Source: Streptomyces sp. NBC_00690 (GTDB taxonomy: Bacteria > Actinomycetota > Actinomycetes > Streptomycetales > Streptomycetaceae). Taken from it: DNA of 64,000 nucleotides. Location of the stretch: contig NZ_CP109009.1 of the NCBI RefSeq assembly GCF_036226685.1, positions 2,046,001 through 2,110,000 of the forward strand, in the 5' to 3' direction. Positions 1 to 64,000 of the stretch are shown in pieces. Each line of letters starts with the position of its first letter. Positions within the stretch are counted from its first letter, which is position 1. Under the pieces are notes generated by a model, which worked only from the letters and a program-made list of their open reading frames with translations, searched no databases and was not told the origin of the DNA. The position numbers and the translations under genes were made by a program.

Positions 1-12
1 GGTTGGCTCACC

Positions 13-654
13 GTGGCGAAGTGGGAGAGCGCCGCCGTCGCCGTGCTCGCCGACCCCGCGGTGCGCCGCTCGCTGGGCAACCGTGACGAGTTGGTGGCGC
101 TCACCGAACAGTTGGAGCCGGAGATCGGCGATCTCCAGTGTGTGCAGAAGGCCCTGCTCCTCCTCGACGAGGAACCGCTGCTGGTCCTCGACCGCGCCTC
201 AGGGCAGGGCTTTCGGTTGCGCATGAGCGGCATCGCCGACAACTACCAGTTGCAGACGTTGTTGGCCGCGGTGCTCATCGGCGGCGGGCATCTACCGGGT
301 GACGCCCCCGGTGCGGAGGCCGTCGCCCTGAGCACCGATGCGCCCTTCGACCCAGGTCGGCAGCAGCCGCCCCATCGGCTCGAATCATTCAACTTCGCCG
401 AACCGTCCGGCCGCTGGATCTGGAGCGCGACCACACCGAGCCGGATACCCGTCGTCGACGGAGTGCGGCAACTGGTCCTGGACGCGCCGGTCTTCCGCCA
501 TGACTACGCGACCGTACGTTTCCTCCCCCGGGTGTCGGCCCGGCTGGCACTCGAAGCGGTGCTGACCCCGGCGGAAGCGGCCCCGTACTTCTCGGGGGTG
601 CGGGAGTTGATGTCATGGCAGGAGGCGAGCCGGCTCGCGGCTGACGGCTACTGA
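13..654 (+). CDS. Conserved hypothetical protein, possibly 5'-truncated by the window edge
   Basis: No recognisable enzyme motif. The reading frame stays open to base 1, so the first in-frame GTG, which has no clear Shine-Dalgarno site, may not be the true start and the gene may begin outside the window. The 213-residue product is soluble, mixed alpha/beta in character, and lacks a signal peptide or membrane segment. Codon use has strong G/C third positions, so it is probably a real gene. It runs tail to tail with the GntR regulator. A type-VII-secretion-associated or other Streptomyces-specific conserved protein is possible, but nothing in the sequence decides this. Confidence 0.6.
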   Translation: MAKWESAAVAVLADPAVRRSLGNRDELVALTEQLEPEIGDLQCVQKALLLLDEEPLLVLDRASGQGFRLRMSGIADNYQLQTLLAAVLIGGGHLPGDAPGAEAVALSTDAPFDPGRQQPPHRLESFNFAEPSGRWIWSATTPSRIPVVDGVRQLVLDAPVFRHDYATVRFLPRVSARLALEAVLTPAEAAPYFSGVRELMSWQEASRLAADGY

Positions 655-757
655 GCCGCCCGGGACGGGGGCGTCGAGCGGGAGGAATCGAGCGGAGGAC
701 GAGCGACCCGACGATCTGAGCACCCGTGCACCGCCGGGTACGCAGCGACGGCGGGGC

Positions 758-1132
758 TCAGTCGCCGTAGACGGCCCGGAGGGCGTCCTCGGCCGCCGAC
801 CGTGCCGCATCGCGGGTGACGCCGAGCCGTCGGGCCCGGTCGGCGAACCCTTGCGCGGCCGTCGCCAGTTCACGGGCCGCCGCATCCGCCGCCGACGCGA
901 TGAACGTGCCGTTGCGGCCCCGGGTCTCGATCACCCCGTCCGCCTCCAACGCGCGGTACGCCTTGGCGACGGTGTTCGCGGCCAGGCCGAGTTCTTCGGC
1001 GAACCCCCGCACGGTCGGCAGTCGGTAGCCCACCGGAAGCGCTCCGGTGCGCGCCTGCTCGGCGATGCGGGAGCGGAGTTGTTCGAAGGGGGCGATGCCC
1101 GAACCGGTATCGATGTCGATCTTCAAGGTCAC
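758..1132 (-). CDS. GntR-family transcriptional regulator, YtrA subfamily
   Basis: A short (124 aa) GntR regulator with an N-terminal winged helix. The segment PFEQLRSRIAEQARTG followed by LPTVRGFAEELGLAANTVAK is the classic GntR helix-turn-helix, and RALEADGVIETRGRNGTFI forms the wing. The C-terminal part is only about 45 residues, typical of YtrA-type members, which bind DNA as dimers and often control small ABC exporters. I chose the GTG reading VTLKIDID because GGAGAG lies about 9 bases upstream; an upstream GTG at 1165 would add 11 residues. No ABC transporter is adjacent, so the target is unknown, though autoregulation is usual in this family. Confidence 0.85.
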   Translation of the reverse strand: MTLKIDIDTGSGIAPFEQLRSRIAEQARTGALPVGYRLPTVRGFAEELGLAANTVAKAYRALEADGVIETRGRNGTFIASAADAAARELATAAQGFADRARRLGVTRDAARSAAEDALRAVYGD

Positions 1133-1354
1133 CGGGTGATTCTCTCCCACCCGGTAGGTCCGCACGGAAGAAATGGAGAGGCGACACGGAACGCGCGCCC
1201 GTAGCGTAACGGCACATGACAGTGATCATCAGTGCGTTCCGAAGCGGCGAGGCCCGCGCCGGGAGTCCAACGGACGAGCCGAGCGACGTGGGCTGTCCGT
1301 TCGGCGATTTCACCGGCCCGCTCGGCCACGAGGCCCGTGCGAAGGAGGTTCGTC

Positions 1355-1870
1355 GTGCCCGCACCCTCGGGTGAGCAGACCGTTGCCGTACGGCTGGTGA
1401 AGGCGGGGACCGACAAGATCCGGTATCCGGCGGTGCTACTCGCCGACGACGGTGTCCATCTGGTGGTCCGGGCGCCGTGGGCGTACGAAGGCGTCCGCGA
1501 CTTCGGGTTCGTACGCTTTGAGCCAGGCGATGTGTTCACCGAGCACTACTGGCGGGATCGCTGGTACTCGGTGAAGGAGGTCCGGACGGGTGAGGGGCGG
1601 CTCAAGGGCTGGTACTGCGACATCACCAGGCCGGCCCTGTTCGACGGCGACGAGCTGCTGGTGGAGGACCTGGAGCTCGACCTCTGGGTGTCGGCGGACA
1701 GTTCCGCGGTGCTGAGGCTGGACGAGGACGAGTTCGCCGCCAGTGGCCTGACACAACGCGACCCCGAGGCTGCCGAGGCAGCCGTCGGGGCGCTGAATGC
1801 GTTGGAACGTACGGCGCTCGTCGGGGCGCTGGGTGGATTGCTGACCTACGAGGGGAGCCGCTTGCGGTAG
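1355..1870 (+). CDS. DUF402-family protein
   Basis: A 171-residue DUF402-type beta-barrel protein. The pattern is the family's: a tyrosine-rich strand region (TDKIRYPA, WAYEGVRDFGFVRFEPGD), then RDRWYSVKEVR, then GWYCDITRPALFDGDELLVEDLELDLWV. DUF402 domains occur in FomD-like nucleotide hydrolases and RNA-associated proteins; the conserved aspartates in DLELDLWV would be metal ligands if it is catalytic. The GTG start at 1355 is preceded by AAGGAGG at ideal spacing; a longer reading from 1232 adds 41 residues without family similarity. Its last 25 bases overlap the convergent acetyltransferase gene. A diphosphatase role is inferred from the family only. Confidence 0.75.
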   Translation: MPAPSGEQTVAVRLVKAGTDKIRYPAVLLADDGVHLVVRAPWAYEGVRDFGFVRFEPGDVFTEHYWRDRWYSVKEVRTGEGRLKGWYCDITRPALFDGDELLVEDLELDLWVSADSSAVLRLDEDEFAASGLTQRDPEAAEAAVGALNALERTALVGALGGLLTYEGSRLR

Positions 1871-2295
1871 TGCAGGCGATCGTAGGGCCCATCCACCCGG
1901 CGCCCTTCCAGCTCGTATCCGTAGCGCGGATAGAGCGCCTGGTTCTCGGTCATCAGGGCGTTCGTGTAGAGCCGGATCTCCGGGAGCCCCAACTCCCGGG
2001 CCCTGCTCTCGGCGAAGCCCAGCAGAGCGCGCCCCAGACCCTTCCCATGGGCCTTGGGGTGCACCGCGACCGATTCCAGGAGGAGGTGATCGTCCTGGGG
2101 GAGCAGGACGATCACTCCCTGTACCGGGTTTCCCACGACGAACACTCGCCCCGCCGCCACATCGGCCGCGTGGTCCGCCTCCATGGGGGCGGGAACGACT
2201 CCGATGCGTTCGATGTAGGGGTGGTAGGCCGCGTCGGTCACGGCCTTCACCACGGTCACATCGGCGGCGATGGCGGGGCGAATGCTCTCGATCAT
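1846..2295 (-). CDS. GNAT-family N-acetyltransferase
   Basis: A 149-residue GNAT acetyltransferase that would move an acetyl group from acetyl-CoA to an amine. The acetyl-CoA loop is visible as [15 protein letters not shown] (the Q/R-x-x-G-x-G/A element), preceded by LLLESVAV and followed by the family ending [14 protein letters not shown]. Its ATG overlaps the TGA of the tctA-like gene (ATGA), so it is translationally coupled as the last gene of the transporter operon. The substrate cannot be read from sequence; coupling hints at modification of an imported metabolite, but passenger genes are common. Its 3' end overlaps the DUF402 gene. Confidence 0.88.
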
Positions 2296-3788
2296 GCAGA
2301 TACGTTACGTCGAGCCTGGTACTGCTTCTTGATCAAGGGCCAGGCCAGCAGGATCGCGATGATGATGTAGACGACCACCGAGAACGGCGTGTTGACCAGG
2401 CCGGAGACACTGCCGTCGCTCAGCTGGAGCGCGCGGCGCAACTGTTGCTCGGCGGCCGGGCCGAGGATCACACCGATGACGGCCGGCAGGACCGGCAGCC
2501 CGTAGCGGCGCATGCCGAAACCGATCAGACCGATGATCAGCAGGATGACCAGGTCGATCGCCTCGCCACCGACGGCGTACGCACCGACTCCGGCGAAGAA
2601 GAGGATGCCGGCGTACAGGTACGGACGCGGGATCCGCAGCAGCTTGGCCCAGACAGGAGCGAGCGGCAGGTTGAGCGCGAGCAGCAGCACCATGCCGACG
2701 AAGAGCGAGGCGATGAGGCCCCACACCAGGTCGGGCTCGCGCTCGAACAGGAGCGGTCCGGGCTGGATGCCGTACTGCTGGAAGGCGGCGAGCATGACGG
2801 CCGCGACCGCCGTGGTCGGCAGACCGAGGGTCAGCATGGAGACGAGCGTTCCCGCGGCGGAGGCCGAGGCAGCCGACTCGGGACCGGCGACGCCCTCGAT
2901 GGCGCCCCTGCCGAACTCGTCCTTGTTCTTGGAGAGCCGCTTCTCGGTGACGTAGGACAGGAAGGTGGGGATCTCCGCACCGCCCGCCGGGATCGCGCCG
3001 AAGGGGAATCCGATGAACGGGCCGCGCAGCCAGGGCTTCCAGGTGCGCTTGACGTCGGACTTGTCGAGCCAGGGGCGACCGACCGGGATCGGCTGCGCGG
3101 CACCGCGGCGCAGGTGCGCTGCGACCCACAGGGCCTCGCCGATGGCAAAGAGTCCGACGGCGACGATGACGACGTCCACACCGTCGGCGAGTTGGAGCGA
3201 GCCGAAGGTCAGACGCTGCTGACCGGTCATCTGGTCCAGACCGATGAGTCCGATGGTCAGACCGATCAGCAGCGAGGCCAGACCGCGGATGCGGGAGGAG
3301 CCGAGCACCGAGGTGACCGCGATGAAGGCGAGCACCATGATGGCGAAGTAGTCCGGAGCACCGATGTCCACGGCCATGTCGGCAATGGTCGGGGCGAGGG
3401 CGACCAGCAGGATGGTGCCGATCAGACCACCAGCGAAGTGACCGACGGCGGCGGCGGCGAGCGCCTGGGAGCCGCGGCCCGATTTCGCCATCGGATTGCC
3501 TTCGATGGCCGCGACCACCGCCGCGCTCTCACCCGGGGTGTTCAACAGGATCGAGGTGGTGGAGCCACCGAACATCGCGCCGTAGTAGATACCGGCGAAC
3601 ATGATGAACGCCCCGGTGGGCTCAAGGCCGTAGGTCACCGGGAGGAGCAGTGCCACCGCCATGGCGGGGCCGATGCCGGGCAGCACGCCGATCGCCGTGC
3701 CCAGGAGGACGCCGATCACCGCCCACATCAGGTTGATCGGCGTCAGCGCTGTGCCGAAGCCGTCGATCAGTGAATTGAGAGAGTCCAT
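2292..3788 (-). CDS. tctA: Tripartite tricarboxylate transporter, large permease TctA
   Basis: The 498-residue large membrane subunit of a TTT-family secondary transporter, which imports citrate-type carboxylates with a periplasmic-type binding protein and a small membrane subunit. The DUF112/TctA signature is clear near the N-terminus ([20 protein letters not shown], then [18 protein letters not shown]), and repeats in the second half ([33 protein letters not shown]). About 10-12 hydrophobic segments are present and the length matches the family. It lies 3 bases downstream of tctB and is coupled to the acetyltransferase that follows. Citrate is the best-studied substrate, but related systems carry other dicarboxylates, tricarboxylates or aromatic acids. 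Confidence 0.93.
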
Positions 3789-3791
3789 CGA

Positions 3792-4331
3792 CTAGAGCAC
3801 CCCCATCAGCGGGCCACCGGGGAGCGGAACGCCGAGCAGATTGTTGAAGAGGTAGTACGTGACCACGGAGAGGACCGCGGCGATCAGGGGGTCTCGCTGG
3901 AAGTGCCTGCTGCCGAGGGCGTAGGCGGCCCCCCAGAACAGGAGCGTGCCGGAGATGGGGAAGCCGATCGGGTTGATCAGGATGGCGAAGCCGAGGAAGA
4001 CACCGGCGAGGAGGAGGACCGTACGCCAGTCGCTCGGCTCGCTCAGGTCGATGTCCTCGCCGCCTTCGGCTTCACCGCGGCCACCGCGCATGACGTCGAA
4101 CGCCAGCAGTGCGGCGATCACCATCAGGCCGATGCCGACCACGATCGGCACCGTGGTGGGACCGATGGGGCCGCGCTGGGCGATGTCGACGTCCATGGTG
4201 AGGGCGTCGGTAAGGACGAGCACTCCCAGGGCGAACAGCATGACGCTGACGCCGAGCTCGGAGTGGTCGCGAAGCCAGGAGCGGTTGTCAGAGGGTCGCG
4301 GGACATGTGTGTGGGTGTCGCGTGTGTTCAC
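3792..4331 (-). CDS. tctB: Tripartite tricarboxylate transporter, small permease TctB
   Basis: A 179-residue small membrane subunit with four predicted membrane helices: LGVSVMLFALGVLVLTDAL, TTVPIVVGIGLMVIAALLAF, WRTVLLLAGVFLGFAILI, and the pair around TLLFWGAAYALGS and LIAAVLSVVTYYLF, ending with LGVPLPGG as in other TctB proteins. A charged cytoplasmic loop rich in Asp/Glu lies between helices 2 and 3. The GTG start at 4331 forms a GTGA overlap with the tctC stop; the upstream extension to 4451 runs inside tctC and is not credible. It probably stabilises or assists TctA in the complex. Confidence 0.9.
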   Translation of the reverse strand: MNTRDTHTHVPRPSDNRSWLRDHSELGVSVMLFALGVLVLTDALTMDVDIAQRGPIGPTTVPIVVGIGLMVIAALLAFDVMRGGRGEAEGGEDIDLSEPSDWRTVLLLAGVFLGFAILINPIGFPISGTLLFWGAAYALGSRHFQRDPLIAAVLSVVTYYLFNNLLGVPLPGGPLMGVL

Positions 4332-5311
4332 AGTCCCAGCTCCTTCAGCACGGTGTCCACGCGCTCGTTCTGCTCCTTGAGGAAGTCGCTGAAGTCGTCG
4401 CCGACCATGAAGCCGTCGGTCCAACCGTTCTTCTTCAGCGATGCCTGCCATTCCTTGGACTCGTGCAGTTCTTCGACCAGGGTGACGAGCTTCTCGCGCT
4501 CACGGTCGGAGATGCCGGGTGGGGCGACGATGCCGCGCCAGTTGGTGAAGTCCGCGTCAAGGTTGGCTTCGCGCAGGGTGGGGGCGTCGAGGCCGGGAAC
4601 CCGCTCGGTTCCGGTCACGGCCAGCAGTCGCAGCTCGCCCGACTTGATCTGGTCCAGGTACTCACTGACACCCGAGACGCCGAATCCGACCTTGTTGCCG
4701 AGGATGGAGGCGAGGAGTTCGCCACCGCCGTCGAAGGGGATGTAGTTGACGTCCTTCGGGGGGATCTTGGCCGCCCGCGCCATCAGCATGGGCGCGAGGT
4801 GGTCGGGACCGCCGGGCGAGGAGCCGCCGCCGACGGTGACCTTGCCCGGGTCCTTCTTCCACGCGGCGATCAACTCGTCGATCGTCTCGTACGGGGAGGT
4901 CTTCGAGACGACGACGATGTCCTGCTCTTCGGTGAGCCGGGCGATCGGGGTGGTGTCGGCGAGCGTCTTCTCGGACTTGTTCGAGTGGACCGCGCCGACC
5001 ACGCCGAGGCCCATCGACATGGCGAGCTTGCCGTTGCCGTGCTCGCCGACGAGACGGGTCAGACCGACCGTGCCGCCGGCGCCGGGGAGGTTGAAGACCT
5101 CGATGTTGTGAGTAAGTCCGGCGTCTTCGGCATTCTTTGCCATCGTGCGGGCAGTGATGTCATAACCGCCGCCGGGAGTATTGGGGACCATGAAGCGCAA
5201 ACCGGGGATCTGCGTGCCGGTCTCGGAACCGTCACCCGCACTGAGCAGGGGCGGCCCCACGAACACCAGCAGCGCTGCCCCGAGCAGGGCGAGGGGAGTG
5301 CGCAATCGCAC
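4328..5311 (-). CDS. tctC: Tripartite tricarboxylate transporter, substrate-binding protein TctC
   Basis: A 327-residue extracytoplasmic solute-binding protein of the Bug/TctC family and first gene of the operon. A signal peptide follows the start (RLRTPLALLGAALLVFVG), and the ligand-site motif NTPGGGYDITAR is intact near residue 40, with VFNLPGAGGTVG after it. The GTG at 5311 has GAGAGG upstream; a longer reading to 5350 puts charged residues before the signal peptide and is less likely. No lipobox cysteine is seen, so it is either secreted or held at the membrane by an uncleaved signal. Bug proteins bind carboxylates in a two-lobed cleft; the ligand here is unknown. Confidence 0.92.
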   Translation of the reverse strand: MRLRTPLALLGAALLVFVGPPLLSAGDGSETGTQIPGLRFMVPNTPGGGYDITARTMAKNAEDAGLTHNIEVFNLPGAGGTVGLTRLVGEHGNGKLAMSMGLGVVGAVHSNKSEKTLADTTPIARLTEEQDIVVVSKTSPYETIDELIAAWKKDPGKVTVGGGSSPGGPDHLAPMLMARAAKIPPKDVNYIPFDGGGELLASILGNKVGFGVSGVSEYLDQIKSGELRLLAVTGTERVPGLDAPTLREANLDADFTNWRGIVAPPGISDREREKLVTLVEELHESKEWQASLKKNGWTDGFMVGDDFSDFLKEQNERVDTVLKELGL

Positions 5312-5428
5312 GTGAGCCGCCTCTCGGTAGGGATGTGTGAAGTGGCCCACATGTTGCCTGTGCGTTAAGAAAGTGTCTCTCTTCCGGAATCAACGGACGT
5401 TGTGGTCATTGTGGTCGCGCCATAGCGT
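5312..5428. promoter_or_regulatory. Divergent promoter region between the tct operon and the response regulator
   Basis: This 117-base gap separates two divergent starts and is less GC-rich than its surroundings (around 5361-5400), as expected for a shared promoter and operator region. A CitB-type regulator typically binds such a gap. I do not see a convincing -10/-35 pair or palindrome that I would name. Confidence 0.4.
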
Positions 5429-6118
5429 GTGTCCGTGATGAATGTGCTGGTAGTGGACGACGACTTCATGGTCGCCAAGCTGCACAGCCGCTATGTGGCC
5501 GCGACCGATGGTTTTAGAGTCGTCGGAGTGGCACACAGCGGTTCCGAGGCTCTGCGTGCAGCTGAGCGACTTCGACCCGACTTGGTCCTCCTTGATATAT
5601 ATCTGCCCGATATGGATGGCTTGTCGGTATTGCGGGAACTGCGGGCCGCCGAGGAGCGGGATGCGACACGGGCCAGCGTGGACGCCTTGTTCATCACCGC
5701 CGCCCGGGACGCCGGGGTGGTACGAGCCGCTCTGCGGGCGGGTGCGCTGCACTACCTGATCAAGCCCTTCAACCAGGCGGCGCTCCAGGAGCAGCTGCGG
5801 CACGTGGCGTCGCTCCGGTCGCGCTTCGACCGTCTCGGTGAGGCCCGCCAGGAGGACGTGGACCAGATCTTCGGCACCCGGCCGCCGGGCTCCCGAGAGC
5901 TGCCGAAGGGGCTCGCCGCCCATACGGCCGAGCTCGTCGAACGGGTCCTGCGGGAGCATCCGGGCGATCTGTCCGCAACCGAGTGCGCGGAGCTCGGTTC
6001 CCTGTCCCGGGTGAGCGCCCGCAGGTATCTGGAGTACTTCGTGGAGACCGGTCGGGTAGAAGTCACTCTGCGTTATGGCGGTACGGGACGTCCCGAGCGC
6101 CGCTATCGGCTGGTGTGA
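5429..6118 (+). CDS. CitB/DcuR-type response regulator, no kinase alongside
   Basis: A 229-residue response regulator. The receiver domain (residues about 4-125) has the acidic pocket VVDDD, the phosphoacceptor Asp56 in PDLVLLDIYLPDMDG, and the conserved lysine in YLIKPF. The C-terminal half carries a helix-turn-helix (DLSATECAELGSLSRVSARR, then YLEYFVETGRVEV) of the CitB/DpiA/DcuR class, which controls carboxylate transport. It is divergent from tctC, so the likely job is induction of the tct operon. In this family a CitA/DcuS-type sensor kinase normally sits beside the regulator; none is visible here within the window. Confidence 0.9.
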   Translation: MSVMNVLVVDDDFMVAKLHSRYVAATDGFRVVGVAHSGSEALRAAERLRPDLVLLDIYLPDMDGLSVLRELRAAEERDATRASVDALFITAARDAGVVRAALRAGALHYLIKPFNQAALQEQLRHVASLRSRFDRLGEARQEDVDQIFGTRPPGSRELPKGLAAHTAELVERVLREHPGDLSATECAELGSLSRVSARRYLEYFVETGRVEVTLRYGGTGRPERRYRLV

Positions 6119-6360
6119 GGCAGATCCCCCAGCGCCGATTCGTCGTGCGGGCCGACATGGGTGCCTCGACGACCGGTTCGGCGAGCGAGGGCGCCCGGAG
6201 CCGTCGAAGTGCCGGGTACCGGGTGCGGGCGACCTGACCTCCGGGCCCACAGCAGGTCCAAGTCGAACGACGAAACAGCCACAGAATGCACCTGACCAGG
6301 AGTTTTGTCTCTGCACAAACGTCTCGACGGAAGTTTCGATACAGCGAAAAGACATGAGAC

Positions 6361-6390
6361 CGCCCCTGGCCGAAGAATCGACCAGGGGCG
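6361..6390. terminator. Hairpin terminator, probably bidirectional
   Basis: A perfect 9-bp inverted repeat (CGCCCCTGG / CCAGGGGCG) with a 12-base loop lies 24 bases past the stop of the leftward PPOX gene and downstream of the rightward response regulator. There is no U-tract, which is usual for Streptomyces terminators. The rest of the 6119-6413 gap shows nothing else I can support. Confidence 0.65.
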
Positions 6391-6413
6391 AAGTAGTGAT
6401 GGCTGAAGGCGTC

Positions 6414-6851
6414 TCAGACCGCGCCCATGTCCGCGCTGAGCCAGTGCTCGGGACGCATGTGCAACACCACTTGGTCGCCGAGTTCCTTGAGGGCGAAGTC
6501 GACATAGCCATCGACTTTTTCCTCGGGAAGGTAACGCGCTGCAATCTCCACCAGTTGCTCATGGGTGGCCGGGGTGGTGTCCACCACCGGACCTTCCACC
6601 GAGACATAGCGCACCGTCGGCTCCACCCGGTCGACCATCAGGGAGAACCGCCCAGCATGGGTGATCAGTCGGTGTTTTCGGGAGTCCCGACCGGTCATCA
6701 CCCAAATGTCGCCGAGCTCGCTGCCGGGTGCGTACTGGTACCAGATCGGCACCGTGAGCGGTGCTCTCCGCTCGTCTCTCTCGGCGACCGCCAGGGCCGC
6801 GATGTGCGGTTCGGCCAGGAACTTCTCTCGCTCTTCGCGGGTCAGGGCCAC
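6414..6851 (-). CDS. Pyridoxamine 5'-phosphate oxidase (PPOX)-family flavin/F420-binding protein
   Basis: A 145-residue split-barrel protein of the PPOX superfamily, which binds FMN or F420. Visible family features are an N-terminal helix with FLAEPHIAALAVAERD, the strand-turn PLTVPIWYQYAPGSELGDIWVMTG, RKHRLITHAGRFSLMVDR and VRYVSVEGPVV. The length fits the Rv1155-like group of small actinobacterial reductases or biliverdin-type enzymes. The GTG start is supported by AAGGAG about 6 bases upstream; the longer reading to 6905 lacks a site. It stands alone with its own downstream hairpin, so no pathway is suggested, and substrate and cofactor cannot be separated by eye. Confidence 0.8.
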   Translation of the reverse strand: MALTREEREKFLAEPHIAALAVAERDERRAPLTVPIWYQYAPGSELGDIWVMTGRDSRKHRLITHAGRFSLMVDRVEPTVRYVSVEGPVVDTTPATHEQLVEIAARYLPEEKVDGYVDFALKELGDQVVLHMRPEHWLSADMGAV

Positions 6852-7114
6852 AACAGCTCCTTCGCTCAGGACGGACGGGTGCCCGATGGCCGAAGGGGGC
6901 AACACCCTTCCTCAGCCACCGCTTAGCGCCTCCTTAAAACAAGGATAAGGATCTCGGACATTCCGCCGTCCGCACCTTCTTCGGGTTTGCGAGGGGCTAA
7001 CTTGCGTACCGCCGAGGTCGATTCGAACAGCCGCTCCACCGGCGCTCGGGATGGCCACTCCCGTACGGGTCGATCCGGTATCCCCCCATAACCCTCGATG
7101 AGGAGAACGACACG

Positions 7115-8113
7115 ATGACCGCTCGCCGCAAGGTCGCCATGGTTGCCGCACTCGGTATCGCACCGATCGCCCTGACCGCGCTGGCCGCCGCGCCCGCTGT
7201 CGGCCACGGCTCCATGAAGGACCCGGTCAGCCGGATCGCGGCCTGCTTCGCCGAGGGCCCGGAGAACCCGGACACCGATGCTTGTAAGGCACTCGTCGCC
7301 GCCGGTGGCACCCAGCCGCTGTACGACTGGAACGAGGTCAACATCGGTGACGTGGCAGGCGCACACAAGACGCGGATCCCGGACGGCAAGCTGTGCAGCG
7401 TCGGCCGTGACAAGTACAAGGGTCTCGACGCGCCGCGCGCCGACTGGCCGTCGACCGCGATGACGTCCGGCAACAACACCTTCCGCTGGCGTGCCACCGC
7501 CCCCCACCGGGGCACGCTGGAGCTGTACATCACCAAGGACAGCTACAACCCCACCCAGCCCCTGAAGTGGTCGGACCTGGAGGCCCAGCCGTTCGCTTCG
7601 GTGACCAACCCGCCGCTGGAGAACGGTTCGTACGTCTTCAACGGAACCGTCCCGAACAAGTCGGGCCGTCACCTGGTCTACTCCATCCTTCAGCGCTCTG
7701 ACTCGCCCGAGGCGTTCTACACCTGCTCCGACGTGGTCTTCGGAGGTGGCGGCGGCAACGCGTCCAACCCGGAGCCCGCCAAGGCTCCGTCGGACGCGGC
7801 CATCGAGCAGGGCGCCGCCAAGTCCGACGTCGACCACAACGGCAAGGGCGGGGACACCCCGACCGAGGTCAAGAAGAACGCCGCCTACACCGGCAGCGAC
7901 AGCGGCTCGCAGCCCGCCGCCGAGGCGCCCGCCGCAAAGGAAGAGGCCCCGGTCAACGCCCCCGAGGTCCAGGGTGCGACCGAGAACCTCGCCGAGACCG
8001 GTGGCGACAGCAACACCACCTACGTCGCGATCGGTGGAGCCGCGGCACTCGCGCTCGGCGCCGCTGCGATGTTCGGCACGACCCGCCGTCGCGCGGCGCG
8101 TAACGGCCGCTGA
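7115..8113 (+). CDS. Secreted AA10 lytic polysaccharide monooxygenase with C-terminal sortase-E motif
   Basis: A 332-residue copper monooxygenase that would oxidatively cut chitin, cellulose or a cell-wall glycan. A signal peptide ends before His31 (sequence PAVG-HGSM), so His31 becomes the N-terminal copper ligand; the second histidine of the brace is His131 in RATAPHRGT. The AA10 domain runs to about residue 215. A linker rich in Ala, Glu and Pro follows, then LAETG at residues 292-296, a hydrophobic segment and an Arg-rich tail: a class E sortase sorting signal, implying covalent wall attachment. No carbohydrate-binding module is present. A purine-rich Shine-Dalgarno site precedes the ATG. 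The anchor makes action on the bacterium's own surface plausible. Confidence 0.92.
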   Translation: MTARRKVAMVAALGIAPIALTALAAAPAVGHGSMKDPVSRIAACFAEGPENPDTDACKALVAAGGTQPLYDWNEVNIGDVAGAHKTRIPDGKLCSVGRDKYKGLDAPRADWPSTAMTSGNNTFRWRATAPHRGTLELYITKDSYNPTQPLKWSDLEAQPFASVTNPPLENGSYVFNGTVPNKSGRHLVYSILQRSDSPEAFYTCSDVVFGGGGGNASNPEPAKAPSDAAIEQGAAKSDVDHNGKGGDTPTEVKKNAAYTGSDSGSQPAAEAPAAKEEAPVNAPEVQGATENLAETGGDSNTTYVAIGGAAALALGAAAMFGTTRRRAARNGR

Positions 8114-8195
8114 TGACCGTCTGACGACGCACTGACCGGTGATGCGCCTGCACGTCCGCCCTGGTGGTGGGCGTGTGGGCGGTGCGTCGTCAGCG

Positions 8196-8224
8196 GCTCG
8201 CCGGGCACGGGGGGCCCGGCGAGC
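8196..8224 (+). terminator. Hairpin terminator after the LPMO gene
   Basis: A perfect 11-bp inverted repeat (GCTCGCCGGGC / GCCCGGCGAGC) with a 7-base loop lies 82 bases past the LPMO stop and before the next rightward gene. It is GC-only with no T-run, as is common in this genus. Confidence 0.65.
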
Positions 8225-8349
8225 ATCAACCCCACCCTCCCCCGACCTGTTGGGCGACCGAGGGGCCCGACACCCGGACGGGCGCAATTCCGCGACCATT
8301 CGGACCCGTCCGGACTGCGCCTTCGCCGCCCCGCCCCGAACGTGGGGCC

Positions 8350-9444
8350 ATGACGCGCACACCCGACCACCCTCCCCCGGTCCAGCGAGGACCGGGATTT
8401 CTCGCCGAGGCCAAGGACGCGGTGACGCTGCGTGCCGCTGTGCTGGTGTTCGGGGTGCTCGCCCTGCAACTGGCCTTCATCACTTCGTACATCGGCGCCT
8501 TCCACGAACCGACGCCGCACGAGGTCCCGCTGGCCGTCGTCGCCCCGACGCAGCCGGTGGCCCGGGAGGCCGCCGGGCGACTCGCGGACCTGCCGGGAGA
8601 CCCACTGGATACGCGCGTGGTGACCGACGAAGCGACCGCACGCAAGCAGATCGAGAACCGTGAGATCGACGGCGCCCTCGTCGTGAGGCCCCGGAGCACC
8701 AGTGACACCCTCCTGGTGGCCAGTGCGTCCGGCGCGTCCCTCTCCCAGGCGATCGAAGAGACCGTGGCCGACGCCCAACGGGCCGAGCGGCGGTCCCTGA
8801 CGGTCGTCGACGTCGTTCCCGACTCCCCCGGTGACGCCCGGGGCCTGTCGTCCTTCTACCTGGTCATCGGTTGGTGCGTGGGCGGATACCTCTGCGCCGC
8901 GGTCCTGGCGATCAGTGCGGGGGCACGGCCGGCCAACACCCATCGGGCGCTCATCCGCCTCGGTGTCCTGCTCGTGTACTCCATCGTCGCCGGACTGCTC
9001 GGTACGGTGATCGCCGGCCCGATCCTGGGCGCTCTGACGGGCAGTGTTCCCGCGCTGTGGGGGCTCGGCTCGCTGCTGGTCTTCACCGTGGGCGCGATCA
9101 CGCTCGCGCTCCAGGGCCTCGCCGGGATCGTCGGCATCGGCCTGGCGATCCTGCTCGTGGTCGTCCTCGGCAACCCGAGCGCCGGCGGCGCCTACCCCTA
9201 CCCGCTGCTGCCGCCGTTCTGGAAGGCGATCGGGCCCGCGCTGCCGCCGGGGGCGGGAACCTTCGCGGCGCGCTCGATCACCTACTTCCGGGGCCAGGCC
9301 ATGACCGGTCCGATGCTGGTGCTCTCCGCCTGGGCGGTGGGCGGCGCCCTTCTGACCCTGCTCTGCGCACGGCTGCGCCGGGAACCGGCACCCGGGTCGG
9401 CCGAACGGTCCGGTCCGCCGTCGGCGGACCGGACCGGGGCCTGA
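8350..9444 (+). CDS. Membrane protein of the YhgE/Pip (DUF3533, ABC-2-like) type
   Basis: A 364-residue membrane protein. One helix near residues 28-48 (LRAAVLVFGVLALQLAFITS) is followed by a roughly 150-residue outside domain with PLAVVAPTQPVAREAAGRL, then five or so C-terminal helices (GWCVGGYLCAAVLAIS, LGVLLVYSIVAGLLGTVIAG, LWGLGSLLVFTVGAITLAL, IVGIGLAILLVVVLG, VLSAWAVGGALLTLL). This one-plus-five layout with an extracytoplasmic loop is that of the DUF3533/ABC-2 permease family, whose roles include export and toxin or phage interaction. The ATG at 8350 was preferred over a longer Pro/Arg-rich extension. No ATP-binding partner is adjacent, so function stays open. Confidence 0.75.
   Translation: MTRTPDHPPPVQRGPGFLAEAKDAVTLRAAVLVFGVLALQLAFITSYIGAFHEPTPHEVPLAVVAPTQPVAREAAGRLADLPGDPLDTRVVTDEATARKQIENREIDGALVVRPRSTSDTLLVASASGASLSQAIEETVADAQRAERRSLTVVDVVPDSPGDARGLSSFYLVIGWCVGGYLCAAVLAISAGARPANTHRALIRLGVLLVYSIVAGLLGTVIAGPILGALTGSVPALWGLGSLLVFTVGAITLALQGLAGIVGIGLAILLVVVLGNPSAGGAYPYPLLPPFWKAIGPALPPGAGTFAARSITYFRGQAMTGPMLVLSAWAVGGALLTLLCARLRREPAPGSAERSGPPSADRTGA
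9407..9435. terminator. Hairpin inside the 3' end of the membrane protein gene
   Basis: A perfect 13-bp inverted repeat (GGTCCGGTCCGCC / GGCGGACCGGACC) with a 3-base loop sits just before the stop of the rightward gene and about 20 bases past the stop of the convergent protease gene. It most likely terminates the leftward protease transcript, and possibly both. Confidence 0.55.
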
Positions 9445-9456
9445 GCCGGTGCCGGG

Positions 9457-10545
9457 TCAGCCGATCCGTGCGCCGTACGCCTGGAGCGCTTCGGTCACGG
9501 GCTGGAAGAACGTCACGCCGCCCGCCGAACAGTTCCCGCTACCACCGGACGTGAGTCCTATGGCGGTGGAACCGGCGAACAGCGAACCGCCGCTGTCACC
9601 GGGCTCCGCACACACATCGGTACGGATCAGACCGTTGACGATGTCCCCGTTCCCGTAGTTCACGGTGGCGTCGAGCGCGGTGACCCGCCCGCCGTGGACC
9701 TGAGTGGTGGACCCGCTGCGCTGCACCTGCATGCCGACGGTGGCCTCACCCGCCGAACTGATCGACTGCGCGCTGCCGTCGTACAGGTTGACCTCGCTGG
9801 GCTGTTGGGCGCTGCCGTTGTACTTCACCAACGCGTAGTCGTCGCCGGGGAAGCGCGAGTCGGCCATGGTGCCCAGCGCCGATCCGCCGGCCGAAGCGGA
9901 CCAGGAACTGCCCGCAGCCCCGCAGTGCCCGGCGGTGAGGAAGTGGGGGGCACCGTCCTTGACCACGTTGAAGCCGAGCGAGCAGCGTCCCCCGCCCGAG
10001 TGGATGGCGTCGCCACCGGCGATCAGGGGCGTGAACTCCCCCGCCGTACGGTGGAGTTCGACGCGCTCGCCGAGGTCGGCCACGACCGCGCCGAGCCGCT
10101 TCCAGTCGGCTCCCGTGACGGTGCGGTCAGCGGTGACCTGGACCTTGTTGGTCACGGGGTCCACCGCCCAGGAAGTGCCGGGCAGGGATGCCTTGTCGGT
10201 GAGGACCGCGCGGGCCGCCGCCAGTTGGTCCAGGCTGTGGGCCACCACCTCGGCCCGGGCGCCGGCCGAGCGGACGGACCGGGCGGCCTTCTCGTCGACG
10301 ACGTTCACCACCAGGGCTCGGGCATCGGTGTCGTAGTAGCTTCCGGCTGAGGCGCTCGGGCCCAGTTTCGCGGTGAGCGTCTCCCCGAGGCTGCCGGCCG
10401 TCGTGGCCGACAGCTTCTTCACGACGGGTTGTACCGTGGGCTCGCTCGCCCCCGCGCTCTGGATGGTGAGGGTCGCGCCGGTCAGTGCGATGACAGCTCC
10501 GCACACGGCTGCCATTCTCGTCCGGGATATGCGTCGGTGCTTCAA
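9457..10545 (-). CDS. Secreted S1-family serine protease, streptogrisin type, with pro-region
   Basis: A 362-residue preproprotease. A signal peptide with an Arg-rich start (KHRRISRTR) and hydrophobic core covers residues 1-34. An alpha-lytic-type pro-domain follows to about residue 174 ([20 protein letters not shown], then a second pro-lobe), and the mature enzyme starts near [20 protein letters not shown]. The catalytic triad is complete: His207 in TAGHC, Asp236 in PGDDYALV, and Ser318 in EPGDSGGS. Cysteine pairs around His207 and at residues 312 and 339 fit the two family disulfides. Length and pro-region match streptogrisin B/D-like chymotrypsin relatives, which autoprocess and digest extracellular protein. 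No C-terminal chitin-binding domain is present. Confidence 0.93.
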
Positions 10546-10865
10546 CGTCGACCTCCTGTGGGGCCGTGTCCGGGCGAAGAGGGTCCCGGGACACGGAGGA
10601 TGGGGCGCCCACTATGGCGAGACCGATGTAAGGCACACAAGACTGGCTACCGGACGGTCACACGACCATGCGCGGGCGTTCACCGCGCCTTCACGTCGTC
10701 CGCCCCGGCGGTTGTCACATCGTGGGGAATGTCGTGACTAAATGTCGACAAAGGTTCCCGCCGTCCAGGCTTCTGATGGGTAATCATCATGAGGTGGGGA
10801 ATGCCACAGACGCATGGAAGGCCACACAGGACACGTGGGGATCACATGGATCGGAGGGGGCGGGG
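10546..10865. other. Intergenic region between protease and hydrolase genes
   Basis: These 320 bases hold the two divergent promoter regions. An open frame from 10668 or ATG 10776 leads into the hydrolase but has a Shine-Dalgarno site only at 10866, so I treat it as untranslated leader. No repeat or RNA gene is evident. Confidence 0.4.
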
Positions 10866-11732
10866 GTGCGACGTCGGGTGCGCGCGGCGGACGGGCGGCA
10901 TCTGATGGTGGAGCGACTCGGCGATCCGCGGGGCAGGCCCGTCTTCCTTCTGCACGGCACTCCGGGTAGCCGACTCGGCCCGGCCCCGCGCGGCATGGTC
11001 CTCTACCAGAGCCGTACGCAACTGATCGCCTACGACCGCCCCGGGTACGGCGGTTCGGACCGGCTCGCCGGGCGCAGCGTGTGCGATGTCGCCGAGGACG
11101 TCCGCGCCATCGCCGATGAACTCGGGCTCGAACGCTTCGCCGTGGTCGGCCGTTCCGGTGGCGCGCCCCACGCCCTGGCGTGCGCGGCCCTGATGCCGGA
11201 CCGGGTCACCCGTACCGCAGCACTGGTCACCCTCGCTCCGCGGGATGCCGACGGCCTCGACTGGTTCGAGGGAATGGCGGCGTCCAACGTCCTGGAGTAC
11301 ACCTCGGCCGTCACCGACCCGGCCGGACTGACAGAGCGGTTCATCCTGCGGTCCGCCGAGATCCGGAAGGACCCGATACGGCTCCTCAACGACCTTCGGC
11401 GGGAGTTGACCGACTCCGATCGGATGGTGGTCAAGGACGCCGGCGTGCGGTCGATGCTGCTTCGCAACTACCACGAGGCGCTGCGGACTTCCGCCTACGG
11501 ATGGATCGACGACGCGCTCGCCTTCAGCAGCCCCTGGGGCTTCGATCCTGCGGACATCAGCGGGCAGGTGATGCTCTGGCACGGGGAGCAGGACGTCTTC
11601 TCACCCGTGGGGCACTCGCGCTGGCTGGCCGAGCGGATTCCCGGCGCCACGGCGGTCCTTGAGCCCACCGCGGCCCATTTCGACGCCCTGCACGCGCTGC
11701 CCGGCATCCTCACCTGGCTGTTGGACGACTGA
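10866..11732 (+). CDS. Alpha/beta-fold hydrolase
   Basis: A 288-residue alpha/beta hydrolase. The oxyanion-hole strand reads FLLHGTPGSRLG, the nucleophile elbow is VVGRSGGAPHAL (G-x-S-x-G with Ser as nucleophile), the acid is in LWHGEQDVFSPV, and the base histidine lies near the C-terminus in EPTAAHFDAL. This layout fits esterases, epoxide hydrolases and C-C hydrolases. I chose GTG at 10866 because GGAGG lies about 8 bases before it; an ATG at 10776 would add 30 polar residues outside the fold. It is a single gene with no operon partner; the natural substrate is unknown. Confidence 0.85.
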   Translation: MRRRVRAADGRHLMVERLGDPRGRPVFLLHGTPGSRLGPAPRGMVLYQSRTQLIAYDRPGYGGSDRLAGRSVCDVAEDVRAIADELGLERFAVVGRSGGAPHALACAALMPDRVTRTAALVTLAPRDADGLDWFEGMAASNVLEYTSAVTDPAGLTERFILRSAEIRKDPIRLLNDLRRELTDSDRMVVKDAGVRSMLLRNYHEALRTSAYGWIDDALAFSSPWGFDPADISGQVMLWHGEQDVFSPVGHSRWLAERIPGATAVLEPTAAHFDALHALPGILTWLLDD

Positions 11733-11814
11733 GGGCGTCGCAGGCCCCCGCAGGTCGCGCACGTCCGCGAGGACACAGAGACACGGAGGCACAGGGACGC
11801 AGAGGTGCGGGGAC

Positions 11815-11848
11815 GAGGTGCGGGGGCGCTGTCCCTCCCCCGCACCTC
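11815..11848. terminator. Bidirectional hairpin between the hydrolase gene and the FxS operon
   Basis: A perfect 12-bp inverted repeat (GAGGTGCGGGGG / CCCCCGCACCTC) with a 10-base loop sits between two convergent genes, 11 bases past the stop of the large leftward gene. A purine-rich run of short ACACAG/ACGCAG-like repeats precedes it at about 11770-11815. Confidence 0.7.
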
Positions 11849-11859
11849 GGCGGCGGCGA

Positions 11860-14800
11860 TCACACGGCGAGCGGCTCCAGGTCCCGGTGCACCCGTCGCT
11901 CATCACGGGCGATCCGGGTCAGTGCATGGTCCTCCCCCACCTGTCGCTGGAGTTCCTCCACGGTTTCCAGGCGCAGGGCCGTGGCCTCGTCCTTGCGCCC
12001 GAGCATCCCCAGCGTCACCGCGAGATTCGAAGCGATGCCCAGCACTTCGGGGTGGTAGGGGCCGAGGACCTCGCGCAGCCGGGTGACGGTTCGCTGCTCG
12101 ATCTGGAGGGCGTGCTGAAGTCCGCCCAGGTCCGCCTGTGCGTTGGCGAGGTTGATGGTGCTGTAGAGGGTGTGGGGATGTGCCTCTCCCAGTACCTCGG
12201 TCATCGTCTTGACCACCTTCTGCAACAGCTGCTCCGCGGTCTCCGGATCGCCGCAGCCCCAGTGGAAGATGCCCAGGTTGTTGATGGCTGCCAGGGTGTA
12301 CGGATGGCGCTCACCCGGCACCAACATGTACTCGTCCACCACCTCCTGTGCCAGATCGCGGGCGGCGACCGGCTCATTGGCCGCGAAGAGGTCCGCCGCC
12401 AGATTGAGGTCACAGGCGAGCAGATCCGGATTGGCCGAGGTGTAGCGGGCGCGGTAGCGGTTGCGGGTCGCGGTGGTCAGTCGGCGGGCGTCCTCCAGCC
12501 GACCGGCACGGCGCAAGGAGACCGCGAGGCTCTTCGCCGCGGCAAGGGTGCCGGGGAAGGTACGGCCCAACTGTTCCTTGTGGAGTTCGTAGGTCCGGCT
12601 CAGCAAGGAGACGGAGTCCTCGTACCGGCCCACTTCCCGCAGGTCCCTGGCGAGGTTCATGGCGGAGGAGAGGGTGTACGGGTGCTCCGGTCCCAGCACC
12701 TCGGTCCGACGGTCGAAGACCTCCTGGTCGATCTCCAGCGCACGGGAGTACAGACCGGTCATCCGGAGGTTCAGCGCCAGGTTGTTGGCGGCGGCCAGGG
12801 TCCGCGGGTGGGACTCGTGGAAGATCTGGCTGAAGCCCTCATGGGCCTCGGTCGCCAACTCCATGGCCTCGGCGTACCGGCCGAGCGTGCCGAAGTCCAT
12901 GGCCAGACCGCTGGTGGTCATGTACGTGTGCGGATGGGTGGGACCGAGCACCTCCCGCTGACGCTCCAAGGTCACCTCGTCGAACTCCTTGGCCTCCACA
13001 TACCGGCCCTGCGAACGGTAGATGTTGGAGATGTGGAAGCGCAGGTACAGGTACTGGAGGTCCTTGTTGCCCAGCTTGGCCCGCCAGACCGTGCGGACCT
13101 CGTTGGCGAGCGTGGAGGCGCTGGACCAGTCGCCGCGCTTCCACAGATATCGCACCCGGTCGATGATCAGTCGGCGGGTCTCGGGCTCCTTGCAGTCCCA
13201 CGCCTCCGACGTGCCCAGATGCGGCCAGATGATGGCGAACCGCGGCCAGGTCTCGGGGTTGTCGATGGGCTCGTCGTCGTCGGGGCGCGCTCCCGCGAGC
13301 ACACGGTGCACGGCGTGCCGCGCGTCCCGCTGCTCCTCCTCGGTCAACTGCGCCCGGATCACGGCCTGCACCAGCCGATGGACCTGGATGCTGTTGTTGA
13401 CCTGGTCCACCTTGGCCAGCGCGAAACGGCCGATCTCCCGGATGACCCGCCCGAGGACCAACTTCTCCTGGAGGGAGGCGTCATAGGGCTTCAGGGCCTC
13501 GATCATCTCCTTGCTGTAGAGGAGGTTGGCCGAGATGGGCTCGGGGGCGAAGAACGCACAGAGTTGCAGCAGCCGCACCGCGGCGGGTGATCGCTCCTTG
13601 AGCCGTTCGATGGAGACGTTCCAGGTGGCGGCGACCGGCTGGGGGTAGCCGGCCGGCTGGTTCAGCGCGAGGACGCTAGTGGCCTGGACGCGCAGTTCTT
13701 CGAGGTAGTCGGCGACCGGGGTCGCCGTTTCGGCGATCCAGGCAGCGGCCTGTTCCACGGCCAGCGGAAGGTCACCGACCGCGGTGGCCACCTGGTCGGC
13801 GTCGGCCAGCGTCAGTCCGCGGGCCCTGCGCTGAAGGTGTTCGATCGACTCCTCGCGGGTGAAGACGTCGATGGGGAGGGCGTCCCCGTACTGGGACCAG
13901 GTCTGGTTGCGGGAGGTGACCAAGATGTGGCCGGGCCCCTGCGGAGGGAAGAACCGTTTCAGGGCCTCCGGGTCGTCGGCGTTGTCGAAGACCAGCAGCC
14001 AACGGGAGGAGGGCACACCGCGCCGCAGCAGATCGATGGCCTCACGCGACGCCGACGCCATGTCCTCACCGCCCTGGGCCCCTAGGCGCACGGCGAGTTC
14101 GGCGAGCCCTGCGATCACGTCGTCCGGCTGTTCCGCCGGGATCCACCACACCAGGTCGTAGTCCGCCATGAACCGGTGGACGTACTCGATGGCGACCTGC
14201 GTCTTGCCCACGCCACCGAGCCCGTAGAGGGTCTGCGGCTGGGGCAGCACGGCGGCCACGGTCATTCCGCCGCCGAGCCGGTCACGCATCCGTTCCAGCG
14301 CCACCGACCGCCCGGTGAACCCGGGGTTGCGGGGCGGGGCGTTCCAGATCTTGGGCACCGTGCCGGGGAAGCGGGGGCCCGGCGAGGCGGTATCCGGCAG
14401 TTGCGCTGGCCGGTCCAGCGCCCGCAGCAGAGCGGCGGACGCCTGCACCTCGTCGAGCCGGAAGAGGTCCACGGGATTGCGGTCGAGATAGGGCGAGGTC
14501 AGTCGTACGTCCCCGACCCGGATGGGCAACAGATGGTGGCGACCGCCGGTCGGGTCCTCCGCCGCCGCCCGCTGCCACAACTCCGTGGCCCGGGTCGACT
14601 TGAGGTAGGAGCCGGACAGCAGGATCACCGTTCGCGACGCCGAGTCGGCCGTCGCCTCGTCGTCGGGGTGCGGTTCGGCGGTGACATCGCGCGGAATGAC
14701 GCGGAAGCCGGCCCGGGAGAGGACAGACTCGATCCAATCCGCCCACATGCGGTTCTCCGCCGCATAGCTGAGGAAGAGATCGGCGGGGAGTGCGGGTCGA

Positions 14801-15798
14801 CGCCGGGTGAAGGCGTCGCGGATGCGCAGTCGGATCTCGTCGCTGACCGCGGGCATGGAGGTGATCTCCCGCTCTGTGATCACCGTCGCCAGCCGTTCGA
14901 AGGCGGAGAGCAGAGAATTGGTGAGTCCCGTCTCGTCGCCGAAGGTGGCGAGGGTCTCCTCGTAGGCGTAGTACGGCCGGTAGGGGATTTCCACCGCGCC
15001 CCAGTACGAGGTGAGTTCCTCACCCGCGAGACCGCTGGGGAAGCCGTCGAACTTCACCCGGGCGAGAGCCCGCCCCGCGTCGGCCTTCTCCTTCTCCCCC
15101 TCGTCGATCCGCATGGGCACGGGATAGATCTTGATGCCCCTGCCGCCGTACCGTTCGTCGATCTGCCGGGCCACGGAAGCCGCGCCGTCGATGGACTGGT
15201 CGCTCAGGGTGAAGCAGTCGACGAGGATGTCGGGGAGGTGCACCGTACAGATGTCGGCGATGTCGCTGAGCCCGGTGCGGCTGTCGATGAGGACGTAGTC
15301 GTAGTTCGCCTTCATGTCATCGCGCAGCGCGTCGAAGAAGAGGCCGCCGCCGAGTCGATCGTAGAAGTTGTCCCAGTCGAAGGTGGACACCGTCGCGGAG
15401 TACTCGCGGTTCTGCCGACCCGCTGAGACGAAGTCGAGGGTGCCGCCGTCCGGGAACTCCCAGCCGAGGTTCTCCGGGGTGAGGGAGACGGCGTGCGGTT
15501 GGATGCGGGCGTAGTCCAGGTGCCAGTCGTCACGGCGCGCCGTCTCCGGAGTAATGGCGGCCCATGCGTACTCGGTGATCAGATCGATGACACCCGTGGT
15601 GGCACCGAGGGTGGAGGGATCGAGGAAAGGGTGGAAGAACCGGTGCAGGCCGGGTGCTTCCAGGTCCCAGTCCACGGCCAGGACGCGCTTGCCGTTGGCC
15701 GCGAGGATCCACGCCGTGTTGGCCAGGGCCATCGTGCGCCCCGTGCCTCCTTTGTACGAGTAGAAGGTGACGATGCGTCCGTCACGATTGGCTGTCAT
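11860..15798 (-). CDS. fxsT: FxSxx-COOH system tetratricopeptide protein: MinD-like ATPase + TIR + NB-ARC + TPR
   Basis: A 1312-residue multidomain protein and last gene of the FxS operon. Residues 1-310 form a MinD/ParA-like P-loop ATPase (deviant Walker A KGGTGRT at 16-22, AVDWDLEAPG at 41-50, LIDSRTG near 170). Residues 338-465 are a TIR domain (ADLFLSYAAENRMWADW; VILLSGSYLKSTRATELW with Glu406 at the catalytic position of NADase TIRs). Residues 490-700 are an NB-ARC module (GLGGVGKT at 526-533, Walker B LLVFDNAD at 601-608, DLPLA near 676). From about 880 to the end lie repeated tetratricopeptide units containing variants of ALEID...RRTEVLGPEHPYTL. This is the layout of STAND signal-transduction proteins that oligomerise on sensing a ligand. 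I set the start at the ATG of MTANRDGR, overlapping fxsC by 17 bases; the frame continues 72 residues upstream inside fxsC. The name is informal. Confidence 0.9.
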   Translation of the reverse strand: MTANRDGRIVTFYSYKGGTGRTMALANTAWILAANGKRVLAVDWDLEAPGLHRFFHPFLDPSTLGATTGVIDLITEYAWAAITPETARRDDWHLDYARIQPHAVSLTPENLGWEFPDGGTLDFVSAGRQNREYSATVSTFDWDNFYDRLGGGLFFDALRDDMKANYDYVLIDSRTGLSDIADICTVHLPDILVDCFTLSDQSIDGAASVARQIDERYGGRGIKIYPVPMRIDEGEKEKADAGRALARVKFDGFPSGLAGEELTSYWGAVEIPYRPYYAYEETLATFGDETGLTNSLLSAFERLATVITEREITSMPAVSDEIRLRIRDAFTRRRPALPADLFLSYAAENRMWADWIESVLSRAGFRVIPRDVTAEPHPDDEATADSASRTVILLSGSYLKSTRATELWQRAAAEDPTGGRHHLLPIRVGDVRLTSPYLDRNPVDLFRLDEVQASAALLRALDRPAQLPDTASPGPRFPGTVPKIWNAPPRNPGFTGRSVALERMRDRLGGGMTVAAVLPQPQTLYGLGGVGKTQVAIEYVHRFMADYDLVWWIPAEQPDDVIAGLAELAVRLGAQGGEDMASASREAIDLLRRGVPSSRWLLVFDNADDPEALKRFFPPQGPGHILVTSRNQTWSQYGDALPIDVFTREESIEHLQRRARGLTLADADQVATAVGDLPLAVEQAAAWIAETATPVADYLEELRVQATSVLALNQPAGYPQPVAATWNVSIERLKERSPAAVRLLQLCAFFAPEPISANLLYSKEMIEALKPYDASLQEKLVLGRVIREIGRFALAKVDQVNNSIQVHRLVQAVIRAQLTEEEQRDARHAVHRVLAGARPDDDEPIDNPETWPRFAIIWPHLGTSEAWDCKEPETRRLIIDRVRYLWKRGDWSSASTLANEVRTVWRAKLGNKDLQYLYLRFHISNIYRSQGRYVEAKEFDEVTLERQREVLGPTHPHTYMTTSGLAMDFGTLGRYAEAMELATEAHEGFSQIFHESHPRTLAAANNLALNLRMTGLYSRALEIDQEVFDRRTEVLGPEHPYTLSSAMNLARDLREVGRYEDSVSLLSRTYELHKEQLGRTFPGTLAAAKSLAVSLRRAGRLEDARRLTTATRNRYRARYTSANPDLLACDLNLAADLFAANEPVAARDLAQEVVDEYMLVPGERHPYTLAAINNLGIFHWGCGDPETAEQLLQKVVKTMTEVLGEAHPHTLYSTINLANAQADLGGLQHALQIEQRTVTRLREVLGPYHPEVLGIASNLAVTLGMLGRKDEATALRLETVEELQRQVGEDHALTRIARDERRVHRDLEPLAV

Positions 15799-17116
15799 CC
15801 GTGTCCTCCGCATCGGGGGCTGTTCCACGCGTCGGTGGGGCGAAGTGGGTGGTGCCGTACTCGGCCATCGGGCCGCGGAGTCTGGGGCGCTCGGGCCGCG
15901 AGGAGCCGGCGGGCGGGGTCGGCGGATAGACCGCGGCGTGCCGGAGGTATTCCTGGGCCGCCGCCTCCACGACCTGTGGCAGCATCTGCCCGAACGCCTC
16001 CATGCTGAGCACACCCTTGGCCGCGGCCCGACAGGCGGCCCGGCCCTGTCTCATCTGGTGCGGCATGGTCCGCTCCAACTTCTCGACGAGTTGTGCCTCG
16101 GAGGTCCGGCTCTGGGGGTCATCGCGGTTCCAGGGGACGACGACGCTCACCCAGGGCCGGGGTTCCGCGTCGAAGGCGGCCAGCCGGGCGCAGCGATCGT
16201 CGTCCTCCAGCGCCCAGCGGTCGACGAGGAGTATCTCGGGACGGGTGGGCGGCTGATGGAGATCGGGTGGCACCTCGTGGTCGAACGAGGAGATCGTGGC
16301 CTGGTAGTTGAGGGAGCGGACCAGGTCCTGCGCCACATACGCGAGGGGGCGCGCGGACTCGGGGTGGTAGGGGTTCCAGTCCTGCGACTGCTTGCCGTAG
16401 TAGGCGGGAGAGCGACCGTCGGGCAGATCGTGCCGGGTGGGAGCGGCGATCATCAGATGCATGGGACGGGGGCCGCCGGTGGCCTTGCCGAAGGCACTGG
16501 GCGCATGGCGGTAGTCGACGGGACTGCCGGAGGCTATGCGGGTGGTGTCGGCGACGCTGACGATGCGCTTGGCCAGTTCATAGACCGCGGCTTCGTACTC
16601 CTCGGCGAATATCCGCAGTTTGATCAGGCCGTAGAGGCCGTCGGTGACATAGCGGTCGCCGAAGGCGCCGTGGTTGAACTGGAGTCGTTCAGCGGGGCCG
16701 GGTAAGTGCTCGGGCGGTATGGGGACCCAGAGGGCCGGGACGATCGCCTCGGCGGACCGGTTGCTCTTGGCCTGGTGGTAGATGGCGCGTTGGGCGAAGG
16801 CGTACCACTCCTTGCCGCACATCTCGCTGGCGAAGTAGCGGGGGGAGAAGAGCGGGACGAAGACCCGGCAGTTGGCCAGGACCTCGCCGAGGCGTTCCGA
16901 CCAGCCTTCTCCCGAACGGATCTCACGGTCGATGAATCCGGCCTGAGCCCCGGCCGGGAGATCGGTCATGGCCATCACATGGCCGCAGAGATCGCGGAAC
17001 AGCCGTTCCACCCACATGTCGGGGTCGGGGCCGCCCGCCCCGTAGCGGGGGGTGTGCGCGTAGCTCAGGAAGAAGTATGGGCGATGGTCCGCCGTACGCT
17101 GCGCTGAATCCGACAC
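15782..17116 (-). CDS. fxsC: TIR-like protein FxsC
   Basis: A 444-residue FxsC-type protein. The N-terminal domain (about 10-160) is TIR-like: YFFLSYAHTPRYG, the acidic helix, then CRVFVPLFSPRYFASEMC and GKEWYAFAQRA, where Glu103 occupies the position of the catalytic Glu of NAD-cleaving TIRs. A second alpha/beta domain follows (PMHLMIAAPTRHDLP, EILLVDRWALEDDD, WVSVVVPWNRDDPQ), characteristic of FxsC and looking like a further TIR/Rossmann-type fold. The C-terminus is Pro/Thr-rich and disordered. FxsC is a fixed partner of the FxsA precursor and FxsB maturase; its role is unproven. It may be a scaffold, a sensor, or an NAD-consuming effector. Confidence 0.9.
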   Translation of the reverse strand: MSDSAQRTADHRPYFFLSYAHTPRYGAGGPDPDMWVERLFRDLCGHVMAMTDLPAGAQAGFIDREIRSGEGWSERLGEVLANCRVFVPLFSPRYFASEMCGKEWYAFAQRAIYHQAKSNRSAEAIVPALWVPIPPEHLPGPAERLQFNHGAFGDRYVTDGLYGLIKLRIFAEEYEAAVYELAKRIVSVADTTRIASGSPVDYRHAPSAFGKATGGPRPMHLMIAAPTRHDLPDGRSPAYYGKQSQDWNPYHPESARPLAYVAQDLVRSLNYQATISSFDHEVPPDLHQPPTRPEILLVDRWALEDDDRCARLAAFDAEPRPWVSVVVPWNRDDPQSRTSEAQLVEKLERTMPHQMRQGRAACRAAAKGVLSMEAFGQMLPQVVEAAAQEYLRHAAVYPPTPPAGSSRPERPRLRGPMAEYGTTHFAPPTRGTAPDAEDTDDSQS

Positions 17117-17228
17117 ACGACCCCCGTCCTGTGTGAACGCCCACTTCCCCAGCCGGCCTGGTCATGGGCCGCGGGCGAATTCATCATTGCGGAGCACGGC
17201 ACGCTCCACCCCCCTGCCGTTCAGTCAA

Positions 17229-18011
17229 TCAGCGCCGCTTTTCGGTCATCCACTCAACGGCGTGATCAACGGCGGCCCTGACCGAGAACAATCTTGCGGG
17301 CCTTCCTCCCAGTTGTCCCTTCTGCTCCACTCCCCAGCCGAAGGCGGCACCGATCGCGCCGAAATCGCTCTCGTCGAGTTGGACGTCCTCGTACTCCGTC
17401 CATTCCTTCCCGCCGTCAGGAAGGCCAACTACACAACGATACGACCGCAGCGGGGCTTTCGTCCGGTATTCGGCAAGATGAAATGCGGTGCATACGTCGA
17501 AATCCACATCGATCATGAGCACATGGGCGGCCACCCGATACAGAGCGCCGAGCGGGGAGTTCTCACCGAGGTGGGAGGTGAGGATGTGACGGTCGAGGAG
17601 TTCTTCGGCGCGAGGTCCGATGGCCGCGAACGAGGTCTGCGGATGGGCGCTGCGCACGGCGCCCGGAGCGGTGCGGATCGACTCGGCCAACCGGCCCATG
17701 CCCTGACTCGGCGTACACGCCGGGTCGAAGGCCGGCATGTCCGCTCGGAAGGTCGCCGCCTGCTCGGGTGTCATTCCGCGTACCCGGGCGCGGTGGAGAT
17801 CGGAGGTGTCCGAGTTCCCCGCGGTGAAGGCGGGCACCACCAAGGTCCCGTCCGGGCCGACCGCCTCCAGCAGGGCGTCCCGCAGGGTGTCGCTGTGGAG
17901 TCCCGTGGACCGCAGGGAGGCGTGGATGAGCAGGGTCATCCCCGGGCGGACGCCGACGGCTCGCAGGGACGGCACCAGTCGTGCAGGTGCCGGTGTCCCT
18001 GACTCAGCCAT
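17229..18011 (-). CDS. AAC(3)-family N-acetyltransferase encoded within the FxS operon
   Basis: A 260-residue aminoglycoside 3-N-acetyltransferase-fold protein (Antibiotic_NAT). The family opening LIHASLRSTG, the segment DGTLVVPAFTAGNS, QGMGRLAESIR near the middle, SAHPQTSFAAIG, and ENSPLGALYR are all present, as in AAC(3) and YokD-type enzymes that use acetyl-CoA. I set the ATG at 18011, which overlaps the fxsB stop by 8 bases; the upstream extension to 18311 lies inside fxsB. Its location between fxsB and fxsC argues for a task in the FxS system, such as N-acetylating the peptide product, rather than aminoglycoside resistance. That is inference from position. Confidence 0.85.
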   Translation of the reverse strand: MAESGTPAPARLVPSLRAVGVRPGMTLLIHASLRSTGLHSDTLRDALLEAVGPDGTLVVPAFTAGNSDTSDLHRARVRGMTPEQAATFRADMPAFDPACTPSQGMGRLAESIRTAPGAVRSAHPQTSFAAIGPRAEELLDRHILTSHLGENSPLGALYRVAAHVLMIDVDFDVCTAFHLAEYRTKAPLRSYRCVVGLPDGGKEWTEYEDVQLDESDFGAIGAAFGWGVEQKGQLGGRPARLFSVRAAVDHAVEWMTEKRR

Positions 18012-20580
18012 GGCAGCAGCTCTGGTCTTTCCTGCCCTGCTCCTGTTGGCCGCAGCACTCCAGGTCGAGATGGCCAGCGGCACCGACAAGGGGCAACGGC
18101 GATCGTCCGGCCGTGCGGGGCCCGGTCGGATCCGAGGCGTTCCGCGGCGGGGGCGCGAGATATGTCGAGTGACCAGAACCTGGACGATCAGGGTCTGCGC
18201 GGTCCAGGCGCCCGTGAGCAGAGACCCCGTGTTCAGGGCCGGCAAGACCAGAACCCGCAAGACCAGAGTCCGCAAGATCAGGCCCTGAGCGCCCAGGGTC
18301 GAAATGATCAAGGCCGGAATGATGCGCCAACTCCCGGCGCAGTTGGGCCAGCAGACGACGGCCGCCCACGGTCAGCTCCGCGGCCCCCTCCAGTGTGTCG
18401 AGGGCACGACCGGCCTGCTTCGCCCCCTCGGGGTCGAAGGCGGCCAGTGCCGCCCGCTCGCTGATTCCCGCCAGCAGTTCGGACACCGGTACCTCCTCGT
18501 CCTGCCACGGCGCCGGGTGACGCCACCAGCCGTCCTGTGCATAGAGATCGGTGATGTCGAGCAGGGCGTTGAGCTTCGCCCGCCGCGCACCCCGCAGCAA
18601 GTCGATCGCGAGCTGTTCGGGACGGGGTGCGGGTGCAAGGCCCAGCGCTCCATAACCGTGCCCGCGCAGGGCCTGCTCACGCGTGGACGACCGGCCAAAA
18701 ACCGCTGGTACGGAAGGGGTGTCGGAGGTGAGGGGGGTGAGGGTGCCGAGGCAGTGGGCCACCTCCGCCGACTGCTCGGGTGCGACAGCACGGATGATCT
18801 TCCAGGCGTCGGTGAACGCTTTGTCCCAGTCGCGGACCTCTGCGGCGCTCAGTCGGGGCAGGGCTGCCGATCCGAAGCAGTCCCGGTAGCGGTCGAGGTC
18901 GTCGAGGCGCAGCAGGGGCGCACCCGCAGTGCCACCGACCGTGCGCACGGGGTGCCAGTGGTCGTCGGCGACTGCCAGCCGCACCCGGCGCGAGGTCCCG
19001 CCGACCGTGGCCGTGAACCCGTCCGCGGTGGGTTCCACCTCGGCCGTGCCCCGCTCGTGGATCCCGCTCTCGTGGTCGTCTCCGATGCGCAGCACACCCA
19101 GACCGGGCAGGTGCAGCAGACCGTGTTCGTACGGCACGGGGACCGGGGTGGGAACGCCGGCGGCCACCAGCGCCGAGGCCAGGTAGCACGGCAGCCGCAG
19201 GGCTCTGGCCACGGCGTCGGGCCGTCCCATGAGCAGCGCTTGCAGGGCGTCCCCGAGCCAGGTGCGGGTGTAGGGGTGGCTCCAGACGGAGTCGAGGACG
19301 TCGCCGTCCGCGTCCAGATCGAGCGTCAACTGCCAGGCCCGGTCCCAAGCCGGCCCCCCGCGACCGTCGAGTTCGCCGTGGAGACGGGCGAGGAGGGTAC
19401 GGGTCAACTCCCGGTGCTCGGCCAGCAGTGCGCCGGGATCGGTGAGCGCGGCGGGTACCAGGGCGTCGGCGGTCCGGCATTCGATGCCGCGGATGAGCCC
19501 TTCGAGGTCCGAGCAGTAGACGGAGGGACTGTCGAAGCCCCCGCGTTCGCTGTAGCGGTGGGTGTAGAGCCCGCCGCCGCAGGAGCGTACGACGGGGCAC
19601 CGACGGCAGGTTCCGCTCACTCCGGCGAGTTCCTGTTGACGGGCTTTGACCCCCGGGTGCGCGGCGACCTCGTCGAAGGTGTGGTGGAAGACGTCGAAGC
19701 CGGTGGCGGCGGCTCCTTCGTAGGCGCTCTTGAGGGAGTCGACCTGTTCCAACGTGCCGTCGGTCTCCACGACGACGAGATCGGTGGGTGCGAGGCCCAG
19801 CGATTCGGTGAGGCTCGGACCGCCGGCGAGGGTGGAGAGCACCGACTCGAAGAGGCGTACCGGTACGCGTCTGCCCAGGGCGTCCCAGTGGTCGAAAGCG
19901 GTCAGCAGCCAGTCGGCATAGGCCGTGGGCGAGCCGTTCGGGCGGGCCGGGGGCGCGTCCCAGGTGGCGTGCGGCAGCAGGAAGTCGATGCGGGGCGGGT
20001 CCAGGGCGGCCAGGGCGTCGTAGACGGCGACGGGGTCGTTGGCCACGTCCACGGTGCACAGGAGGCCGAGGTACAGATGGCGGTAGCGATCCTCGCGCAG
20101 GAGATCGACGGCGCGTAGGACCAGTGGATGGCTGGTGCGGCCGTCGGCGAAACGTCGGTGGCGGTCATTCGCGGTGCGGTCGCCGTCGAGTGAAATGCCG
20201 ACCTTGACGTGGAATTCGTCGAACAGATCGAGATATCGCGGGCTAAGTTGTAAGCCGTTGGTGTGGATGCGCAGATCGAGTTCCGCGAGGGAATCGAGGG
20301 CGCGGGTGAGCTCCTCACACACACGTCGCAATCGAGCGGGCCCGGCCAGTAGAGGCTCCCCTCCGTGCAGGATCACTGACACGGAGGGCAGGGCATGGCT
20401 CTTAGCATGCTCAGCCAGTCGCAGAGCTGTCCAAGAAATCGCTTCGTCAGAGATTGCCTTGGGGCGGGTAAGCCAGCTCTGATCAGCGTGTTCATAGATG
20501 TAGCAGTGGTCACATGCGAGATCGCACCTGCTGTGTACCTTCAGAACGATCTCGCGGAATGGGACCAGTGGTCCTGTCAT
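18004..20580 (-). CDS. fxsB: FxsB radical SAM/SPASM cyclophane-forming maturase with fused degenerate HExxH-type domain
   Basis: An 858-residue peptide maturase. The radical SAM core begins with C19-x3-C23-x2-C26 for the 4Fe-4S cluster, followed by HGGEPLL, IHTNGLQLS and VKVGISLDGD. A SPASM-type cluster region carries Cys325, Cys328, Cys334 (CRRCPVVRSCGGG) and Cys356. FxsB enzymes cross-link aromatic and nearby residues in the FxS motif of FxsA into a strained cyclophane. From about residue 390 a second domain resembles the HExxH putative peptide-modification family, but where HExxH should precede KLNALLD the sequence is R663-G-A-R-R667, so the metal site looks lost. A long Gly/Asp/Ala repeat tail ends in paired cysteines (ECCGQ and SCCHG). 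It starts 9 bases after fxsA and overlaps the acetyltransferase gene. Confidence 0.92.
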   Translation of the reverse strand: MTGPLVPFREIVLKVHSRCDLACDHCYIYEHADQSWLTRPKAISDEAISWTALRLAEHAKSHALPSVSVILHGGEPLLAGPARLRRVCEELTRALDSLAELDLRIHTNGLQLSPRYLDLFDEFHVKVGISLDGDRTANDRHRRFADGRTSHPLVLRAVDLLREDRYRHLYLGLLCTVDVANDPVAVYDALAALDPPRIDFLLPHATWDAPPARPNGSPTAYADWLLTAFDHWDALGRRVPVRLFESVLSTLAGGPSLTESLGLAPTDLVVVETDGTLEQVDSLKSAYEGAAATGFDVFHHTFDEVAAHPGVKARQQELAGVSGTCRRCPVVRSCGGGLYTHRYSERGGFDSPSVYCSDLEGLIRGIECRTADALVPAALTDPGALLAEHRELTRTLLARLHGELDGRGGPAWDRAWQLTLDLDADGDVLDSVWSHPYTRTWLGDALQALLMGRPDAVARALRLPCYLASALVAAGVPTPVPVPYEHGLLHLPGLGVLRIGDDHESGIHERGTAEVEPTADGFTATVGGTSRRVRLAVADDHWHPVRTVGGTAGAPLLRLDDLDRYRDCFGSAALPRLSAAEVRDWDKAFTDAWKIIRAVAPEQSAEVAHCLGTLTPLTSDTPSVPAVFGRSSTREQALRGHGYGALGLAPAPRPEQLAIDLLRGARRAKLNALLDITDLYAQDGWWRHPAPWQDEEVPVSELLAGISERAALAAFDPEGAKQAGRALDTLEGAAELTVGGRRLLAQLRRELAHHSGLDHFDPGRSGPDLADSGLAGSGLAGPEHGVSAHGRLDRADPDRPGSGHSTYLAPPPRNASDPTGPRTAGRSPLPLVGAAGHLDLECCGQQEQGRKDQSCCHG

Positions 20581-20589
20581 TCGGCCAGT

Positions 20590-20754
20590 CTAGAGCGCCG
20601 AGTTGAAGGTCGACGCCCGAAGGACGCGGTCGGCGGTGACGGGGATGATCCGCGCAAGCTTCTTGGCCGCCTCGCCGCCCCGGGCGTCGATCTGCGCCAG
20701 AGGGACGCGGGAGATCTTCGCAGATGCGAAGGCTGCGGAGGTGTGAATTGCCAT
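20590..20754 (-). CDS. fxsA: FxsA precursor peptide ending in FNSAL (FxSxx-COOH)
   Basis: A 54-residue ribosomal peptide precursor, the first gene of the operon. The C-terminus is Phe50-Asn51-Ser52-Ala53-Leu54, an exact F-x-S-x-x-COOH motif. The preceding part (SRVPLAQIDARGGEAAKK and LARIIPVTADRVLRAS) is a basic leader of the usual FxsA type. FxsB is expected to join Phe50 to Ser52, giving a three-residue cyclophane (triceptide). I chose the ATG of MAIHTSAAF (AAGGA upstream); a GTG 16 codons earlier is possible. The fxsB start follows after 9 bases. Whether the modified C-terminus is cut free or stays on the protein is unknown. Confidence 0.9.
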   Translation of the reverse strand: MAIHTSAAFASAKISRVPLAQIDARGGEAAKKLARIIPVTADRVLRASTFNSAL

Positions 20755-20900
20755 GGGGGGCCGTCCTTGATCGTGTGTCGAACGCGAATCACCACGCACC
20801 ATTGCGGTGGTGGCGGCACGACTTTACTCTCATGGCCACTCGCAGCAACTCAGGTCGACGTGACAGCACAAAAGAGTTGCGTCACATTCCCTGGAGCGAG

Positions 20901-20921
20901 GGCGGATCAAGTCATTCCGCC
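20901..20921. promoter_or_regulatory. Inverted repeat in the fxsA / SLATT divergent region
   Basis: GGCGGA and TCCGCC flank a 9-base spacer, about 36 bases before the SLATT gene ATG and inside the 203-base gap between the two divergent starts. It could be an operator or a small hairpin; chance cannot be excluded in GC-rich DNA. Confidence 0.3.
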
Positions 20922-20957
20922 TAAAGGGTGAAGGTCATAACCGCAGACAGGGGGCAC

Positions 20958-21890
20958 ATGACCGGGATTCCCGGGCCAACGGGCAGCATCGTGTTCCGTA
21001 ACAGGGATCTACCGGCTCTCTTCCATCACACCGACGCCATGGCCATCTCCCACCAGCGGCAGGCGGTCGGCTCCATGAAGCACCAACTCCTCCTTCTCGT
21101 CCTGGGTGCCGCCGCCTCCACACTGCCCGCCTCGGCGAAAGTGGGAGAGTCCATCCAACTCTCGGGCGTTTTAGCGGTATTGGCGTATGCCGGGGTACTT
21201 CTCATCGGCTACCGGGCCAGTAGGCACAGCGCAAAGTCGCATTGGCAACTCAATCGTTCAGCCGCCGAGTTCATCAAGTCGTTGTGCTGGCGCTACGCGG
21301 TGCACGGGGCACCCTTCACCACAGCGGCCACCCAATCGGACGAACTGTTCGCCGACCGCTTGGAAGAAGGACTTCGGGAGCTGGCGAAAGTCGGCTGGGA
21401 AGACCCTCGCACCGGTGGGAACCCGATGGCGAGCAAGGAAATGATCACGAAGGCGATGCGTCGGCTGCGATCCCAACCATTCAGCATTCGCAAAGAGACG
21501 TATGTCAGGGACCGATTGATTGAACAGCGCAACTGGTACCACCGCAGCACCGCGAACTCCCGACGAGCCACCCGATTATGGTCGTTGTCGATCGGTCTGC
21601 TGACTCTGGCAGCACTGTTCCTTTCGCTTTTGCACACCTTTTCGCTGACTGGCTCTCTTCATATCGCAGGAGCGCTGTCCGCGGCGGCGGCCGGCTCTCT
21701 GGCGTGGAGTGAGGTGCGTCGGCACCAACCGTTGATCGCCGCGCATTCACTCGTGGAGGAGGACTTGGCAGCCATGCACACGGCGATGGAGTCCTCTGTC
21801 ACCGAGGCGCAGTGGCCTTCGGCGGTGTACGAAACCGAGCGCATCGTCTCACCGCAGCACACGGACTGGCTGGCACGGCACCGCAGTTGA
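20958..21890 (+). CDS. SLATT/DUF4231-type membrane protein beside the FxS locus
   Basis: A 310-residue protein with two pairs of membrane helices: HQLLLLVLGAAASTL and LSGVLAVLAYAGVLLIGY near residues 40-85, and LWSLSIGLLTLAALFLSLL and LHIAGALSAAAAGSLAW near 220-260. Between them is a charged helical domain with DELFADRLEEGLREL and RDRLIEQRNWYHRS, and after them a short cytoplasmic helix (SLVEEDLAAMHTAM). This is the DUF4231/SLATT pattern; SLATT proteins are predicted membrane effectors activated by nucleotide second messengers. The opening FRNRDLPALFHHTDA is typical of actinobacterial members. I chose ATG 20958, which has AGGGGG just upstream, over GTG 20928. It is divergent from fxsA and convergent with the SLOG gene. 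Confidence 0.75.
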   Translation: MTGIPGPTGSIVFRNRDLPALFHHTDAMAISHQRQAVGSMKHQLLLLVLGAAASTLPASAKVGESIQLSGVLAVLAYAGVLLIGYRASRHSAKSHWQLNRSAAEFIKSLCWRYAVHGAPFTTAATQSDELFADRLEEGLRELAKVGWEDPRTGGNPMASKEMITKAMRRLRSQPFSIRKETYVRDRLIEQRNWYHRSTANSRRATRLWSLSIGLLTLAALFLSLLHTFSLTGSLHIAGALSAAAAGSLAWSEVRRHQPLIAAHSLVEEDLAAMHTAMESSVTEAQWPSAVYETERIVSPQHTDWLARHRS

Positions 21891-21979
21891 TCGCGATGAG
21901 CCCGTGCCGCACCGGCGACGGTCGGCACACCACCTCGGCCCTCGGCCGCCTCCTCGGAGGCGGCCGGGGGCACGCCACC

Positions 21980-22459
21980 TCAATCCCGTACGAGCCCCTC
22001 GCGCCAGATGACGGTCACCGGGCGACCCAGCCGCCGGGCGTAGTGGACGATGTCCGCCGTCCCACCCGGACCACGGGCCGGACAGCCGTCCCACACCGCG
22101 AGAAGGTGGTCACAGTTGTCAGCGATGAACGCCCCCGCCGCGTAGTACGCCTCATCGGTGGCGTGGGCGAACTCCAGTCGGACTTCCCGGGTGGCCCGCC
22201 GTCTCAGGGCCTCGTAGCCCGCCCGCTCCCCCGGCGCGGCGAATCCGTCCGCGTAGTCACCGCTCGGCACCACCACCGTCAACTCGGCGCCGCAGGCGAG
22301 CGCGAGGTCGGCGAAGATCTGGTCGGCGCCGACGGCAAGACTGGACAGGGCCTCCAACGCGCCGCCGTGCTCGTGGAGGACGGCGAGGATCTCCGTTTGA
22401 ACGTGCCCCACGGCCTCGACGGGGATGTTCCGATGACCGGTCACTCCGATGCGCTTCAC
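21980..22459 (-). CDS. SLOG-type Rossmann-fold protein
   Basis: A 159-residue small Rossmann-like protein. Motifs read as SLOG/LOG-like: an N-terminal GVTGHR strand and loop, SSLAVGADQIFADLAL, ELTVVVPSGDYADGF, and near the end LLAVWDGCPARGPGGTAD with the glycine-rich nucleotide loop. Relatives include lysine-decarboxylase-like LOG, DprA and the SLOG sensors that bind or make nucleotide ligands in conflict systems. It uses a GTG start; GAGGGGG lies about 8 bases upstream. It converges on the SLATT gene with an 89-base gap; SLOG-SLATT pairing is known from predicted nucleotide-dependent immunity systems. Enzymatic phosphoribohydrolase activity is possible, but the PGGxGTxxE signature of LOG enzymes is not intact. 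Confidence 0.75.
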   Translation of the reverse strand: MKRIGVTGHRNIPVEAVGHVQTEILAVLHEHGGALEALSSLAVGADQIFADLALACGAELTVVVPSGDYADGFAAPGERAGYEALRRRATREVRLEFAHATDEAYYAAGAFIADNCDHLLAVWDGCPARGPGGTADIVHYARRLGRPVTVIWREGLVRD

Positions 22460-22585
22460 TCCTGGGTCGCCCCCTCGTCCGCAGCACCTGATGCCCCGTC
22501 CATCGTCCCAGAAGCAGGCGCGGCGTCGAGCCCCCGGTGACCTGCGGCGGACGAGGGCACAACGCCTCTGCGATGCGGCGCAGGT

Positions 22586-23554
22586 TCAGTCGGCCAGGAG
22601 ATTCCGCTCCCCTGCGGCGACCGGCACCGACAAGGTGTTCCCCGGCGGTGGGAAGGGACAGATGAAGTGCTCGGCGAAGGCGCACGGGGGCAGTTGGGCC
22701 CGGTTGAAGTCGACGAGCACAGACCCGTCCGCGGTCGGAGCCGCCGGCCGCAGGAAGCGGAAGCGATAGCTACTGCTCCCACTGGTGGCATCCGCGAAGA
22801 CCGCCCAGAGGGAACCGTTGTCCTCCACGGCCACGTGCAGGGTGTGGGCCTGTCCGTCCAGCGTGAAGGAGATCTCGCCGTCGAGGCCGAGACCACGCTG
22901 CTGTCCATCGGCGTTCTCCACGCGGATGCTCTGCGTCCGCTCATAGCGGTGAAAGCGCCCGGGCAGCGCCCAGCGGGGATCGTAGGCGGTCGTGTCGATG
23001 CCGCGGAAGGAGCGGCGCGCGGGTGCGTCCGGGTCGAAGTCGCGTACGGCCCACAGCCCTTCACGGCGCAGCACGACCAGTCGTCGCGCGCCCTGGGCGA
23101 CCCGGGAGCCGTCGATCGGCCCCTGGTCGGCGGTGAGCCGGACACTGCCGGCGAAGGGCTTGTCGTCGACGGTGAGACCGTCCGTCGCGGTGGCGGTGAG
23201 CACCAGTTGGTCACCGTCGTCGCTCCAGAGCCCCGCAACACCCGGGAGGTGACCGCCCGGATGGTCGTCGAGCCAGTGCGTGCCGGTGAGCGAGAGCGGT
23301 CCATGGGGTGCGGAGATCGTAGCGATGCGCCGCTCGTGCCAGTGCTGCCACTCGTTCGGCGCACGGAGATCGACGTCCGTCGCTTCCCCGGGCCGACCGG
23401 ACTGCTGCTCGCCCGCCCCTGCGGAGCCGCTCGCCCCGCCGAGGCTGACCCGGGCACCCGGTGTGCCGGGGCCGCCCCCAGCGGCGGAACGCTCGTGCGC
23501 CCCACCCGATCCGCCCCGCCCGTCCCCGTCGCCCGCTCGCTCATCGGCTCTCAT
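22586..23554 (-). CDS. DUF1684-family protein
   Basis: A 322-residue DUF1684 protein. The first 60 residues are Gly/Ala/Ser-rich and probably disordered. The conserved domain starts near WQHWHERRIATISAPHGPLS, followed by THWLDDHPGGHLPGVAG, and ends with the diagnostic LVDFNRAQLPPCAFAEHFICPFPP and NTLSVPVAAGER. This second half is the most conserved part in all DUF1684 proteins; Cys and His residues there could bind metal. Its start is 4 bases after the preceding monooxygenase stop, so it is the third gene of that operon. The function of the family is unknown; the context suggests a role alongside flavin monooxygenases. Confidence 0.8.
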   Translation of the reverse strand: MRADERAGDGDGRGGSGGAHERSAAGGGPGTPGARVSLGGASGSAGAGEQQSGRPGEATDVDLRAPNEWQHWHERRIATISAPHGPLSLTGTHWLDDHPGGHLPGVAGLWSDDGDQLVLTATATDGLTVDDKPFAGSVRLTADQGPIDGSRVAQGARRLVVLRREGLWAVRDFDPDAPARRSFRGIDTTAYDPRWALPGRFHRYERTQSIRVENADGQQRGLGLDGEISFTLDGQAHTLHVAVEDNGSLWAVFADATSGSSSYRFRFLRPAAPTADGSVLVDFNRAQLPPCAFAEHFICPFPPPGNTLSVPVAAGERNLLAD

Positions 23555-23558
23555 GCCG

Positions 23559-24863
23559 TCAACCCTTCCACACCGGTTCGGTCAGCCCGAGATGCGAGCG
23601 GAGCGTCGTACCGGAGTACCGCGTACGGAAGACACCGCGCTCCTGGAGCAGGGGCACCACCTCGTCCACGAACTCGTCCAGCCCACCGGGGGTGCGATGG
23701 GGGACGAGCAGGAACCCGTCGGCCGTGCCCGAGCCGACGTACCCGGCCATCTCGGCGGCCACGCGCCCGGCCGTACCGACGAAGGACTGCCCCGAGGTCG
23801 CCTCGATCACGGTCTGCCGGATCGACAGTCCCTTTCGCCGGGACAGCTCCCGCCAGCGCGTCGCCGTTCGACAGGGGTCGCCGGCCCCCGCCCCTGCCTG
23901 CGCCAGGACGGCTTCGGGGTCCGGATCGATCTCGGGCAACGGGCCGTCGGGGTCGTACGAGGACAGGTCCCGGCCCCAGACCTGCTCCAGAACGAGGATG
24001 GCGCGCTGGGGGGAGACCTGTTCGCGGCGGACGGCGGTGGCCCGCTCCTGTGCCTCCTCGTCACTGTCGCCGAGGACGAAGGTCACTCCGGGCATGATCT
24101 TGAGGTCGTCCGGCTCCCTGCCGTAGGCGGCGAGCCGCGCCTTCACATCCCGGTAGAAGGCGCGGCCGGCCTTCGGGTCGCCGTGGCGGGTGAAGGCGAC
24201 GTCCGCGAAGGCCGCGGCGAACTCCCGCCCCTCGTCCGAGTCCCCGGTCTGGATGACGACGGGGTGCCCCTGGGGAGAGCGGGGCACCGTGAACTCACCC
24301 TCGACCGCGAAGTGCCGACCCGCTCGGGCGACGGGCCTGGCCCGACCGTCCGGCGTCCAGGAGTCCCACAGCTCCCGCGCGGTCGCCACGAACTCGGCGG
24401 CACGGGTGTAGCGGTCCACCCGATCGGGACAGCTCCCGTGGCGGAAGTTCTCGCCGGTGAAGGCATCGGCCGCCGTCACCACGTTCCAGCCGGCCCGCCC
24501 GCCGCTGAGGTGGTCGAGCGAGGAGAGCCTGCGGGCGAGTTCGTACGGCTCGTTGAAACTGACGTTGACGGTCGCCGCAAGACCGAGCCGGTCGGTGACG
24601 GCTGCCAGAGCGTTGAGCAGCGTGATCGACTCGGGGCGCCCGGTGACGTCCAAGTCGTGGATCAGTCCCTTGTGCTCCCGTAAGCGCAGTCCCTCGGCGA
24701 GGAAGAAGAAGTCGAACAGGCCGCGCTCAGCGGTTCTGGCCAGGTGCTCGAAGGTGCCGAAGTCAATGTGGCTGCCGGAGGTGGAGCTGTTCTGGGCGGT
24801 GGTGCTGCTCACCCCGGGAAAGTGCGCGGCGAGGTGGAGGGTGGGTCGGCCTTCGTCGGTCAT
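23559..24863 (-). CDS. NtaA/SnaA/DszA-type FMN-dependent monooxygenase
   Basis: A 434-residue bacterial-luciferase-like enzyme of the NtaA/SnaA/SoxA/DszA group, which uses FMNH2 from a separate reductase and oxygen to cleave C-N or C-S bonds of chelators and organosulfur compounds. Visible features are LHLAAHFPGVSS, FLAEGLRLREHKG, NVSFNEPYELARRLSSLDHLSGGRAGWNVVTA and the SPQGHPVVIQTGDSDEGREFAA flavin-site region. Length matches the family. Its ATG overlaps the stop of the upstream LLM gene (ATGA), and DUF1684 follows directly. No flavin reductase or sulfonate transporter is encoded in the operon, so the reductase would have to come from elsewhere. Confidence 0.88.
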   Translation of the reverse strand: MTDEGRPTLHLAAHFPGVSSTTAQNSSTSGSHIDFGTFEHLARTAERGLFDFFFLAEGLRLREHKGLIHDLDVTGRPESITLLNALAAVTDRLGLAATVNVSFNEPYELARRLSSLDHLSGGRAGWNVVTAADAFTGENFRHGSCPDRVDRYTRAAEFVATARELWDSWTPDGRARPVARAGRHFAVEGEFTVPRSPQGHPVVIQTGDSDEGREFAAAFADVAFTRHGDPKAGRAFYRDVKARLAAYGREPDDLKIMPGVTFVLGDSDEEAQERATAVRREQVSPQRAILVLEQVWGRDLSSYDPDGPLPEIDPDPEAVLAQAGAGAGDPCRTATRWRELSRRKGLSIRQTVIEATSGQSFVGTAGRVAAEMAGYVGSGTADGFLLVPHRTPGGLDEFVDEVVPLLQERGVFRTRYSGTTLRSHLGLTEPVWKG

Positions 24864-25942
24864 GAGCTCCCCTTGCTGAGTGCGTAGCGATTGGCCGGCC
24901 GGGCGAGCCCGAGGTGTTCGCGGAGGGTTCCGCCGGGGTGGAAGGTGCGGAACACACTGCGGTGCTGGAGGAGCGCGACGGTTCCGTTGACGATGCGTTC
25001 GAGATCGCGGTGGGGTGCGATGGGGGCCAGGTGGAAGCCGTCCACGGCGTCCGCGGCGTACCAGCGGGCGATCAACTCGGCGAGTTCCACCGGGCCGCCG
25101 CTGTAGTGGGAGCCCGGGGTGGTGAGCCGGGGTCCGCAGGAGTAGCCGCCCAGCCCCGGTTCCGGCCTCGGCTCGCTCTCGCCGAGGTCGACCGCGAGCG
25201 AGAGCAGGACCCGCAGGGACGACGGGTCACGCCCATGCGTTTCGGCGTCCTGGTGGAGTGCCGTCCGCAGAGCCGCTGCCTGCTCCGGCGATGAGGCCCT
25301 GATGAGGACCACGTCGGCGTGCCGGGCGGCCGTACGACGGCCTTCGTCGCCCGCTCCGGTGATGTCGATGGCGGTGACCGGTCGGCCCTGGGGCGGCCGG
25401 GGCACGGTGGAAGGGCCGCGGACGCTGAACCGAGTGCCTTCGAAGTCGACGTGGTGCAGTTTCGATCTGTCGACGTATCGACCGGTCTCCTTGTCGTGGA
25501 TCTCGGCGCCGTCCTCCCAGCTGTCCCAGAGCCGGGCCACGGCGTCGGCGACCTCACCCGCCTCCCGCCACAGTTCGTCGGTGGGGGCGGCGGGGCGGCG
25601 GCCGAAGAGACGGGCCTCCGCCTGGGTCGGTGAGACCCCCACCCCCCACCCCGCCCGGCCGCGACTGACCCAGTCCAACGTGGCCACGGCCGTGGAGACG
25701 TGGAAGGGCTCGGTGTGCGTGGTCGTGACCGTGGGCACCAGGCCGATGCGCCGGGTGGCGGGGGCGACACGGGCGAGTACGGCCAGGGCGTCGAGGCCCG
25801 GGCGGGCGAACGAGTCACCGAGGGTGACGAAGTCCAGGGTGCCGCGCTCGGCGAGGGTGACAAGGTCGGTGTAGTGATCGGCGTCGTACCGAGCCGGGCC
25901 GTCGAGCGCGACGGCCAGGTGCAGCGAACGGGTGCGTGACAT
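24860..25942 (-). CDS. Luciferase-like (LLM) flavin-dependent oxidoreductase
   Basis: A 360-residue TIM-barrel LLM-class oxidoreductase and first gene of a three-gene operon. It starts SLHLAVALDGPARYD, has LAERGTLDFVTLGDSF, the barrel strand GLVPTVTTTHTEPFHVSTA, LDWVSRGRAGWGVGVSP, and the C-terminal FRTFHPGGTLREHLGLARP, which closely echoes the end of the next protein (FRTRYSGTTLRSHLGLTEP). The two are therefore distant duplicates that may act in sequence or as a pair. Either FMN or F420 could be the cofactor; similarity to its NtaA-type neighbour favours FMN. The promoter lies in the repeat-containing region upstream. Confidence 0.87.
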   Translation of the reverse strand: MSRTRSLHLAVALDGPARYDADHYTDLVTLAERGTLDFVTLGDSFARPGLDALAVLARVAPATRRIGLVPTVTTTHTEPFHVSTAVATLDWVSRGRAGWGVGVSPTQAEARLFGRRPAAPTDELWREAGEVADAVARLWDSWEDGAEIHDKETGRYVDRSKLHHVDFEGTRFSVRGPSTVPRPPQGRPVTAIDITGAGDEGRRTAARHADVVLIRASSPEQAAALRTALHQDAETHGRDPSSLRVLLSLAVDLGESEPRPEPGLGGYSCGPRLTTPGSHYSGGPVELAELIARWYAADAVDGFHLAPIAPHRDLERIVNGTVALLQHRSVFRTFHPGGTLREHLGLARPANRYALSKGSS

Positions 25943-26642
25943 GGGGATGCCTTTCCGGATGGTCGTTCCAGGACGGGCGTGGAAGCGAAGGTCGTGCTGC
26001 CGCGATCGGGCCGAGGGCTCGTCCCGGGGTGTACGGGGTCGCCGGTCCGTCGTTCAGCCCCGTGGGTGCGGGGCAGAACGACGGGTGTACGCGAACAGGG
26101 GGTGACTCGACTCCCGCGCCTGGTCGGGGCGTGGAGACGTTCTGCATGGCTGAGTTGCCCTGAGTTGCCGTGAACTGCTCTGAACTGCTCTGCGTGGCTT
26201 GAGGTGACACGGAGAGCTTTGGGGGACTCCGGGTGGCTCAACAAGACGCGGGCCGGGGAGAGCCCGAGGCACGGCGGGTGGTGCGGTTCGCCTCAGGAGG
26301 TGGGCCGAGAGCGACGGCCCCTCAGCCGTGGCGGCGCTACACGACCGGGTGCCGGCGTCATATCACCGGGTGGGAGGGGCTCCCCCGTCGCATGGGTCGA
26401 CGGCGGCGTTCCCGACGCCCGGGCCGGGGTGCGCCCTGCGGCGGGGACGCCGGGGTGGCGCCGGGATGGTGAGCACCGGCGTGGATGCGGTCGTTCGGCC
26501 GGGCGGTGTGCCGTCCAGGTCTCCGAACACGCGGCGAGAGGCGCTCGCCCGGCGGTTCTGATCGGACGCCGAATGTCGACCGCACGCCCCTCGGTCATCG
26601 GTTGGCCACCGGACGCACCGGCAGGCACGAGCCGACGGGCCG
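25943..26642. other. Gene-poor region upstream of the monooxygenase operon
   Basis: About 700 bases without a convincing gene. Open frames here lack codon bias and Shine-Dalgarno sites. It contains the 10-bp tandem repeat at 26151-26190 and presumably the promoter of the leftward operon near its right-hand start. Confidence 0.5.
26151..26190. repeat. Four tandem 10-bp repeats
   Basis: Four consecutive decamers: TGAGTTGCCC, TGAGTTGCCG, TGAACTGCTC and TGAACTGCTC. The consensus is TGARYTGCYS at exact 10-base periodicity, one helical turn. They are flanked by the related ends TGCATGGC and TGCGTGGC. They lie about 210 bases before the monooxygenase operon start and could form a multi-site operator or be a simple tandem duplication. 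Confidence 0.6.
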
Positions 26643-26900
26643 ATGAGGGTGGGCGCATCGGAGTCTGTTGCTCAGCAGAACTGCTGGAAGGAGGGCGGGG
26701 AACACGGCCATGGCAAAGGCTCCGTCGATACGGGACCGATCTCGGAGTTCGTCTTCACCCAACACACGGGCAGCGTGGAGCCTGCGCACCGGGTGGAACC
26801 GGTGCCGTGGAACGACGCGCGATGGGCCGCGCCCCTCAGCACGACCTGGTCCGAGGCTGAGGGTGGCGACGGTCCGCTGTCAAGGCTGTCCATACTGTGA
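26643..26900 (+). CDS. Doubtful small ORF or gene remnant
   Basis: An 85-codon frame whose second half (ISEFVFTQHTGSVEPAHRV, EPVPWNDARWAAPL) has G/C third-position bias and a protein-like composition, unlike the surrounding sequence. The first 25 codons are less biased. AAGGAGG occurs near 26686, but it leads to an ATG in another frame, which looks non-coding. It may be the remnant of a decayed gene or a short unrecognised protein. I recognise no family. Confidence 0.25.
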   Translation: MRVGASESVAQQNCWKEGGEHGHGKGSVDTGPISEFVFTQHTGSVEPAHRVEPVPWNDARWAAPLSTTWSEAEGGDGPLSRLSIL

Positions 26901-27306
26901 GCGCTTTGTCTCACGGCAGTTGACGCACCGTGGGATGCCTGTTCCACTTGGGCCATGTATCGACAGCGGTTGCTGGTCAGGCGCTCCCACATCGACTTCG
27001 GTCATGTGTGGTCCGCGTCCTGTTGACCCCACCGTGTTGTCTCATTGGGCGCCGCTATGGCTGCCTTGTCCCCTGTGTCGTCCAGCGTCCGTGATCGATG
27101 CCGTTCATGCTCTTCGACGGTGACGGTTCGGCGCCCCTTCCCTCTGGACCGGCCCCGGGATGCTCGTACTTCACCCACCGCACGACGCGCACCCTCCCTC
27201 CCCTCAGCTCGTCCTTGCTCGATCGGCAACCGCCCGCCGCGGATCCATCACGCGGTAGGCGGCTTTCGCCTGTCCGCGTGGCTCGGCTGCCGCTGATCCG
27301 TCAGTC
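26901..27306. other. Intergenic region before the DUF5685 gene
   Basis: About 400 bases with mixed codon signals in every frame, lower GC than average, and no hairpin or repeat I can support. It follows the doubtful small ORF and ends at the stop of the leftward DUF5685 gene. Confidence 0.35.
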
Positions 27307-28527
27307 TCAGGAGCAGCAGCAGCCGTCGCAGTTGCAGTCCGGGCAGTCGGCGTCCCGGCAGCACCCCTGGCGCTTCTTGCGCGACCAGGGCCCCTCGTAC
27401 TCCTTGGCGCAGCACATCTGGCAGGTGCAGAAGAGGTACGTGAACATGCCGCAGCCGGGCAGGAACGAGCGTGGGCGCGGGCGCGGTGGCTCTCCACCGA
27501 AGTACGGGGACGAGCCACCGCCCGGACCGCCTGGACCGCCCGGAGCTCCGCCGCCGTGTGCACCGCCAGCGGGCCCGCCCGCGAACGGGTTTCCCCCGTA
27601 CGGACCGGCGCCGTAGCCGTCCTGAGGGCGCCCCGGGCCGGGCACGGCCGACTGGCCCTGGTGGGAGCAGGAGACCGTGCCGAACGCACGGTCCACGGCG
27701 GCGGCCAACTCATGGGCGAGCAGCACATGGACCAGTCGGTCGTCCGTGAACCGGGCATCCCGTAGGGCCAGGCGGACCCCGTGGACGGCGTCGTCGGCGA
27801 GCCTGCGCGCTTCCGTCAGGGGGGTGCGGGTCGCGGTGAGCGGATTCCACGCTCCTGACGCGGCATCGGCCTGCTGGTCCTCCACCGCGTCCAGCAGATG
27901 GGCGAGGCGGCCGAAGAGCCGCCCCGCCTCGGCCAGCGGTGCTTCGTTGTGGGGCTGCCCGGCGAGTACGGCGGTGTGGGCGAAGGCGGCGGCGGTGGCG
28001 GTCTCCGTGGGCTCGGTGACGGTGAGCAGGGAGGTGCCGGGGCCGGCGAGCGCCTCGATCTCCGGTTGTCGGTCGACGGCGTCGAGGAGGACGGCCGTGT
28101 CGAAGCCGAGGTCCGCACCGGCTTTGGCGCCTGCGCGGTCCCACCCGCGGGCGACCTTGCGCGCGGCGGCGGCGATGGGTCGGCGGGCCAGCAGCCCGTC
28201 CCGGTCGGCGACGTGGTCGCGCACCTTGGCCGAGGCCAGTACGAGGGAGACGGCGGCGGCGAGCCGCGCCCCCTCGCCACGGGCGACGGGGGTGGTCCGC
28301 ATGGCGCGCAGGGGACAGGGTCCCGCCGTACGGCGCGCGTCCGGGGTGCGCTCGGACTGAGCTTCCGTCAGAACCGAGACGATCAGACCGTCGTAGTTGG
28401 TGACCACCCGGGCGAACTGACCGTGGTCCGCGCGCAGTGCCAGGCAGAGCCCGCACAGATGCGCCATCCACTCCGTCTTGAGACGTTCCGTCAGACGGTG
28501 GCTACAGGGCCTGACTATGCCAAACAT
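27307..28527 (-). CDS. DUF5685-family protein with Cys-rich C-terminus
   Basis: A 406-residue Streptomyces-type DUF5685 protein. The N-terminus MFGIVRPCSHRLTERLKTEW, with LCGLCLALRADHGQFARV, is diagnostic and places several cysteines early. An alpha-helical body reaches about residue 290 (LLAHELAAAVDRAFG). A Gly/Pro-rich linker (GGNPFAGGPAGGAHGGGAPG) follows, then a positively charged tail with around sixteen cysteines in the last 50 residues, ending CPDCNCDGCCCS. The cysteine clusters suggest metal or iron-sulfur binding. It is divergent from sflA, a pairing I recall from other Streptomyces genomes. The function is unknown. Confidence 0.85.
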   Translation of the reverse strand: MFGIVRPCSHRLTERLKTEWMAHLCGLCLALRADHGQFARVVTNYDGLIVSVLTEAQSERTPDARRTAGPCPLRAMRTTPVARGEGARLAAAVSLVLASAKVRDHVADRDGLLARRPIAAAARKVARGWDRAGAKAGADLGFDTAVLLDAVDRQPEIEALAGPGTSLLTVTEPTETATAAAFAHTAVLAGQPHNEAPLAEAGRLFGRLAHLLDAVEDQQADAASGAWNPLTATRTPLTEARRLADDAVHGVRLALRDARFTDDRLVHVLLAHELAAAVDRAFGTVSCSHQGQSAVPGPGRPQDGYGAGPYGGNPFAGGPAGGAHGGGAPGGPGGPGGGSSPYFGGEPPRPRPRSFLPGCGMFTYLFCTCQMCCAKEYEGPWSRKKRQGCCRDADCPDCNCDGCCCS

Positions 28528-28825
28528 GGCGATCCCCCGTGAATCGTTTCAGCAGTGCGAACGCATCGTAACCAGCGGGCCGAACGGTCGGTTCACCCAT
28601 CCGTCCCCCACATCACCCATCTGGCCCGAGATTTATATTTTGAGCTGATGACCGCCCTTGTACAGGAAGAACTCTGACGAATCACCACATCTTCTGCACC
28701 AGTACCGTCACGAAACCTCTGCGCGGCGACTATCCACTTGGCGCTCCATCCGCATGATGGACGAGCATGGGGACAGGAAAGACAAGAGACCGCTAGTGAG
28801 CGGACCGCAGTGGAAGGAGGCGTCG
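28528..28825. promoter_or_regulatory. Divergent promoter region between DUF5685 and sflA
   Basis: 298 bases between divergent genes. A notably A/T-rich segment at about 28630-28645 (TTTATATTTTGAG) is exceptional for this DNA and probably marks a promoter. An open frame runs upstream of sflA to 28658, but GGAAGGAGG directly precedes the ATG at 28826. Confidence 0.45.
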
Positions 28826-29275
28826 ATGGGATCTGTGCGCAAGGCCAGCGCCTGGCTGGGACTCGTCGAAGACAACGACGAGCGTTACTACGGCGATGAC
28901 TACGCCGAGTACGCCGAGGGCGCCGATACGGGTGATGCCTGGGTAACCGACCCCCGGGTGCGGGTGGCCGCCTCCGACTCCGTCCAGGAGGAACAGAGCC
29001 GCAGGATCGCCACGGTCTCGCCCTCCTGCTTCCGGGACGCCCGCGGTATCGGGGAGTTGTTCCGGGACGGCGTGCCGGTCATCGTCAACCTCACCGCGCT
29101 GGACTCCCCCGACGCCAAGCGCGTGGTGGACTTCTGCGCGGGGCTGACGTTCGGCCTGAAGGGTTCCATCGAGCGGGTGGCCGCCCGGGTCTTCCTGTTG
29201 AGCCCGGCGCACACCGATGTCGTCAACGCCGAGCCCGCGGGACGCGCACAGGACGGCTTCTACAACCAGAGCTGA
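28826..29275 (+). CDS. sflA: SepF-like protein SflA
   Basis: A 149-residue SepF-family protein. The N-terminus [21 protein letters not shown] is the membrane-targeting amphipathic helix plus acidic stretch. The SepF/DUF552 core begins [20 protein letters not shown] and runs through [40 protein letters not shown] and PAHTDV. True SepF ties FtsZ to the membrane; the shorter Streptomyces paralogues SflA and SflB have been linked to keeping FtsZ and DivIVA correctly placed during sporulation. I assign sflA by the neighbourhood (DUF5685 and acyl-CoA dehydrogenase) recalled from S. coelicolor SCO1749; SflB is the alternative. The start is fixed by GGAAGGAGG six bases before the ATG. Confidence 0.85.
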
Positions 29276-29347
29276 GCAGGGCGGTCGCCGACCGGTCCCC
29301 GAGCCGCCGCGGTCGCACACCGATCGGCCCCCGACAGGCGCTTCGCG

Positions 29348-29378
29348 CGCCGCTGGGAGCCGGCCGGTCCCAGCGGCG
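29348..29378. terminator. Bidirectional hairpin between sflA and the acyl-CoA dehydrogenase gene
   Basis: A perfect 11-bp inverted repeat (CGCCGCTGGGA / TCCCAGCGGCG) with a 9-base loop lies between two convergent stops, 12 bases from the leftward one. Confidence 0.7.
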
Positions 29379-29390
29379 TGGCGCACGGGC

Positions 29391-30581
29391 TCACCGGAAG
29401 GCGTCGAGCCCGGTGAGCGCCTTGCCGAGGACGAGTTGGTGCATTTCCACCGTGCCCTCGTAGGTGAGAACCGACTCCAGATTGGTCGCGTGGCGCATCA
29501 CGGGGTACTCCAGGGAGATCCCGTTGGCCCCCAGGATCGTGCGGGCGGTACGGCAGATCTCGATCGCCTCCCGCACATTGTTGAGCTTGCCGAAGCTGAT
29601 CTGCTCCGGACGGAGCCGACCGGCGTCCATCCGCGCGCCCAGGTGGTGGGCGAGCAGGATGCCCTTGTGGAGTTCCAGCGCCATGTCGGCGAGCTTGGCC
29701 TGCGTCAGTTGGAAGCCGCCGATGGGCTTGCCGAACTGCTCCCGCGTACGGGAGTAGTCGAGAGCGCACTCGAAGCTCGCGCGGGCCGCGCCCATGGCGC
29801 CCCAGACGATGCCGTAGCGGGCATGGCTGAGACAGCTCAGCGGGCCCTTGAGGCCGGTGACTGCGGGGAGTACGGCATCCGCGGGCAGCCGGACCTCGTC
29901 CATGACCAACTCGCTGGTGACGCTGGCGCGCAGCGACCACTTGTGCTTGATCTCTGGGGCGGAGAATCCGGGAGCGTCCGTGGGGACCACGAAGCCCCGG
30001 ATGCCGTCGTCGGTCTGGGCCCAGACGACCGCCACGCCGGCCACTGATCCATTGGTGATCCACATCTTGCGTCCGGTCAGCACCCAGTCCGTGCCGTCCC
30101 GCTTCGCGTGGGTGCGCATGGCCGCGGGGTCGGAGCCGTGGTCGGGTTCGGTGAGCCCGAAGCAGCCGATCGTCTCGCCCGCTGCCATCGAAGGCAGCCA
30201 GTGCTGCTTCTGCTCCTCGGACCCGAAGCGGTGGATCGCGTACATGGCCAAGGAGCCCTGGACGGAGACCAGGGACCGAATGCCCGAATCAGCGGCCTCC
30301 AACTCCAGACAGGCCAGTCCGTACTGGACGGCGCTGGCACCGGCGCAGCCGTAGCCCTCCAGGGACATCCCCAGCGCGCCCAGCGCGCCCAGTTCCCTGG
30401 CCAGCTCATGGATGTCGGGCAGTTCCCCGCGCTCGTACCAGTCGGCGACGGACGGCAGTACGCGATCCGCGGCCCAGGTGCGGACGGTGTCGCGGATCGC
30501 TAGGTCTTCGGGGCTCAGGAGCTCGTCGAGACCGAGCGGATCGCGGGGATCGAAGGGGGCGGGCTTGGACGGTGCGGACAT
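29391..30581 (-). CDS. Acyl-CoA dehydrogenase, glutaryl-CoA dehydrogenase-like
   Basis: A 396-residue FAD enzyme that oxidises acyl-CoA thioesters at C2-C3. The flavin/substrate motifs FGLTEPDHGSDP and GRKMWITNGSVAG, DYSRTREQFGKPIGGFQLTQ, and the C-terminal LTYEGTVEMHQLVLGKALTG, which carries the catalytic glutamate in YEGT, are all intact. The last motif and overall length resemble glutaryl-CoA dehydrogenase (lysine/tryptophan catabolism), which also decarboxylates; the sequence alone does not prove that substrate. ATG at 30581 gives the family-typical N-terminus; the longer frame overlaps the exporter gene. It is probably transcribed separately, since the 3' end of the exporter gene lies only 89 bases upstream on the same strand. 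Confidence 0.9.
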   Translation of the reverse strand: MSAPSKPAPFDPRDPLGLDELLSPEDLAIRDTVRTWAADRVLPSVADWYERGELPDIHELARELGALGALGMSLEGYGCAGASAVQYGLACLELEAADSGIRSLVSVQGSLAMYAIHRFGSEEQKQHWLPSMAAGETIGCFGLTEPDHGSDPAAMRTHAKRDGTDWVLTGRKMWITNGSVAGVAVVWAQTDDGIRGFVVPTDAPGFSAPEIKHKWSLRASVTSELVMDEVRLPADAVLPAVTGLKGPLSCLSHARYGIVWGAMGAARASFECALDYSRTREQFGKPIGGFQLTQAKLADMALELHKGILLAHHLGARMDAGRLRPEQISFGKLNNVREAIEICRTARTILGANGISLEYPVMRHATNLESVLTYEGTVEMHQLVLGKALTGLDAFR

Positions 30582-30670
30582 GGGACGGCCTCCGGCAGCA
30601 CTCACAGGGACTCGGAAACAGCGGAACGAAGAAAAACTAGCAGTGCTAGTCTCCGGGCCGACGGTACGGG

Positions 30671-32608
30671 TCAGCGCGTCGTCCGTCCAGACCAGGTCAC
30701 CTCGAAGGGCTCGTGCTCCGATGCACCGCTGACCTCTGTTTCCTCGGCGCATCCGGTGCACTCTGTGTGGTCGGCTTGCTCTGTGTACTTGGCGTGCTTG
30801 GCCTGCTTGGCCTGCTCGGTGTACTCAGCGGGCGCGGCGCCCTTGGCATCCCTGATGTGCTGGGCACCCCTGGCGTCCCTAGCGCCCTTGCCCGCGGCGG
30901 CGGCGTCGACCTCGGGGGCGCATCCGGGGCGCGGAGCCCGTGCCGACTCCGCGCCGGGCCAGGGCACACCGACGTCATCGGGTGCGTTGCGGCGGGCGGG
31001 CACCTGCGCGCCGGCCGATCGCCGATCGAGAGCATCGGATCGCCGGGGCGGTGGACAGTGCTGCTGGGCCTGGGTGCAGTCCATCAACCGGGGCAGCTTC
31101 AGCGCGGCCAGCGCACCGAGGAGCAGGAGCCCCGCACTCACGAGCAGGGTGACGTGGAGACCGTGGACGAAGGACTCCCTGGCCGTGGTGCGCAGCACCT
31201 CGCCGGCCGTGCCTCCGAGCTGGTCCGCCATCCGATACGCACCGCCCAGGGAATGGGACGCGGCTTCGCTCGCCGGCTTCGGGACCCCGTTCAGCGACTC
31301 AAAGGCCGGGGCATAGGCGGCGTTCATGACGCTGCCGAGGAGGGCGATGCCCATCCCCGCACCCAGTTGGTAGGAGGTCTCGCCGATGGCCGCTGCGCCG
31401 CCCGCATGCTCGGGCGGAGCCTCGCTGAGCATCGACTCGTACGCCGCGAACAGGGTGGTCTGGAGTCCGAAGCCGAGCAGGATGAAGCCCGTGGTGAGCA
31501 GGAGGGGACGATCCTGCTGTCCCATCATCATCAGGAGCAGCACGGCCAGGGCGGTGAGCACGAATCCCCACCCGGCCATCTGGCGCGGCCCCACCCGCCG
31601 CAAGGTGTACGAACCGGTGGCCCCGGCGGCCATGGCGGCGAAGGTCAGGGGCAGCAGTCGCAGCCCGGTCTCCATCGGGCCGAGCCCCAGGATGAGCTGG
31701 AGGTACTGGACCGCGATCAACTCCAGTCCCACCAGCGCAAGCATGGCGAGGACGATGCAGCCCACGGAGGTGGAGAAGGTGGCCGTGGCGAACATCCGCA
31801 CGTCGATCAGGGGCTGGGCGCGGCGGCGTTGGCGGCGGACGAACAGCGCGAGCAGCACGGCGCCCACCAGGAGGGGCGCCGCCGTTGCGATGTCGAACGG
31901 GCCCTGCCCCACGCCGAGGCGTTTGACGCCGAGGACCACTCCGAGGACTCCGACTGCGGCCATCAAAGCGCCGAGTACGTCCCAGGGGCCGTCGAAGCCG
32001 CCCCGGGACTCCGGCAGCAGCCAACGGGCCAGCGGCAGTATCACCAGCATCAACGGGATGTTGATCAGGAAGACCGAGCCCCACCAGAAGTTCTCGACCA
32101 GGAAGCCGCCCAGAACCGGACCGGTGGCGGCGCCGACCGCGGCCACCGCGGTCCAGATCCCGATCGCGGTCGCCCGCTCACGCCGGTCGGGGAAGACCGT
32201 CCGGAGTATCGACAGGGTCGCCGGCATGATCATTGCGCCGCCGACGCCGAGCAGTGCGCGCGCCCCGATGAGTATCTCGGGGGTTTCGGCCATCGCCGCC
32301 AGGGCGGACGCCAGACCGAAGATCCCGTAGCCGATCAGCAGGACCAGCCGGCGGCCGATCCGGTCGCCGAGGGTGCCGAAGAGGATGAGCAGGGCTGCGC
32401 AGACCAAGGGGTAGGCATCCACGATCCACAGCAGTTCGACTCCGCTAGGGCGCAGATCTTCGGTGACGGCAGGAACGGCGACGTGGAGCACGGTCGCATC
32501 CACCGCGACCAGGAGCAGACTCACGCACAGGACGAGCAGGACGACCCAGCGGCTCCCACCGCCGCCGATGGCACGCAGACGCGCCACGGCCGTCGTCGTC
32601 CCGGACAT
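30671..32608 (-). CDS. DHA2-type MFS multidrug exporter with unusual hydrophilic tail
   Basis: A 645-residue EmrB/QacA-like proton-driven exporter. About 14 membrane helices run to residue 500. The family motifs are DRIGRRLVLLIGYGIFG (motif A) and WIVDAYPLVCAALLI, with the motif C region GGFLVENFWWGSVFLINIP in helix 5-6. Usual members stop near 500-520 residues; this one has about 140 extra residues, Ala/Arg/Glu-rich and ending in degenerate EYTEQAKQAKHAK-type repeats with scattered cysteines. Substrates are typically toxic cations, dyes or antibiotics. A TetR repressor, the common partner, is not adjacent. Confidence 0.88.
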   Translation of the reverse strand: MSGTTTAVARLRAIGGGGSRWVVLLVLCVSLLLVAVDATVLHVAVPAVTEDLRPSGVELLWIVDAYPLVCAALLILFGTLGDRIGRRLVLLIGYGIFGLASALAAMAETPEILIGARALLGVGGAMIMPATLSILRTVFPDRRERATAIGIWTAVAAVGAATGPVLGGFLVENFWWGSVFLINIPLMLVILPLARWLLPESRGGFDGPWDVLGALMAAVGVLGVVLGVKRLGVGQGPFDIATAAPLLVGAVLLALFVRRQRRRAQPLIDVRMFATATFSTSVGCIVLAMLALVGLELIAVQYLQLILGLGPMETGLRLLPLTFAAMAAGATGSYTLRRVGPRQMAGWGFVLTALAVLLLMMMGQQDRPLLLTTGFILLGFGLQTTLFAAYESMLSEAPPEHAGGAAAIGETSYQLGAGMGIALLGSVMNAAYAPAFESLNGVPKPASEAASHSLGGAYRMADQLGGTAGEVLRTTARESFVHGLHVTLLVSAGLLLLGALAALKLPRLMDCTQAQQHCPPPRRSDALDRRSAGAQVPARRNAPDDVGVPWPGAESARAPRPGCAPEVDAAAAGKGARDARGAQHIRDAKGAAPAEYTEQAKQAKHAKYTEQADHTECTGCAEETEVSGASEHEPFEVTWSGRTTR

Positions 32609-33091
32609 GCACTACCTCCCGTGGTTCCCTCGCGCTCGGCGGGCCAGCCGGGGACGGGGACATCCCTCAGGCGGTCCAGGCATCGACGGGCGAGTGATCC
32701 GTCAGCGTACGCCAGTTCCAGCCGAAGACATGTGGCTCGCTCCCGAACCGTCCGGGGCGCGGTATGTGGCCTCCACCACGCGGGTGCCCAAGCCGTCGGT
32801 CGTCACACGGCCGGGGCGGGCGACAGCGCCGCCGCGGGACGGCGCCGAGAGCGCCCGAGAAGAGCATCACCCAAGATGAGAAAGAATTCATACGACTACC
32901 CAGGGGCGCTGATTTACACCGCAGAAAGGACATTCGACAGAAGGGTCAGTGCAAATGAGACGTGACCCTTGGGGGATTTTCCCGATGGCCTTGAATATCC
33001 CTCATGAGTGAGACCCACTCCACATCACATCGTCATCACAAAGACGCTGGATCGGGCTAGCCAACAGCTCACTCGCTGTAACGTCGATTAG
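32609..33091. other. Intergenic region between exporter and PAP2 phosphatase genes
   Basis: 483 bases between divergent genes. The right half (about 32870-33060) is distinctly less GC-rich, with short A/T runs suited to promoters. No gene, hairpin or repeat is convincing; long frames crossing it are shadows of the exporter. Confidence 0.4.
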
Positions 33092-34093
33092 GTGCGTACC
33101 GACATCTTCGCCCGCTTGGACCGGGAGCCGGAACCGCCGAAGATAGAGATCCCGCGGATGAGCCGCACCCGTCTCGCCCTCTTCGGCGGGACGTCTGCGT
33201 TCTACCTCGCCATCGTCGTGGCCGTGCTGGCTTCGACCTGGCTGGTGATCATCGACTGGAAGGTGATGTTGTTCCGGCCGTATCAGCAGTGGCCGGAGCT
33301 GCATGCGTTTCTCGACTACTTCGTGGTACTCGGCCAGCGCGGGCCCACGGCCGTGATGGTCGCCGCATGGCTGGGCTGGCGCTCCTGGCGTCAGCACACC
33401 TTGCGGCCCCTGCTGGTGCTCGGCGTGTCGCTGTTGCTGCTCAACACGACCGTCGGCGCGGTCAAGATCGGCCTCGGCCGACTCGGACCCCACTACGCGA
33501 CCCAGATCGGATCGCCCGAACTCTTCGCCGGCGGCGATATATTTCCCTCCGGGCACACCGCGAATGCGGTGGTGACCTGGGGAATCCTGGCATATCTGGC
33601 CACCACTCCGAAGACCAGGCGATATCTGTCGGCGCTCTCCGCCACGGTATCCCTCGGTGTCGGTCTCACCACCGTCTATCTCGGCACCCACTGGCTGAGC
33701 GATGTTCTGCTCGGTTGGGCCGCCGGCTTGTTGATCTTGCTAGCGTTGCCCTGGTGCGAGCCACTGATCGGACGGACCGAAGCCTGGATCTTCGGGCAGC
33801 GCGAGCAGTGGCGTGCGCGTCGGCGACTCGCTCCCTCGTTGCCGGTCGCATCGGGCGGCCCGCGTGGCGCCCTGGTGCCCCGGAGGCCGGCTCCCGGCTC
33901 AGCGGGCGTCCCGGAGACCCCGGTGCGCTCGCCCGTCGCGGCGGGCGGCATGGTGGTTCCCTCGCCGCCCAGCGGCCGGTCCGCCACGCAGTTCAGCCAG
34001 CCCAGACAGCACGCGGGGCGGGCCGAGCGCGGCGCGGTCTCACCGTCGGGCGGGCGTCGTCCGCCGGCCTCACGTGCCACGCGCGGCGGCTGA
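33092..34093 (+). CDS. PAP2-family membrane phosphatase
   Basis: A 333-residue lipid-phosphate phosphatase-type protein with about six membrane helices. The three catalytic motifs are in order: KIGLGRLGP (a variant of KxxxxxxRP), PSGHTAN around residue 153, and YLGTHWLSDVLLG, which supplies the nucleophilic histidine and aspartate. Substrates in the family are phosphatidic acid, undecaprenyl diphosphate or decaprenylphosphoryl sugars. After the last helix comes an 80-residue Pro/Arg/Ser-rich cytoplasmic tail without recognisable fold. The GTG start has no obvious Shine-Dalgarno site, so translation may be leaderless or begin at a nearby codon. It is a single gene followed by a strong hairpin. 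Confidence 0.88.
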   Translation: MRTDIFARLDREPEPPKIEIPRMSRTRLALFGGTSAFYLAIVVAVLASTWLVIIDWKVMLFRPYQQWPELHAFLDYFVVLGQRGPTAVMVAAWLGWRSWRQHTLRPLLVLGVSLLLLNTTVGAVKIGLGRLGPHYATQIGSPELFAGGDIFPSGHTANAVVTWGILAYLATTPKTRRYLSALSATVSLGVGLTTVYLGTHWLSDVLLGWAAGLLILLALPWCEPLIGRTEAWIFGQREQWRARRRLAPSLPVASGGPRGALVPRRPAPGSAGVPETPVRSPVAAGGMVVPSPPSGRSATQFSQPRQHAGRAERGAVSPSGGRRPPASRATRGG

Positions 34094-34116
34094 AACGGCA
34101 CACCGCGCGGGTAACA

Positions 34117-34166
34117 GCAAGGGGTGAGGGCCCCGACCACATATGGTCGGGGCCCTCACCCCTTGC
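34117..34166. terminator. Very strong bidirectional hairpin
   Basis: A perfect 23-bp inverted repeat starting GCAAGGGGTGAGG with a 4-base loop (CATA), between the stops of two convergent genes 24 and 30 bases away. It is the longest perfect stem in the window and would terminate transcription from both sides. Confidence 0.85.
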
Positions 34167-34195
34167 CGCTGACGCCCGGAGGTCCGCGGAACGAA

Positions 34196-34411
34196 TCAGC
34201 CGGCCCAGCAGCGCTTGACCTGGCCGTCAGCGACCTCGAAGTTCAGCCGGCCCGCCACGTACTCCAGCGTGATCACCGTCCCGGGCGGCAGTGATCTGAC
34301 GCTGGTCCAGCCTCGCTGCCGGGCTCGCTCCTGCGCATTCTCGGCCAGGAGGCCCACATAGGAGTCGGGCGCGTCGTCAGGGCGCGGGGCGGAAGACGGT
34401 ATGGATGCCAT
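34196..34411 (-). CDS. Small I78-family peptidase-inhibitor-like protein
   Basis: A 71-residue protein of the potato-inhibitor/I78 type. The family pattern is visible as YVGLLAENAQERARQRGWTS, VRSLPPGTVITLEYVAGRLN and the ending FEVADGQVKRCWAG, where a central reactive loop sits between strands. Such proteins inhibit serine proteases, usually secreted ones; here no signal peptide is seen, so it may act inside the cell. ATG at 34411 was chosen because the upstream extension has no similarity and lacks codon bias. The strong hairpin follows its stop. Confidence 0.78.
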   Translation of the reverse strand: MASIPSSAPRPDDAPDSYVGLLAENAQERARQRGWTSVRSLPPGTVITLEYVAGRLNFEVADGQVKRCWAG

Positions 34412-34717
34412 GAGATCCACCGTAGGCGGCAGCGGACGGTGACGGAAGCGGAGCAGTGGAACCGCTCGGTCCGCCCCAGGTCCCCCGGTGGTCACGCTTC
34501 TGTCACAGGACGCCGACATGCGGCCGTACCGCGCACACTCACTCGAACATGTGAGCAAACACCATTCACGCCGTAATGCAGACCTATTTGCGTGGCGGGC
34601 GGAATTACCGCGCGGAATTCGACCGGGGAGACCTCGGGGCATCTCCGCGGAGACACAGAGAATTCACGCCATCCGCACAGCTTCCCCTCTCTATATCGGG
34701 CCAGGCACAGCTCACGG
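34412..34717. other. Intergenic region upstream of the I78 gene
   Basis: 306 bases holding the promoter of the inhibitor gene and the 3' flank of the WYL regulator gene. A short direct repeat GCGGAATT occurs twice around 34600-34615. Nothing else is supportable. Confidence 0.35.
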
Positions 34718-35737
34718 TCACGTCCCGCTCCCGTCCCCCGTGGCCACCGCTCGATCGGCCTCCGCGTCGATGGAGGGCCCATCACCCAGCGCACGGGAGA
34801 ACCGGTCGCGTGCCTGTCTGACGTACTCCGTCAACTCGGCCGGCTCGATCACCTCGAAGTCCACGCCCATCAGCAGTACGTGGATCACCAGCACCTCCAG
34901 GCTCGCCGCCCCGGTCCGCAGCAGACAACTCCGGTCGTCGATGGGCTCAAGGACACCGTCGGACGGACCGACCACCTGTGCCGCCTCGGCCATCGGCAGC
35001 TTCAACCGAACGGTGGCCTGCGCCGCGTACGTGCGGGTGGAGACCCCGGCGGAGACATAGGCGGCGAGGTCCTCGGCCGGGGCCGGCCGGGGCGAGAACC
35101 GCGGGCCGTGCGGCGGTCGGGGAGTGATGCGGTCCGCCCGGAAGGTACGCCAATCCGCCCGGTCGACGTCCCAGGCGACGAGGTACCAGCGGTGTTCCGT
35201 GCAGACGAGACGGTGCGGCTCGACCGTACGCCGGGTGGTCGCCCCCGCGTGGTCGCGGTACTCGAACCGCAGCCGTTCACTGTCCCGACAGGCGTGCGCC
35301 AACTCGACGAGGACGGAGGCGTCCACCGGGGAGCGGGGGGATCGCATCATCGGCACGGTGAAGGCGTTGAGGGCGCCCACCTGACGGCGCAGCCGGTACG
35401 GGAGAACCTGCTCCAGTTTGGCCAGGGCGCGGACAGAGGTCTCGCCGATGCCTTCGACCCCCTGCCCGGCGGCAGCCCGCAGCCCCACGGCGACAGCTAC
35501 TGCTTCTTCGTCGTCGAGCAGCAACGGAGGCAGTTGGGCGCCGACACCCAACTGATAGCCGCCGCCCGTGCCGGGGCTCGCGTTCACCGGGTAGCCGAGT
35601 TCGCGCAGTCGGTCCACATCACGTCGGACGGTTCGGGGCGTGACGCCGAGTCGATCCGCGAGATCGGCCCCGGACCATTCGCGGTGGGCTTGAAGGAGTG
35701 AGAGCAGACGCAGCAGCCGTGCGGAGGTCTCCAGCAT
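34718..35737 (-). CDS. YafY-type WYL-domain transcriptional regulator
   Basis: A 339-residue regulator. An N-terminal DeoR-like helix-turn-helix (LLRLLSLLQAHREWSGADLA, then VTPRTVRRDVDRLRELGYPV) is followed by GGGYQLGVGAQLPPLLLDDEEA, the standard linker of this family. The WYL domain lies around 140-230 with ERLRFEYRD, VEPHRLVCTEHRWYLVAWD and RTFRADRI, and a WCX-type C-terminal extension ends it. WYL proteins sense nucleic acids or nucleotides and regulate stress, DNA-damage or phage-defence genes. No obvious target is adjacent. Confidence 0.9.
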   Translation of the reverse strand: MLETSARLLRLLSLLQAHREWSGADLADRLGVTPRTVRRDVDRLRELGYPVNASPGTGGGYQLGVGAQLPPLLLDDEEAVAVAVGLRAAAGQGVEGIGETSVRALAKLEQVLPYRLRRQVGALNAFTVPMMRSPRSPVDASVLVELAHACRDSERLRFEYRDHAGATTRRTVEPHRLVCTEHRWYLVAWDVDRADWRTFRADRITPRPPHGPRFSPRPAPAEDLAAYVSAGVSTRTYAAQATVRLKLPMAEAAQVVGPSDGVLEPIDDRSCLLRTGAASLEVLVIHVLLMGVDFEVIEPAELTEYVRQARDRFSRALGDGPSIDAEADRAVATGDGSGT

Positions 35738-35941
35738 GGAGCAGAGTCTGCCAGCCCTTGCGGACAGCTTCAGTCCGCAAGGGCCACGGCCAGGACATCT
35801 GCGGGCTCGTCGTGGCTGCCCCCTCGTACGAGGGACCCGCCATGAAAACCGGACGTGCGCCAGACGTGCGCTGTGGCCCGCCGAATCGCAGGGGGCGACG
35901 GGTCACGACGGTCGGGAGCGGTCGTTCATCGACCCAAGCGG

Positions 35942-37243
35942 TCAGGCGGTCTTGGCCGACTTCCTGGCCCCTTTGACCCGGCGCAGCACGTCCCCCGCGA
36001 AGTGCCGCAGGGTATAAGCGGCGCTGTAGAGCACACCGCGACCGCGGTGCACGGCGTCCTTCAGGGCGCTGCGTGATCCGTTGTCGCGGGCTTCGGCCAT
36101 GAGCCGGGTGAAGAGTTCCTCGTGGCGGGCGGCGATCCGTGCGGGGTCGAAGCGTTCGGACGCGGCGAGCGCGGCGGCTCCCGTACGTCTGCGCAGGTCC
36201 TCATCGCGCATCAACTCCAGGAGGGCGTTCGCGACGGCCTCCACATCACCGACCGGGACCAGTCGGCCGTCCACCCCGTCCGAGATGATCTCGCGCGGGC
36301 CGTGCGGACAGTCGGTGGAGACCACGGGCAATCCACAGCGCATGGCCTCGACGATCGTCATGCCGAAGGATTCCCGGGCTGAGGTCACGGCGGCGATCGA
36401 TCCCTTGACCCACTCCTTCTCCAAGGGGTTGGCGTTGCCCATCAGGAAGACGTGGTCGCCCAGTTGATGGCGTTCGATCAGTGCGGTGAGCGCGTCACGC
36501 TCATTGCCGGTCGCGTCGCCGCTGCCGTAGATGCGCAGCTTCCAGTCCGGCTGCTCCACGACGACGCGGGCGAATGCCTCCACCAGGACGTCGTACCGCT
36601 TGACGCGGGTAAGCCTGCCGGCCGCGACCACGCACTGGGCGGTGGAGTCGGCCGGCCGCACGGCGGGGGCGGGAACGCCGTTGGGCACCGCTTCGATCCG
36701 CACCCCTGGCAGTCGCAGCGCCCGGTAGGCCCGGGCGTCCGACTCGGTGACGGTGGTGACGGCGTCCAGGAGGGGATAGCGGTAGCCGATCTCCCGGCGC
36801 AGCCGATAGCTGTGGCTGTCCAGGGTCAGATGCTCCTGGGCGATCCGGATCGGGCCACGGGGGGCTTCCCTGGCGATGTGGACGTTGAGCCCCGGGCGGG
36901 TCCCGATGACGACATCGGCCTGAAGGCCGCGCAGATGCTCCCCGATGCGGGTGTCGGTGAGGACGCTGTACTGCTTGTGGCGTCCGTCCCCCCGCGGGAA
37001 GAGCCGTGCCGGCCGCGCGTAGTCGGCGTGGTCACCGTCGTAGTCGGGGCTCTTCTTCCTGAGGTCGACGAGGTGTTTCATCGTGACGCCCTCGGGCGGC
37101 CCCATCAGCGGGTCCTCACGATGGCGAAAGACGGATACGACCTCGACGTCATGACGTTCGGCAAGGACCTCAGCAAGATTGAAAGTTGTACGGATCGTGC
37201 CGCCGATCCCATAGGCGTTGTGAAGCAGAAAAGAGATGCGCAT
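35942..37243 (-). CDS. GT4-family glycosyltransferase
   Basis: A 433-residue GT-B-fold glycosyltransferase. The N-terminal acceptor domain starts ISFLLHNAYGIGGTIRTTFN with the glycine loop GIGGT. The C-terminal donor domain begins CVVAAGRLTRVKRYDVLVEA and has the retaining E-x7-E element in SARESFGMTIVEAMRCGLPV, then STDCPHGPREII. This is the group that uses nucleotide sugars, such as GDP-mannose or UDP-GlcNAc. The last 50 residues are basic and may contact membrane. It is a lone gene; the product could be a glycolipid, teichoic-acid-like polymer or glycoprotein, and the donor is not decidable. Confidence 0.88.
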   Translation of the reverse strand: MRISFLLHNAYGIGGTIRTTFNLAEVLAERHDVEVVSVFRHREDPLMGPPEGVTMKHLVDLRKKSPDYDGDHADYARPARLFPRGDGRHKQYSVLTDTRIGEHLRGLQADVVIGTRPGLNVHIAREAPRGPIRIAQEHLTLDSHSYRLRREIGYRYPLLDAVTTVTESDARAYRALRLPGVRIEAVPNGVPAPAVRPADSTAQCVVAAGRLTRVKRYDVLVEAFARVVVEQPDWKLRIYGSGDATGNERDALTALIERHQLGDHVFLMGNANPLEKEWVKGSIAAVTSARESFGMTIVEAMRCGLPVVSTDCPHGPREIISDGVDGRLVPVGDVEAVANALLELMRDEDLRRRTGAAALAASERFDPARIAARHEELFTRLMAEARDNGSRSALKDAVHRGRGVLYSAAYTLRHFAGDVLRRVKGARKSAKTA

Positions 37244-37573
37244 ACGCCGTAGCGTCCGTTCCCCCAGATATCAAATGCGGTCAGGAATGGACTTTACTGG
37301 TGCGTGACCTTTGCCGGAGTCTCCGGGGGGATCGGTGAGTTGTTGCGCACCGCACCGTCCGCGGCTGCCCACTCGCCGTCAACACCCCTTCTATCAGGGC
37401 GTTTTACGAAGATGGAGGCGCCGGAGCCGAGCCCTGCCGTCACACAGGACTCGTACCGCAACCTCCCGGTCGACCGGCTCGTCGATCAGCGGAAGAACTC
37501 CGGCGCGCCACCACTGCTTGAACAGTCACCGTCTCCAACCGGCGAGGATCGGACGGAAGACGGTGACGACACG
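37244..37573. other. Intergenic region between glycosyltransferase and rpf genes
   Basis: 330 bases between two leftward genes: the promoter region of the glycosyltransferase and the 3' flank of rpf. A less GC-rich patch lies at 37260-37310 just before the glycosyltransferase start. No terminator-like stem stands out. Confidence 0.35.
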
Positions 37574-38847
<1,274 letters not shown>

Positions 38848-39636
38848 GTGATGCTCGACGTCAGCGAGGACGTACGCGCCGAGATCGGAGACCAAGAAGC
38901 CGATCGGCTGCTCGCCGGCGAGAACGCCCCGGGCAGCTACGACTGCACCTCCTGCCGCACCCCGGGCGACACCGGCCGCGAGCGCACCAGCACGGTGCTC
39001 TTCGTCGGCGAGGAGACCGCCGTCCTCGCCTTCGCCCATGCCACCTGCATCCCCTCCCAGGTGGTCCAGGTCGCAGAATCCGAGCTCCAGGGCGCCGTCC
39101 GATCGATCACCGGCGAGGAGACGGGTTCCTTGGCGTCCCCGTCGACCGATGCCGCCCCGGGGCAGGCCGTGCTCGGCGTCACCAGCGGTCTGATCCTGAT
39201 CGACGACAACCTCCATCCCGCCCTGGTCGTCGAACCGACCGGGCCCATCGCCCGCCCCGGCACCCTCGGCACGAACGGCGATGAGTTCCTGCCGCTGCTG
39301 ATCGAACAGGGCTTCCAGCCGGTGCACGACGTCAACCGGCTGCCCGGCCAGCTCCAGGGCTGGTCGGTCCTGCTGGCCATGGGTCAACTGCACGCCGTGC
39401 TCCAGCCCGGCACCACCGGGAGCAGCCCGGCCGCCTGGTGGCAGGCTCACCAGCCGCTCCAGGTCACCGAGGGCTGGCGCACCGCCGCCAACAAGTCGCA
39501 CACCGTGCTGGTGTTCGCCGCCCCGGTCGGCGCGATCGGTCAGCAGCCGCGGGAGGACCTGCTGCGGGATGCGCTGGAGAAGGCGGCGGCGGGAGGTCGA
39601 CTGGTGGCCGCGACGATGCCGCTCGCGGGCACCTGA
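38848..39636 (+). CDS. Conserved hypothetical protein with Cys pair near the N-terminus
   Basis: A 262-residue soluble protein I do not recognise. It begins with a duplicated start (GTG ATG) after AGGAG. A possible zinc or disulfide site is YDCTSCRTPG near residue 30, with a further HATC about 35 residues later. The middle is a beta-rich domain (AVLGVTSGLILIDDNLHPAL), and the C-terminal third is alpha/beta with WSVLLAMGQLHAVL and TVLVFAAPVGAIG. Codon bias is strong, so it is a real gene. It may be co-transcribed with the following small gene 37 bases downstream. Confidence 0.65.
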   Translation: MMLDVSEDVRAEIGDQEADRLLAGENAPGSYDCTSCRTPGDTGRERTSTVLFVGEETAVLAFAHATCIPSQVVQVAESELQGAVRSITGEETGSLASPSTDAAPGQAVLGVTSGLILIDDNLHPALVVEPTGPIARPGTLGTNGDEFLPLLIEQGFQPVHDVNRLPGQLQGWSVLLAMGQLHAVLQPGTTGSSPAAWWQAHQPLQVTEGWRTAANKSHTVLVFAAPVGAIGQQPREDLLRDALEKAAAGGRLVAATMPLAGT

Positions 39637-39673
39637 CCACCCCTGGGGGGCGCGGGCAGTGACGGGGAGCGCT

Positions 39674-40027
39674 ATGAGTCGTTTGCGTAACGTGCACTCA
39701 TACGACCCCTCTCGTCAGCCGTACCAGAGCCATATCCCCGGGATGCGTCCCGCGCGTGAGGCTTACACGGGCCACTCCCCCACGCCCATCTATGACGCGC
39801 TGTACGCCGAGTACCGCCGGTCGTTCCGGGCTCTGCCCGGCGACCGGACCGGCGAGGAGCACCTCGGGTTCGAGTCCTTCGGAACCGGGTTGACCAGTAC
39901 GCGCGCCCTCCCCAGTGGCGGTCAGCACTATCCCGGCACCGGATGGCAGCCCTATCCGTTCCCTCGCCCCGCCCACGTCGGGCACTATCCGGCCGCCCTG
40001 CCGCCCGGGCCACGCCGGGGGGTCTGA
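39674..40027 (+). CDS. Small Tyr/Pro-rich hypothetical protein
   Basis: A 117-residue polar protein without domains I recognise. It is rich in Tyr, Pro, Gly and His (SRQPYQSHIPGMRPAREAY, GWQPYPFPRPAHVGHYP), so most of it is probably disordered apart from a helical stretch PIYDALYAEYRRSFRALPGD. It follows the previous gene by 37 bases, suggesting one transcript. The ATG has GGGGAG about 5 bases upstream. A strong hairpin follows the stop. Confidence 0.6.
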   Translation: MSRLRNVHSYDPSRQPYQSHIPGMRPAREAYTGHSPTPIYDALYAEYRRSFRALPGDRTGEEHLGFESFGTGLTSTRALPSGGQHYPGTGWQPYPFPRPAHVGHYPAALPPGPRRGV

Positions 40028-40053
40028 GGCACCGACACCCACCCGGCCGGCAC

Positions 40054-40097
40054 GAGCACTGCCCCGGACCCCTGAGCAGGGGGCCGGGGCAGTGCTC
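40054..40097. terminator. Bidirectional hairpin between the small gene and der
   Basis: A 14-bp stem (GAGCACTGCCCCGG with its complement), one mismatch, then four more GC pairs around a short loop, between two convergent stops 26 bases away on each side. Confidence 0.8.
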
Positions 40098-40122
40098 TGT
40101 CATGCCGTCGGGGCGGCGACGG

Positions 40123-41571
40123 TCACTTCTTGCGACCGCGCTTCTCCCGGACCCGGACCGAGATGTGGATCGGCGTGCCCTCGAATCCGAACTCCTCGCG
40201 CAGCCGGCGCTCGATGAAGCGTCGGTAGCCGTGCTCCAGGAAGCCGGAGGCAAAGAGGACGAACCGCGGCGGCGCGATGCCCGCCTGGGTGCCGAAGAGG
40301 ATGCGGGGCTGCTTGCCACCACGGACCGGGTGCGGATTCGAGGCGACGATCTCACCGAGGAAGGCGTTCAACCGTCCCGTGGGGATCCGGGTCTCCCAAC
40401 CGCCCAGCGCCGTCTGGATCGCCGGTACCAGCTTCTCCATATGGCGGCCAGTGCGGGCCGAGACGTTGACCCGAGGTGCCCAGGCGATCTGGGCCAGCTC
40501 GGTGTCGATCTCGCGCTCCAGGTAGTAGCGCCGCTCCTCGTCGAGGGTGTCCCACTTGTTGAAGGCGATGACCATGGCACGGCCCGCCTCCACGGCCATC
40601 GTGATGATCCGCTGGTCCTGGACGCTGATCGACTCGCTGGCGTCGATCAGTACGACGGCGACCTCGGCCTTCTCCACGGCGGCAGCGGTGCGCAGGGACG
40701 CGTAGTAGTCCGCCCCCTCCTGGAGGTGCACTCGGCGGCGGATGCCTGCGGTGTCGATGAACTTCCAGGTGACGCCACCGAGCTCGATAAGCTCGTCGAC
40801 CGGGTCACGCGTGGTGCCCGCCTGCTCGTTGACGACGACCCGCTCCTCGTTCGCCACCTTGTTCAGGAGGGACGACTTGCCGACGTTCGGACGGCCGATG
40901 AGGGCGATCCTGCGCGGGCCGCCGACGGCGACGCCGAAGGTCTGGGCGGGCGCGTCGGGCAGCACCTCCAGGACGGCGTCGAGCATGTCGCCCGTACCAC
41001 GTCCGTGCAGTGAGGAGACGGGGTGCGGCTCGCCGAGACCGAGCGACCACAGTGCGGTGGCGTCCGCCTCGCCGCTCTGTCCGTCGACCTTGTTGGCGCA
41101 CAGCACGACGGGTTTCCCGGCGCGGCGCAGCAGCTTGACGACGGCCTCGTCCGTGTCGGTGGCCCCGACCGTGGAGTCCACGACGAACACCACGGCGTCG
41201 GCCGCCTCGATGGCGTACTCGGCCTGGGCGGCGACGGACGCGTCGATCCCGAGGACGTCCTGCTCCCAGCCGCCGGTGTCGACGACCTTGAATCGGCGCC
41301 CCGCCCATTCCGCCTCATAGGTGACGCGGTCGCGGGTGACTCCGGGACGGTCCTCGACGACGGCCTCACGGCGACCGATGATGCGGTTCACCAGAGTCGA
41401 CTTGCCGACGTTGGGACGGCCGACGACTGCGAGTACGGGCAGCGGTCCATGACCGGCCTCGTCGATCGCGCCTTCGACCTCCTCGGCGTCGAAGCCCTCT
41501 TCCGCGGCGAGCTCCATGAACTCCGTGTACTCGGCATCGCCGAGCGCTCCGTGGTCGTGCTGGTCGTTCAT
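40123..41571 (-). CDS. der: Ribosome-biogenesis GTPase Der (EngA)
   Basis: A 482-residue double GTPase needed for 50S ribosomal subunit maturation. Two tandem G domains are intact: G1 motifs [12 protein letters not shown] (about residue 50) and [12 protein letters not shown] (about 225), with [14 protein letters not shown] and [16 protein letters not shown] switch regions, NKVDG and NKWDT specificity loops. The C-terminal KH-like domain contains [20 protein letters not shown] and ends in a basic stretch. A 45-residue acidic N-terminal extension ([20 protein letters not shown]) is typical of actinobacterial Der. It is last in the aroH-tyrA-cmk-plsC-der string, 77 bases after plsC. Confidence 0.97.
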
Positions 41572-41648
41572 GAAGTCCGTTCCTCACGAGATCATCGTGC
41601 GGCTACCGCCGCGTGGCGGACCGCGGTCGTGCGGTCCCTGCTCAAGTC

Positions 41649-42299
41649 TTAACCGGTGCGCCCGGTGGCGCGCCTGGCGTTTTCCAGATGGGTGGCGAGC
41701 CGCTCCTGGATGCGTACGGTGGCCTCGTCCAGCGCCTTGCGGGTGCGCCTGCCGCTTCCGTCACCCGCTTCGAAAGCGTCTCCGAAGACCACGTCGACCC
41801 TGCCCCGCAACGGGGGGAGTGCCTTGACGAGCCGCCCGGCGCGCCCCGCGCTGCCGAGGACGGCGACCGGGACGATCGGCGCCCCGGTGCGCACCGCGAA
41901 GTACGCGAGTCCGGCGCGCAGCGACGCGAAGTCGCCTTCGCCCCGAGTGCCCTCGGGAAATATGCCGAGGACGCCACCGGCCTCCAGTGCGCCGAGCGCA
42001 CCGGTGATGGCCGTGCGATCAGTGCTCGAACGGTCCACCTTCAGTTGGCCGATCCCCAGGAGGAAGGGGTCGAGCGGACCGACGAAAGCCTCTTTCTTGA
42101 TCAGAAAGTGCACCGGTCGGGGGGCGGTCCCCATCAGCATGGGTCCGTCGAGGATATGCGAGTGGTTCACGGCGAAAATCACCGGACCGGCCGCCGGAAC
42201 CCGCCAGGCGCCGAGCACCCGCGGCTTCCAGAACCCATACATCAGTCCAATGCCGATGCGGCGCCCGACGGCCGCGCCCTTGGCGGACGGCACGCTCAC
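41649..42299 (-). CDS. plsC: 1-acylglycerol-3-phosphate acyltransferase (PlsC-like)
   Basis: A 216-residue membrane-associated acyltransferase of the PlsC family, which adds the second acyl chain to lysophosphatidic acid in phospholipid synthesis. The catalytic H-x4-D motif is NHSHILDGP, and the phosphate-binding motif is FPEGTRGEG; PIVPVAVLGSAGRAG is block IV. The N-terminal hydrophobic part (GPVIFAV) and overall length match. Its GTG overlaps the cmk stop (GTGA). cmk-plsC-der adjacency is common in actinobacteria. It could acylate another lysolipid. Confidence 0.92.
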   Translation of the reverse strand: MSVPSAKGAAVGRRIGIGLMYGFWKPRVLGAWRVPAAGPVIFAVNHSHILDGPMLMGTAPRPVHFLIKKEAFVGPLDPFLLGIGQLKVDRSSTDRTAITGALGALEAGGVLGIFPEGTRGEGDFASLRAGLAYFAVRTGAPIVPVAVLGSAGRAGRLVKALPPLRGRVDVVFGDAFEAGDGSGRRTRKALDEATVRIQERLATHLENARRATGRTG

Positions 42300-42979
42300 C
42301 GGGCGGCCCGCTTCGTTTCCACCAGGGCGATCACACGGTCGATGACCTGCTGCAGGGTCAGCTCCGTCGTGTCCACCTCGATGGCGTCATCCGCCTTGGC
42401 CAGCGGGGACGTCTTCCGGCTGGAGTCGGCCGCGTCCCGCTTGATCAGGGCTTCCTTGGTGGCGGCCACATCGGCGCCTTTGAGCTCACCGCTGCGCCGG
42501 GCCGCGCGTGCCTCGGGCGAGGCGGTGAGGAAGATCTTCAGATCCGCGTCGGGAAGGACGGTGGTGCCGATGTCCCTGCCCTCAACGACGATTCCCATGA
42601 CCGCGGAGGCCGCGATGGTGCGCTGGAGGTCGGTGATCGCGGTCCGCACCTCGGGCACGGCGCTGACCGCGCTGACCTTGGCGCTGACCTCCGGGGTGCG
42701 GATGGGACCCGCCGCGTCCACACCGTCGACCGTGATCGTCGGGTCGCCCGGGTCGGTGCCGGAGACGATGGCGGGCTTGTCCGCGGCCGTGGCGATGGCA
42801 GAGGGGTCCGCGACGTCGACGCCGTTGGTGATCATCCACCAGGTGATCGCGCGGTACTGAGCGCCGGTGTCCAGGTAGCTGAGCCCCAGTGCGGCGGCCA
42901 CGGCCTTGGACGTGCTCGACTTGCCCGTGCCGGCAGGGCCGTCGATGGCGACGATCACGGATTCCACGGTGGCGGACAC
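42296..42979 (-). CDS. cmk: Cytidylate kinase
   Basis: A 227-residue (d)CMP kinase that makes (d)CDP from (d)CMP with ATP. The P-loop is IDGPAGTGKSSTSKAVA, followed by YLDTGAQYRAITW (CMP-binding), the insert characteristic of CMP kinases (TVDGVDAAGPIRTPEVSAKV), VVEGRDIGTTVLPDADLKIF and the lid RDAADSSRKTSPL. Motifs and length agree with the family. The gene is coupled to plsC. The upstream gap of 239 bases to tyrA may hold its own promoter. Confidence 0.96.
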   Translation of the reverse strand: MSATVESVIVAIDGPAGTGKSSTSKAVAAALGLSYLDTGAQYRAITWWMITNGVDVADPSAIATAADKPAIVSGTDPGDPTITVDGVDAAGPIRTPEVSAKVSAVSAVPEVRTAITDLQRTIAASAVMGIVVEGRDIGTTVLPDADLKIFLTASPEARAARRSGELKGADVAATKEALIKRDAADSSRKTSPLAKADDAIEVDTTELTLQQVIDRVIALVETKRAAR

Positions 42980-43218
42980 CTTCCTGAGGTAATGGATCGG
43001 GCCTGGCGAGAATGCCGACGTGCCCCGGACAAGGTTACCGATTGCCCGGACCCGTCAAGGACACGCCGATGTCCGCTGCCCGAGACCGTGGACAGCGGCT
43101 GTGCGGGGAGCCTCTTCGGCGGTGTCCTGGCCGGCTCGTCCACGGCACGACCGGCTTCCTCGACCGAGCCATAGACGATCCACATCTGAGGCCCCTCGGG
43201 CGATCCGAGGGAGGCGAT
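42980..43218. other. Gap between tyrA and cmk
   Basis: 239 bases separating two leftward genes in the aroH-der string. Frames across it lack codon bias. No clear stem-loop; it may hold a cmk promoter. Confidence 0.35.
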
Positions 43219-44304
43219 CTACTGGCGGATGGACCAGCCCCGCTCCCGCAGGGCTGCGGTCAGGATCGTCGCCGCCGCCGGTTCCACCATCAGTTGCACC
43301 AGACCGGCCTGCTGCCCGGTGGCGTGTTCGATGCGGACGTCTTCGATGTTGACCCCGGCCCGGCCCGCGTCGGCGAAGATCCGCGCCAGCTCGCCCGGCT
43401 GGTCGCCGATGAGCACCGCGACGACCTCGTACGAGGCGGGGGCGGCACCGTGCTTGCCGGGTACGCGTGCCCGACCGTCGTTCCCCCGGCGCAGCACGTC
43501 CTCGATGCCCTCAATGCCGTCCTTGCGTCGCGACTCGTCGGCGGACTCCAGCGCCCGTAGCGCCTTCACCGTCTCGTCGAGGTCGGCCGCGACCCCGGAC
43601 AGCACGTCGGCCACCGGGCCCGGGTTGGCGGAGAGGATGTCGACCCACATCCGCGGGTCGGACGCGGCGATGCGGGTCACATCGCGGATCCCCTGGCCGC
43701 ACAGGCGAACGGCGGTCTCGTCGGCCTCGCGCAGCCGGGCGGCGACCATGGAGGAGATCAGTTGGGGTGTGTGCGAGACGAGGGCCACGGCGCGGTCGTG
43801 GGCGTCTGCGTCCATGACCACGGGGACGGCCCGGCAGAGCGCCACGAGTTCGAGGGCGAGGTTGAGGACCTCGGTGTCCGTCCTCGGGGTGGGCGTGAGC
43901 ACCCAGGGGCGCCCCTCGAACAGATCGGCCGTCGCCGCGAGGGGGCCGGATCGCTCCTTGCCGGACATGGGGTGCGTACCGATGTAGCCGGAGAGGTCGA
44001 GGCCGAGGGCTTCCAGCTCGCGGCGCGGCCCGCCCTTGACGCTGGCCACATCCAGGTAGCCGCGGGCGGTGTCGGTCCGTATGGCGGCGGCCAGCGTGGT
44101 GGCGGTGTGTGCCGGTGGTACGGCGACGATCGCGAGGTCGACCGTCGCCTCGGGCGGTTCGTCGGTGCCCGCGCCGAGAGCGGCTGCGGTCCGGGCTCGT
44201 TCTTCGTCGTGGTCGGTGAGGTGGACGATCACCCCGCGGCTGGCCAGGGCCAGCGCCACGGAGGTGCCGATCAGTCCGGTGCCGATCACCAGGGCGGTTC
44301 TCAC
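43219..44304 (-). CDS. tyrA: Prephenate dehydrogenase with ACT domain
   Basis: A 361-residue enzyme of tyrosine synthesis that oxidatively decarboxylates prephenate. The Rossmann fold starts VIGTGLIGTSVALALASRG, the catalytic histidine region reads GTHPMSGKERSG, and the helical domain has LVSHTPQLISSMVAARL with the conserved histidine. A C-terminal ACT domain (VLIGDQPGELARIFADAGRA, then GVNIEDVRIEHATG) indicates allosteric control, usually by tyrosine. The GTG start overlaps the aroH stop (GTGA), so it is coupled to the enzyme that supplies its substrate. Arogenate may also be accepted. Confidence 0.95.
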   Translation of the reverse strand: MRTALVIGTGLIGTSVALALASRGVIVHLTDHDEERARTAAALGAGTDEPPEATVDLAIVAVPPAHTATTLAAAIRTDTARGYLDVASVKGGPRRELEALGLDLSGYIGTHPMSGKERSGPLAATADLFEGRPWVLTPTPRTDTEVLNLALELVALCRAVPVVMDADAHDRAVALVSHTPQLISSMVAARLREADETAVRLCGQGIRDVTRIAASDPRMWVDILSANPGPVADVLSGVAADLDETVKALRALESADESRRKDGIEGIEDVLRRGNDGRARVPGKHGAAPASYEVVAVLIGDQPGELARIFADAGRAGVNIEDVRIEHATGQQAGLVQLMVEPAAATILTAALRERGWSIRQ

Positions 44305-44663
44305 TGGGCGATGTCCTTGCGCAGGGAGGAGGTGGCGCCGAGGTACACATGGTTGACCTCGGCGCGGTCCAGGTCCGACTCGATGTGCGCCAGCACCCGT
44401 ACGACTCGGGGCATCGCACCGTCGACGTCGATCTCCTGGGCACAGATCAGGGGTACGTCCACGATGCCCAGGCCGCGGGCCGCGGCGGCCGGAAAGTCGC
44501 TGTGGAGATCGGGGGTGGCGGTGAACCAGACGCTGATCAGATCGTCGGCCACCAACGCATTCCGCTCCAGTATGGCGGTGAGCAGCTCACTGACCTGCTC
44601 GTTCATGTGTCCGGCGTCGTCCCGCTCCAGCTGGACGGCTCCACGGACCGCTCGTACCGCCAC
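44301..44663 (-). CDS. aroH: Chorismate mutase, AroH type
   Basis: A 120-residue monofunctional chorismate mutase of the Bacillus AroH trimeric type, which converts chorismate to prephenate. Signatures are VRAVRGAVQLERDD with the active-site arginine, ELLTAILERNALVADDLIS, VWFTATPDLHSDFPAAAAR, and the C-terminal VRVLAHIESDL with NHVYLGAT. Its GTG at 44663 has AGGGAG a few bases upstream; the frame continues upstream but is not plausible. It is first in the string and translationally coupled to tyrA, which uses its product. Confidence 0.94.
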   Translation of the reverse strand: MAVRAVRGAVQLERDDAGHMNEQVSELLTAILERNALVADDLISVWFTATPDLHSDFPAAAARGLGIVDVPLICAQEIDVDGAMPRVVRVLAHIESDLDRAEVNHVYLGATSSLRKDIAQ

Positions 44664-45087
44664 ATCATCTCCCTTGGCTCCACCGCCGGTGCGGCAGCTC
44701 CCTCCAGGGTAGTCAGCCGGCCGGTGGGACGCCGCGGCGACCGTCTCGCGAGACGGCGTCGACAGCCGGCAGGGGGCTGGGCGTCGCATGGGGATGACGC
44801 ATGGGGGTGGAGTGGTGGCCGGTGTGATCGGTATGTCGATAAGTGCGGTGGTGTGCCCCGGACCCGGGGTGAAGGTGGGCTGGTGACTTGTCGGCAAGGG
44901 CATGGGCCGATGAAACGAGAAGTCTCCTCGGCCGTGCGCGGTCGCCGCTGGAGCACCCACGCCGTCAACCGCGCCTCCTGCGCATCACCCCGTCGAGTGC
45001 CGGCGCGGCTGTGCGGCGCGCTTCTCCCGGGACCGTCCGGGCGCGAAGATGCAGGAGGGCGCTGGTTGACGGCCGAGGAGGCACACG
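44664..45087. other. Divergent region between aroH and the Rieske gene
   Basis: 424 bases with no supported gene. It holds the 16-bp palindrome at 44741-44756 and promoters for both directions. Frames crossing it lack Shine-Dalgarno sites. Confidence 0.4.
44741..44756. promoter_or_regulatory. Perfect 16-bp palindrome upstream of aroH
   Basis: CCGTCTCGCGAGACGG is an uninterrupted 16-bp palindrome 78 bases before the aroH start. With no loop it looks more like a protein-binding site than a terminator. The binding protein is unknown. Confidence 0.4.
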
Positions 45088-45537
45088 ATGACGACAAGGC
45101 GACATGTGGTGCTGGCAGCCGGCGCGACGGCACTGACCACGGGCTGCGGGGGCGATGATTCCCCCGCCCCTTCCGGCACCGCTCAGCGCAGCTCCACCTC
45201 TCAGCCGTCCCACGAGCCGACCGGGACGTCGACGCGGACCGGTGACGGGCAGGAGTTGGCCGGGACGTCTCAGATCCCGGTGGGCGGCGGCAAGGTCTTC
45301 CCCGGCCCCAAGGTGGTCGTGACACAGCCGACGGCGGGCGAGTTCAAAGCGTTCTCCGCCGTCTGCACCCATCAAGGGTGCCTTGTCGACAAAGTTGCCG
45401 ACGGCACAATCGACTGCCCCTGCCACGGCAGTCGGTTCCGGGTGGCCGACGGATCGGTGGCCCGGGGCCCGGCGACCCGTCCGCTACCACCCGAGCAGAT
45501 CACGGTCACCCAGGACACGATCCTGCTGGCCCGGTGA
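45088..45537 (+). CDS. Exported Rieske [2Fe-2S] protein, probable lipoprotein
   Basis: A 149-residue Rieske protein. A short N-terminal export signal with [19 protein letters not shown] has a twin-arginine start and a lipobox-like cysteine (residue 20), so it is likely Tat-exported and lipidated. A Ser/Thr/Pro-rich linker follows. The cluster ligands are complete: CTHQGC (Cys-x-His) and CPCHGSRF (Cys-x2-His), the arrangement of C-terminal Rieske domains; the distal GPATRPLP loop is also typical. No partner oxygenase or cytochrome is nearby. It may pass electrons at the outer membrane face, but the role is not known. Confidence 0.9.
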
Positions 45538-45657
45538 GCCGGAGCGAGCCCCGACCCGCTAAGACCTCCTTCAGGACCCGGCGCTTCGGACGATAGCTGC
45601 GCACAGGGGCCGCACCACTTCGGTGACCTGCATGAAGGGGCCCGTAACCTTGGGGCC

Positions 45658-46362
45658 ATGACCCCTGAGGACCTGGTGCGCAACCACACCATCTACTCCT
45701 GTGTGATGGGGTCGCGGGCCTTCGGTCTGGCCACCGAGGACAGTGACACCGACCGCCGCGGCATCTTCCTCGCACCCACCCCGCTCTACTGGCGGCTGGT
45801 CAAGCCGCCCACCCATGTGGAGGGTCCCGCGGACGAGCAGTTCTCCTGGGAGTTGGAGCGGTTCTGTGAATTGGCCCTGCGCGCCAATCCCAACATCCTG
45901 GAGTGCCTCCACTCCCCCCTCGTCGAGCACATCGACGACACGGGCCGGGAGTTGCTCTCGCTGCGGGGCGCGTTCCTGTCCCGGGAGGTCCAGCGCACCT
46001 TCGTGCGCTACGCCCAGGGACAGTACGGAAAGCTGGCCGCCGGTGTGCGTCTGAGCGGCGCCCCGCGCTGGAAGCCCGCAATGCATCTGGTGCGGTTGCT
46101 GATGTGCTGTCGGCAGTTGCTGCGCACGGGGGAACTCGTCCTCGACGTCGGCGACGAGCGGGGCTGGCTCCTCGCCGTCCGTCGCGGTGAGGTGTCCTGG
46201 TCCGAACTGGAAGCCAGGATGGCCCGGATCAGCGAGGAAGTGGCCGCCGCCGGGACGGCCACTGCACTCCCTGCGGGGCCGGACCTGGCCCGGGTCGAGG
46301 ACTTCCTGATCCGCGTCCGCCGCAGGTCAGCGCTCCAGTCTGACCCGTACGACCAGCTCTGA
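45658..46362 (+). CDS. Nucleotidyltransferase-superfamily protein (COG3541 type), first copy
   Basis: A 234-residue polymerase-beta-type nucleotidyltransferase. The active-site pattern GSRAFGLATEDSDTDRRG shows the G-S motif and Asp30/Asp32 metal ligands. The helical C-terminal half contains NPNILECLHSPL and KAGQYG-like KLAAGVRLSGAPRWKPAMHL, as in YcgL/COG3541 proteins, which are predicted to transfer nucleotides to an unknown acceptor. Its ATG follows GGGGCC without a strong Shine-Dalgarno site. The last 36 bases overlap the convergent paralogue at the end of the NAD operon. The pair are diverged relatives, and their function in NAD or ADP-ribose chemistry is inferred from context. Confidence 0.82.
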   Translation: MTPEDLVRNHTIYSCVMGSRAFGLATEDSDTDRRGIFLAPTPLYWRLVKPPTHVEGPADEQFSWELERFCELALRANPNILECLHSPLVEHIDDTGRELLSLRGAFLSREVQRTFVRYAQGQYGKLAAGVRLSGAPRWKPAMHLVRLLMCCRQLLRTGELVLDVGDERGWLLAVRRGEVSWSELEARMARISEEVAAAGTATALPAGPDLARVEDFLIRVRRRSALQSDPYDQL

Positions 46363-47079
46363 GAGGGCGCGGCGGGCCAGCGGTTCACCGGGCAGCGCTG
46401 AATCCCGCTGGGCCTGCTCCAGAACGTCGTGCAACTTCTCCACGTCGTCGTGGACCGCGGCCACGTCCAGTCCGATCGCCGGAGCGTGCTCCGCAGCCGC
46501 CTTGGCCGCTATCAACTCCGGCAGGTACGACGGTGCGTCGATCGCCTCGATCAGGGTGGGCAGATGGGCCTGCACGGTCCCGCTGCGCATCAGATGGATG
46601 CCGGTCAGCAGGGCGCGGAAGGTGTAGAGCAGCGGTTTCAGTTCGCCGCTCTTGTCGAACAACCGCCACTGCGTACCGGCGAAGCCCTGGTAGTGGTGTG
46701 CGTGGTGGAAGGTGAGGACGTCCGGTGCGAGCGCGATCATCTCCGCATGGACATCGGTGGTGTGGACGACGAGCGGGGACAGCAACTGCTCCAGCACATA
46801 GCCGTTGCGCCGAAGCATTAGGCGGACGAACTTCCGTAGGTCGTGCGAGACCAGGTCGAGTTCGACGCCGTCTTGGTCCCACATCCTGGACCGGGTCTCC
46901 GTCGGTTCGTCGAGACCGAGCAGTTCGGCCGCCGGCAGCAGATGGGCACCGCGCAGATCCACGTCCGAGTCCCGGGACGGGAATCCGTACAGATGCGCCC
47001 CGGAGACGGTGGCGAAGAGCAGACGGTCGGGTTGCTCGGCTACGACGGTCGTGAGATCCACCGCCAAGGGTTCGTTCAT
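46327..47079 (-). CDS. Nucleotidyltransferase-superfamily protein (COG3541 type), second copy
   Basis: A 250-residue relative of the convergent protein. The catalytic pattern reads VSGAHLYGFPSRDSDVDLRG with Asp39 and Asp41; the family segment NGYVLEQLLSPLVVH corresponds to NPNILECLHSPLVEH of the other copy. The C-terminal helices include YQGFAGTQWRLFDKSGELKP. It begins 3 bases after the ADP-ribosylglycohydrolase stop and is the last gene of the pnuC-nadR operon. Its acceptor is unknown; nucleotidylation of a metabolite, protein or RNA is possible. Its 3' end overlaps the convergent gene. Confidence 0.83.
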   Translation of the reverse strand: MNEPLAVDLTTVVAEQPDRLLFATVSGAHLYGFPSRDSDVDLRGAHLLPAAELLGLDEPTETRSRMWDQDGVELDLVSHDLRKFVRLMLRRNGYVLEQLLSPLVVHTTDVHAEMIALAPDVLTFHHAHHYQGFAGTQWRLFDKSGELKPLLYTFRALLTGIHLMRSGTVQAHLPTLIEAIDAPSYLPELIAAKAAAEHAPAIGLDVAAVHDDVEKLHDVLEQAQRDSALPGEPLARRALSELVVRVRLER

Positions 47080-47082
47080 GGA

Positions 47083-48120
47083 TCAAGCATCCCAGAGCGC
47101 CCCCAGCGAGAGCAGTTCGTTGCGGTACTCGATCCGGTCCGACCACGCACCGGGCCACGCGCCCGCACCCAGGTGCGCCCCCGCCAGGGCCCCGGCCAAT
47201 GCGGCGATGGAGTCCGAGTCACCGCGCGTACAAGCCGCCCGTCGCAGCGCCAGCACGGGTTCGTCGGGAAAGAGCAGGAAGCACTGGAGTGCGGTGGCCA
47301 GGGCCTCTTCGGCGATCCAACCGTCTCCCGTGGTCAGACAGGGATCGGTCTCGGGGCTCGGCTCGCGCAGTGCCGCGGTGACCCGGTCGAGCGCCTGGAG
47401 GCAGTCGTCCCAGCCGCGGGCGATGAACTCCTCGGGTGTGGCGTCCCCCGCACGCGTCCACAGCCGACCGAGCCACTGCTCGTGGTAACTGGTCCGGTTC
47501 TGGTACGCGTAGGACCGCAGGGTGCCGACCAGTCCCATCGGTTCCGCGCCGCGCGCCAGCAGGAAGACGGCACGGGCCGTCAGATCGCTCGCAGCAAGCG
47601 CGGTGGGGTGCCCATGGGTGAGCGCCGCCTGCAACTGGGCCGCTCCCGCGCGCTGCGTTTCGCTGAGCCCGGGGACGAGACCGACCGGCGCGACCCGCAT
47701 GTTGGCGCCGCAGCCCTTGGACTCGATACGGCTCGCCTCGGTCCAGTGGATGCGCTCGCTATCGAGAAGTCGACAGGCGCTCAGACATGTGTTGCCCGGG
47801 GCCCGGTTGTTGTCGGGCGAGTGGTACCAGACGAGGAACTCCTCGCGCAGCGGCTGGGTGAGCCGAAAGGCGTCGAGCGGCCCGCGGTCCGTCGCGGTGC
47901 GGACGGCACGCCCCACGGCCAGGGTCATCTGGGTGTCATCGCTGACGACGGCGGGGGTGATCAGCTCCATCTCCCGCCAGGGCCCGCACTTCGCGAGTAT
48001 CTGCGGCACATCGTTGAACTCGGTGGGGAACCCCAGGGCGTCCCCGAGCGCGAGACCGAGCAGTGCGCCGGTGGCGGCCTGCTTGGTGACGGTCCTGGAG
48101 GTCGTGTCGAGCGTGGTCAT
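47083..48120 (-). CDS. ADP-ribosylglycohydrolase (DraG-like)
   Basis: A 345-residue ADP-ribosylglycohydrolase, which removes ADP-ribose from proteins or small molecules. The metal-site motifs are in place: GALLGLALGDALGFPTEF near the start, PAVVSDDTQMTLAVGRAV (SDDT), and the C-terminal RRAACTRGDSDSIAALAGAL (GDSDS). The ATG at 48120 lies 2 bases after the stop of the upstream Nudix gene, so they are co-translated. Its placement next to an ADP-ribose-type Nudix protein suggests it frees ADP-ribose for recycling, or reverses an ADP-ribosylation. The long frame upstream is a shadow of the Nudix gene. Confidence 0.92.
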   Translation of the reverse strand: MTTLDTTSRTVTKQAATGALLGLALGDALGFPTEFNDVPQILAKCGPWREMELITPAVVSDDTQMTLAVGRAVRTATDRGPLDAFRLTQPLREEFLVWYHSPDNNRAPGNTCLSACRLLDSERIHWTEASRIESKGCGANMRVAPVGLVPGLSETQRAGAAQLQAALTHGHPTALAASDLTARAVFLLARGAEPMGLVGTLRSYAYQNRTSYHEQWLGRLWTRAGDATPEEFIARGWDDCLQALDRVTAALREPSPETDPCLTTGDGWIAEEALATALQCFLLFPDEPVLALRRAACTRGDSDSIAALAGALAGAHLGAGAWPGAWSDRIEYRNELLSLGALWDA

Positions 48121-48122
48121 GG

Positions 48123-48905
48123 CTAGGGTCCTTCCGGTCGCATCAAGGGAGGGTGCAGGACGGTTGCCGTACCCGCCCGGTAGAGCGCGGCGGGCTTCCC
48201 CCGGCCGCCGGTGCGTCGCGGCGGACCGTCGACGGCTTCCACGAAGCCCGGAGTGGCGAGGACCTTGCGCCGGAAGTTGGGACGGTCGAGTTCGACGCCC
48301 CAGACGGTCTCGTACACCTGCTGGAGCTCGCCGAGCGTGAAGTACTCGGGACAGAAGCTGGTGGCGAGACAGGTGTACTCCAGCTTGGCGCCGACCCTCT
48401 CGTAGGCGTCGGCGAGGATCCGGCCGTGGTCGAAGGCGAGGGGACGCCTCACTTCGTACGGGGTCCACCGGGCGGCGACGGCGTCACCGCCACCGCGGGG
48501 TTCGGGCAGATCGGGCAACAGCGCGGTGTACGCGACGGAGACGACGCGCATCCGCGGATCGCGGTCCGGTTCGCTGTAGGTGCGCAGTTGTTCCAGATGG
48601 AGGTGGTCGACGGCGGGGGCGGACAGCCCGGTCTCCTCGGCGAGTTCACGGCGGGCCGCGGTCCCGGCCGATTCGTCGGGGTGCACGAACCCCCCGGGGA
48701 GCGCCCAGCCCCCGCGGTACGGGTCCTCGCCGCGTTGGACGAGCAGTACGTGTAACTGCTGGTCCCGGACCGTGAAGACCGCCAGATCGACGGTGACGGC
48801 GAAGGGCGGAAAGGCGTGCGGATCGTACGCGGACGGGGTGGGGGCGGGCCCCGAACCGCTCCCCCACGCTGACCCCCCGTTGCTCCCGCCCTGCCGGTCC
48901 GCCAT
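48123..48905 (-). CDS. Nudix hydrolase with C-terminal winged helix, NrtR-like
   Basis: A 260-residue protein with the architecture of NrtR, the Nudix-related repressor of NAD genes: an N-terminal Nudix domain (to about residue 165) and a C-terminal winged helix (EYFTLGELQQVYETVWGVEL, then RPNFRRKVLATPGFVEAV). The Nudix box is complete (Gly72, Glu78, Arg86-Glu87, Glu90-Glu91, Gly93), so it may also hydrolyse ADP-ribose; in NrtR the domain senses ADP-ribose. A 30-residue Gly/Ser-rich N-terminus precedes the fold. Its ATG overlaps the nadR stop (TGATG). It probably regulates this operon through the palindrome at the pnuC start. That is inference. Confidence 0.88.
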   Translation of the reverse strand: MADRQGGSNGGSAWGSGSGPAPTPSAYDPHAFPPFAVTVDLAVFTVRDQQLHVLLVQRGEDPYRGGWALPGGFVHPDESAGTAARRELAEETGLSAPAVDHLHLEQLRTYSEPDRDPRMRVVSVAYTALLPDLPEPRGGGDAVAARWTPYEVRRPLAFDHGRILADAYERVGAKLEYTCLATSFCPEYFTLGELQQVYETVWGVELDRPNFRRKVLATPGFVEAVDGPPRRTGGRGKPAALYRAGTATVLHPPLMRPEGP

Positions 48906-50026
48906 CAGCCGCGCTCCGTGAGCGGGGAGGCGGTCGTCGTCCCGGTGCGGTCCGGGAGCGGGTCGGCGAAGTTCCACCCCTCGTCGAGGAGTGCGTCGAC
49001 GGCGGCCACCGCGGTCGCCAGACGTCGGGGGTGCGGCCCGGTCAGACGCACCGTTCGCCGTCCGGTGCGTCTCAGTTCGGCGTCGAACCGATCGGTCATC
49101 CAGGGCCGCAGTTCCTCACCGTCCCTGAGTCCGTCGTCCTCGAAGGGGACCCCTTCGTGGTCGGTGAGGAACCACAGGTGCTGGCGGCCGGCGGCGGCGA
49201 TCCGCGCCACCTCCTCATGAGTGCCGCCGAGGTAGCGCTCGTGCCAGATGGTGGTGGCGAAGGCGTCGGTGTCGCAGAACACCACGGGCGATCCCGCGCG
49301 GGCGGCCTGCTCCTCCTGCTCCTGCTGCCGTCGGGCGATGAGGGGGAAGTCATCGCTGGTGAAGGACACTTCGCTCCAGTGGGCACCGGGGCGTCGTTCG
49401 CGCAGCCTGGCCAGCTTGGCTTCGCTGAACGCCCTGCCGTACTCCGGAACGTAACGGGTCCGGGCCCAGATCCCACCGCGCTCGCGGTAGTGGTCGGCCA
49501 GTGCCCTGGCCAGGGTCGTGGTGCCGGTGGACTCGGCGCCCAGCACCACCACGCGCCGGGCGAGGGCCGCACGGACGGGTGCCCGTAGGAAGTCCCAGTG
49601 GGCGATGGGGTCCTGGCGGACGGCCGTGCCGGAGACGGGGAACAGGGAGCGTTCGGCGTCGACGCACACGGACTCGGCGCCGAAGCGCCGGCCCAGTTCC
49701 GTTCCATACGCCTCCGAGGTGAAGACCGCATCGACCGGTTCGGGGACGGCCGCGCGGAAGATCTCCATGTGCGCGTCCCAGATCGCCGGGTCATCGAGGT
49801 CCATGGGGACGTCGTCGACGGCGCCCACGACGCGTACTCCCGGGGAGTTGTGGACCTCACGCATCCACGCCACCCGGTCGGCGAGGGGGATCGACTCGAC
49901 CGATGCGGCGCACACGAGGACCGTGAGTCGCTCACAGCGGTCGGCGGCGGTCGTGACCAGGTGGTGGTGTCCGGCGTGCGGTGGATAGAACTTGCCGAGG
50001 ACGAGTCCGTGCCGATGACTCTTCAT
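48905..50026 (-). CDS. nadR: NadR-like NMN adenylyltransferase / nicotinamide riboside kinase
   Basis: A 373-residue two-domain enzyme of NAD salvage. The N-terminal nucleotidyltransferase has GKFYPPHAGH (H-x-G-H, residues 17-20) and SGTAVRQ near 132, the ATP-binding pair of NMN adenylyltransferases. The C-terminal half is a P-loop kinase-like domain for nicotinamide riboside, with YVPEYGR, VVFCDTDAFATTIW and RHLWFLTDHEGVP-type strand; but its P-loop is GAESTGTTT (163-171), with Thr169 where lysine is expected. No N-terminal helix-turn-helix of the enteric repressor type is present. The ATG overlaps the pnuC stop (ATGA), coupling import of nicotinamide riboside to its use. Confidence 0.92.
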   Translation of the reverse strand: MKSHRHGLVLGKFYPPHAGHHHLVTTAADRCERLTVLVCAASVESIPLADRVAWMREVHNSPGVRVVGAVDDVPMDLDDPAIWDAHMEIFRAAVPEPVDAVFTSEAYGTELGRRFGAESVCVDAERSLFPVSGTAVRQDPIAHWDFLRAPVRAALARRVVVLGAESTGTTTLARALADHYRERGGIWARTRYVPEYGRAFSEAKLARLRERRPGAHWSEVSFTSDDFPLIARRQQEQEEQAARAGSPVVFCDTDAFATTIWHERYLGGTHEEVARIAAAGRQHLWFLTDHEGVPFEDDGLRDGEELRPWMTDRFDAELRRTGRRTVRLTGPHPRRLATAVAAVDALLDEGWNFADPLPDRTGTTTASPLTERG

Positions 50027-50682
50027 GAGCTCACCGCTGCGGGGCGCGAGTTGGCGGGTGCGAGCCCCCGCGACCAGTTGCGCAGTCCGATGACGCAGAG
50101 CGTCAGGAATCCGGCGTACAGCAGGGAGGTCAAGTACAACCCCTTGTGGGCGTAGAGCGGAATGTAGATGACGTCGGCCGCGATCCACAGCCACCACGAC
50201 TCCAGTCGCTTGCGGCACTGGCCGTAGGTCGCCATCAGGGAGAGCGCGGTGGTGCTCGCGTCCCAGAAGGGGACGGTGGAGTCCGTGGCGCGGTCGAGGA
50301 GGACGGTGATCGCGACGGTCCCGATCGCCCCCGCCGCGCCGAGCCAGATCCACTCGGTACGGCTGGTGCGCCGCACCGGAAGGCGGTCGGTGCCTGGTCC
50401 ACCCCCGTGGGTCCAGGTCCACCAGCCGTACGCGGCGAGGGTGATGAAGACGATCTGCAAACCGGCGTCGGCGTACAGGCCGGCCTGGGTGAACAGCAGG
50501 ATGAAGAAGACGTTGTTGGCGATGCCGATGGGCCAGTTGGCGATGTGCTGACGGGCGACGAGCCAGACGCAGAGCGCTCCACTGCCGAATCCGAGGACCT
50601 CGGTCCAGCTCACGGCGGTGTCGAGCAGCGTGAACAGCGGCTGCTGCAAGGGGTCCAGTATCTCCGCGAGACTCACGGCCAC
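50023..50682 (-). CDS. pnuC: Nicotinamide riboside transporter PnuC
   Basis: A 219-residue PnuC-type facilitator with about seven membrane helices (VLGFGSGALCVWLVARQHI; WPIGIANNVFFILLFTQAGL; LQIVFITLAAYGWWTW; LGAAGAIGTVAITVLL; LMATYGQCRKRLESWWLWIA; IYIPLYAHKGLYLTSLLY). The pattern NWPIGIANNVFF, GWWTWTHGG and ESWWLWIAADVIYIPLY is diagnostic. It lets nicotinamide riboside equilibrate across the membrane and depends on kinase trapping by NadR, its coupled neighbour. GTG start with AAGGAG five bases upstream; the operator-like palindrome overlaps this site. Related Pnu proteins carry thiamine or riboflavin, but the operon supports nicotinamide riboside. Confidence 0.93.
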   Translation of the reverse strand: MAVSLAEILDPLQQPLFTLLDTAVSWTEVLGFGSGALCVWLVARQHIANWPIGIANNVFFILLFTQAGLYADAGLQIVFITLAAYGWWTWTHGGGPGTDRLPVRRTSRTEWIWLGAAGAIGTVAITVLLDRATDSTVPFWDASTTALSLMATYGQCRKRLESWWLWIAADVIYIPLYAHKGLYLTSLLYAGFLTLCVIGLRNWSRGLAPANSRPAAVSS

Positions 50683-50685
50683 TCC

Positions 50686-50708
50686 TTAATAGTCACTCTG
50701 ACCATAAA
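50686..50708. promoter_or_regulatory. Candidate NrtR operator at the pnuC start
   Basis: A near-palindrome: TTAATAGTCA, 3-base spacer, TGACCATAAA (8 of 10 positions complementary), with GTCA-N3-TGAC at its core. It begins 4 bases upstream of the pnuC GTG and overlaps the Shine-Dalgarno site, ideal for repression. It is A/T-rich in an otherwise GC-rich region. The operon itself encodes an NrtR-like protein. Confidence 0.6.
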
Positions 50709-50808
50709 TGAGGGCGGGGCTCTGCACAAGGTATTTGCGGTGCTGCGGTCCGCCGCCCGGGGCGATGGACCGCAGGTACGCACGGTGCCGGGCCGCCCGG
50801 GAGCATGC

Positions 50809-50843
50809 GAAGAGCCCGCAGTCTCCATGACTGCGGGCTCTTC
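50809..50843 (-). terminator. Hairpin terminator downstream of rluB
   Basis: A perfect 15-bp inverted repeat (GAAGAGCCCGCAGTC / GACTGCGGGCTCTTC) with a 5-base loop, between the rluB stop and the pnuC start, both leftward. A partial second copy of one arm (GACTGCGGGCTCT) follows immediately to the right. It separates the scpA-scpB-rluB transcript from the NAD operon. Confidence 0.8.
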
Positions 50844-50968
50844 GACGACTGCGGGCTCTGGCGCCTGGGCTCCCGGCCCGGATGCCAACGGGCCCTGCTC
50901 GGCCGGCGGTCAGACACGGCCGAATCCCGGGCACGGCTCGATTTCGCGAGGCCGCATCTCAAGAGAGA

Positions 50969-51016
50969 CCGAATCCGAGGAGGGCCGAATCCGAGGAGGG
51001 CCGAGTCTGAGGGGGG
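50969..51016. repeat. Three tandem 16-bp repeats directly after rluB
   Basis: Two identical copies of CCGAATCCGAGGAGGG and a third, diverged copy (CCGAGTCTGAGGGGGG) end 4 bases before the rluB stop codon region. Together they form 48 bases of exact 16-base periodicity. Probably replication slippage in untranslated DNA. Confidence 0.7.
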
Positions 51017-51020
51017 CTGA

Positions 51021-52088
51021 CTACAGCCCGACCTCCTTCATCAACATGCCCACCTCGGTGTTGGTCAGACGCCGCAGCCAACCCGACTTCTGGTCGCCGA
51101 GCCCGATCGGCCCGAACGACGTCCGCACCAACTTGTCGACGGGGAAGCCGGCCTCGGAGAGCATCCGACGCACGATGTGCTTGCGCCCCTCGTGCAGGGT
51201 GACCTCGACCAGGTAGTTCTTGCCGGTGTTCTCCACGACCCGGAAGTGGTCGGCCTTCGCGTAGCCGTCCTCCAGCGGGATGCCGTCCTTGAGCCGCTTG
51301 CCGAGGTCGCGCGGCAGGGGGCCCTGGATGGCGGCGAGGTAGGTCTTCTTCACCCCGTACTTGGGGTGGGTCAAGCGGTGCGAGAGCTCGCCGTGGTTGG
51401 TGAGCAGGATGATGCCCTCGGTCTCCGTGTCGAGCCGACCCACGTGGAAGAGGCGCGTCTCACGGTTGGTGACGTAGTCGCCGAGGCACTGGCGGCCGTC
51501 GGGGTCCTCCATGGTGGAGACGACGCCCGCGGGCTTGTTCAGCGCGAAGAACAGGTGCGACTGCGTGGCGACGGTCAGCCCGTCGACCTTGATCTCGTCC
51601 TTGTGGGGATCGACGCGCAGCCCCTGCTCGGTGACGATCCGCCCGTTGACCTCGACCCTGGCCTGGTCGATGAGCTCCTCGCAGGCGCGGCGCGAGCCCA
51701 TGCCGGCACGGGCGAGGATCTTCTGCAGGCGCTCACCCTCCTGCTCGGCGCCCGGGTGGGTCTTGGGCGTCTTGATCTCGGGCTTGCCGGCGTACCGCTC
51801 GCGGTTGCGCTCCTCGGTACGGGCGTCGTACTCACGGGAGCGCGCCGGGACGGAACGCCCGCGTCCGCGCTGCGGAGCTCCGGACGGGGGCTGCTTGGGA
51901 CCGCCCTTGGCACCCCCTCGCGCCGCGGCACCCCGGCCCTTCTTCGGAGCGTCGGAGGAGGAGCCGCCGACGTCGTAGCGGCGCTCCTCGGGTCGGGGCG
52001 TACCCGAGCGCTTCTGCTTGTCGTCGCGGTTGTTTCCCGCACTGCGGGGGTTACCCCGCCCGCTGCTGTTCCTGCCGCTGCTTCGCAT
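51021..52088 (-). CDS. rluB: 23S rRNA pseudouridine synthase, RluB-like
   Basis: A 355-residue RsuA/RluB-family pseudouridine synthase. A disordered basic N-terminal region (about 105 residues, rich in Gly, Arg, Lys and Pro) is followed by an S4 RNA-binding domain (ERLQKILARAGMGSRRACEE) and the catalytic domain with FFALNKPAGVVST and the nucleophile aspartate in HVGRLDTETEGIILL; HEGRKHIVRRML is also typical. The usual target is uridine 2605 of helix 90 in 23S rRNA (E. coli numbering). The ATG overlaps the scpB stop (TGATG). Such N-terminal extensions are common in actinobacterial members. scpA-scpB-rluB order is widely conserved. Confidence 0.94.
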   Translation of the reverse strand: MRSSGRNSSGRGNPRSAGNNRDDKQKRSGTPRPEERRYDVGGSSSDAPKKGRGAAARGGAKGGPKQPPSGAPQRGRGRSVPARSREYDARTEERNRERYAGKPEIKTPKTHPGAEQEGERLQKILARAGMGSRRACEELIDQARVEVNGRIVTEQGLRVDPHKDEIKVDGLTVATQSHLFFALNKPAGVVSTMEDPDGRQCLGDYVTNRETRLFHVGRLDTETEGIILLTNHGELSHRLTHPKYGVKKTYLAAIQGPLPRDLGKRLKDGIPLEDGYAKADHFRVVENTGKNYLVEVTLHEGRKHIVRRMLSEAGFPVDKLVRTSFGPIGLGDQKSGWLRRLTNTEVGMLMKEVGL

Positions 52089-52735
52089 CAAAGTTCCGTC
52101 GTCTTGTCGTCTTCTGTGTCCGGGGCGTCCGGAGCGTCCGGATGGTTCGAAGGCTCCGGAATGTCCGGGGCATCCGGGTCGAACGACGGAACACCTTCTT
52201 GGGTGTCGGCCTCGATCGCTTCGGCCTCCGGAAGGAAGGGCGCAAGCTCCGGCAGCTCGTCCAGGCCGCGCAGGCCCATCCGCTCCAGAAAGTAGTTCGT
52301 CGTCCTGTACAGGATCGCACCTGTTTCGGGTTCCGCGCCCGCCTCATCGACCAGACCCCGCTGGAGGAGGGTGCGCATCACCCCGTCACAGTTCACTCCG
52401 CGCACGGCGGAGACCCGGGAGCGGCTGACCGGCTGGCGATAGGCGACGACCGCGAGGGTCTCCAGGGCGGCCTGGGTGAGGCGGGCCTGCTGACCGTCGA
52501 GGACGAACCGTTCGACCGCTGCCGCGTGCTCGGCGCGCGAGTAGAACCGCCAGCCGCCTGCCACCAGTCTCAGCTCGAAGCCGCGCCCCTGTGCGGTGTA
52601 CTCGTCGGCCAGCTCCCGCAGGGCCTCCGCGACGGCCCGGGGCGGGCTTTCCAGCACCTTGGCGAGGTGTTCCTCGGTGGCCGGTTCGTCGACCACCATC
52701 AGTACCGCTTCGAGGGCGGGCTTGAGATCGCTCAC
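52088..52735 (-). CDS. scpB: Chromosome segregation and condensation protein ScpB
   Basis: A 215-residue subunit of the SMC-ScpA-ScpB condensin. Two winged helices are visible: LKPALEAVLMVVDEPATEEHL with VAEALRELADEYTAQGRGFE, and LTQAALETLAVVAYRQPVSR followed by RGVNCDGVMRTLLQRGLVDE. YRTTNYFLERMGLRGLDELP closes the folded part. The final 50 residues are acidic and disordered. It starts by GTGA overlap with scpA and leads into rluB by TGATG. Confidence 0.95.
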   Translation of the reverse strand: MSDLKPALEAVLMVVDEPATEEHLAKVLESPPRAVAEALRELADEYTAQGRGFELRLVAGGWRFYSRAEHAAAVERFVLDGQQARLTQAALETLAVVAYRQPVSRSRVSAVRGVNCDGVMRTLLQRGLVDEAGAEPETGAILYRTTNYFLERMGLRGLDELPELAPFLPEAEAIEADTQEGVPSFDPDAPDIPEPSNHPDAPDAPDTEDDKTTEL

Positions 52736-53790
52736 GCCGTGTCCTTGGGGAGGTCGGGCACCCGGTCGAACTCATCGGTGACGGTGGCGACGGTATCGCC
52801 GCCACTCCAGCCGACCACGAGTTCGCCGAGCGCTTCTGGCTGGTCGAGGAAGACCGCCTTGTCGCGGTAGAGCTCCAGCAGCGCCAGGAAGCGGGCCACC
52901 ACGGTCAGGGTGTCGCCGGTGTCCTCGGTGAGCTCCCGGAAGGTGGCACGACCGCGCTCGCGCAGCAGGGCCACCATGATCTCGGCCTGCTCGCGGACGC
53001 TGACGAGCGGCGCGTGGATGTGGTCGACGTACACCTGCGGCTTGGGTTTCGGCTGCATGGCCTTGACCGCCAGCCGGGCGAACCCCTCCGCGCCGATGCT
53101 GATCACGACCTCGGGCAGCAGCTCCGCGAGCCGGGGTTCCAGCCCGACGGTACGGGGGTAGCGGCGGCCCTCGACATCGAAGCGGTCCTGGAGGATTTCG
53201 GCGATCTGCTTGTACGCGCGGTACTGGAGGAGCCGGGCGAACAGCAGGTCCCGCGCTTCGAGGAGGGCCAGGTCGGCCTCGTCCTCGACTTCGGCGGCGG
53301 GCAGCAGCCTGGCCGCCTTGAGATCGAGCAGGGTGGCCGCGACCACCAGGAACTCGGTGGTCTGGTCGAGGTCCCAGTCGTCGCCCATGGCCCGGATATG
53401 GGTCATGAACTCATCGGTGACCCGGGAGAGGGCGACCTCGGTCACATCGAGCTTGTGCTTGGAGATGAGCTGGAGGAGGAGGTCGAACGGGCCTTCGAAG
53501 TTCGCCAGACGGACGGTGAACCGTCCGTCGCCGAGCGGTTCCGACCCGTCGGATGGCTGCTGCGCAGACGCTTCCTGTGCGGCTGGTTCCGGGGTGATCC
53601 GTACGGCTGGTTCCTGAGCGGCTGGTTCCTGGGCGGACCGTCCGTCCTCCACCGTCGGCGCCGCAGTCACCGTCGGCGCCGCTGCAACAGTGGGCGCCGC
53701 TGCCACCGTCGGCGCCGGGCCCTGACCCAGCGCTCGGCGGGACGGACGGGACGGGTCGGTCGGGGGCATCGCGGTCCAGGGGCAGGGCAT
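52732..53790 (-). CDS. scpA: Chromosome segregation and condensation protein ScpA
   Basis: A 352-residue kleisin that bridges SMC heads. The conserved domain starts FTVRLANFEGPFDLLLQLIS near residue 90 and runs to the C-terminal winged helix (FRELTEDTGDTLTVVARFLA, LLELYRDKAVFLDQ). An N-terminal extension of about 85 residues is made of imperfect Ala-Pro-Thr-Val and Ala-Gln-Glu-Pro repeats, so it is disordered. The start is uncertain: the first ATG is used, and an ATG 7 codons later is equally good; neither has a strong Shine-Dalgarno site. It lies 77 bases after the small basic-protein gene. Confidence 0.94.
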   Translation of the reverse strand: MPCPWTAMPPTDPSRPSRRALGQGPAPTVAAAPTVAAAPTVTAAPTVEDGRSAQEPAAQEPAVRITPEPAAQEASAQQPSDGSEPLGDGRFTVRLANFEGPFDLLLQLISKHKLDVTEVALSRVTDEFMTHIRAMGDDWDLDQTTEFLVVAATLLDLKAARLLPAAEVEDEADLALLEARDLLFARLLQYRAYKQIAEILQDRFDVEGRRYPRTVGLEPRLAELLPEVVISIGAEGFARLAVKAMQPKPKPQVYVDHIHAPLVSVREQAEIMVALLRERGRATFRELTEDTGDTLTVVARFLALLELYRDKAVFLDQPEALGELVVGWSGGDTVATVTDEFDRVPDLPKDTA

Positions 53791-53867
53791 GGAAAGGCAT
53801 CGGGAGGGGGGCTGACGGGCGGCCCCACCTCCGCGAGGAGGTACAGGGGCCAGCGCGCAGGCTACCC

Positions 53868-54392
53868 TCAGCGACTCCGTAGCCGTCGTACGAGGATGCT
53901 CGCGTCGCCGCGCTGCTCAAGATCGGCCAGCACGACGGCGACCGCCTCGCGCACGATGCGGCCCCGGTCGACGGCGAGCCCGTGTTCCCCGCGGAGCACC
54001 AGCCGTGCGTGCTCCAGGTCCATCAGCTCCTCGGCCGACACATAGACCGTGATCTTCTCGTCGTGACGCTCCCGGCCGCTGGGGCGACGATTGCCGCCCC
54101 GTCCGCGCCCCCTGCGCGCAGGGGCCACAGACGCCTCCTGTGCAGGCTGGGGGCGACGCCCCTTGCCGGCTGCCGCCTGGGCCGCCGCGGCGGCTTCCTC
54201 GCCCCTGCTACGGCCTTCCGCGGGGGCTTCCGCATCCGCGGTGGAGTGCTCTGCGGAGCCTTCAGCCGCATCGTTCTCCCCGGACTGCGCCGGTACGCGC
54301 GGCTCCCCGTTCGCCTGCCTGCGCGGGGAGGACGGCTGGAGCGCCATCCCCCCGGTCGTGCGGAACAGCTCGTCGGCACCGGGCAGACTCAC
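53868..54392 (-). CDS. Small protein with ribbon-helix-helix-like C-terminus, coupled to the ParA-like gene
   Basis: A 174-residue protein. The first 105 residues are polar, acidic then basic (GKGRRPQPAQEASVAPARRG, RGRGGNRRPSGRERHDEK) and disordered. The C-terminal 65 residues are compact: ITVYVSAEELMDLEHARLVL, then HGLAVDRGRIVREAVAVVLA and DLEQRGDASILVRRL. A beta strand followed by two helices is the layout of ribbon-helix-helix DNA-binding proteins. It begins by GTGA overlap with the ParA-like gene, so the pair resemble a ParA/centromere-binding protein couple. DNA binding is inferred. Confidence 0.65.
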   Translation of the reverse strand: MSLPGADELFRTTGGMALQPSSPRRQANGEPRVPAQSGENDAAEGSAEHSTADAEAPAEGRSRGEEAAAAAQAAAGKGRRPQPAQEASVAPARRGRGRGGNRRPSGRERHDEKITVYVSAEELMDLEHARLVLRGEHGLAVDRGRIVREAVAVVLADLEQRGDASILVRRLRSR

Positions 54393-55576
54393 TCGGCGTG
54401 ACACCGGGCGAGCACCTCCCTGGCGAGCTGGCGGTAAGCGGCTGCGCCGACCGAGTTGGATGCGTAGGTGGTGATCGGCTCGCCGGCCACGGTGGTCTCG
54501 GGGAAGCGTACGGTCCGTCCGATGACCGTGTGGTAGACGTGATCGTCGAACGCCTCCACCACCCGTGCGAGCACCTCGCGGCTGTGCACGGTCCGGGAGT
54601 CGTACATGGTGGCCAGGATGCCGTCCAACTCCAGTTCCGGGTTGAGCCGCTCCTGGACCTTCTCGATCGTCTCGGTCAGCAGGGCCACTCCGCGCAGGGC
54701 GAAGAACTCGCACTCCAGCGGCACGATGACCTTATGAGCCGCAGTCAGGGCGTTCACCGTGAGCAGTCCGAGCGAGGGCTGACAGTCGATCACGATGTAG
54801 TCGTAGTCGGACATCAGCGGCTTCAGCGCGCGTTGCAGAGTGGACTCGCGGGCGACCTCGCTGACCAACTGCACTTCCGCGGCCGAGAGGTCGATATTGC
54901 TCGGCAGCAGGTCCATGTTGGGCACGGCCGTCTTCAGCAGCACCTCGTCCGCCGACATGCCCCGCTCCATGAGCAGGTTGTAGACCGTGAGGTCCAACTC
55001 CATCGGGTTCACGCCGAGGCCGACCGACAGGGCTCCCTGCGGATCGAAGTCGACGAGGAGGACGCGCCGCCCGTACTCCGCGAGTGCGGCACCCAGATTG
55101 ATGGTCGACGTCGTCTTGCCGACGCCGCCCTTCTGGTTGCACATCGCGATGATCTTCGCGGGGCCGTGGTCGGTCAACGGGCCCGGGATCGGGAAGTAGG
55201 GCAGGGGCCGCCCGGTGGGGCCGATCCGCTCGCGGCGCTGACGCGCGGCGTCGGGTGCGAGAGTTGCCGCGTACTCGGGATCGGGCTCGTACTCGGCGTC
55301 TGGGTCGTAGAAGTGCCCCTCGGGGACTTCCTCGTAGGCGGCGAAGTGGGTGGACTCTCGGCCACTCTCGTTGCCGGCCATGGCGTTCACGTGTAGGCCG
55401 TCCGTCATCTTCATCGTGTGGGCTGTCGTCATGTGCGTGGCGTCCCGGCGTGTCGCGAAGGTTCGTCCCCCGGCAGGACTGACGGAACCGAATACCTCCG
55501 GCCCGGACGACGAGCTCGGGATCCGCAACGGCGTTACCGTGTGACCACCCCCGGGAGTAAATGTCGACTCATTCAC
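54389..55576 (-). CDS. ParA-family ATPase (orphan, beside scpAB)
   Basis: A 395-residue ParA/Soj-like ATPase. A 140-residue acidic/polar extension precedes the ATPase, which has the deviant Walker A KIIAMCNQKGGVGKTTSTIN, VLLVDFDPQGALSVGLG, DYDYIVIDCQPSLGLLTVNA, and PLECEFFALRGVALLTETIE, with FPETTVAGEPITTYASNSVG at the end. It is not the chromosomal ParA, which sits beside parB near oriC. Linkage to scpA/scpB and a coupled small DNA-binding-type partner suggests a role in chromosome organisation or positioning. AAGGAGG lies upstream of the GTG start at somewhat long spacing. Confidence 0.88.
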   Translation of the reverse strand: MNESTFTPGGGHTVTPLRIPSSSSGPEVFGSVSPAGGRTFATRRDATHMTTAHTMKMTDGLHVNAMAGNESGRESTHFAAYEEVPEGHFYDPDAEYEPDPEYAATLAPDAARQRRERIGPTGRPLPYFPIPGPLTDHGPAKIIAMCNQKGGVGKTTSTINLGAALAEYGRRVLLVDFDPQGALSVGLGVNPMELDLTVYNLLMERGMSADEVLLKTAVPNMDLLPSNIDLSAAEVQLVSEVARESTLQRALKPLMSDYDYIVIDCQPSLGLLTVNALTAAHKVIVPLECEFFALRGVALLTETIEKVQERLNPELELDGILATMYDSRTVHSREVLARVVEAFDDHVYHTVIGRTVRFPETTVAGEPITTYASNSVGAAAYRQLAREVLARCHAE

Positions 55577-55860
55577 AAGTCGTCTTACCTCCTTGGATGT
55601 GACCAGGACTTTATCGATAGGTCAGCGTGGCACCATGCCGACGGTTGGCGACTCTATGGCGTGTCACCGCTCCACAGCAACACAATCCGCCGTACCGAAC
55701 CCGATGTGTCGGCGCTTCGGCGACACCGGAACACGTCTCTGTCAAGGGCGCACGACGGTTTCAGCACGAAAATGCATCGGTGTTTCAGGGGCGGGCGAAA
55801 CGGTTAAAGAGTTACGTTCAAGGCGAGTTGAGCGGTTGTGGCCCAACACCGGACACACGT
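55577..55860. promoter_or_regulatory. Upstream region of the ParA-like operon
   Basis: The region upstream of the leftward ParA-like gene, with a less GC-rich patch at about 55590-55625 that may be its promoter. No ParB-type parS site or long inverted repeat is apparent. Confidence 0.4.
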
Positions 55861-55893
55861 CCGGCCGGACCTTGCACTGCAAGATCCGGCCGG
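55861..55893 (-). terminator. Near-perfect hairpin downstream of ald
   Basis: A 33-base imperfect palindrome (CCGGCCGGA at the left end and TCCGGCCGG at the right, with CTTGCA/TGCAAG inside and one mismatch) lies 41 bases past the ald stop. It likely ends the ald transcript. Confidence 0.7.
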
Positions 55894-55934
55894 TGGCGCC
55901 ATGTTGACGGTGTCCGTTGACCGTCGGCCCGCTG

Positions 55935-57059
55935 TCAGCCGATAAGAGCACCCAGATCGACCCTGGGCAGCCCGTGCGCTTCCGCGACCGGACCGTAAAC
56001 GACCTGGCCATCGTGGGTGTTCAGACCCAGGGCGAGCGCCGGGTCGCGGCGCAGGGCGTCGACCCAACCGCGATTGGCGAGCTCGACGATGTAGGGCAGC
56101 GTGGCGTTGGTGAGGGCGTACGTGGAGGTGTGGGGCACCGCACCGGGCATGTTGGCCACGCAGTAGAAGACCGAGTTGTGAACCATGAAGGTCGGGTCGG
56201 CGTGCGTGGTGGGGTGCGAGTCCTCGAAGCAGCCACCTTGGTCGATCGCAATGTCGACAAGGACACTTCCGGGCTTCATCTTGGCGACCAACTCGTTGGT
56301 GACCAGCTTGGGCGCCTTGGCTCCGGGGATCAGAACGGCACCGATGACGAGGTCGGCCTCGACGACGGCCTTCTCTAGTTCGTAGGAGTTGGAGACGACC
56401 GTCTGCACCTGGGTGCCGAAGATCTTGTCCGCCTCGCGGAGCTTGTTGATGTCACGGTCGAGCAGGGTGACGTGGAAGCCCATGCCCACCGCTATCTGCG
56501 TGGCGTTCCAGCCGGAGACGCCACCGCCGATGACGACGGCCTTGCCGGCGTGGGTGCCGGGCACACCACCGGGCAGCACACCGCGGCCACCGGCCGAACG
56601 CATCAGGTGGTACGCGCCGACCTGCGGAGCGAGTCGACCCGCGACCTCGGACATCGGGGCGAGCAGCGGGAGCTGCCGGTTCAGGGTCTCGACCGTCTCG
56701 TAGGCGATGGCGGTGGTGCCCGACTCCAGGAGGGCGTCCGTGCACTCGCGCGAGGCGGCCAGGTGGAGGTAGGTGAAGAGGGTCTGGCCCTTGCGGAGGC
56801 GGTGGTACTCCTCGGCGATCGGCTCCTTGACCTTCAGCAGCAGGTCGGCGGCGGCCCACACCTCGTCGGCGGTGGGGAGGATCTGCGCACCGGCTGCGAT
56901 GAACTCTTCGTCCGTGATCGAGGATCCGAGGCCGGCGTGCTGCTCGATGACGACCTGATGGCCGTGGCGCACCAGCTCGTGCACACCGGCGGGGGTGATC
57001 GCCACCCGGAACTCGTTGTTCTTGACCTCGCGGGGGATACCGACCTTCACGTCGATCAC
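55935..57059 (-). CDS. ald: Alanine dehydrogenase
   Basis: A 374-residue NAD-dependent L-alanine dehydrogenase (alanine to pyruvate and ammonia). It starts IDVKVGIPREVKNNEFRVAI, then HQVVIEQHAGLGSSITDEEF, has KVKEPIAEEYHRLRKGQTLFTYLHLA with the catalytic lysine and histidine, the Rossmann glycine loop KAVVIGGGVSGWNATQIAVG, and DIAIDQGGCFEDSHPTTHAD. The family is about 371 residues, favouring the GTG at 57059 (AAGGACC just upstream) over ATG 57095. It connects nitrogen and carbon metabolism and is often induced by alanine through a Lrp/AsnC regulator; none is adjacent. Confidence 0.95.
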   Translation of the reverse strand: MIDVKVGIPREVKNNEFRVAITPAGVHELVRHGHQVVIEQHAGLGSSITDEEFIAAGAQILPTADEVWAAADLLLKVKEPIAEEYHRLRKGQTLFTYLHLAASRECTDALLESGTTAIAYETVETLNRQLPLLAPMSEVAGRLAPQVGAYHLMRSAGGRGVLPGGVPGTHAGKAVVIGGGVSGWNATQIAVGMGFHVTLLDRDINKLREADKIFGTQVQTVVSNSYELEKAVVEADLVIGAVLIPGAKAPKLVTNELVAKMKPGSVLVDIAIDQGGCFEDSHPTTHADPTFMVHNSVFYCVANMPGAVPHTSTYALTNATLPYIVELANRGWVDALRRDPALALGLNTHDGQVVYGPVAEAHGLPRVDLGALIG

Positions 57060-57193
57060 GGTCCTTGGCTCAGGGGATTTCAGGGGCACTGCCATACATA
57101 CCCGGACGCATTGGCGCGCACAGGAATCACCGCGACAGGACGCGATGGAGCCAGTTTAATGAAGGATTTCTTGCTGTCTAGCCTTACAAAGCA

Positions 57194-59590
57194 TTAATCC
57201 TTGGCCGCACGACTACGGATTTCGTAGGTTCCTTCCCCCTGTGGCCGTTGACTGCCCCGCGCTTCGCTCCGCTCGCGGCCCGACTCCCGCTGCTGGCCCC
57301 GCCCTCCACCTGCACGTCGTGCCCCGCCCGCGGAATCGGCATCGGAGCCACGGCGGTCGACACCACCCGCCACTGTGGTCTCGCTCACACGGCCCCCTCC
57401 CCGCTCCCGGGCCCCGTCCGTCACTGCGCCCCCGAGGTCGGCCTCCGCTCCTCGTTGGTGATCGGGACGCGGCGGGGACGGAGACTCGCTCTCCCCGCCG
57501 GCGCGCGATCGCCCGTCCGACTCCCCGGCCGCCACGTCCTCGTCACCCTCCCCGCGCAGTTCCTCGTACTCGTCCTCGTGCTCCTCCCCGTACTCCTCCG
57601 CGGGCCGCTGGAGCAGCCGCTCCGCGGTGAGGCGGTGCAGCCGGGCGGCAGCCGGGTCACCGAGTCGTTCCAGCGTGTCCGCCAAGCGCAGCTGGAGCGC
57701 GGCCTGGAGCCGGTCGTCGCCGGCCCGACGCGCCCACTCGACCGCCTCCTGGCAGGTCTGCAACGACTCCTGCGGCCGTCCCGCGTACTCCTGCACCCGG
57801 GCCACCTCGCTCAGTGCCCTGGCATGCGCGGGCAGATCGCCCGTCTTGCGATGGCCGGCGACGGCAGCGCGCCAGCTGCGCAACGCCTCCCCGTACCGCC
57901 CGGCGTAGGTGTGCACGGTGCCCAACCGACCGTAGATCCGAGCCTCGTCGGCGCGCTCGCCCCGGGCCTGTCGTTGGATCAGGGCCCTTCCGTACCAGTC
58001 GGCGGCGCGGTGCCAGTCCCCCAGCTCTTGGTAGGCGCCGCCCACCGACTCCATCGCACGGCCGGTGGCATAGGGGTCACCGGCGGCTCGTCCCGCGTCG
58101 AGTGCCTCCCGGTAGCGGGTGAGTGCCTCCCGGGTGCGGCCGGTGCGCGCATCGAGATCGGCCAGGTTGAGCAGGGCGGCGGCCTCCTCGCGGTGCAGGC
58201 CCCGCCGCTCGGCGACATCGAGCACCAGTCGGTGCAACTGATAGAGCTCGGGGGCCGCGACCTCGGTGCCGTGGTGCACGGCGAGCGCCCGCACCAGCGC
58301 GGCGACCAGTCGTCGGGCCAGCGTGTCGAGCTCACCGTCGGCGACCGCGACCCGGGCGGCGGCCATCAGGACCGGCTGCCGCTGCCGCAGCCATCGGCCC
58401 GCGGTGGGGACGTCCGGGAAGCGAAGCGCCCGGGGCAGGGAGGCGAGGGCCTGCCTCGGTGGCGACCCTTCCGGTTCTGCCGCGCCCCGGCAGGACTGGA
58501 GCAGTCGCACCGTGCGCTCCAACATCCTGGCCCGGGCCAACTGCACCTCGGCGGGGTTGTCCGCACTCTCCGTCAGGGCAAGCAGCAGGGGGTGCAGCGC
58601 GGCCGGGACGCGGTAGTGGACGCCTTCGGGGTGCAGCAGACCGAGTGCGGTGAAACCGTCCAGGGCGGACTGGGCCTCGGGAACCGAGCAGCCCCCGAGC
58701 GCCGATGCGGTGTGGGCGTCCGCAAGGCCGGCGGGGGCGAGGGCGAGCAGCCGCAGGGTTCGTGCCGCACCGCTGGGCAGTGATGTGTAAACGAGGCGAA
58801 AGGCCCTGTTCAGAGGGCGTCGATGGGTCGGGGATGCACCACCCGACTCGATCTCGGGAAGGGCTCGCAGTTGGCGGAGCGCATCCGCGACGGAGGTCTT
58901 GGGGCGCGCCGCCAGCCAGCCGCCCACGAGCACCAGCGCCGCGGGCAGCCCCCCGCACTCCTCGGCGATGGACTCGGCGGCCTGCGGGTCGACGGTGATG
59001 CGTACGGAGCCGGTGAAGGTGGCGAGCAGTTCGATCGCCGCTTTGGGATCCATGCCGCCGAGGGTGCAGGGGCGCACCCCGGGAATGCCGGTCAAGGGGC
59101 CACCGGAGACGGCGACGACCAGACATTCCGGGTCGTCCGGCAGGAGGGGGTCGACCTGCTCGGCGTCGACCGCGTTGTCGAGGAGCAGGACGGCGCGCCG
59201 TCCGGTGAGGGCGGCGCGCACCATCTCGCTGAGTTCGTCCTCGTCCGCGCCGGGCGGGGTGGCCACGCCGAGGTAGTCGAGCAGGTCTCGGGAGGTCTCG
59301 TCGGTGGGTACGGGACGCCCGTCGGATTCGGTGAGCCGGGCGCGCAGCACCCCACCGGGGTAGTCGTCCGTGATCCCGGCGATGAACTGTTCGGCCAGGG
59401 CCGTACGACCGGAACCCGACTGTCCGGCGACCAGGAGGACCCGGGCCCTGGCCGCCTTGCGGCCGGCGATGGTGTCCAATCCGGCTCGTTCGACGTCGGA
59501 CTGAAGGGTCTTCAATTCCCTTTGCCTACCGAAGAACCGTCCCGGAGACGCGCCGGCCCGGCCAGCCGAGTCCACCGCCTGATCCGTCAC
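57194..59590 (-). CDS. STAND-type ATPase with TPR repeats and low-complexity tail
   Basis: A 798-residue AfsR/NB-ARC-like protein without a DNA-binding domain. An NTPase module (about 20-310) has a P-loop GQSGSGRT (56-63; Arg where Lys is usual), Walker B AVLLLDNAVD, and GGLPAALVLVGGWLA. Helical TPR-like repeats from about 420 to 650 include LLNLADLDARTGRTREALTR, AYQELGDWHRAADWYGRALI and LGTVHTYAGRYGEALRSWR. The last 140 residues are Glu/Asp-rich then Gly/Arg/Ser-rich and disordered. Similar proteins act as signalling scaffolds in Streptomyces development. GTG start chosen (GGGAG upstream). It lies between ald and a Nudix gene, on its own promoter. Confidence 0.82.
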   Translation of the reverse strand: MTDQAVDSAGRAGASPGRFFGRQRELKTLQSDVERAGLDTIAGRKAARARVLLVAGQSGSGRTALAEQFIAGITDDYPGGVLRARLTESDGRPVPTDETSRDLLDYLGVATPPGADEDELSEMVRAALTGRRAVLLLDNAVDAEQVDPLLPDDPECLVVAVSGGPLTGIPGVRPCTLGGMDPKAAIELLATFTGSVRITVDPQAAESIAEECGGLPAALVLVGGWLAARPKTSVADALRQLRALPEIESGGASPTHRRPLNRAFRLVYTSLPSGAARTLRLLALAPAGLADAHTASALGGCSVPEAQSALDGFTALGLLHPEGVHYRVPAALHPLLLALTESADNPAEVQLARARMLERTVRLLQSCRGAAEPEGSPPRQALASLPRALRFPDVPTAGRWLRQRQPVLMAAARVAVADGELDTLARRLVAALVRALAVHHGTEVAAPELYQLHRLVLDVAERRGLHREEAAALLNLADLDARTGRTREALTRYREALDAGRAAGDPYATGRAMESVGGAYQELGDWHRAADWYGRALIQRQARGERADEARIYGRLGTVHTYAGRYGEALRSWRAAVAGHRKTGDLPAHARALSEVARVQEYAGRPQESLQTCQEAVEWARRAGDDRLQAALQLRLADTLERLGDPAAARLHRLTAERLLQRPAEEYGEEHEDEYEELRGEGDEDVAAGESDGRSRAGGESESPSPPRPDHQRGAEADLGGAVTDGARERGGGRVSETTVAGGVDRRGSDADSAGGARRAGGGRGQQRESGRERSEARGSQRPQGEGTYEIRSRAAKD

Positions 59591-59755
59591 GGGCCACGCT
59601 CCCGTCCCAGTCCGCGAACGGGTCCCCGTTCGCGCACGAGTCAAGCCCGTAGGGTCATCCGTACGGACCTTCCGAGCGTAGTTCACTCTCTGCGACGAAC
59701 CGTGGCGCACATGTCCGACAGATCACCTGATCGGATTAAAGATCTCACCGCACTA

Positions 59756-59768
59756 TCCGATCATCGGA
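59756..59768. promoter_or_regulatory. Short palindrome upstream of the STAND/TPR gene
   Basis: TCCGATCATCGGA is a 13-base odd palindrome in the 233-base gap before the STAND gene, close to GATCACCTGATC. It may be an operator; chance is possible. Confidence 0.25.
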
Positions 59769-59823
59769 CGTCTGCTCCCGTACGGGTACGAGAGCGGACA
59801 CGCCGCGAAGGGCCCAGGTCGGG

Positions 59824-60468
59824 TCAGGCGTCGAAGGGGCGCGCGGGCCAAGGGGCGTCCGCCGGGCGGAGCGTGTCCAGTCCCGCCGACAGCGCTGCGG
59901 CGACCGCCAGCACCCCCACCACCAGGCAGTTGTTGTGCAACCGGCCGGCGAGCGCACCGTGCACCAGCTCCGGGAGCGGCACCCGGGCGAGCTCCATGTC
60001 CGCCTCTTCTTCACTGACCTCGAAGCGCTGGCCCTCGGCTTCCGACAGATCACGGGCGAGGAAGATCCGGACGGCTTCGTCACAACCGCCGGGGGTCGTG
60101 TACACGTCGGTCAGCACCCACCACTGCTCGGCCTTGATGTGCGCCTCTTCGTAGAGCTCGCGCTGTGCGGCGTGCAGCGGGTTCTCCCCTGGCACGTCGA
60201 GCAGTCCGGCCGGGATCTCCCACAGCCGTTGCCGCACGGGGTGCCGGTACTGGCGCAGCACGACGACCCGGTCCTCGGCGTCGAGGGCGAGGACGGCGAC
60301 CGACCCGGGATGCACCTGGTAGTCCCGGCGGACGACCGAGCCGTCGGGCATGACCACCTCGTCGGTGCGGACGCTGGTCTTCTTGCCCTGGAACGGGACC
60401 TCGGTCGCGGTCACCTGCCATTCCTCGGCGATGTCCTCGATGCTCCTGGCGCTGTCGGCGCTGTGCAT
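59824..60468 (-). CDS. ADP-ribose pyrophosphatase-type Nudix hydrolase
   Basis: A 214-residue Nudix enzyme of the ADP-ribose pyrophosphatase group, which splits ADP-ribose into AMP and ribose 5-phosphate. The domain has VLALDAEDRVVVLRQYRHPV, and the Nudix box begins in LWEIPAGLLDVPGENPLHAA with QRELYEEAHIKAEQW; the position of the second box glycine is Ala (EEAH), a common ADPRase variation. TDVYTTPGGCDEAVRIFLAR follows, with the proline/glycine typical of ADPRases. ATG at 60468 was preferred. A hairpin between it and pyrG means it may have its own promoter. A second Nudix/ADP-ribose link in this window. Confidence 0.9.
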   Translation of the reverse strand: MHSADSARSIEDIAEEWQVTATEVPFQGKKTSVRTDEVVMPDGSVVRRDYQVHPGSVAVLALDAEDRVVVLRQYRHPVRQRLWEIPAGLLDVPGENPLHAAQRELYEEAHIKAEQWWVLTDVYTTPGGCDEAVRIFLARDLSEAEGQRFEVSEEEADMELARVPLPELVHGALAGRLHNNCLVVGVLAVAAALSAGLDTLRPADAPWPARPFDA

Positions 60469-60494
60469 GTGTCTTTGCCCTCCCGCAAACGGAA

Positions 60495-60531
60495 ACCGGG
60501 GTGGAGATCTCATAGGGATCTCCACCCCGGT
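60495..60531 (-). terminator. Hairpin terminator after pyrG
   Basis: A perfect 15-bp inverted repeat (ACCGGGGTGGAGATC / GATCTCCACCCCGGT) with a 7-base loop lies 19 bases past the pyrG stop and 27 bases before the Nudix ATG. It should end pyrG transcription. Confidence 0.8.
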
Positions 60532-60550
60532 CAACGGTAATGCCTGTGCT

Positions 60551-62209
<1,659 letters not shown>

Positions 62210-62682
62210 CGCCAAGAGGGGGCTCCCGTGGTCGCGAGGTGAAGTGTGCGTACCGGCGTCCCAGCTGTTCGGGGAGTGCCGTCGCTGCGGTTGCGGGGCT
62301 CCTGATGTTGCACAGGCCGGCCACCGGTCCACGGGGTACCAGGGTATCAGCGACCGCGGGAGACTGCTTCCGGCCACGCGCACCCACTTGCGCACCTCCC
62401 TCAACAGAGGATCACCCATGGCTCACCCGTTCGGCGTAGTCGCGTTGTCGAGATCGCCACGCGGACGTCTTCGGTGCGTCGTATCCTGCTCGGACACTCG
62501 CTCTGCCGAGCGATGCAAAAGGGCGCGCTAAGCGCATCGAGCAGGGCGGCAGTGGGCGACGTGGGACAGGCCACAAGCGACATCCCGCACGTCAACCCGT
62601 AAGCCTTCTGCTCGTCAACCACCCTTGACCGCAGCAGCAAGCGCCCCACGGGGCGGACGTGGCCGTTCGACTGGAGATGCAC
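62210..62682. other. Divergent region between pyrG and the GH15 gene
   Basis: 473 bases containing promoters for both genes. An imperfect inverted repeat (GACGTGGGA ... TCCCGCACGTC) spans about 62558-62593 and could be an operator or leader hairpin for the rightward gene. Frames in this stretch lack coding bias. Confidence 0.4.
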
Positions 62683-64000
62683 GTGGCCGGGCGCATCGAG
62701 GATTACGCACTCATCGGGGACATGCAGACAGCTGCGCTGGTCTGCCGGGACGGCACTGCCGACTGGCTGTGCCTGCCCCGTTTCGACTCGCACGCTGTTT
62801 TTGCCGGACTCCTCGGGACCGAGGAACACGGCTTTTGGAGACTGGGCCCGGCCCACTCCAAGAACGAGGAACCACCGGCCGCCGACCGGCGCCGCTATCG
62901 CGGTGACTCCCTGATCCTGGAATCGGAGTGGGACACCCCGCGCGGCACGGTCCGCGTGATCGACTTCATGCCGCCTCGCGACGGCGCGCCCCAGCTGATC
63001 AGGATCGTGGAGGGCGTCAGCGGACGGGTCAAGATGCGTTCGGCCCTGCGGATGCGCTTCAGCTACGGCCGGATCACCCCCTGGGTGCACAAGGTCGACG
63101 GACGCACCGTTGCGGTCGCCGGACCGGACTCGGTCTGGTTGGACACCGACATGGAGACCTACGGAGAGGATCTGACGACCTACTCCGACTTCACCGTCGG
63201 ACCGGGCGAGCGGGTGGCCTTCACCATCAGCTGGCAGCCCTCGCACCGCACCCCGCCCGCGCTCCCTGAGCCCGAGGCGTCGCTGACGGCGACCGCGGAC
63301 TTCTGGCGCGAATGGGTGGAGCACTGTACGTACCACGGCCCCTACCGCGAGGCCGTCGTCCGCTCGCTGATCACGCTCAAGGCGCTGACCTACGCACCCA
63401 CCGGCGGGATCGTCGCCGCCCCGACCACCTCCCTGCCCGAGGAGATCGGCGGCGTACGGAACTGGGACTACCGGTACACCTGGCTCCGGGACGCGGCGAT
63501 CACGCTGTCCTCGCTGCTGCGCACCGGATACCGGGAGGAGGCGAGGGCGTGGCGGGAATGGCTGCTGCGCGCGGTCGCGGGCGACCCGGAGAACCTCCAG
63601 ATCATGTACGGCATCGCCGGCGAGCGCGAGCTCGGTGAAGCCGAGCTTGACTGGCTGCCCGGGTACGAGAACTCCACCCCGGTACGCGTCGGCAACGGAG
63701 CCGCCCATCAGCTCCAGCTCGACGTCTATGGAGAGGTCACCGAGGCGCTGCACCTGGCCCATATGACGGGTCTGGCACGCAACGACTACGCCTCGCTGCT
63801 CCAGCTCAAGCTGATCCAGTACCTGGAGGACCACTGGACGGAGCCGGACGAGGGCATCTGGGAGGTCCGCGGACCGCGGCGCCACTTCGTGCACTCCAAG
63901 GTGATGGCGTGGGTCGCCGTCGACCGGACGATCAAGCTGATCGAGTCGGGCGACGCGGACGGGCCGGTGGAGCGGTGGAGGCAACTGCGCGAGGACATCC
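62683..64000 (+). CDS. Glycoside hydrolase family 15 protein, 3'-truncated by the window edge
   Basis: The first 439 residues of a GH15 enzyme; the frame runs off the window. The N-terminal beta-sandwich opens AGRIEDYALIGDMQTAALVC and RDGTADWLCLPRFDSHAVFA, then the (alpha/alpha)6 catalytic domain has the signature GGVRNWDYRYTWLRDAAITL, with the substrate-binding tryptophans and acids, and MYGIAGERELGEAELDWLPG. Actinobacterial members include trehalases and glucoamylase-like enzymes acting in the cytoplasm, since no signal peptide is present. GTG at 62683 is preferred because GGAG lies 6 bases before it; an ATG two codons upstream has no room for a Shine-Dalgarno site. Trehalase is the likeliest activity but unproven. 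Confidence 0.9.
   Translation, partial: MAGRIEDYALIGDMQTAALVCRDGTADWLCLPRFDSHAVFAGLLGTEEHGFWRLGPAHSKNEEPPAADRRRYRGDSLILESEWDTPRGTVRVIDFMPPRDGAPQLIRIVEGVSGRVKMRSALRMRFSYGRITPWVHKVDGRTVAVAGPDSVWLDTDMETYGEDLTTYSDFTVGPGERVAFTISWQPSHRTPPALPEPEASLTATADFWREWVEHCTYHGPYREAVVRSLITLKALTYAPTGGIVAAPTTSLPEEIGGVRNWDYRYTWLRDAAITLSSLLRTGYREEARAWREWLLRAVAGDPENLQIMYGIAGERELGEAELDWLPGYENSTPVRVGNGAAHQLQLDVYGEVTEALHLAHMTGLARNDYASLLQLKLIQYLEDHWTEPDEGIWEVRGPRRHFVHSKVMAWVAVDRTIKLIESGDADGPVERWRQLREDI

Follow-up and report, generated by a model that had tools for sequence, protein, structure and literature searches.

Gene content and organization of the fxs locus

The window analysed here is a 64,000 nt stretch of Streptomyces sp. 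NBC_00690 (contig NZ_CP109009.1, positions 2,046,001 to 2,110,000), and it carries the genes for a FxSxx-COOH peptide system together with those for SLATT, SLOG, AAC(3)-family and alpha/beta hydrolase proteins. The features of the locus are as follows.

10668..11732, + strand: alpha/beta hydrolase (Abhydrolase_1 by Pfam; GRSGG nucleophile elbow by alignment), convergent with fxsT
11860..15798, - strand: fxsT, with a KGGTGRT ParA/MinD-like domain, degenerate TIR, NB-ARC/STAND, DUF7779 and TPRs
15782..17116, - strand: fxsC, with an N-terminal TIR (FLSY; Glu103) and the FxsC C-terminal domain
17229..18011, - strand: AAC(3)-family acetyltransferase (Antibiotic_NAT, Pfam)
18004..20580, - strand: fxsB, radical SAM/SPASM cyclophane maturase, carrying an extension from which HExxH has been lost
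20590..20754, - strand: fxsA, precursor peptide of 54 aa with C-terminus FNSAL
20783..20820, - strand: predicted hairpin in the fxsA 5' leader
20821..20848, - strand: conserved promoter-like element of fxsA (TTGC...TAAAGT)
20928..21890, + strand: tandem SLATT_3-SLATT_1 membrane protein, divergent from fxsA
21980..22459, - strand: SLOG protein with a YpsA/DprA-like fold (predicted structure)

All of the genes named in an earlier note on this DNA were found where it placed them, with fxsA-fxsB-AAC(3)-fxsC-fxsT forming a single leftward operon, and the spacing of -17 to +112 nt that it reported agrees with the ORFs (-17 at fxsC/fxsT, if fxsT starts at 15798, and +112 at AAC(3)/fxsC). The start codons were taken as ATG at 15798 for fxsT and ATG at 18011 for the AAC(3) gene, the ORFs of which run to 16014 and 18311, respectively. 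The note also described a SLATT gene divergent from fxsA and a SLOG-type gene after it; both are present, but the two are mutually convergent. Its start for the locus was too narrow, as the conserved locus extends to the alpha/beta hydrolase, which it had overlooked and the relatives of which align from about residue 62. The ORF at 22456-23544 was rejected as a gene (junk-like translation, no family match), the actual gene being DUF1684 at 22586-23554. At 8164-9444, 2.4 kb past fxsT, is a CDS for a membrane protein that resembles ABC-2 at a score below the Pfam cut-off.

The peptide, its maturase and the leader region

FxsA scores 27.4 bits against TIGR04268, slightly below the cut-off of 28, while FxsB, the family of which we take to be IPR026335, is well above the cut-off for TIGR04269 (583.5 bits; cut-off 370, NCBIfam). 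The F-x-S-x-x precursor end and FxsB-family maturase of a FxSxx-COOH system are both present, as are FxsC and FxsT, each above its cut-offs. The CxxxCxxC motif and further cysteines of FxsB are conserved in >97% of 77 aligned rows. Its extension matches NF040587 ('inactivated beta-hydroxylase extension', NCBIfam), and FxsB also scores 48.1 bits against TIGR04267, the hydroxylase domain model (cut-off 40). The HExxH motif was not found in FxsB of the window, where RGARR occupies its place; it is absent in 50/50 rows linked to a SLATT-SLOG pair and retained in 14/27 other rows. The zincin-like peptidase of a FxSxx-COOH system is represented only by this extension, if, as we infer, the peptidase of the published system corresponds to the HExxH domain. 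Because the pair-linked lineage has lost HExxH, its peptide is predicted to be cross-linked and not hydroxylated. Where the pair is present, the C-terminus of FxsA is nearly constant, reading F-x-S-A-L in 48/54.

Upstream of fxsA, TAAAGT is present in 40/43 regions compared, and the leader hairpin shows covariation, which was counted in six inverted-layout loci only. An Rfam search of 20500-21000 found nothing. A GTGAC-N16-GTCAC palindrome was considered as an operator and dropped, since it occurs in 1/43 upstream regions, that of the window alone.

FxsT, FxsC and the associated proteins

FxsT matches NF040586 at 1053 bits (cut-off 300) and the KGGVGR AAA domain model NF047398, and FxsC matches NF040588 and TIGR04276 (all NCBIfam). 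In alignments, the ParA and STAND P-loops of FxsT are conserved, and the TIR glutamate is retained in 60/62 rows of FxsC, whereas the corresponding column of FxsT is E in only 19/63 rows. Judged from sequence, the FxsC TIR is predicted to be catalytic and that of FxsT mostly lacks the glutamate, a split that suggests an order of action. The structure model of FxsC was poor (pLDDT 63), and its best TIR domain match by Foldseek was at E 4e-3, with none reaching E 0.001. A PDB sequence search using the FxsC and SLOG profiles found nothing.

The SLATT protein consists of SLATT_3 followed by SLATT_1 (NCBIfam, Pfam). The SLOG-type protein, a stand-alone protein of 159 aa, gave no match in Pfam or NCBIfam, and was modelled by AlphaFold2 from 25 rows (pLDDT 93.4). 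The model was nearest YpsA (2nx2; E 2e-9, TMq 0.76), with DprA and LOG also matched, and resembled the SLOG domain of ThsA weakly (E 2e-3, TMq 0.47); the probable kinship to YpsA is drawn from this fold match and not from a sequence tree. The acetyltransferase lies below the NCBIfam AAC(3) cut-offs (best 143 bits versus 270), and so does not belong with the curated aminoglycoside-resistance AAC(3) enzymes; its gene is absent from some otherwise complete loci. For the hydrolase, the nearest solved structure is 9wlv (E 2e-47).

Related fxsT and SLATT genes do occur on plasmids. Distant relatives of FxsT are found in 13 records, six of them annotated fxsT and 3/13 conjugative, with coverage below 80% in all (the top-scoring match reaching 38% across 64% of the query), and SLATT relatives in 11 records at 25-28% identity. 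In phages, the matches to radical SAM proteins were distant and incomplete (22-26% among the 10 matches listed).

Linkage of SLATT and SLOG genes to fxsB across genomes

The genus of the window was sampled as 101 genomes with 101 FxsB loci (39 long-class and 62 others), and a neighbourhood of 15 kb was used. SLATT and SLOG genes both lie within it at 26/39 long-class FxsB genes versus 1/62 of the others. The hydrolase, an overlooked component of the locus, is similarly placed (36/39 versus 0/62), although the search scored 20 candidates per genome of about 30-80 in most, and could have passed over weak relatives. Of 55 same-genome pairs of SLATT_3 and FxsB, 27 are no more than 15 kb apart, with about 0.2 expected by a statistic that ignores shared descent, and 27 of the 36 SLATT_3 matches in the 101 genomes adjoin FxsB. 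By the yardstick of the earlier note, for which absence from most fxs loci would count against it, the pair fails as a general fxs feature: it occurs at 27/101 FxsB loci (28 if a G027 locus split over contigs is included), and at 0/11 Micromonosporaceae loci with flanks examined. Since it is missing at 74/101 loci, the pair is a lineage-specific add-on, and its absence from 13/39 long-class and 61/62 other loci indicates that the fxs core works without it. Within one large FxsB clade, the long class, the association of SLATT and SLOG with fxs is genuine. Searched across the phylum, NF040587 matched at least 5/296 genomes; six candidates per genome were scored, so that many were missed, and it was not used.

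The arrangement varies in informative ways. At 8/26 loci the fxsA-fxsT operon is inverted between fixed flanks and the pair is retained, the layouts being SLOG> <SLATT fxsA> at 18 loci and fxsT> SLATT> <SLOG at eight (order seen in 6/8). At locus L088, the SLATT, SLOG and AAC(3) proteins are 73, 68 and 69% identical to those of their nearest tree relatives (L085, L087 and L073), and the same locus has a short-class FxsB, with FxsC 33% and FxsT 41% identical to their best matches; we read this as a partner swap, the pair standing beside a very different FxsB-C-T block. Both Streptacidiphilus fxs loci have a different SLATT subfamily adjoining, with no SLOG gene nearby. One genome (G055, locus L089) has kept the SLATT-SLOG pair alone, with operon and hydrolase lost; four (G031, G021, G029 and G084) have the hydrolase alone at the same chromosomal site, and G004 has a decayed hydrolase and a SLOG remnant there. 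Most main-clade loci have one chromosomal neighbourhood in common, and much of the linkage may therefore reflect common descent. On a quickly built FxsB tree, with several long branches and an unsure placement of L088, five changes of SLATT state are needed. The earlier note had suggested searching for defence islands. Direct evidence for an anti-phage function was not found: among the flanking genes scanned, which are mostly metabolic, none is a defence gene, and PADLOC gave partial matches only (PDC-M28B, to the ParA-like region of FxsT, and pVip, to the radical SAM protein).

Possible mechanism and alternatives

Starting from what was observed (which genes are present, how they are ordered and linked, the motifs retained or lost, and the SLOG fold of the model), we infer every functional step that follows. 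Our reading, possible rather than probable, is that the locus is a lineage-specific elaboration of a stand-alone FxSxx-COOH peptide/TIR-STAND conflict system, in which modified FxsA gates FxsT/FxsC, SLOG reads a NAD-derived signal and SLATT has its effect at the membrane. FxsB would cross-link Phe and Ser within the C-terminal F-N-S of FxsA, and the cyclophane peptide would stay in the cytoplasm, as the operon has no exporter and the hydroxylase domain no HExxH. FxsT, through its STAND ATPase and TPRs, would sense the peptide, and a change in peptide level or state, caused by infection or another insult, would lead it to oligomerise on ATP. Its non-catalytic TIR may then recruit FxsC, the catalytic TIR of which would make a NAD-derived nucleotide to be bound or broken by the YpsA-like SLOG protein, and the tandem SLATT protein would act at the membrane, by pore or arrest. 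The hydrolase may serve in peptide trimming or recycling, and the AAC(3) protein may be an optional modifier.

Counted for this model are the linkage to long-class FxsB (26/39 versus 1/62), the operon inversion, the apparent L088 swap, the Streptacidiphilus SLATT, the TIR glutamate split, the conserved P-loops, the YpsA-like SLOG, the SLATT of DRT10, the phage TIR-SLATT neighbours and the published conflict-system reading of the core. Counted against it are core loci without the pair, G055, the shared neighbourhood, the five SLATT-state changes, the non-defence flanks, the poor FxsC model, the fold-only YpsA kinship and the weak ThsA SLOG match. The earlier note had proposed the peptide as ligand, guard or toxin of a STAND/TIR sensor with a membrane effector; the gene content fits, and the peptide-TIR/AP-ATPase part had already been proposed in the available text of PMC7159879, but the SLATT/SLOG link is lineage-specific.

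It is somewhat doubtful that SLATT-SLOG is an independent two-gene neighbour, sharing a chromosomal site by descent and functionally uncoupled from fxs. The common neighbourhood of most main-clade loci, the pair without fxs in G055, the solitary or decayed hydrolase and SLOG genes of the five other genomes, and the divergent transcript of SLATT all accord with such independence, whereas the linkage survives both operon inversion and a very different FxsB-C-T block, a separate SLATT association exists in Streptacidiphilus, and three-quarters of SLATT_3 matches adjoin FxsB. We consider it unlikely that the locus is a developmental or stress sensor, in which the peptide, being dependent on a radical SAM enzyme for its maturation, signals the redox or iron-sulfur/SAM state, and TIR-STAND-SLATT tune membrane physiology or differentiation rather than phage defence. 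A stable chromosomal position with clustered inheritance, the promoter-like element, the covarying leader hairpin of some loci and the mostly metabolic flanks would suit a sensor; loss and decay at the site would be odd for a housekeeping one, and TIR, STAND, SLOG and SLATT recur in conflict systems, as the available portions of PMC7159879 and PMC9503650 describe. Very unlikely, in our view, is a cluster making a peptide toxin or antibiotic, with the remaining genes for control or self-protection. A RiPP precursor with its maturase is present, the phrase 'peptide toxin or signal' in the available text of PMC7159879 allows for it, processing or inactivation of a product could fall to the hydrolase and acetyltransferase, and the ABC-2-like protein lies nearby; however, NCBIfam and Pfam scans found no exporter within the operon itself, and the nearly constant C-terminus is unlike that of diversifying toxins.

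Comparison with known systems

Stand-alone actinobacterial FxSxx peptide systems have been described as conflict systems (Kaur et al., eLife 2020; PMC7159879), and the available part of that account ties the modified peptide, as 'peptide toxin or signal', to a TIR/AP-ATPase protein, and gives a zincin-like peptidase as core and a CRP-like regulator in some cases. Shared with the locus are FxsA, a radical SAM/SPASM FxsB and a TIR/AP-ATPase/TPR protein with a MinD/ParA-like domain. Here, a FxsB extension without HExxH stands in place of the peptidase, no CRP-like regulator was matched among 20 ORFs scanned (a subset of those nearby), and the SLATT, SLOG, AAC(3) and hydrolase proteins do not appear in the available account of FxSxx. 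The core is already known from that work, and as far as its available text goes, the association of the core with a dedicated hydrolase and a SLOG-SLATT pair appears to be new. The combination of the core with genes for immune-like sensors, signalling and membrane proteins is carried by many Streptomyces. The pair suggests an output, from NAD-derived signal to membrane effector, and the 'conflict system' label can be turned into gene-by-gene predictions and a concrete, testable signalling model, for which loci with the operon inverted or lost, the pair lost or a different FxsB block offer natural comparisons. A literature search of open-access papers, partially listed, found no functional study of FxsA-T.

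Among triceptide (3-CyFE) enzymes (XncB, OscB, MscB), MscB (IPR026335) is reported, in the available text of PMC11002830, to link Phe C4 to Ser C-beta, and such a Phe-Ser linkage would be expected for F-N-S here. DRT10 (UG17 reverse transcriptase, ncRNA and SLATT) has in common a SLATT protein partnering a signalling or defence unit, and its SLATT is required for phage defence according to the accessible part of a preprint (PMC12632851); no reverse transcriptase was found among the genes scanned here. In the accessible part of PMC9503650, YpsA-like SLOGs include cADPR sensors and TIR-SLATT neighbours are found in phages. Among the ORFs scanned there was neither a SMODS-type nucleotidyltransferase, as in SMODS/CBASS with SLATT, nor the MoxR ATPase and vWA proteins of the VMAP/MoxR-vWA ternary system.

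Thoeris consists of the TIR protein ThsB and the SIR2-SLOG protein ThsA. A TIR with a predicted catalytic glutamate (FxsC) and a SLOG-fold protein are common to both; the SLOG protein here stands alone, not fused to an effector such as SIR2 as the SLOG or macro domain of a ThsA effector would be, and no SIR2 was found among the scanned ORFs. A fairly unlikely version of our reading is a peptide-triggered, Thoeris-like cascade, in which a TIR-STAND receptor would guard the cross-linked peptide or bind it as a ligand, the degenerate TIR would recruit the catalytic one, the stand-alone SLOG would read the product and the dedicated hydrolase would reset the peptide. The proposed departures from Thoeris are SLATT as the executor and, as the trigger, a STAND protein with a modified peptide.

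The fxs locus in the window

The arrangement described in the earlier note, with four fxs genes and an AAC(3)-family gene on the minus strand and the SLATT gene divergent from them, was recovered, each named gene at its coordinates; the hydrolase gene had been overlooked.

10668-11732, plus strand: alpha/beta hydrolase, tail to tail with fxsT
11860-15798, minus strand: fxsT, STAND/TPR protein with a degenerate TIR domain
15782-17116, minus strand: fxsC, TIR protein
17229-18011, minus strand: AAC(3)-family gene
18004-20580, minus strand: fxsB, maturase (radical SAM/SPASM)
20590-20754, minus strand: fxsA, precursor peptide of 54 aa, C-terminus FNSAL
20783-20848, minus strand: promoter-like element and fxsA leader hairpin, with covariation in L052-L057 (six inverted-layout loci)
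20928-21890, plus strand: tandem SLATT gene, divergent from the fxs operon
21980-22459, minus strand: SLOG gene, convergent with SLATT

FxsA scored 27.4 bits against the FxSxx-COOH model (cut-off 28). The window FxsB is closest to FxsB of named Streptomyces, and its extension is named an inactivated beta-hydroxylase by NCBIfam, whose cut-offs the hydrolase did not reach; the closest solved structure to the latter is 9wlv (E 2e-47), followed by proline iminopeptidase. The SLOG protein gave no family matches, and its predicted model (pLDDT 93.4) resembles YpsA, DprA and LOG structures, with a weak match to the ThsA SLOG domain. The predicted FxsC model was of poor quality. No exporter gene is present in the fxs operon of the window, and an ABC-2-like protein, under its Pfam cut-off, is encoded 2.4 kb beyond fxsT. 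Elsewhere in the window's genome (G000:C1) are two further short-class FxsB loci with FxsT-like neighbours (L090, near 8603361, and L091, near 2688680), and the only SLATT_3 match in this genome is the window's own. Genes for alpha-lytic-type secreted proteases, in the same orientation, occur on both sides of the fxs block in many loci (L008, L012 and L047 among them); one was seen in the window (9457-10545).

Association of SLATT, SLOG and the hydrolase with fxs loci

Among 101 genomes of the window's genus, taken as Streptomyces, there were 101 FxsB matches, 39 of the long class (at least 540 bits) and 62 shorter or partial. SLATT and SLOG genes are found no more than 15 kb from FxsB at 26 of the 39 long-class loci and one of the 62 others, always both and never one alone; one of the 62 (in genome G027) is only part of a split locus that has the pair. 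The same distance holds 27 of the 36 SLATT_3 matches and 27 of the 90 SLOG matches; with genes placed at random, about 0.2 SLATT-FxsB pairs are expected against the 27 observed, a statistic that ignores descent. On an FxsB tree of 79 rows (44 with SLATT), built by a quick method and with long branches, the SLATT label can be explained by 5 changes, where shuffled labels average 26, so that the bulk of the linkage traces to a single old association. The examined flanks of 46 named loci, collected with the window's FxsB as query and biased to near relatives, held both genes in 30 cases, SLATT only in 2 (both Streptacidiphilus) and neither in 14.

Hydrolase relatives (E <= 1e-60, with 20 candidates scored per genome in most genomes) gave 42 matches across 40 of the 101 genomes; 36 of the 39 long-class FxsB genes and none of the 62 others have one within 15 kb, and one of the three long-class loci lacking it (G032) sits at a contig end. 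Six matches are away from long-class FxsB: that of G027 belongs to the same locus, there divided between contigs, four are hydrolase genes alone at the same site (G031, G021, G029, G084), and one is a decayed hydrolase adjoining a SLOG remnant (G004). Together with a genome carrying SLATT-SLOG alone, the last five form a loss series at one site (L092-L096 and L089). The hydrolase is present in 8 of 11 fxs loci of the Micromonosporaceae, and neither SLATT nor SLOG was found in the examined flanks of these (0/11). Three loci (L029, L030, L075) are reduced to hydrolase, fxsA and fxsB. By these counts, the hydrolase is a more frequent companion of FxsA/FxsB than either SLATT or SLOG.

Possible coupling beyond common descent, HExxH loss and the fxsA leader

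Three observations favour coupling. An inversion of the fxsA-fxsT operon, bounded by SLATT and the hydrolase, is seen in 8 of the 26 loci, all of which retain the pair (gene order was read in six, hydrolase positions in all eight). In G006 (L088) the SLATT, SLOG and AAC(3) proteins share 73%, 68% and 69% identity with their nearest relatives, while FxsB belongs to the short class, FxsC and FxsT reach 33% and 41% to their best matches, and FxsA ends in FDSAL, as in L085 and L087; from these sequences we read the locus as a core swapped beside a retained SLATT-SLOG pair. In that locus the SLATT-SLOG-AAC(3) genes adjoin an FxsB-C-T block of divergent sequence; a BTAD-domain regulator and an AAA protein are encoded nearby. 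In Streptacidiphilus, SLATT is on the far side of the hydrolase with no SLOG nearby, and that of L033 belongs to another subfamily. Against coupling, G055 (L089) retains the pair though operon and hydrolase are lost, and 13 of the 39 long-class loci lack it. The tandem SLATT_3-SLATT_1 architecture is not fxs-specific, being shared by three SLATT proteins of the genus that are not linked to fxs.

An HExxH motif (mostly VHEFQH) occupies one column of the FxsB extension in 14 of 77 long-class rows, namely 11 Micromonosporaceae, Streptacidiphilus L033, and also L077 and L079 (in full L033, L035-L037, L040-L042, L044-L046, L048, L049, L077 and L079). All lack the pair: HExxH occurs in 0 of 50 rows with both genes and 14 of 27 others, and the window FxsB has RGARR there. 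It is also gone from related pair-less rows (L072, L076, L029, L075), which indicates that its loss preceded or accompanied gain of the pair.

Upstream of fxsA, a TAAAGT element, mostly with TTGC before it, is found in 40 of 43 loci and is followed by the predicted leader hairpin. In the six inverted-layout loci its 10 pairs show both-side changes at 5, and 88% of cells are paired, a share that does not exceed 57% in slid positions, the structure being drawn from one of the six tested sequences, which favours the hairpin. Against shuffled controls, four of five covariation measures came out ahead of all or almost all; the exception was the count of further pair types (131 of 500). Control through RNA or an operator (DNA dyad) is possible.

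A possible signalling chain

The FxsC TIR motif FLSY is invariant at L, S and Y in 62 rows (the first residue is F in 56 and Y in the other 6), and a Glu, presumably the catalytic residue of TIR domains, is conserved in 60 of 62. The FxsT TIR domain is poorly conserved, with Glu at the matching column in 19 of 63 rows, and FxsT keeps a ParA-like KGGTGRT and the STAND P-loop. FxsT may therefore be sensor and recruiter, with FxsC the acting TIR protein. cADPR sensors are found among YpsA-like SLOGs and TIR-SLATT neighbours are known in phages, according to one study (PMC9503650), and a preprint describes DRT10 defence as requiring SLATT (PMC12632851). Taken with the Glu pattern, these suggest a chain in which FxsA would act on FxsT, FxsT on FxsC, and a nucleotide product on SLOG and then SLATT.

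FxsA ends in F-x-S-A-L in 48 of 54 pair-bearing loci, duplicates included (FNSAL 37, FSSAL 8, FDSAL 3); the other six end in FSSSL (2), FNSSL (2), FNSAV (1) and FNSGV (1). By analogy with MscB, described as linking Phe C4 to Ser C-beta (PMC11002830), a Phe-Ser cross-link is expected in FNSAL.

Comparison with known systems

An anti-phage role gained no direct support: PADLOC gave partial matches only in the window, the scanned flanks hold TctC, LPMO, ABC-2-like, protease, luciferase-like, DUF1684, DUF5685, SepF and acyl-CoA dehydrogenase genes, and plasmid and phage collections gave distant relatives only. No account of SLATT, SLOG or this alpha/beta hydrolase with fxs was found among the best-matching open-access literature. 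In the portions of Kaur et al. (2020; PMC7159879) drawn on here, FxSxx peptide-processing systems are described, including stand-alone actinobacterial ones that combine a TIR/AP-ATPase/TPR protein with an inactive MinD-like domain; the peptide is suggested to be a toxin or signal, and SLATT appears only alongside GTPase systems. The fxs core is already known, and within the literature covered its association with SLATT, SLOG and the hydrolase appears to be new.
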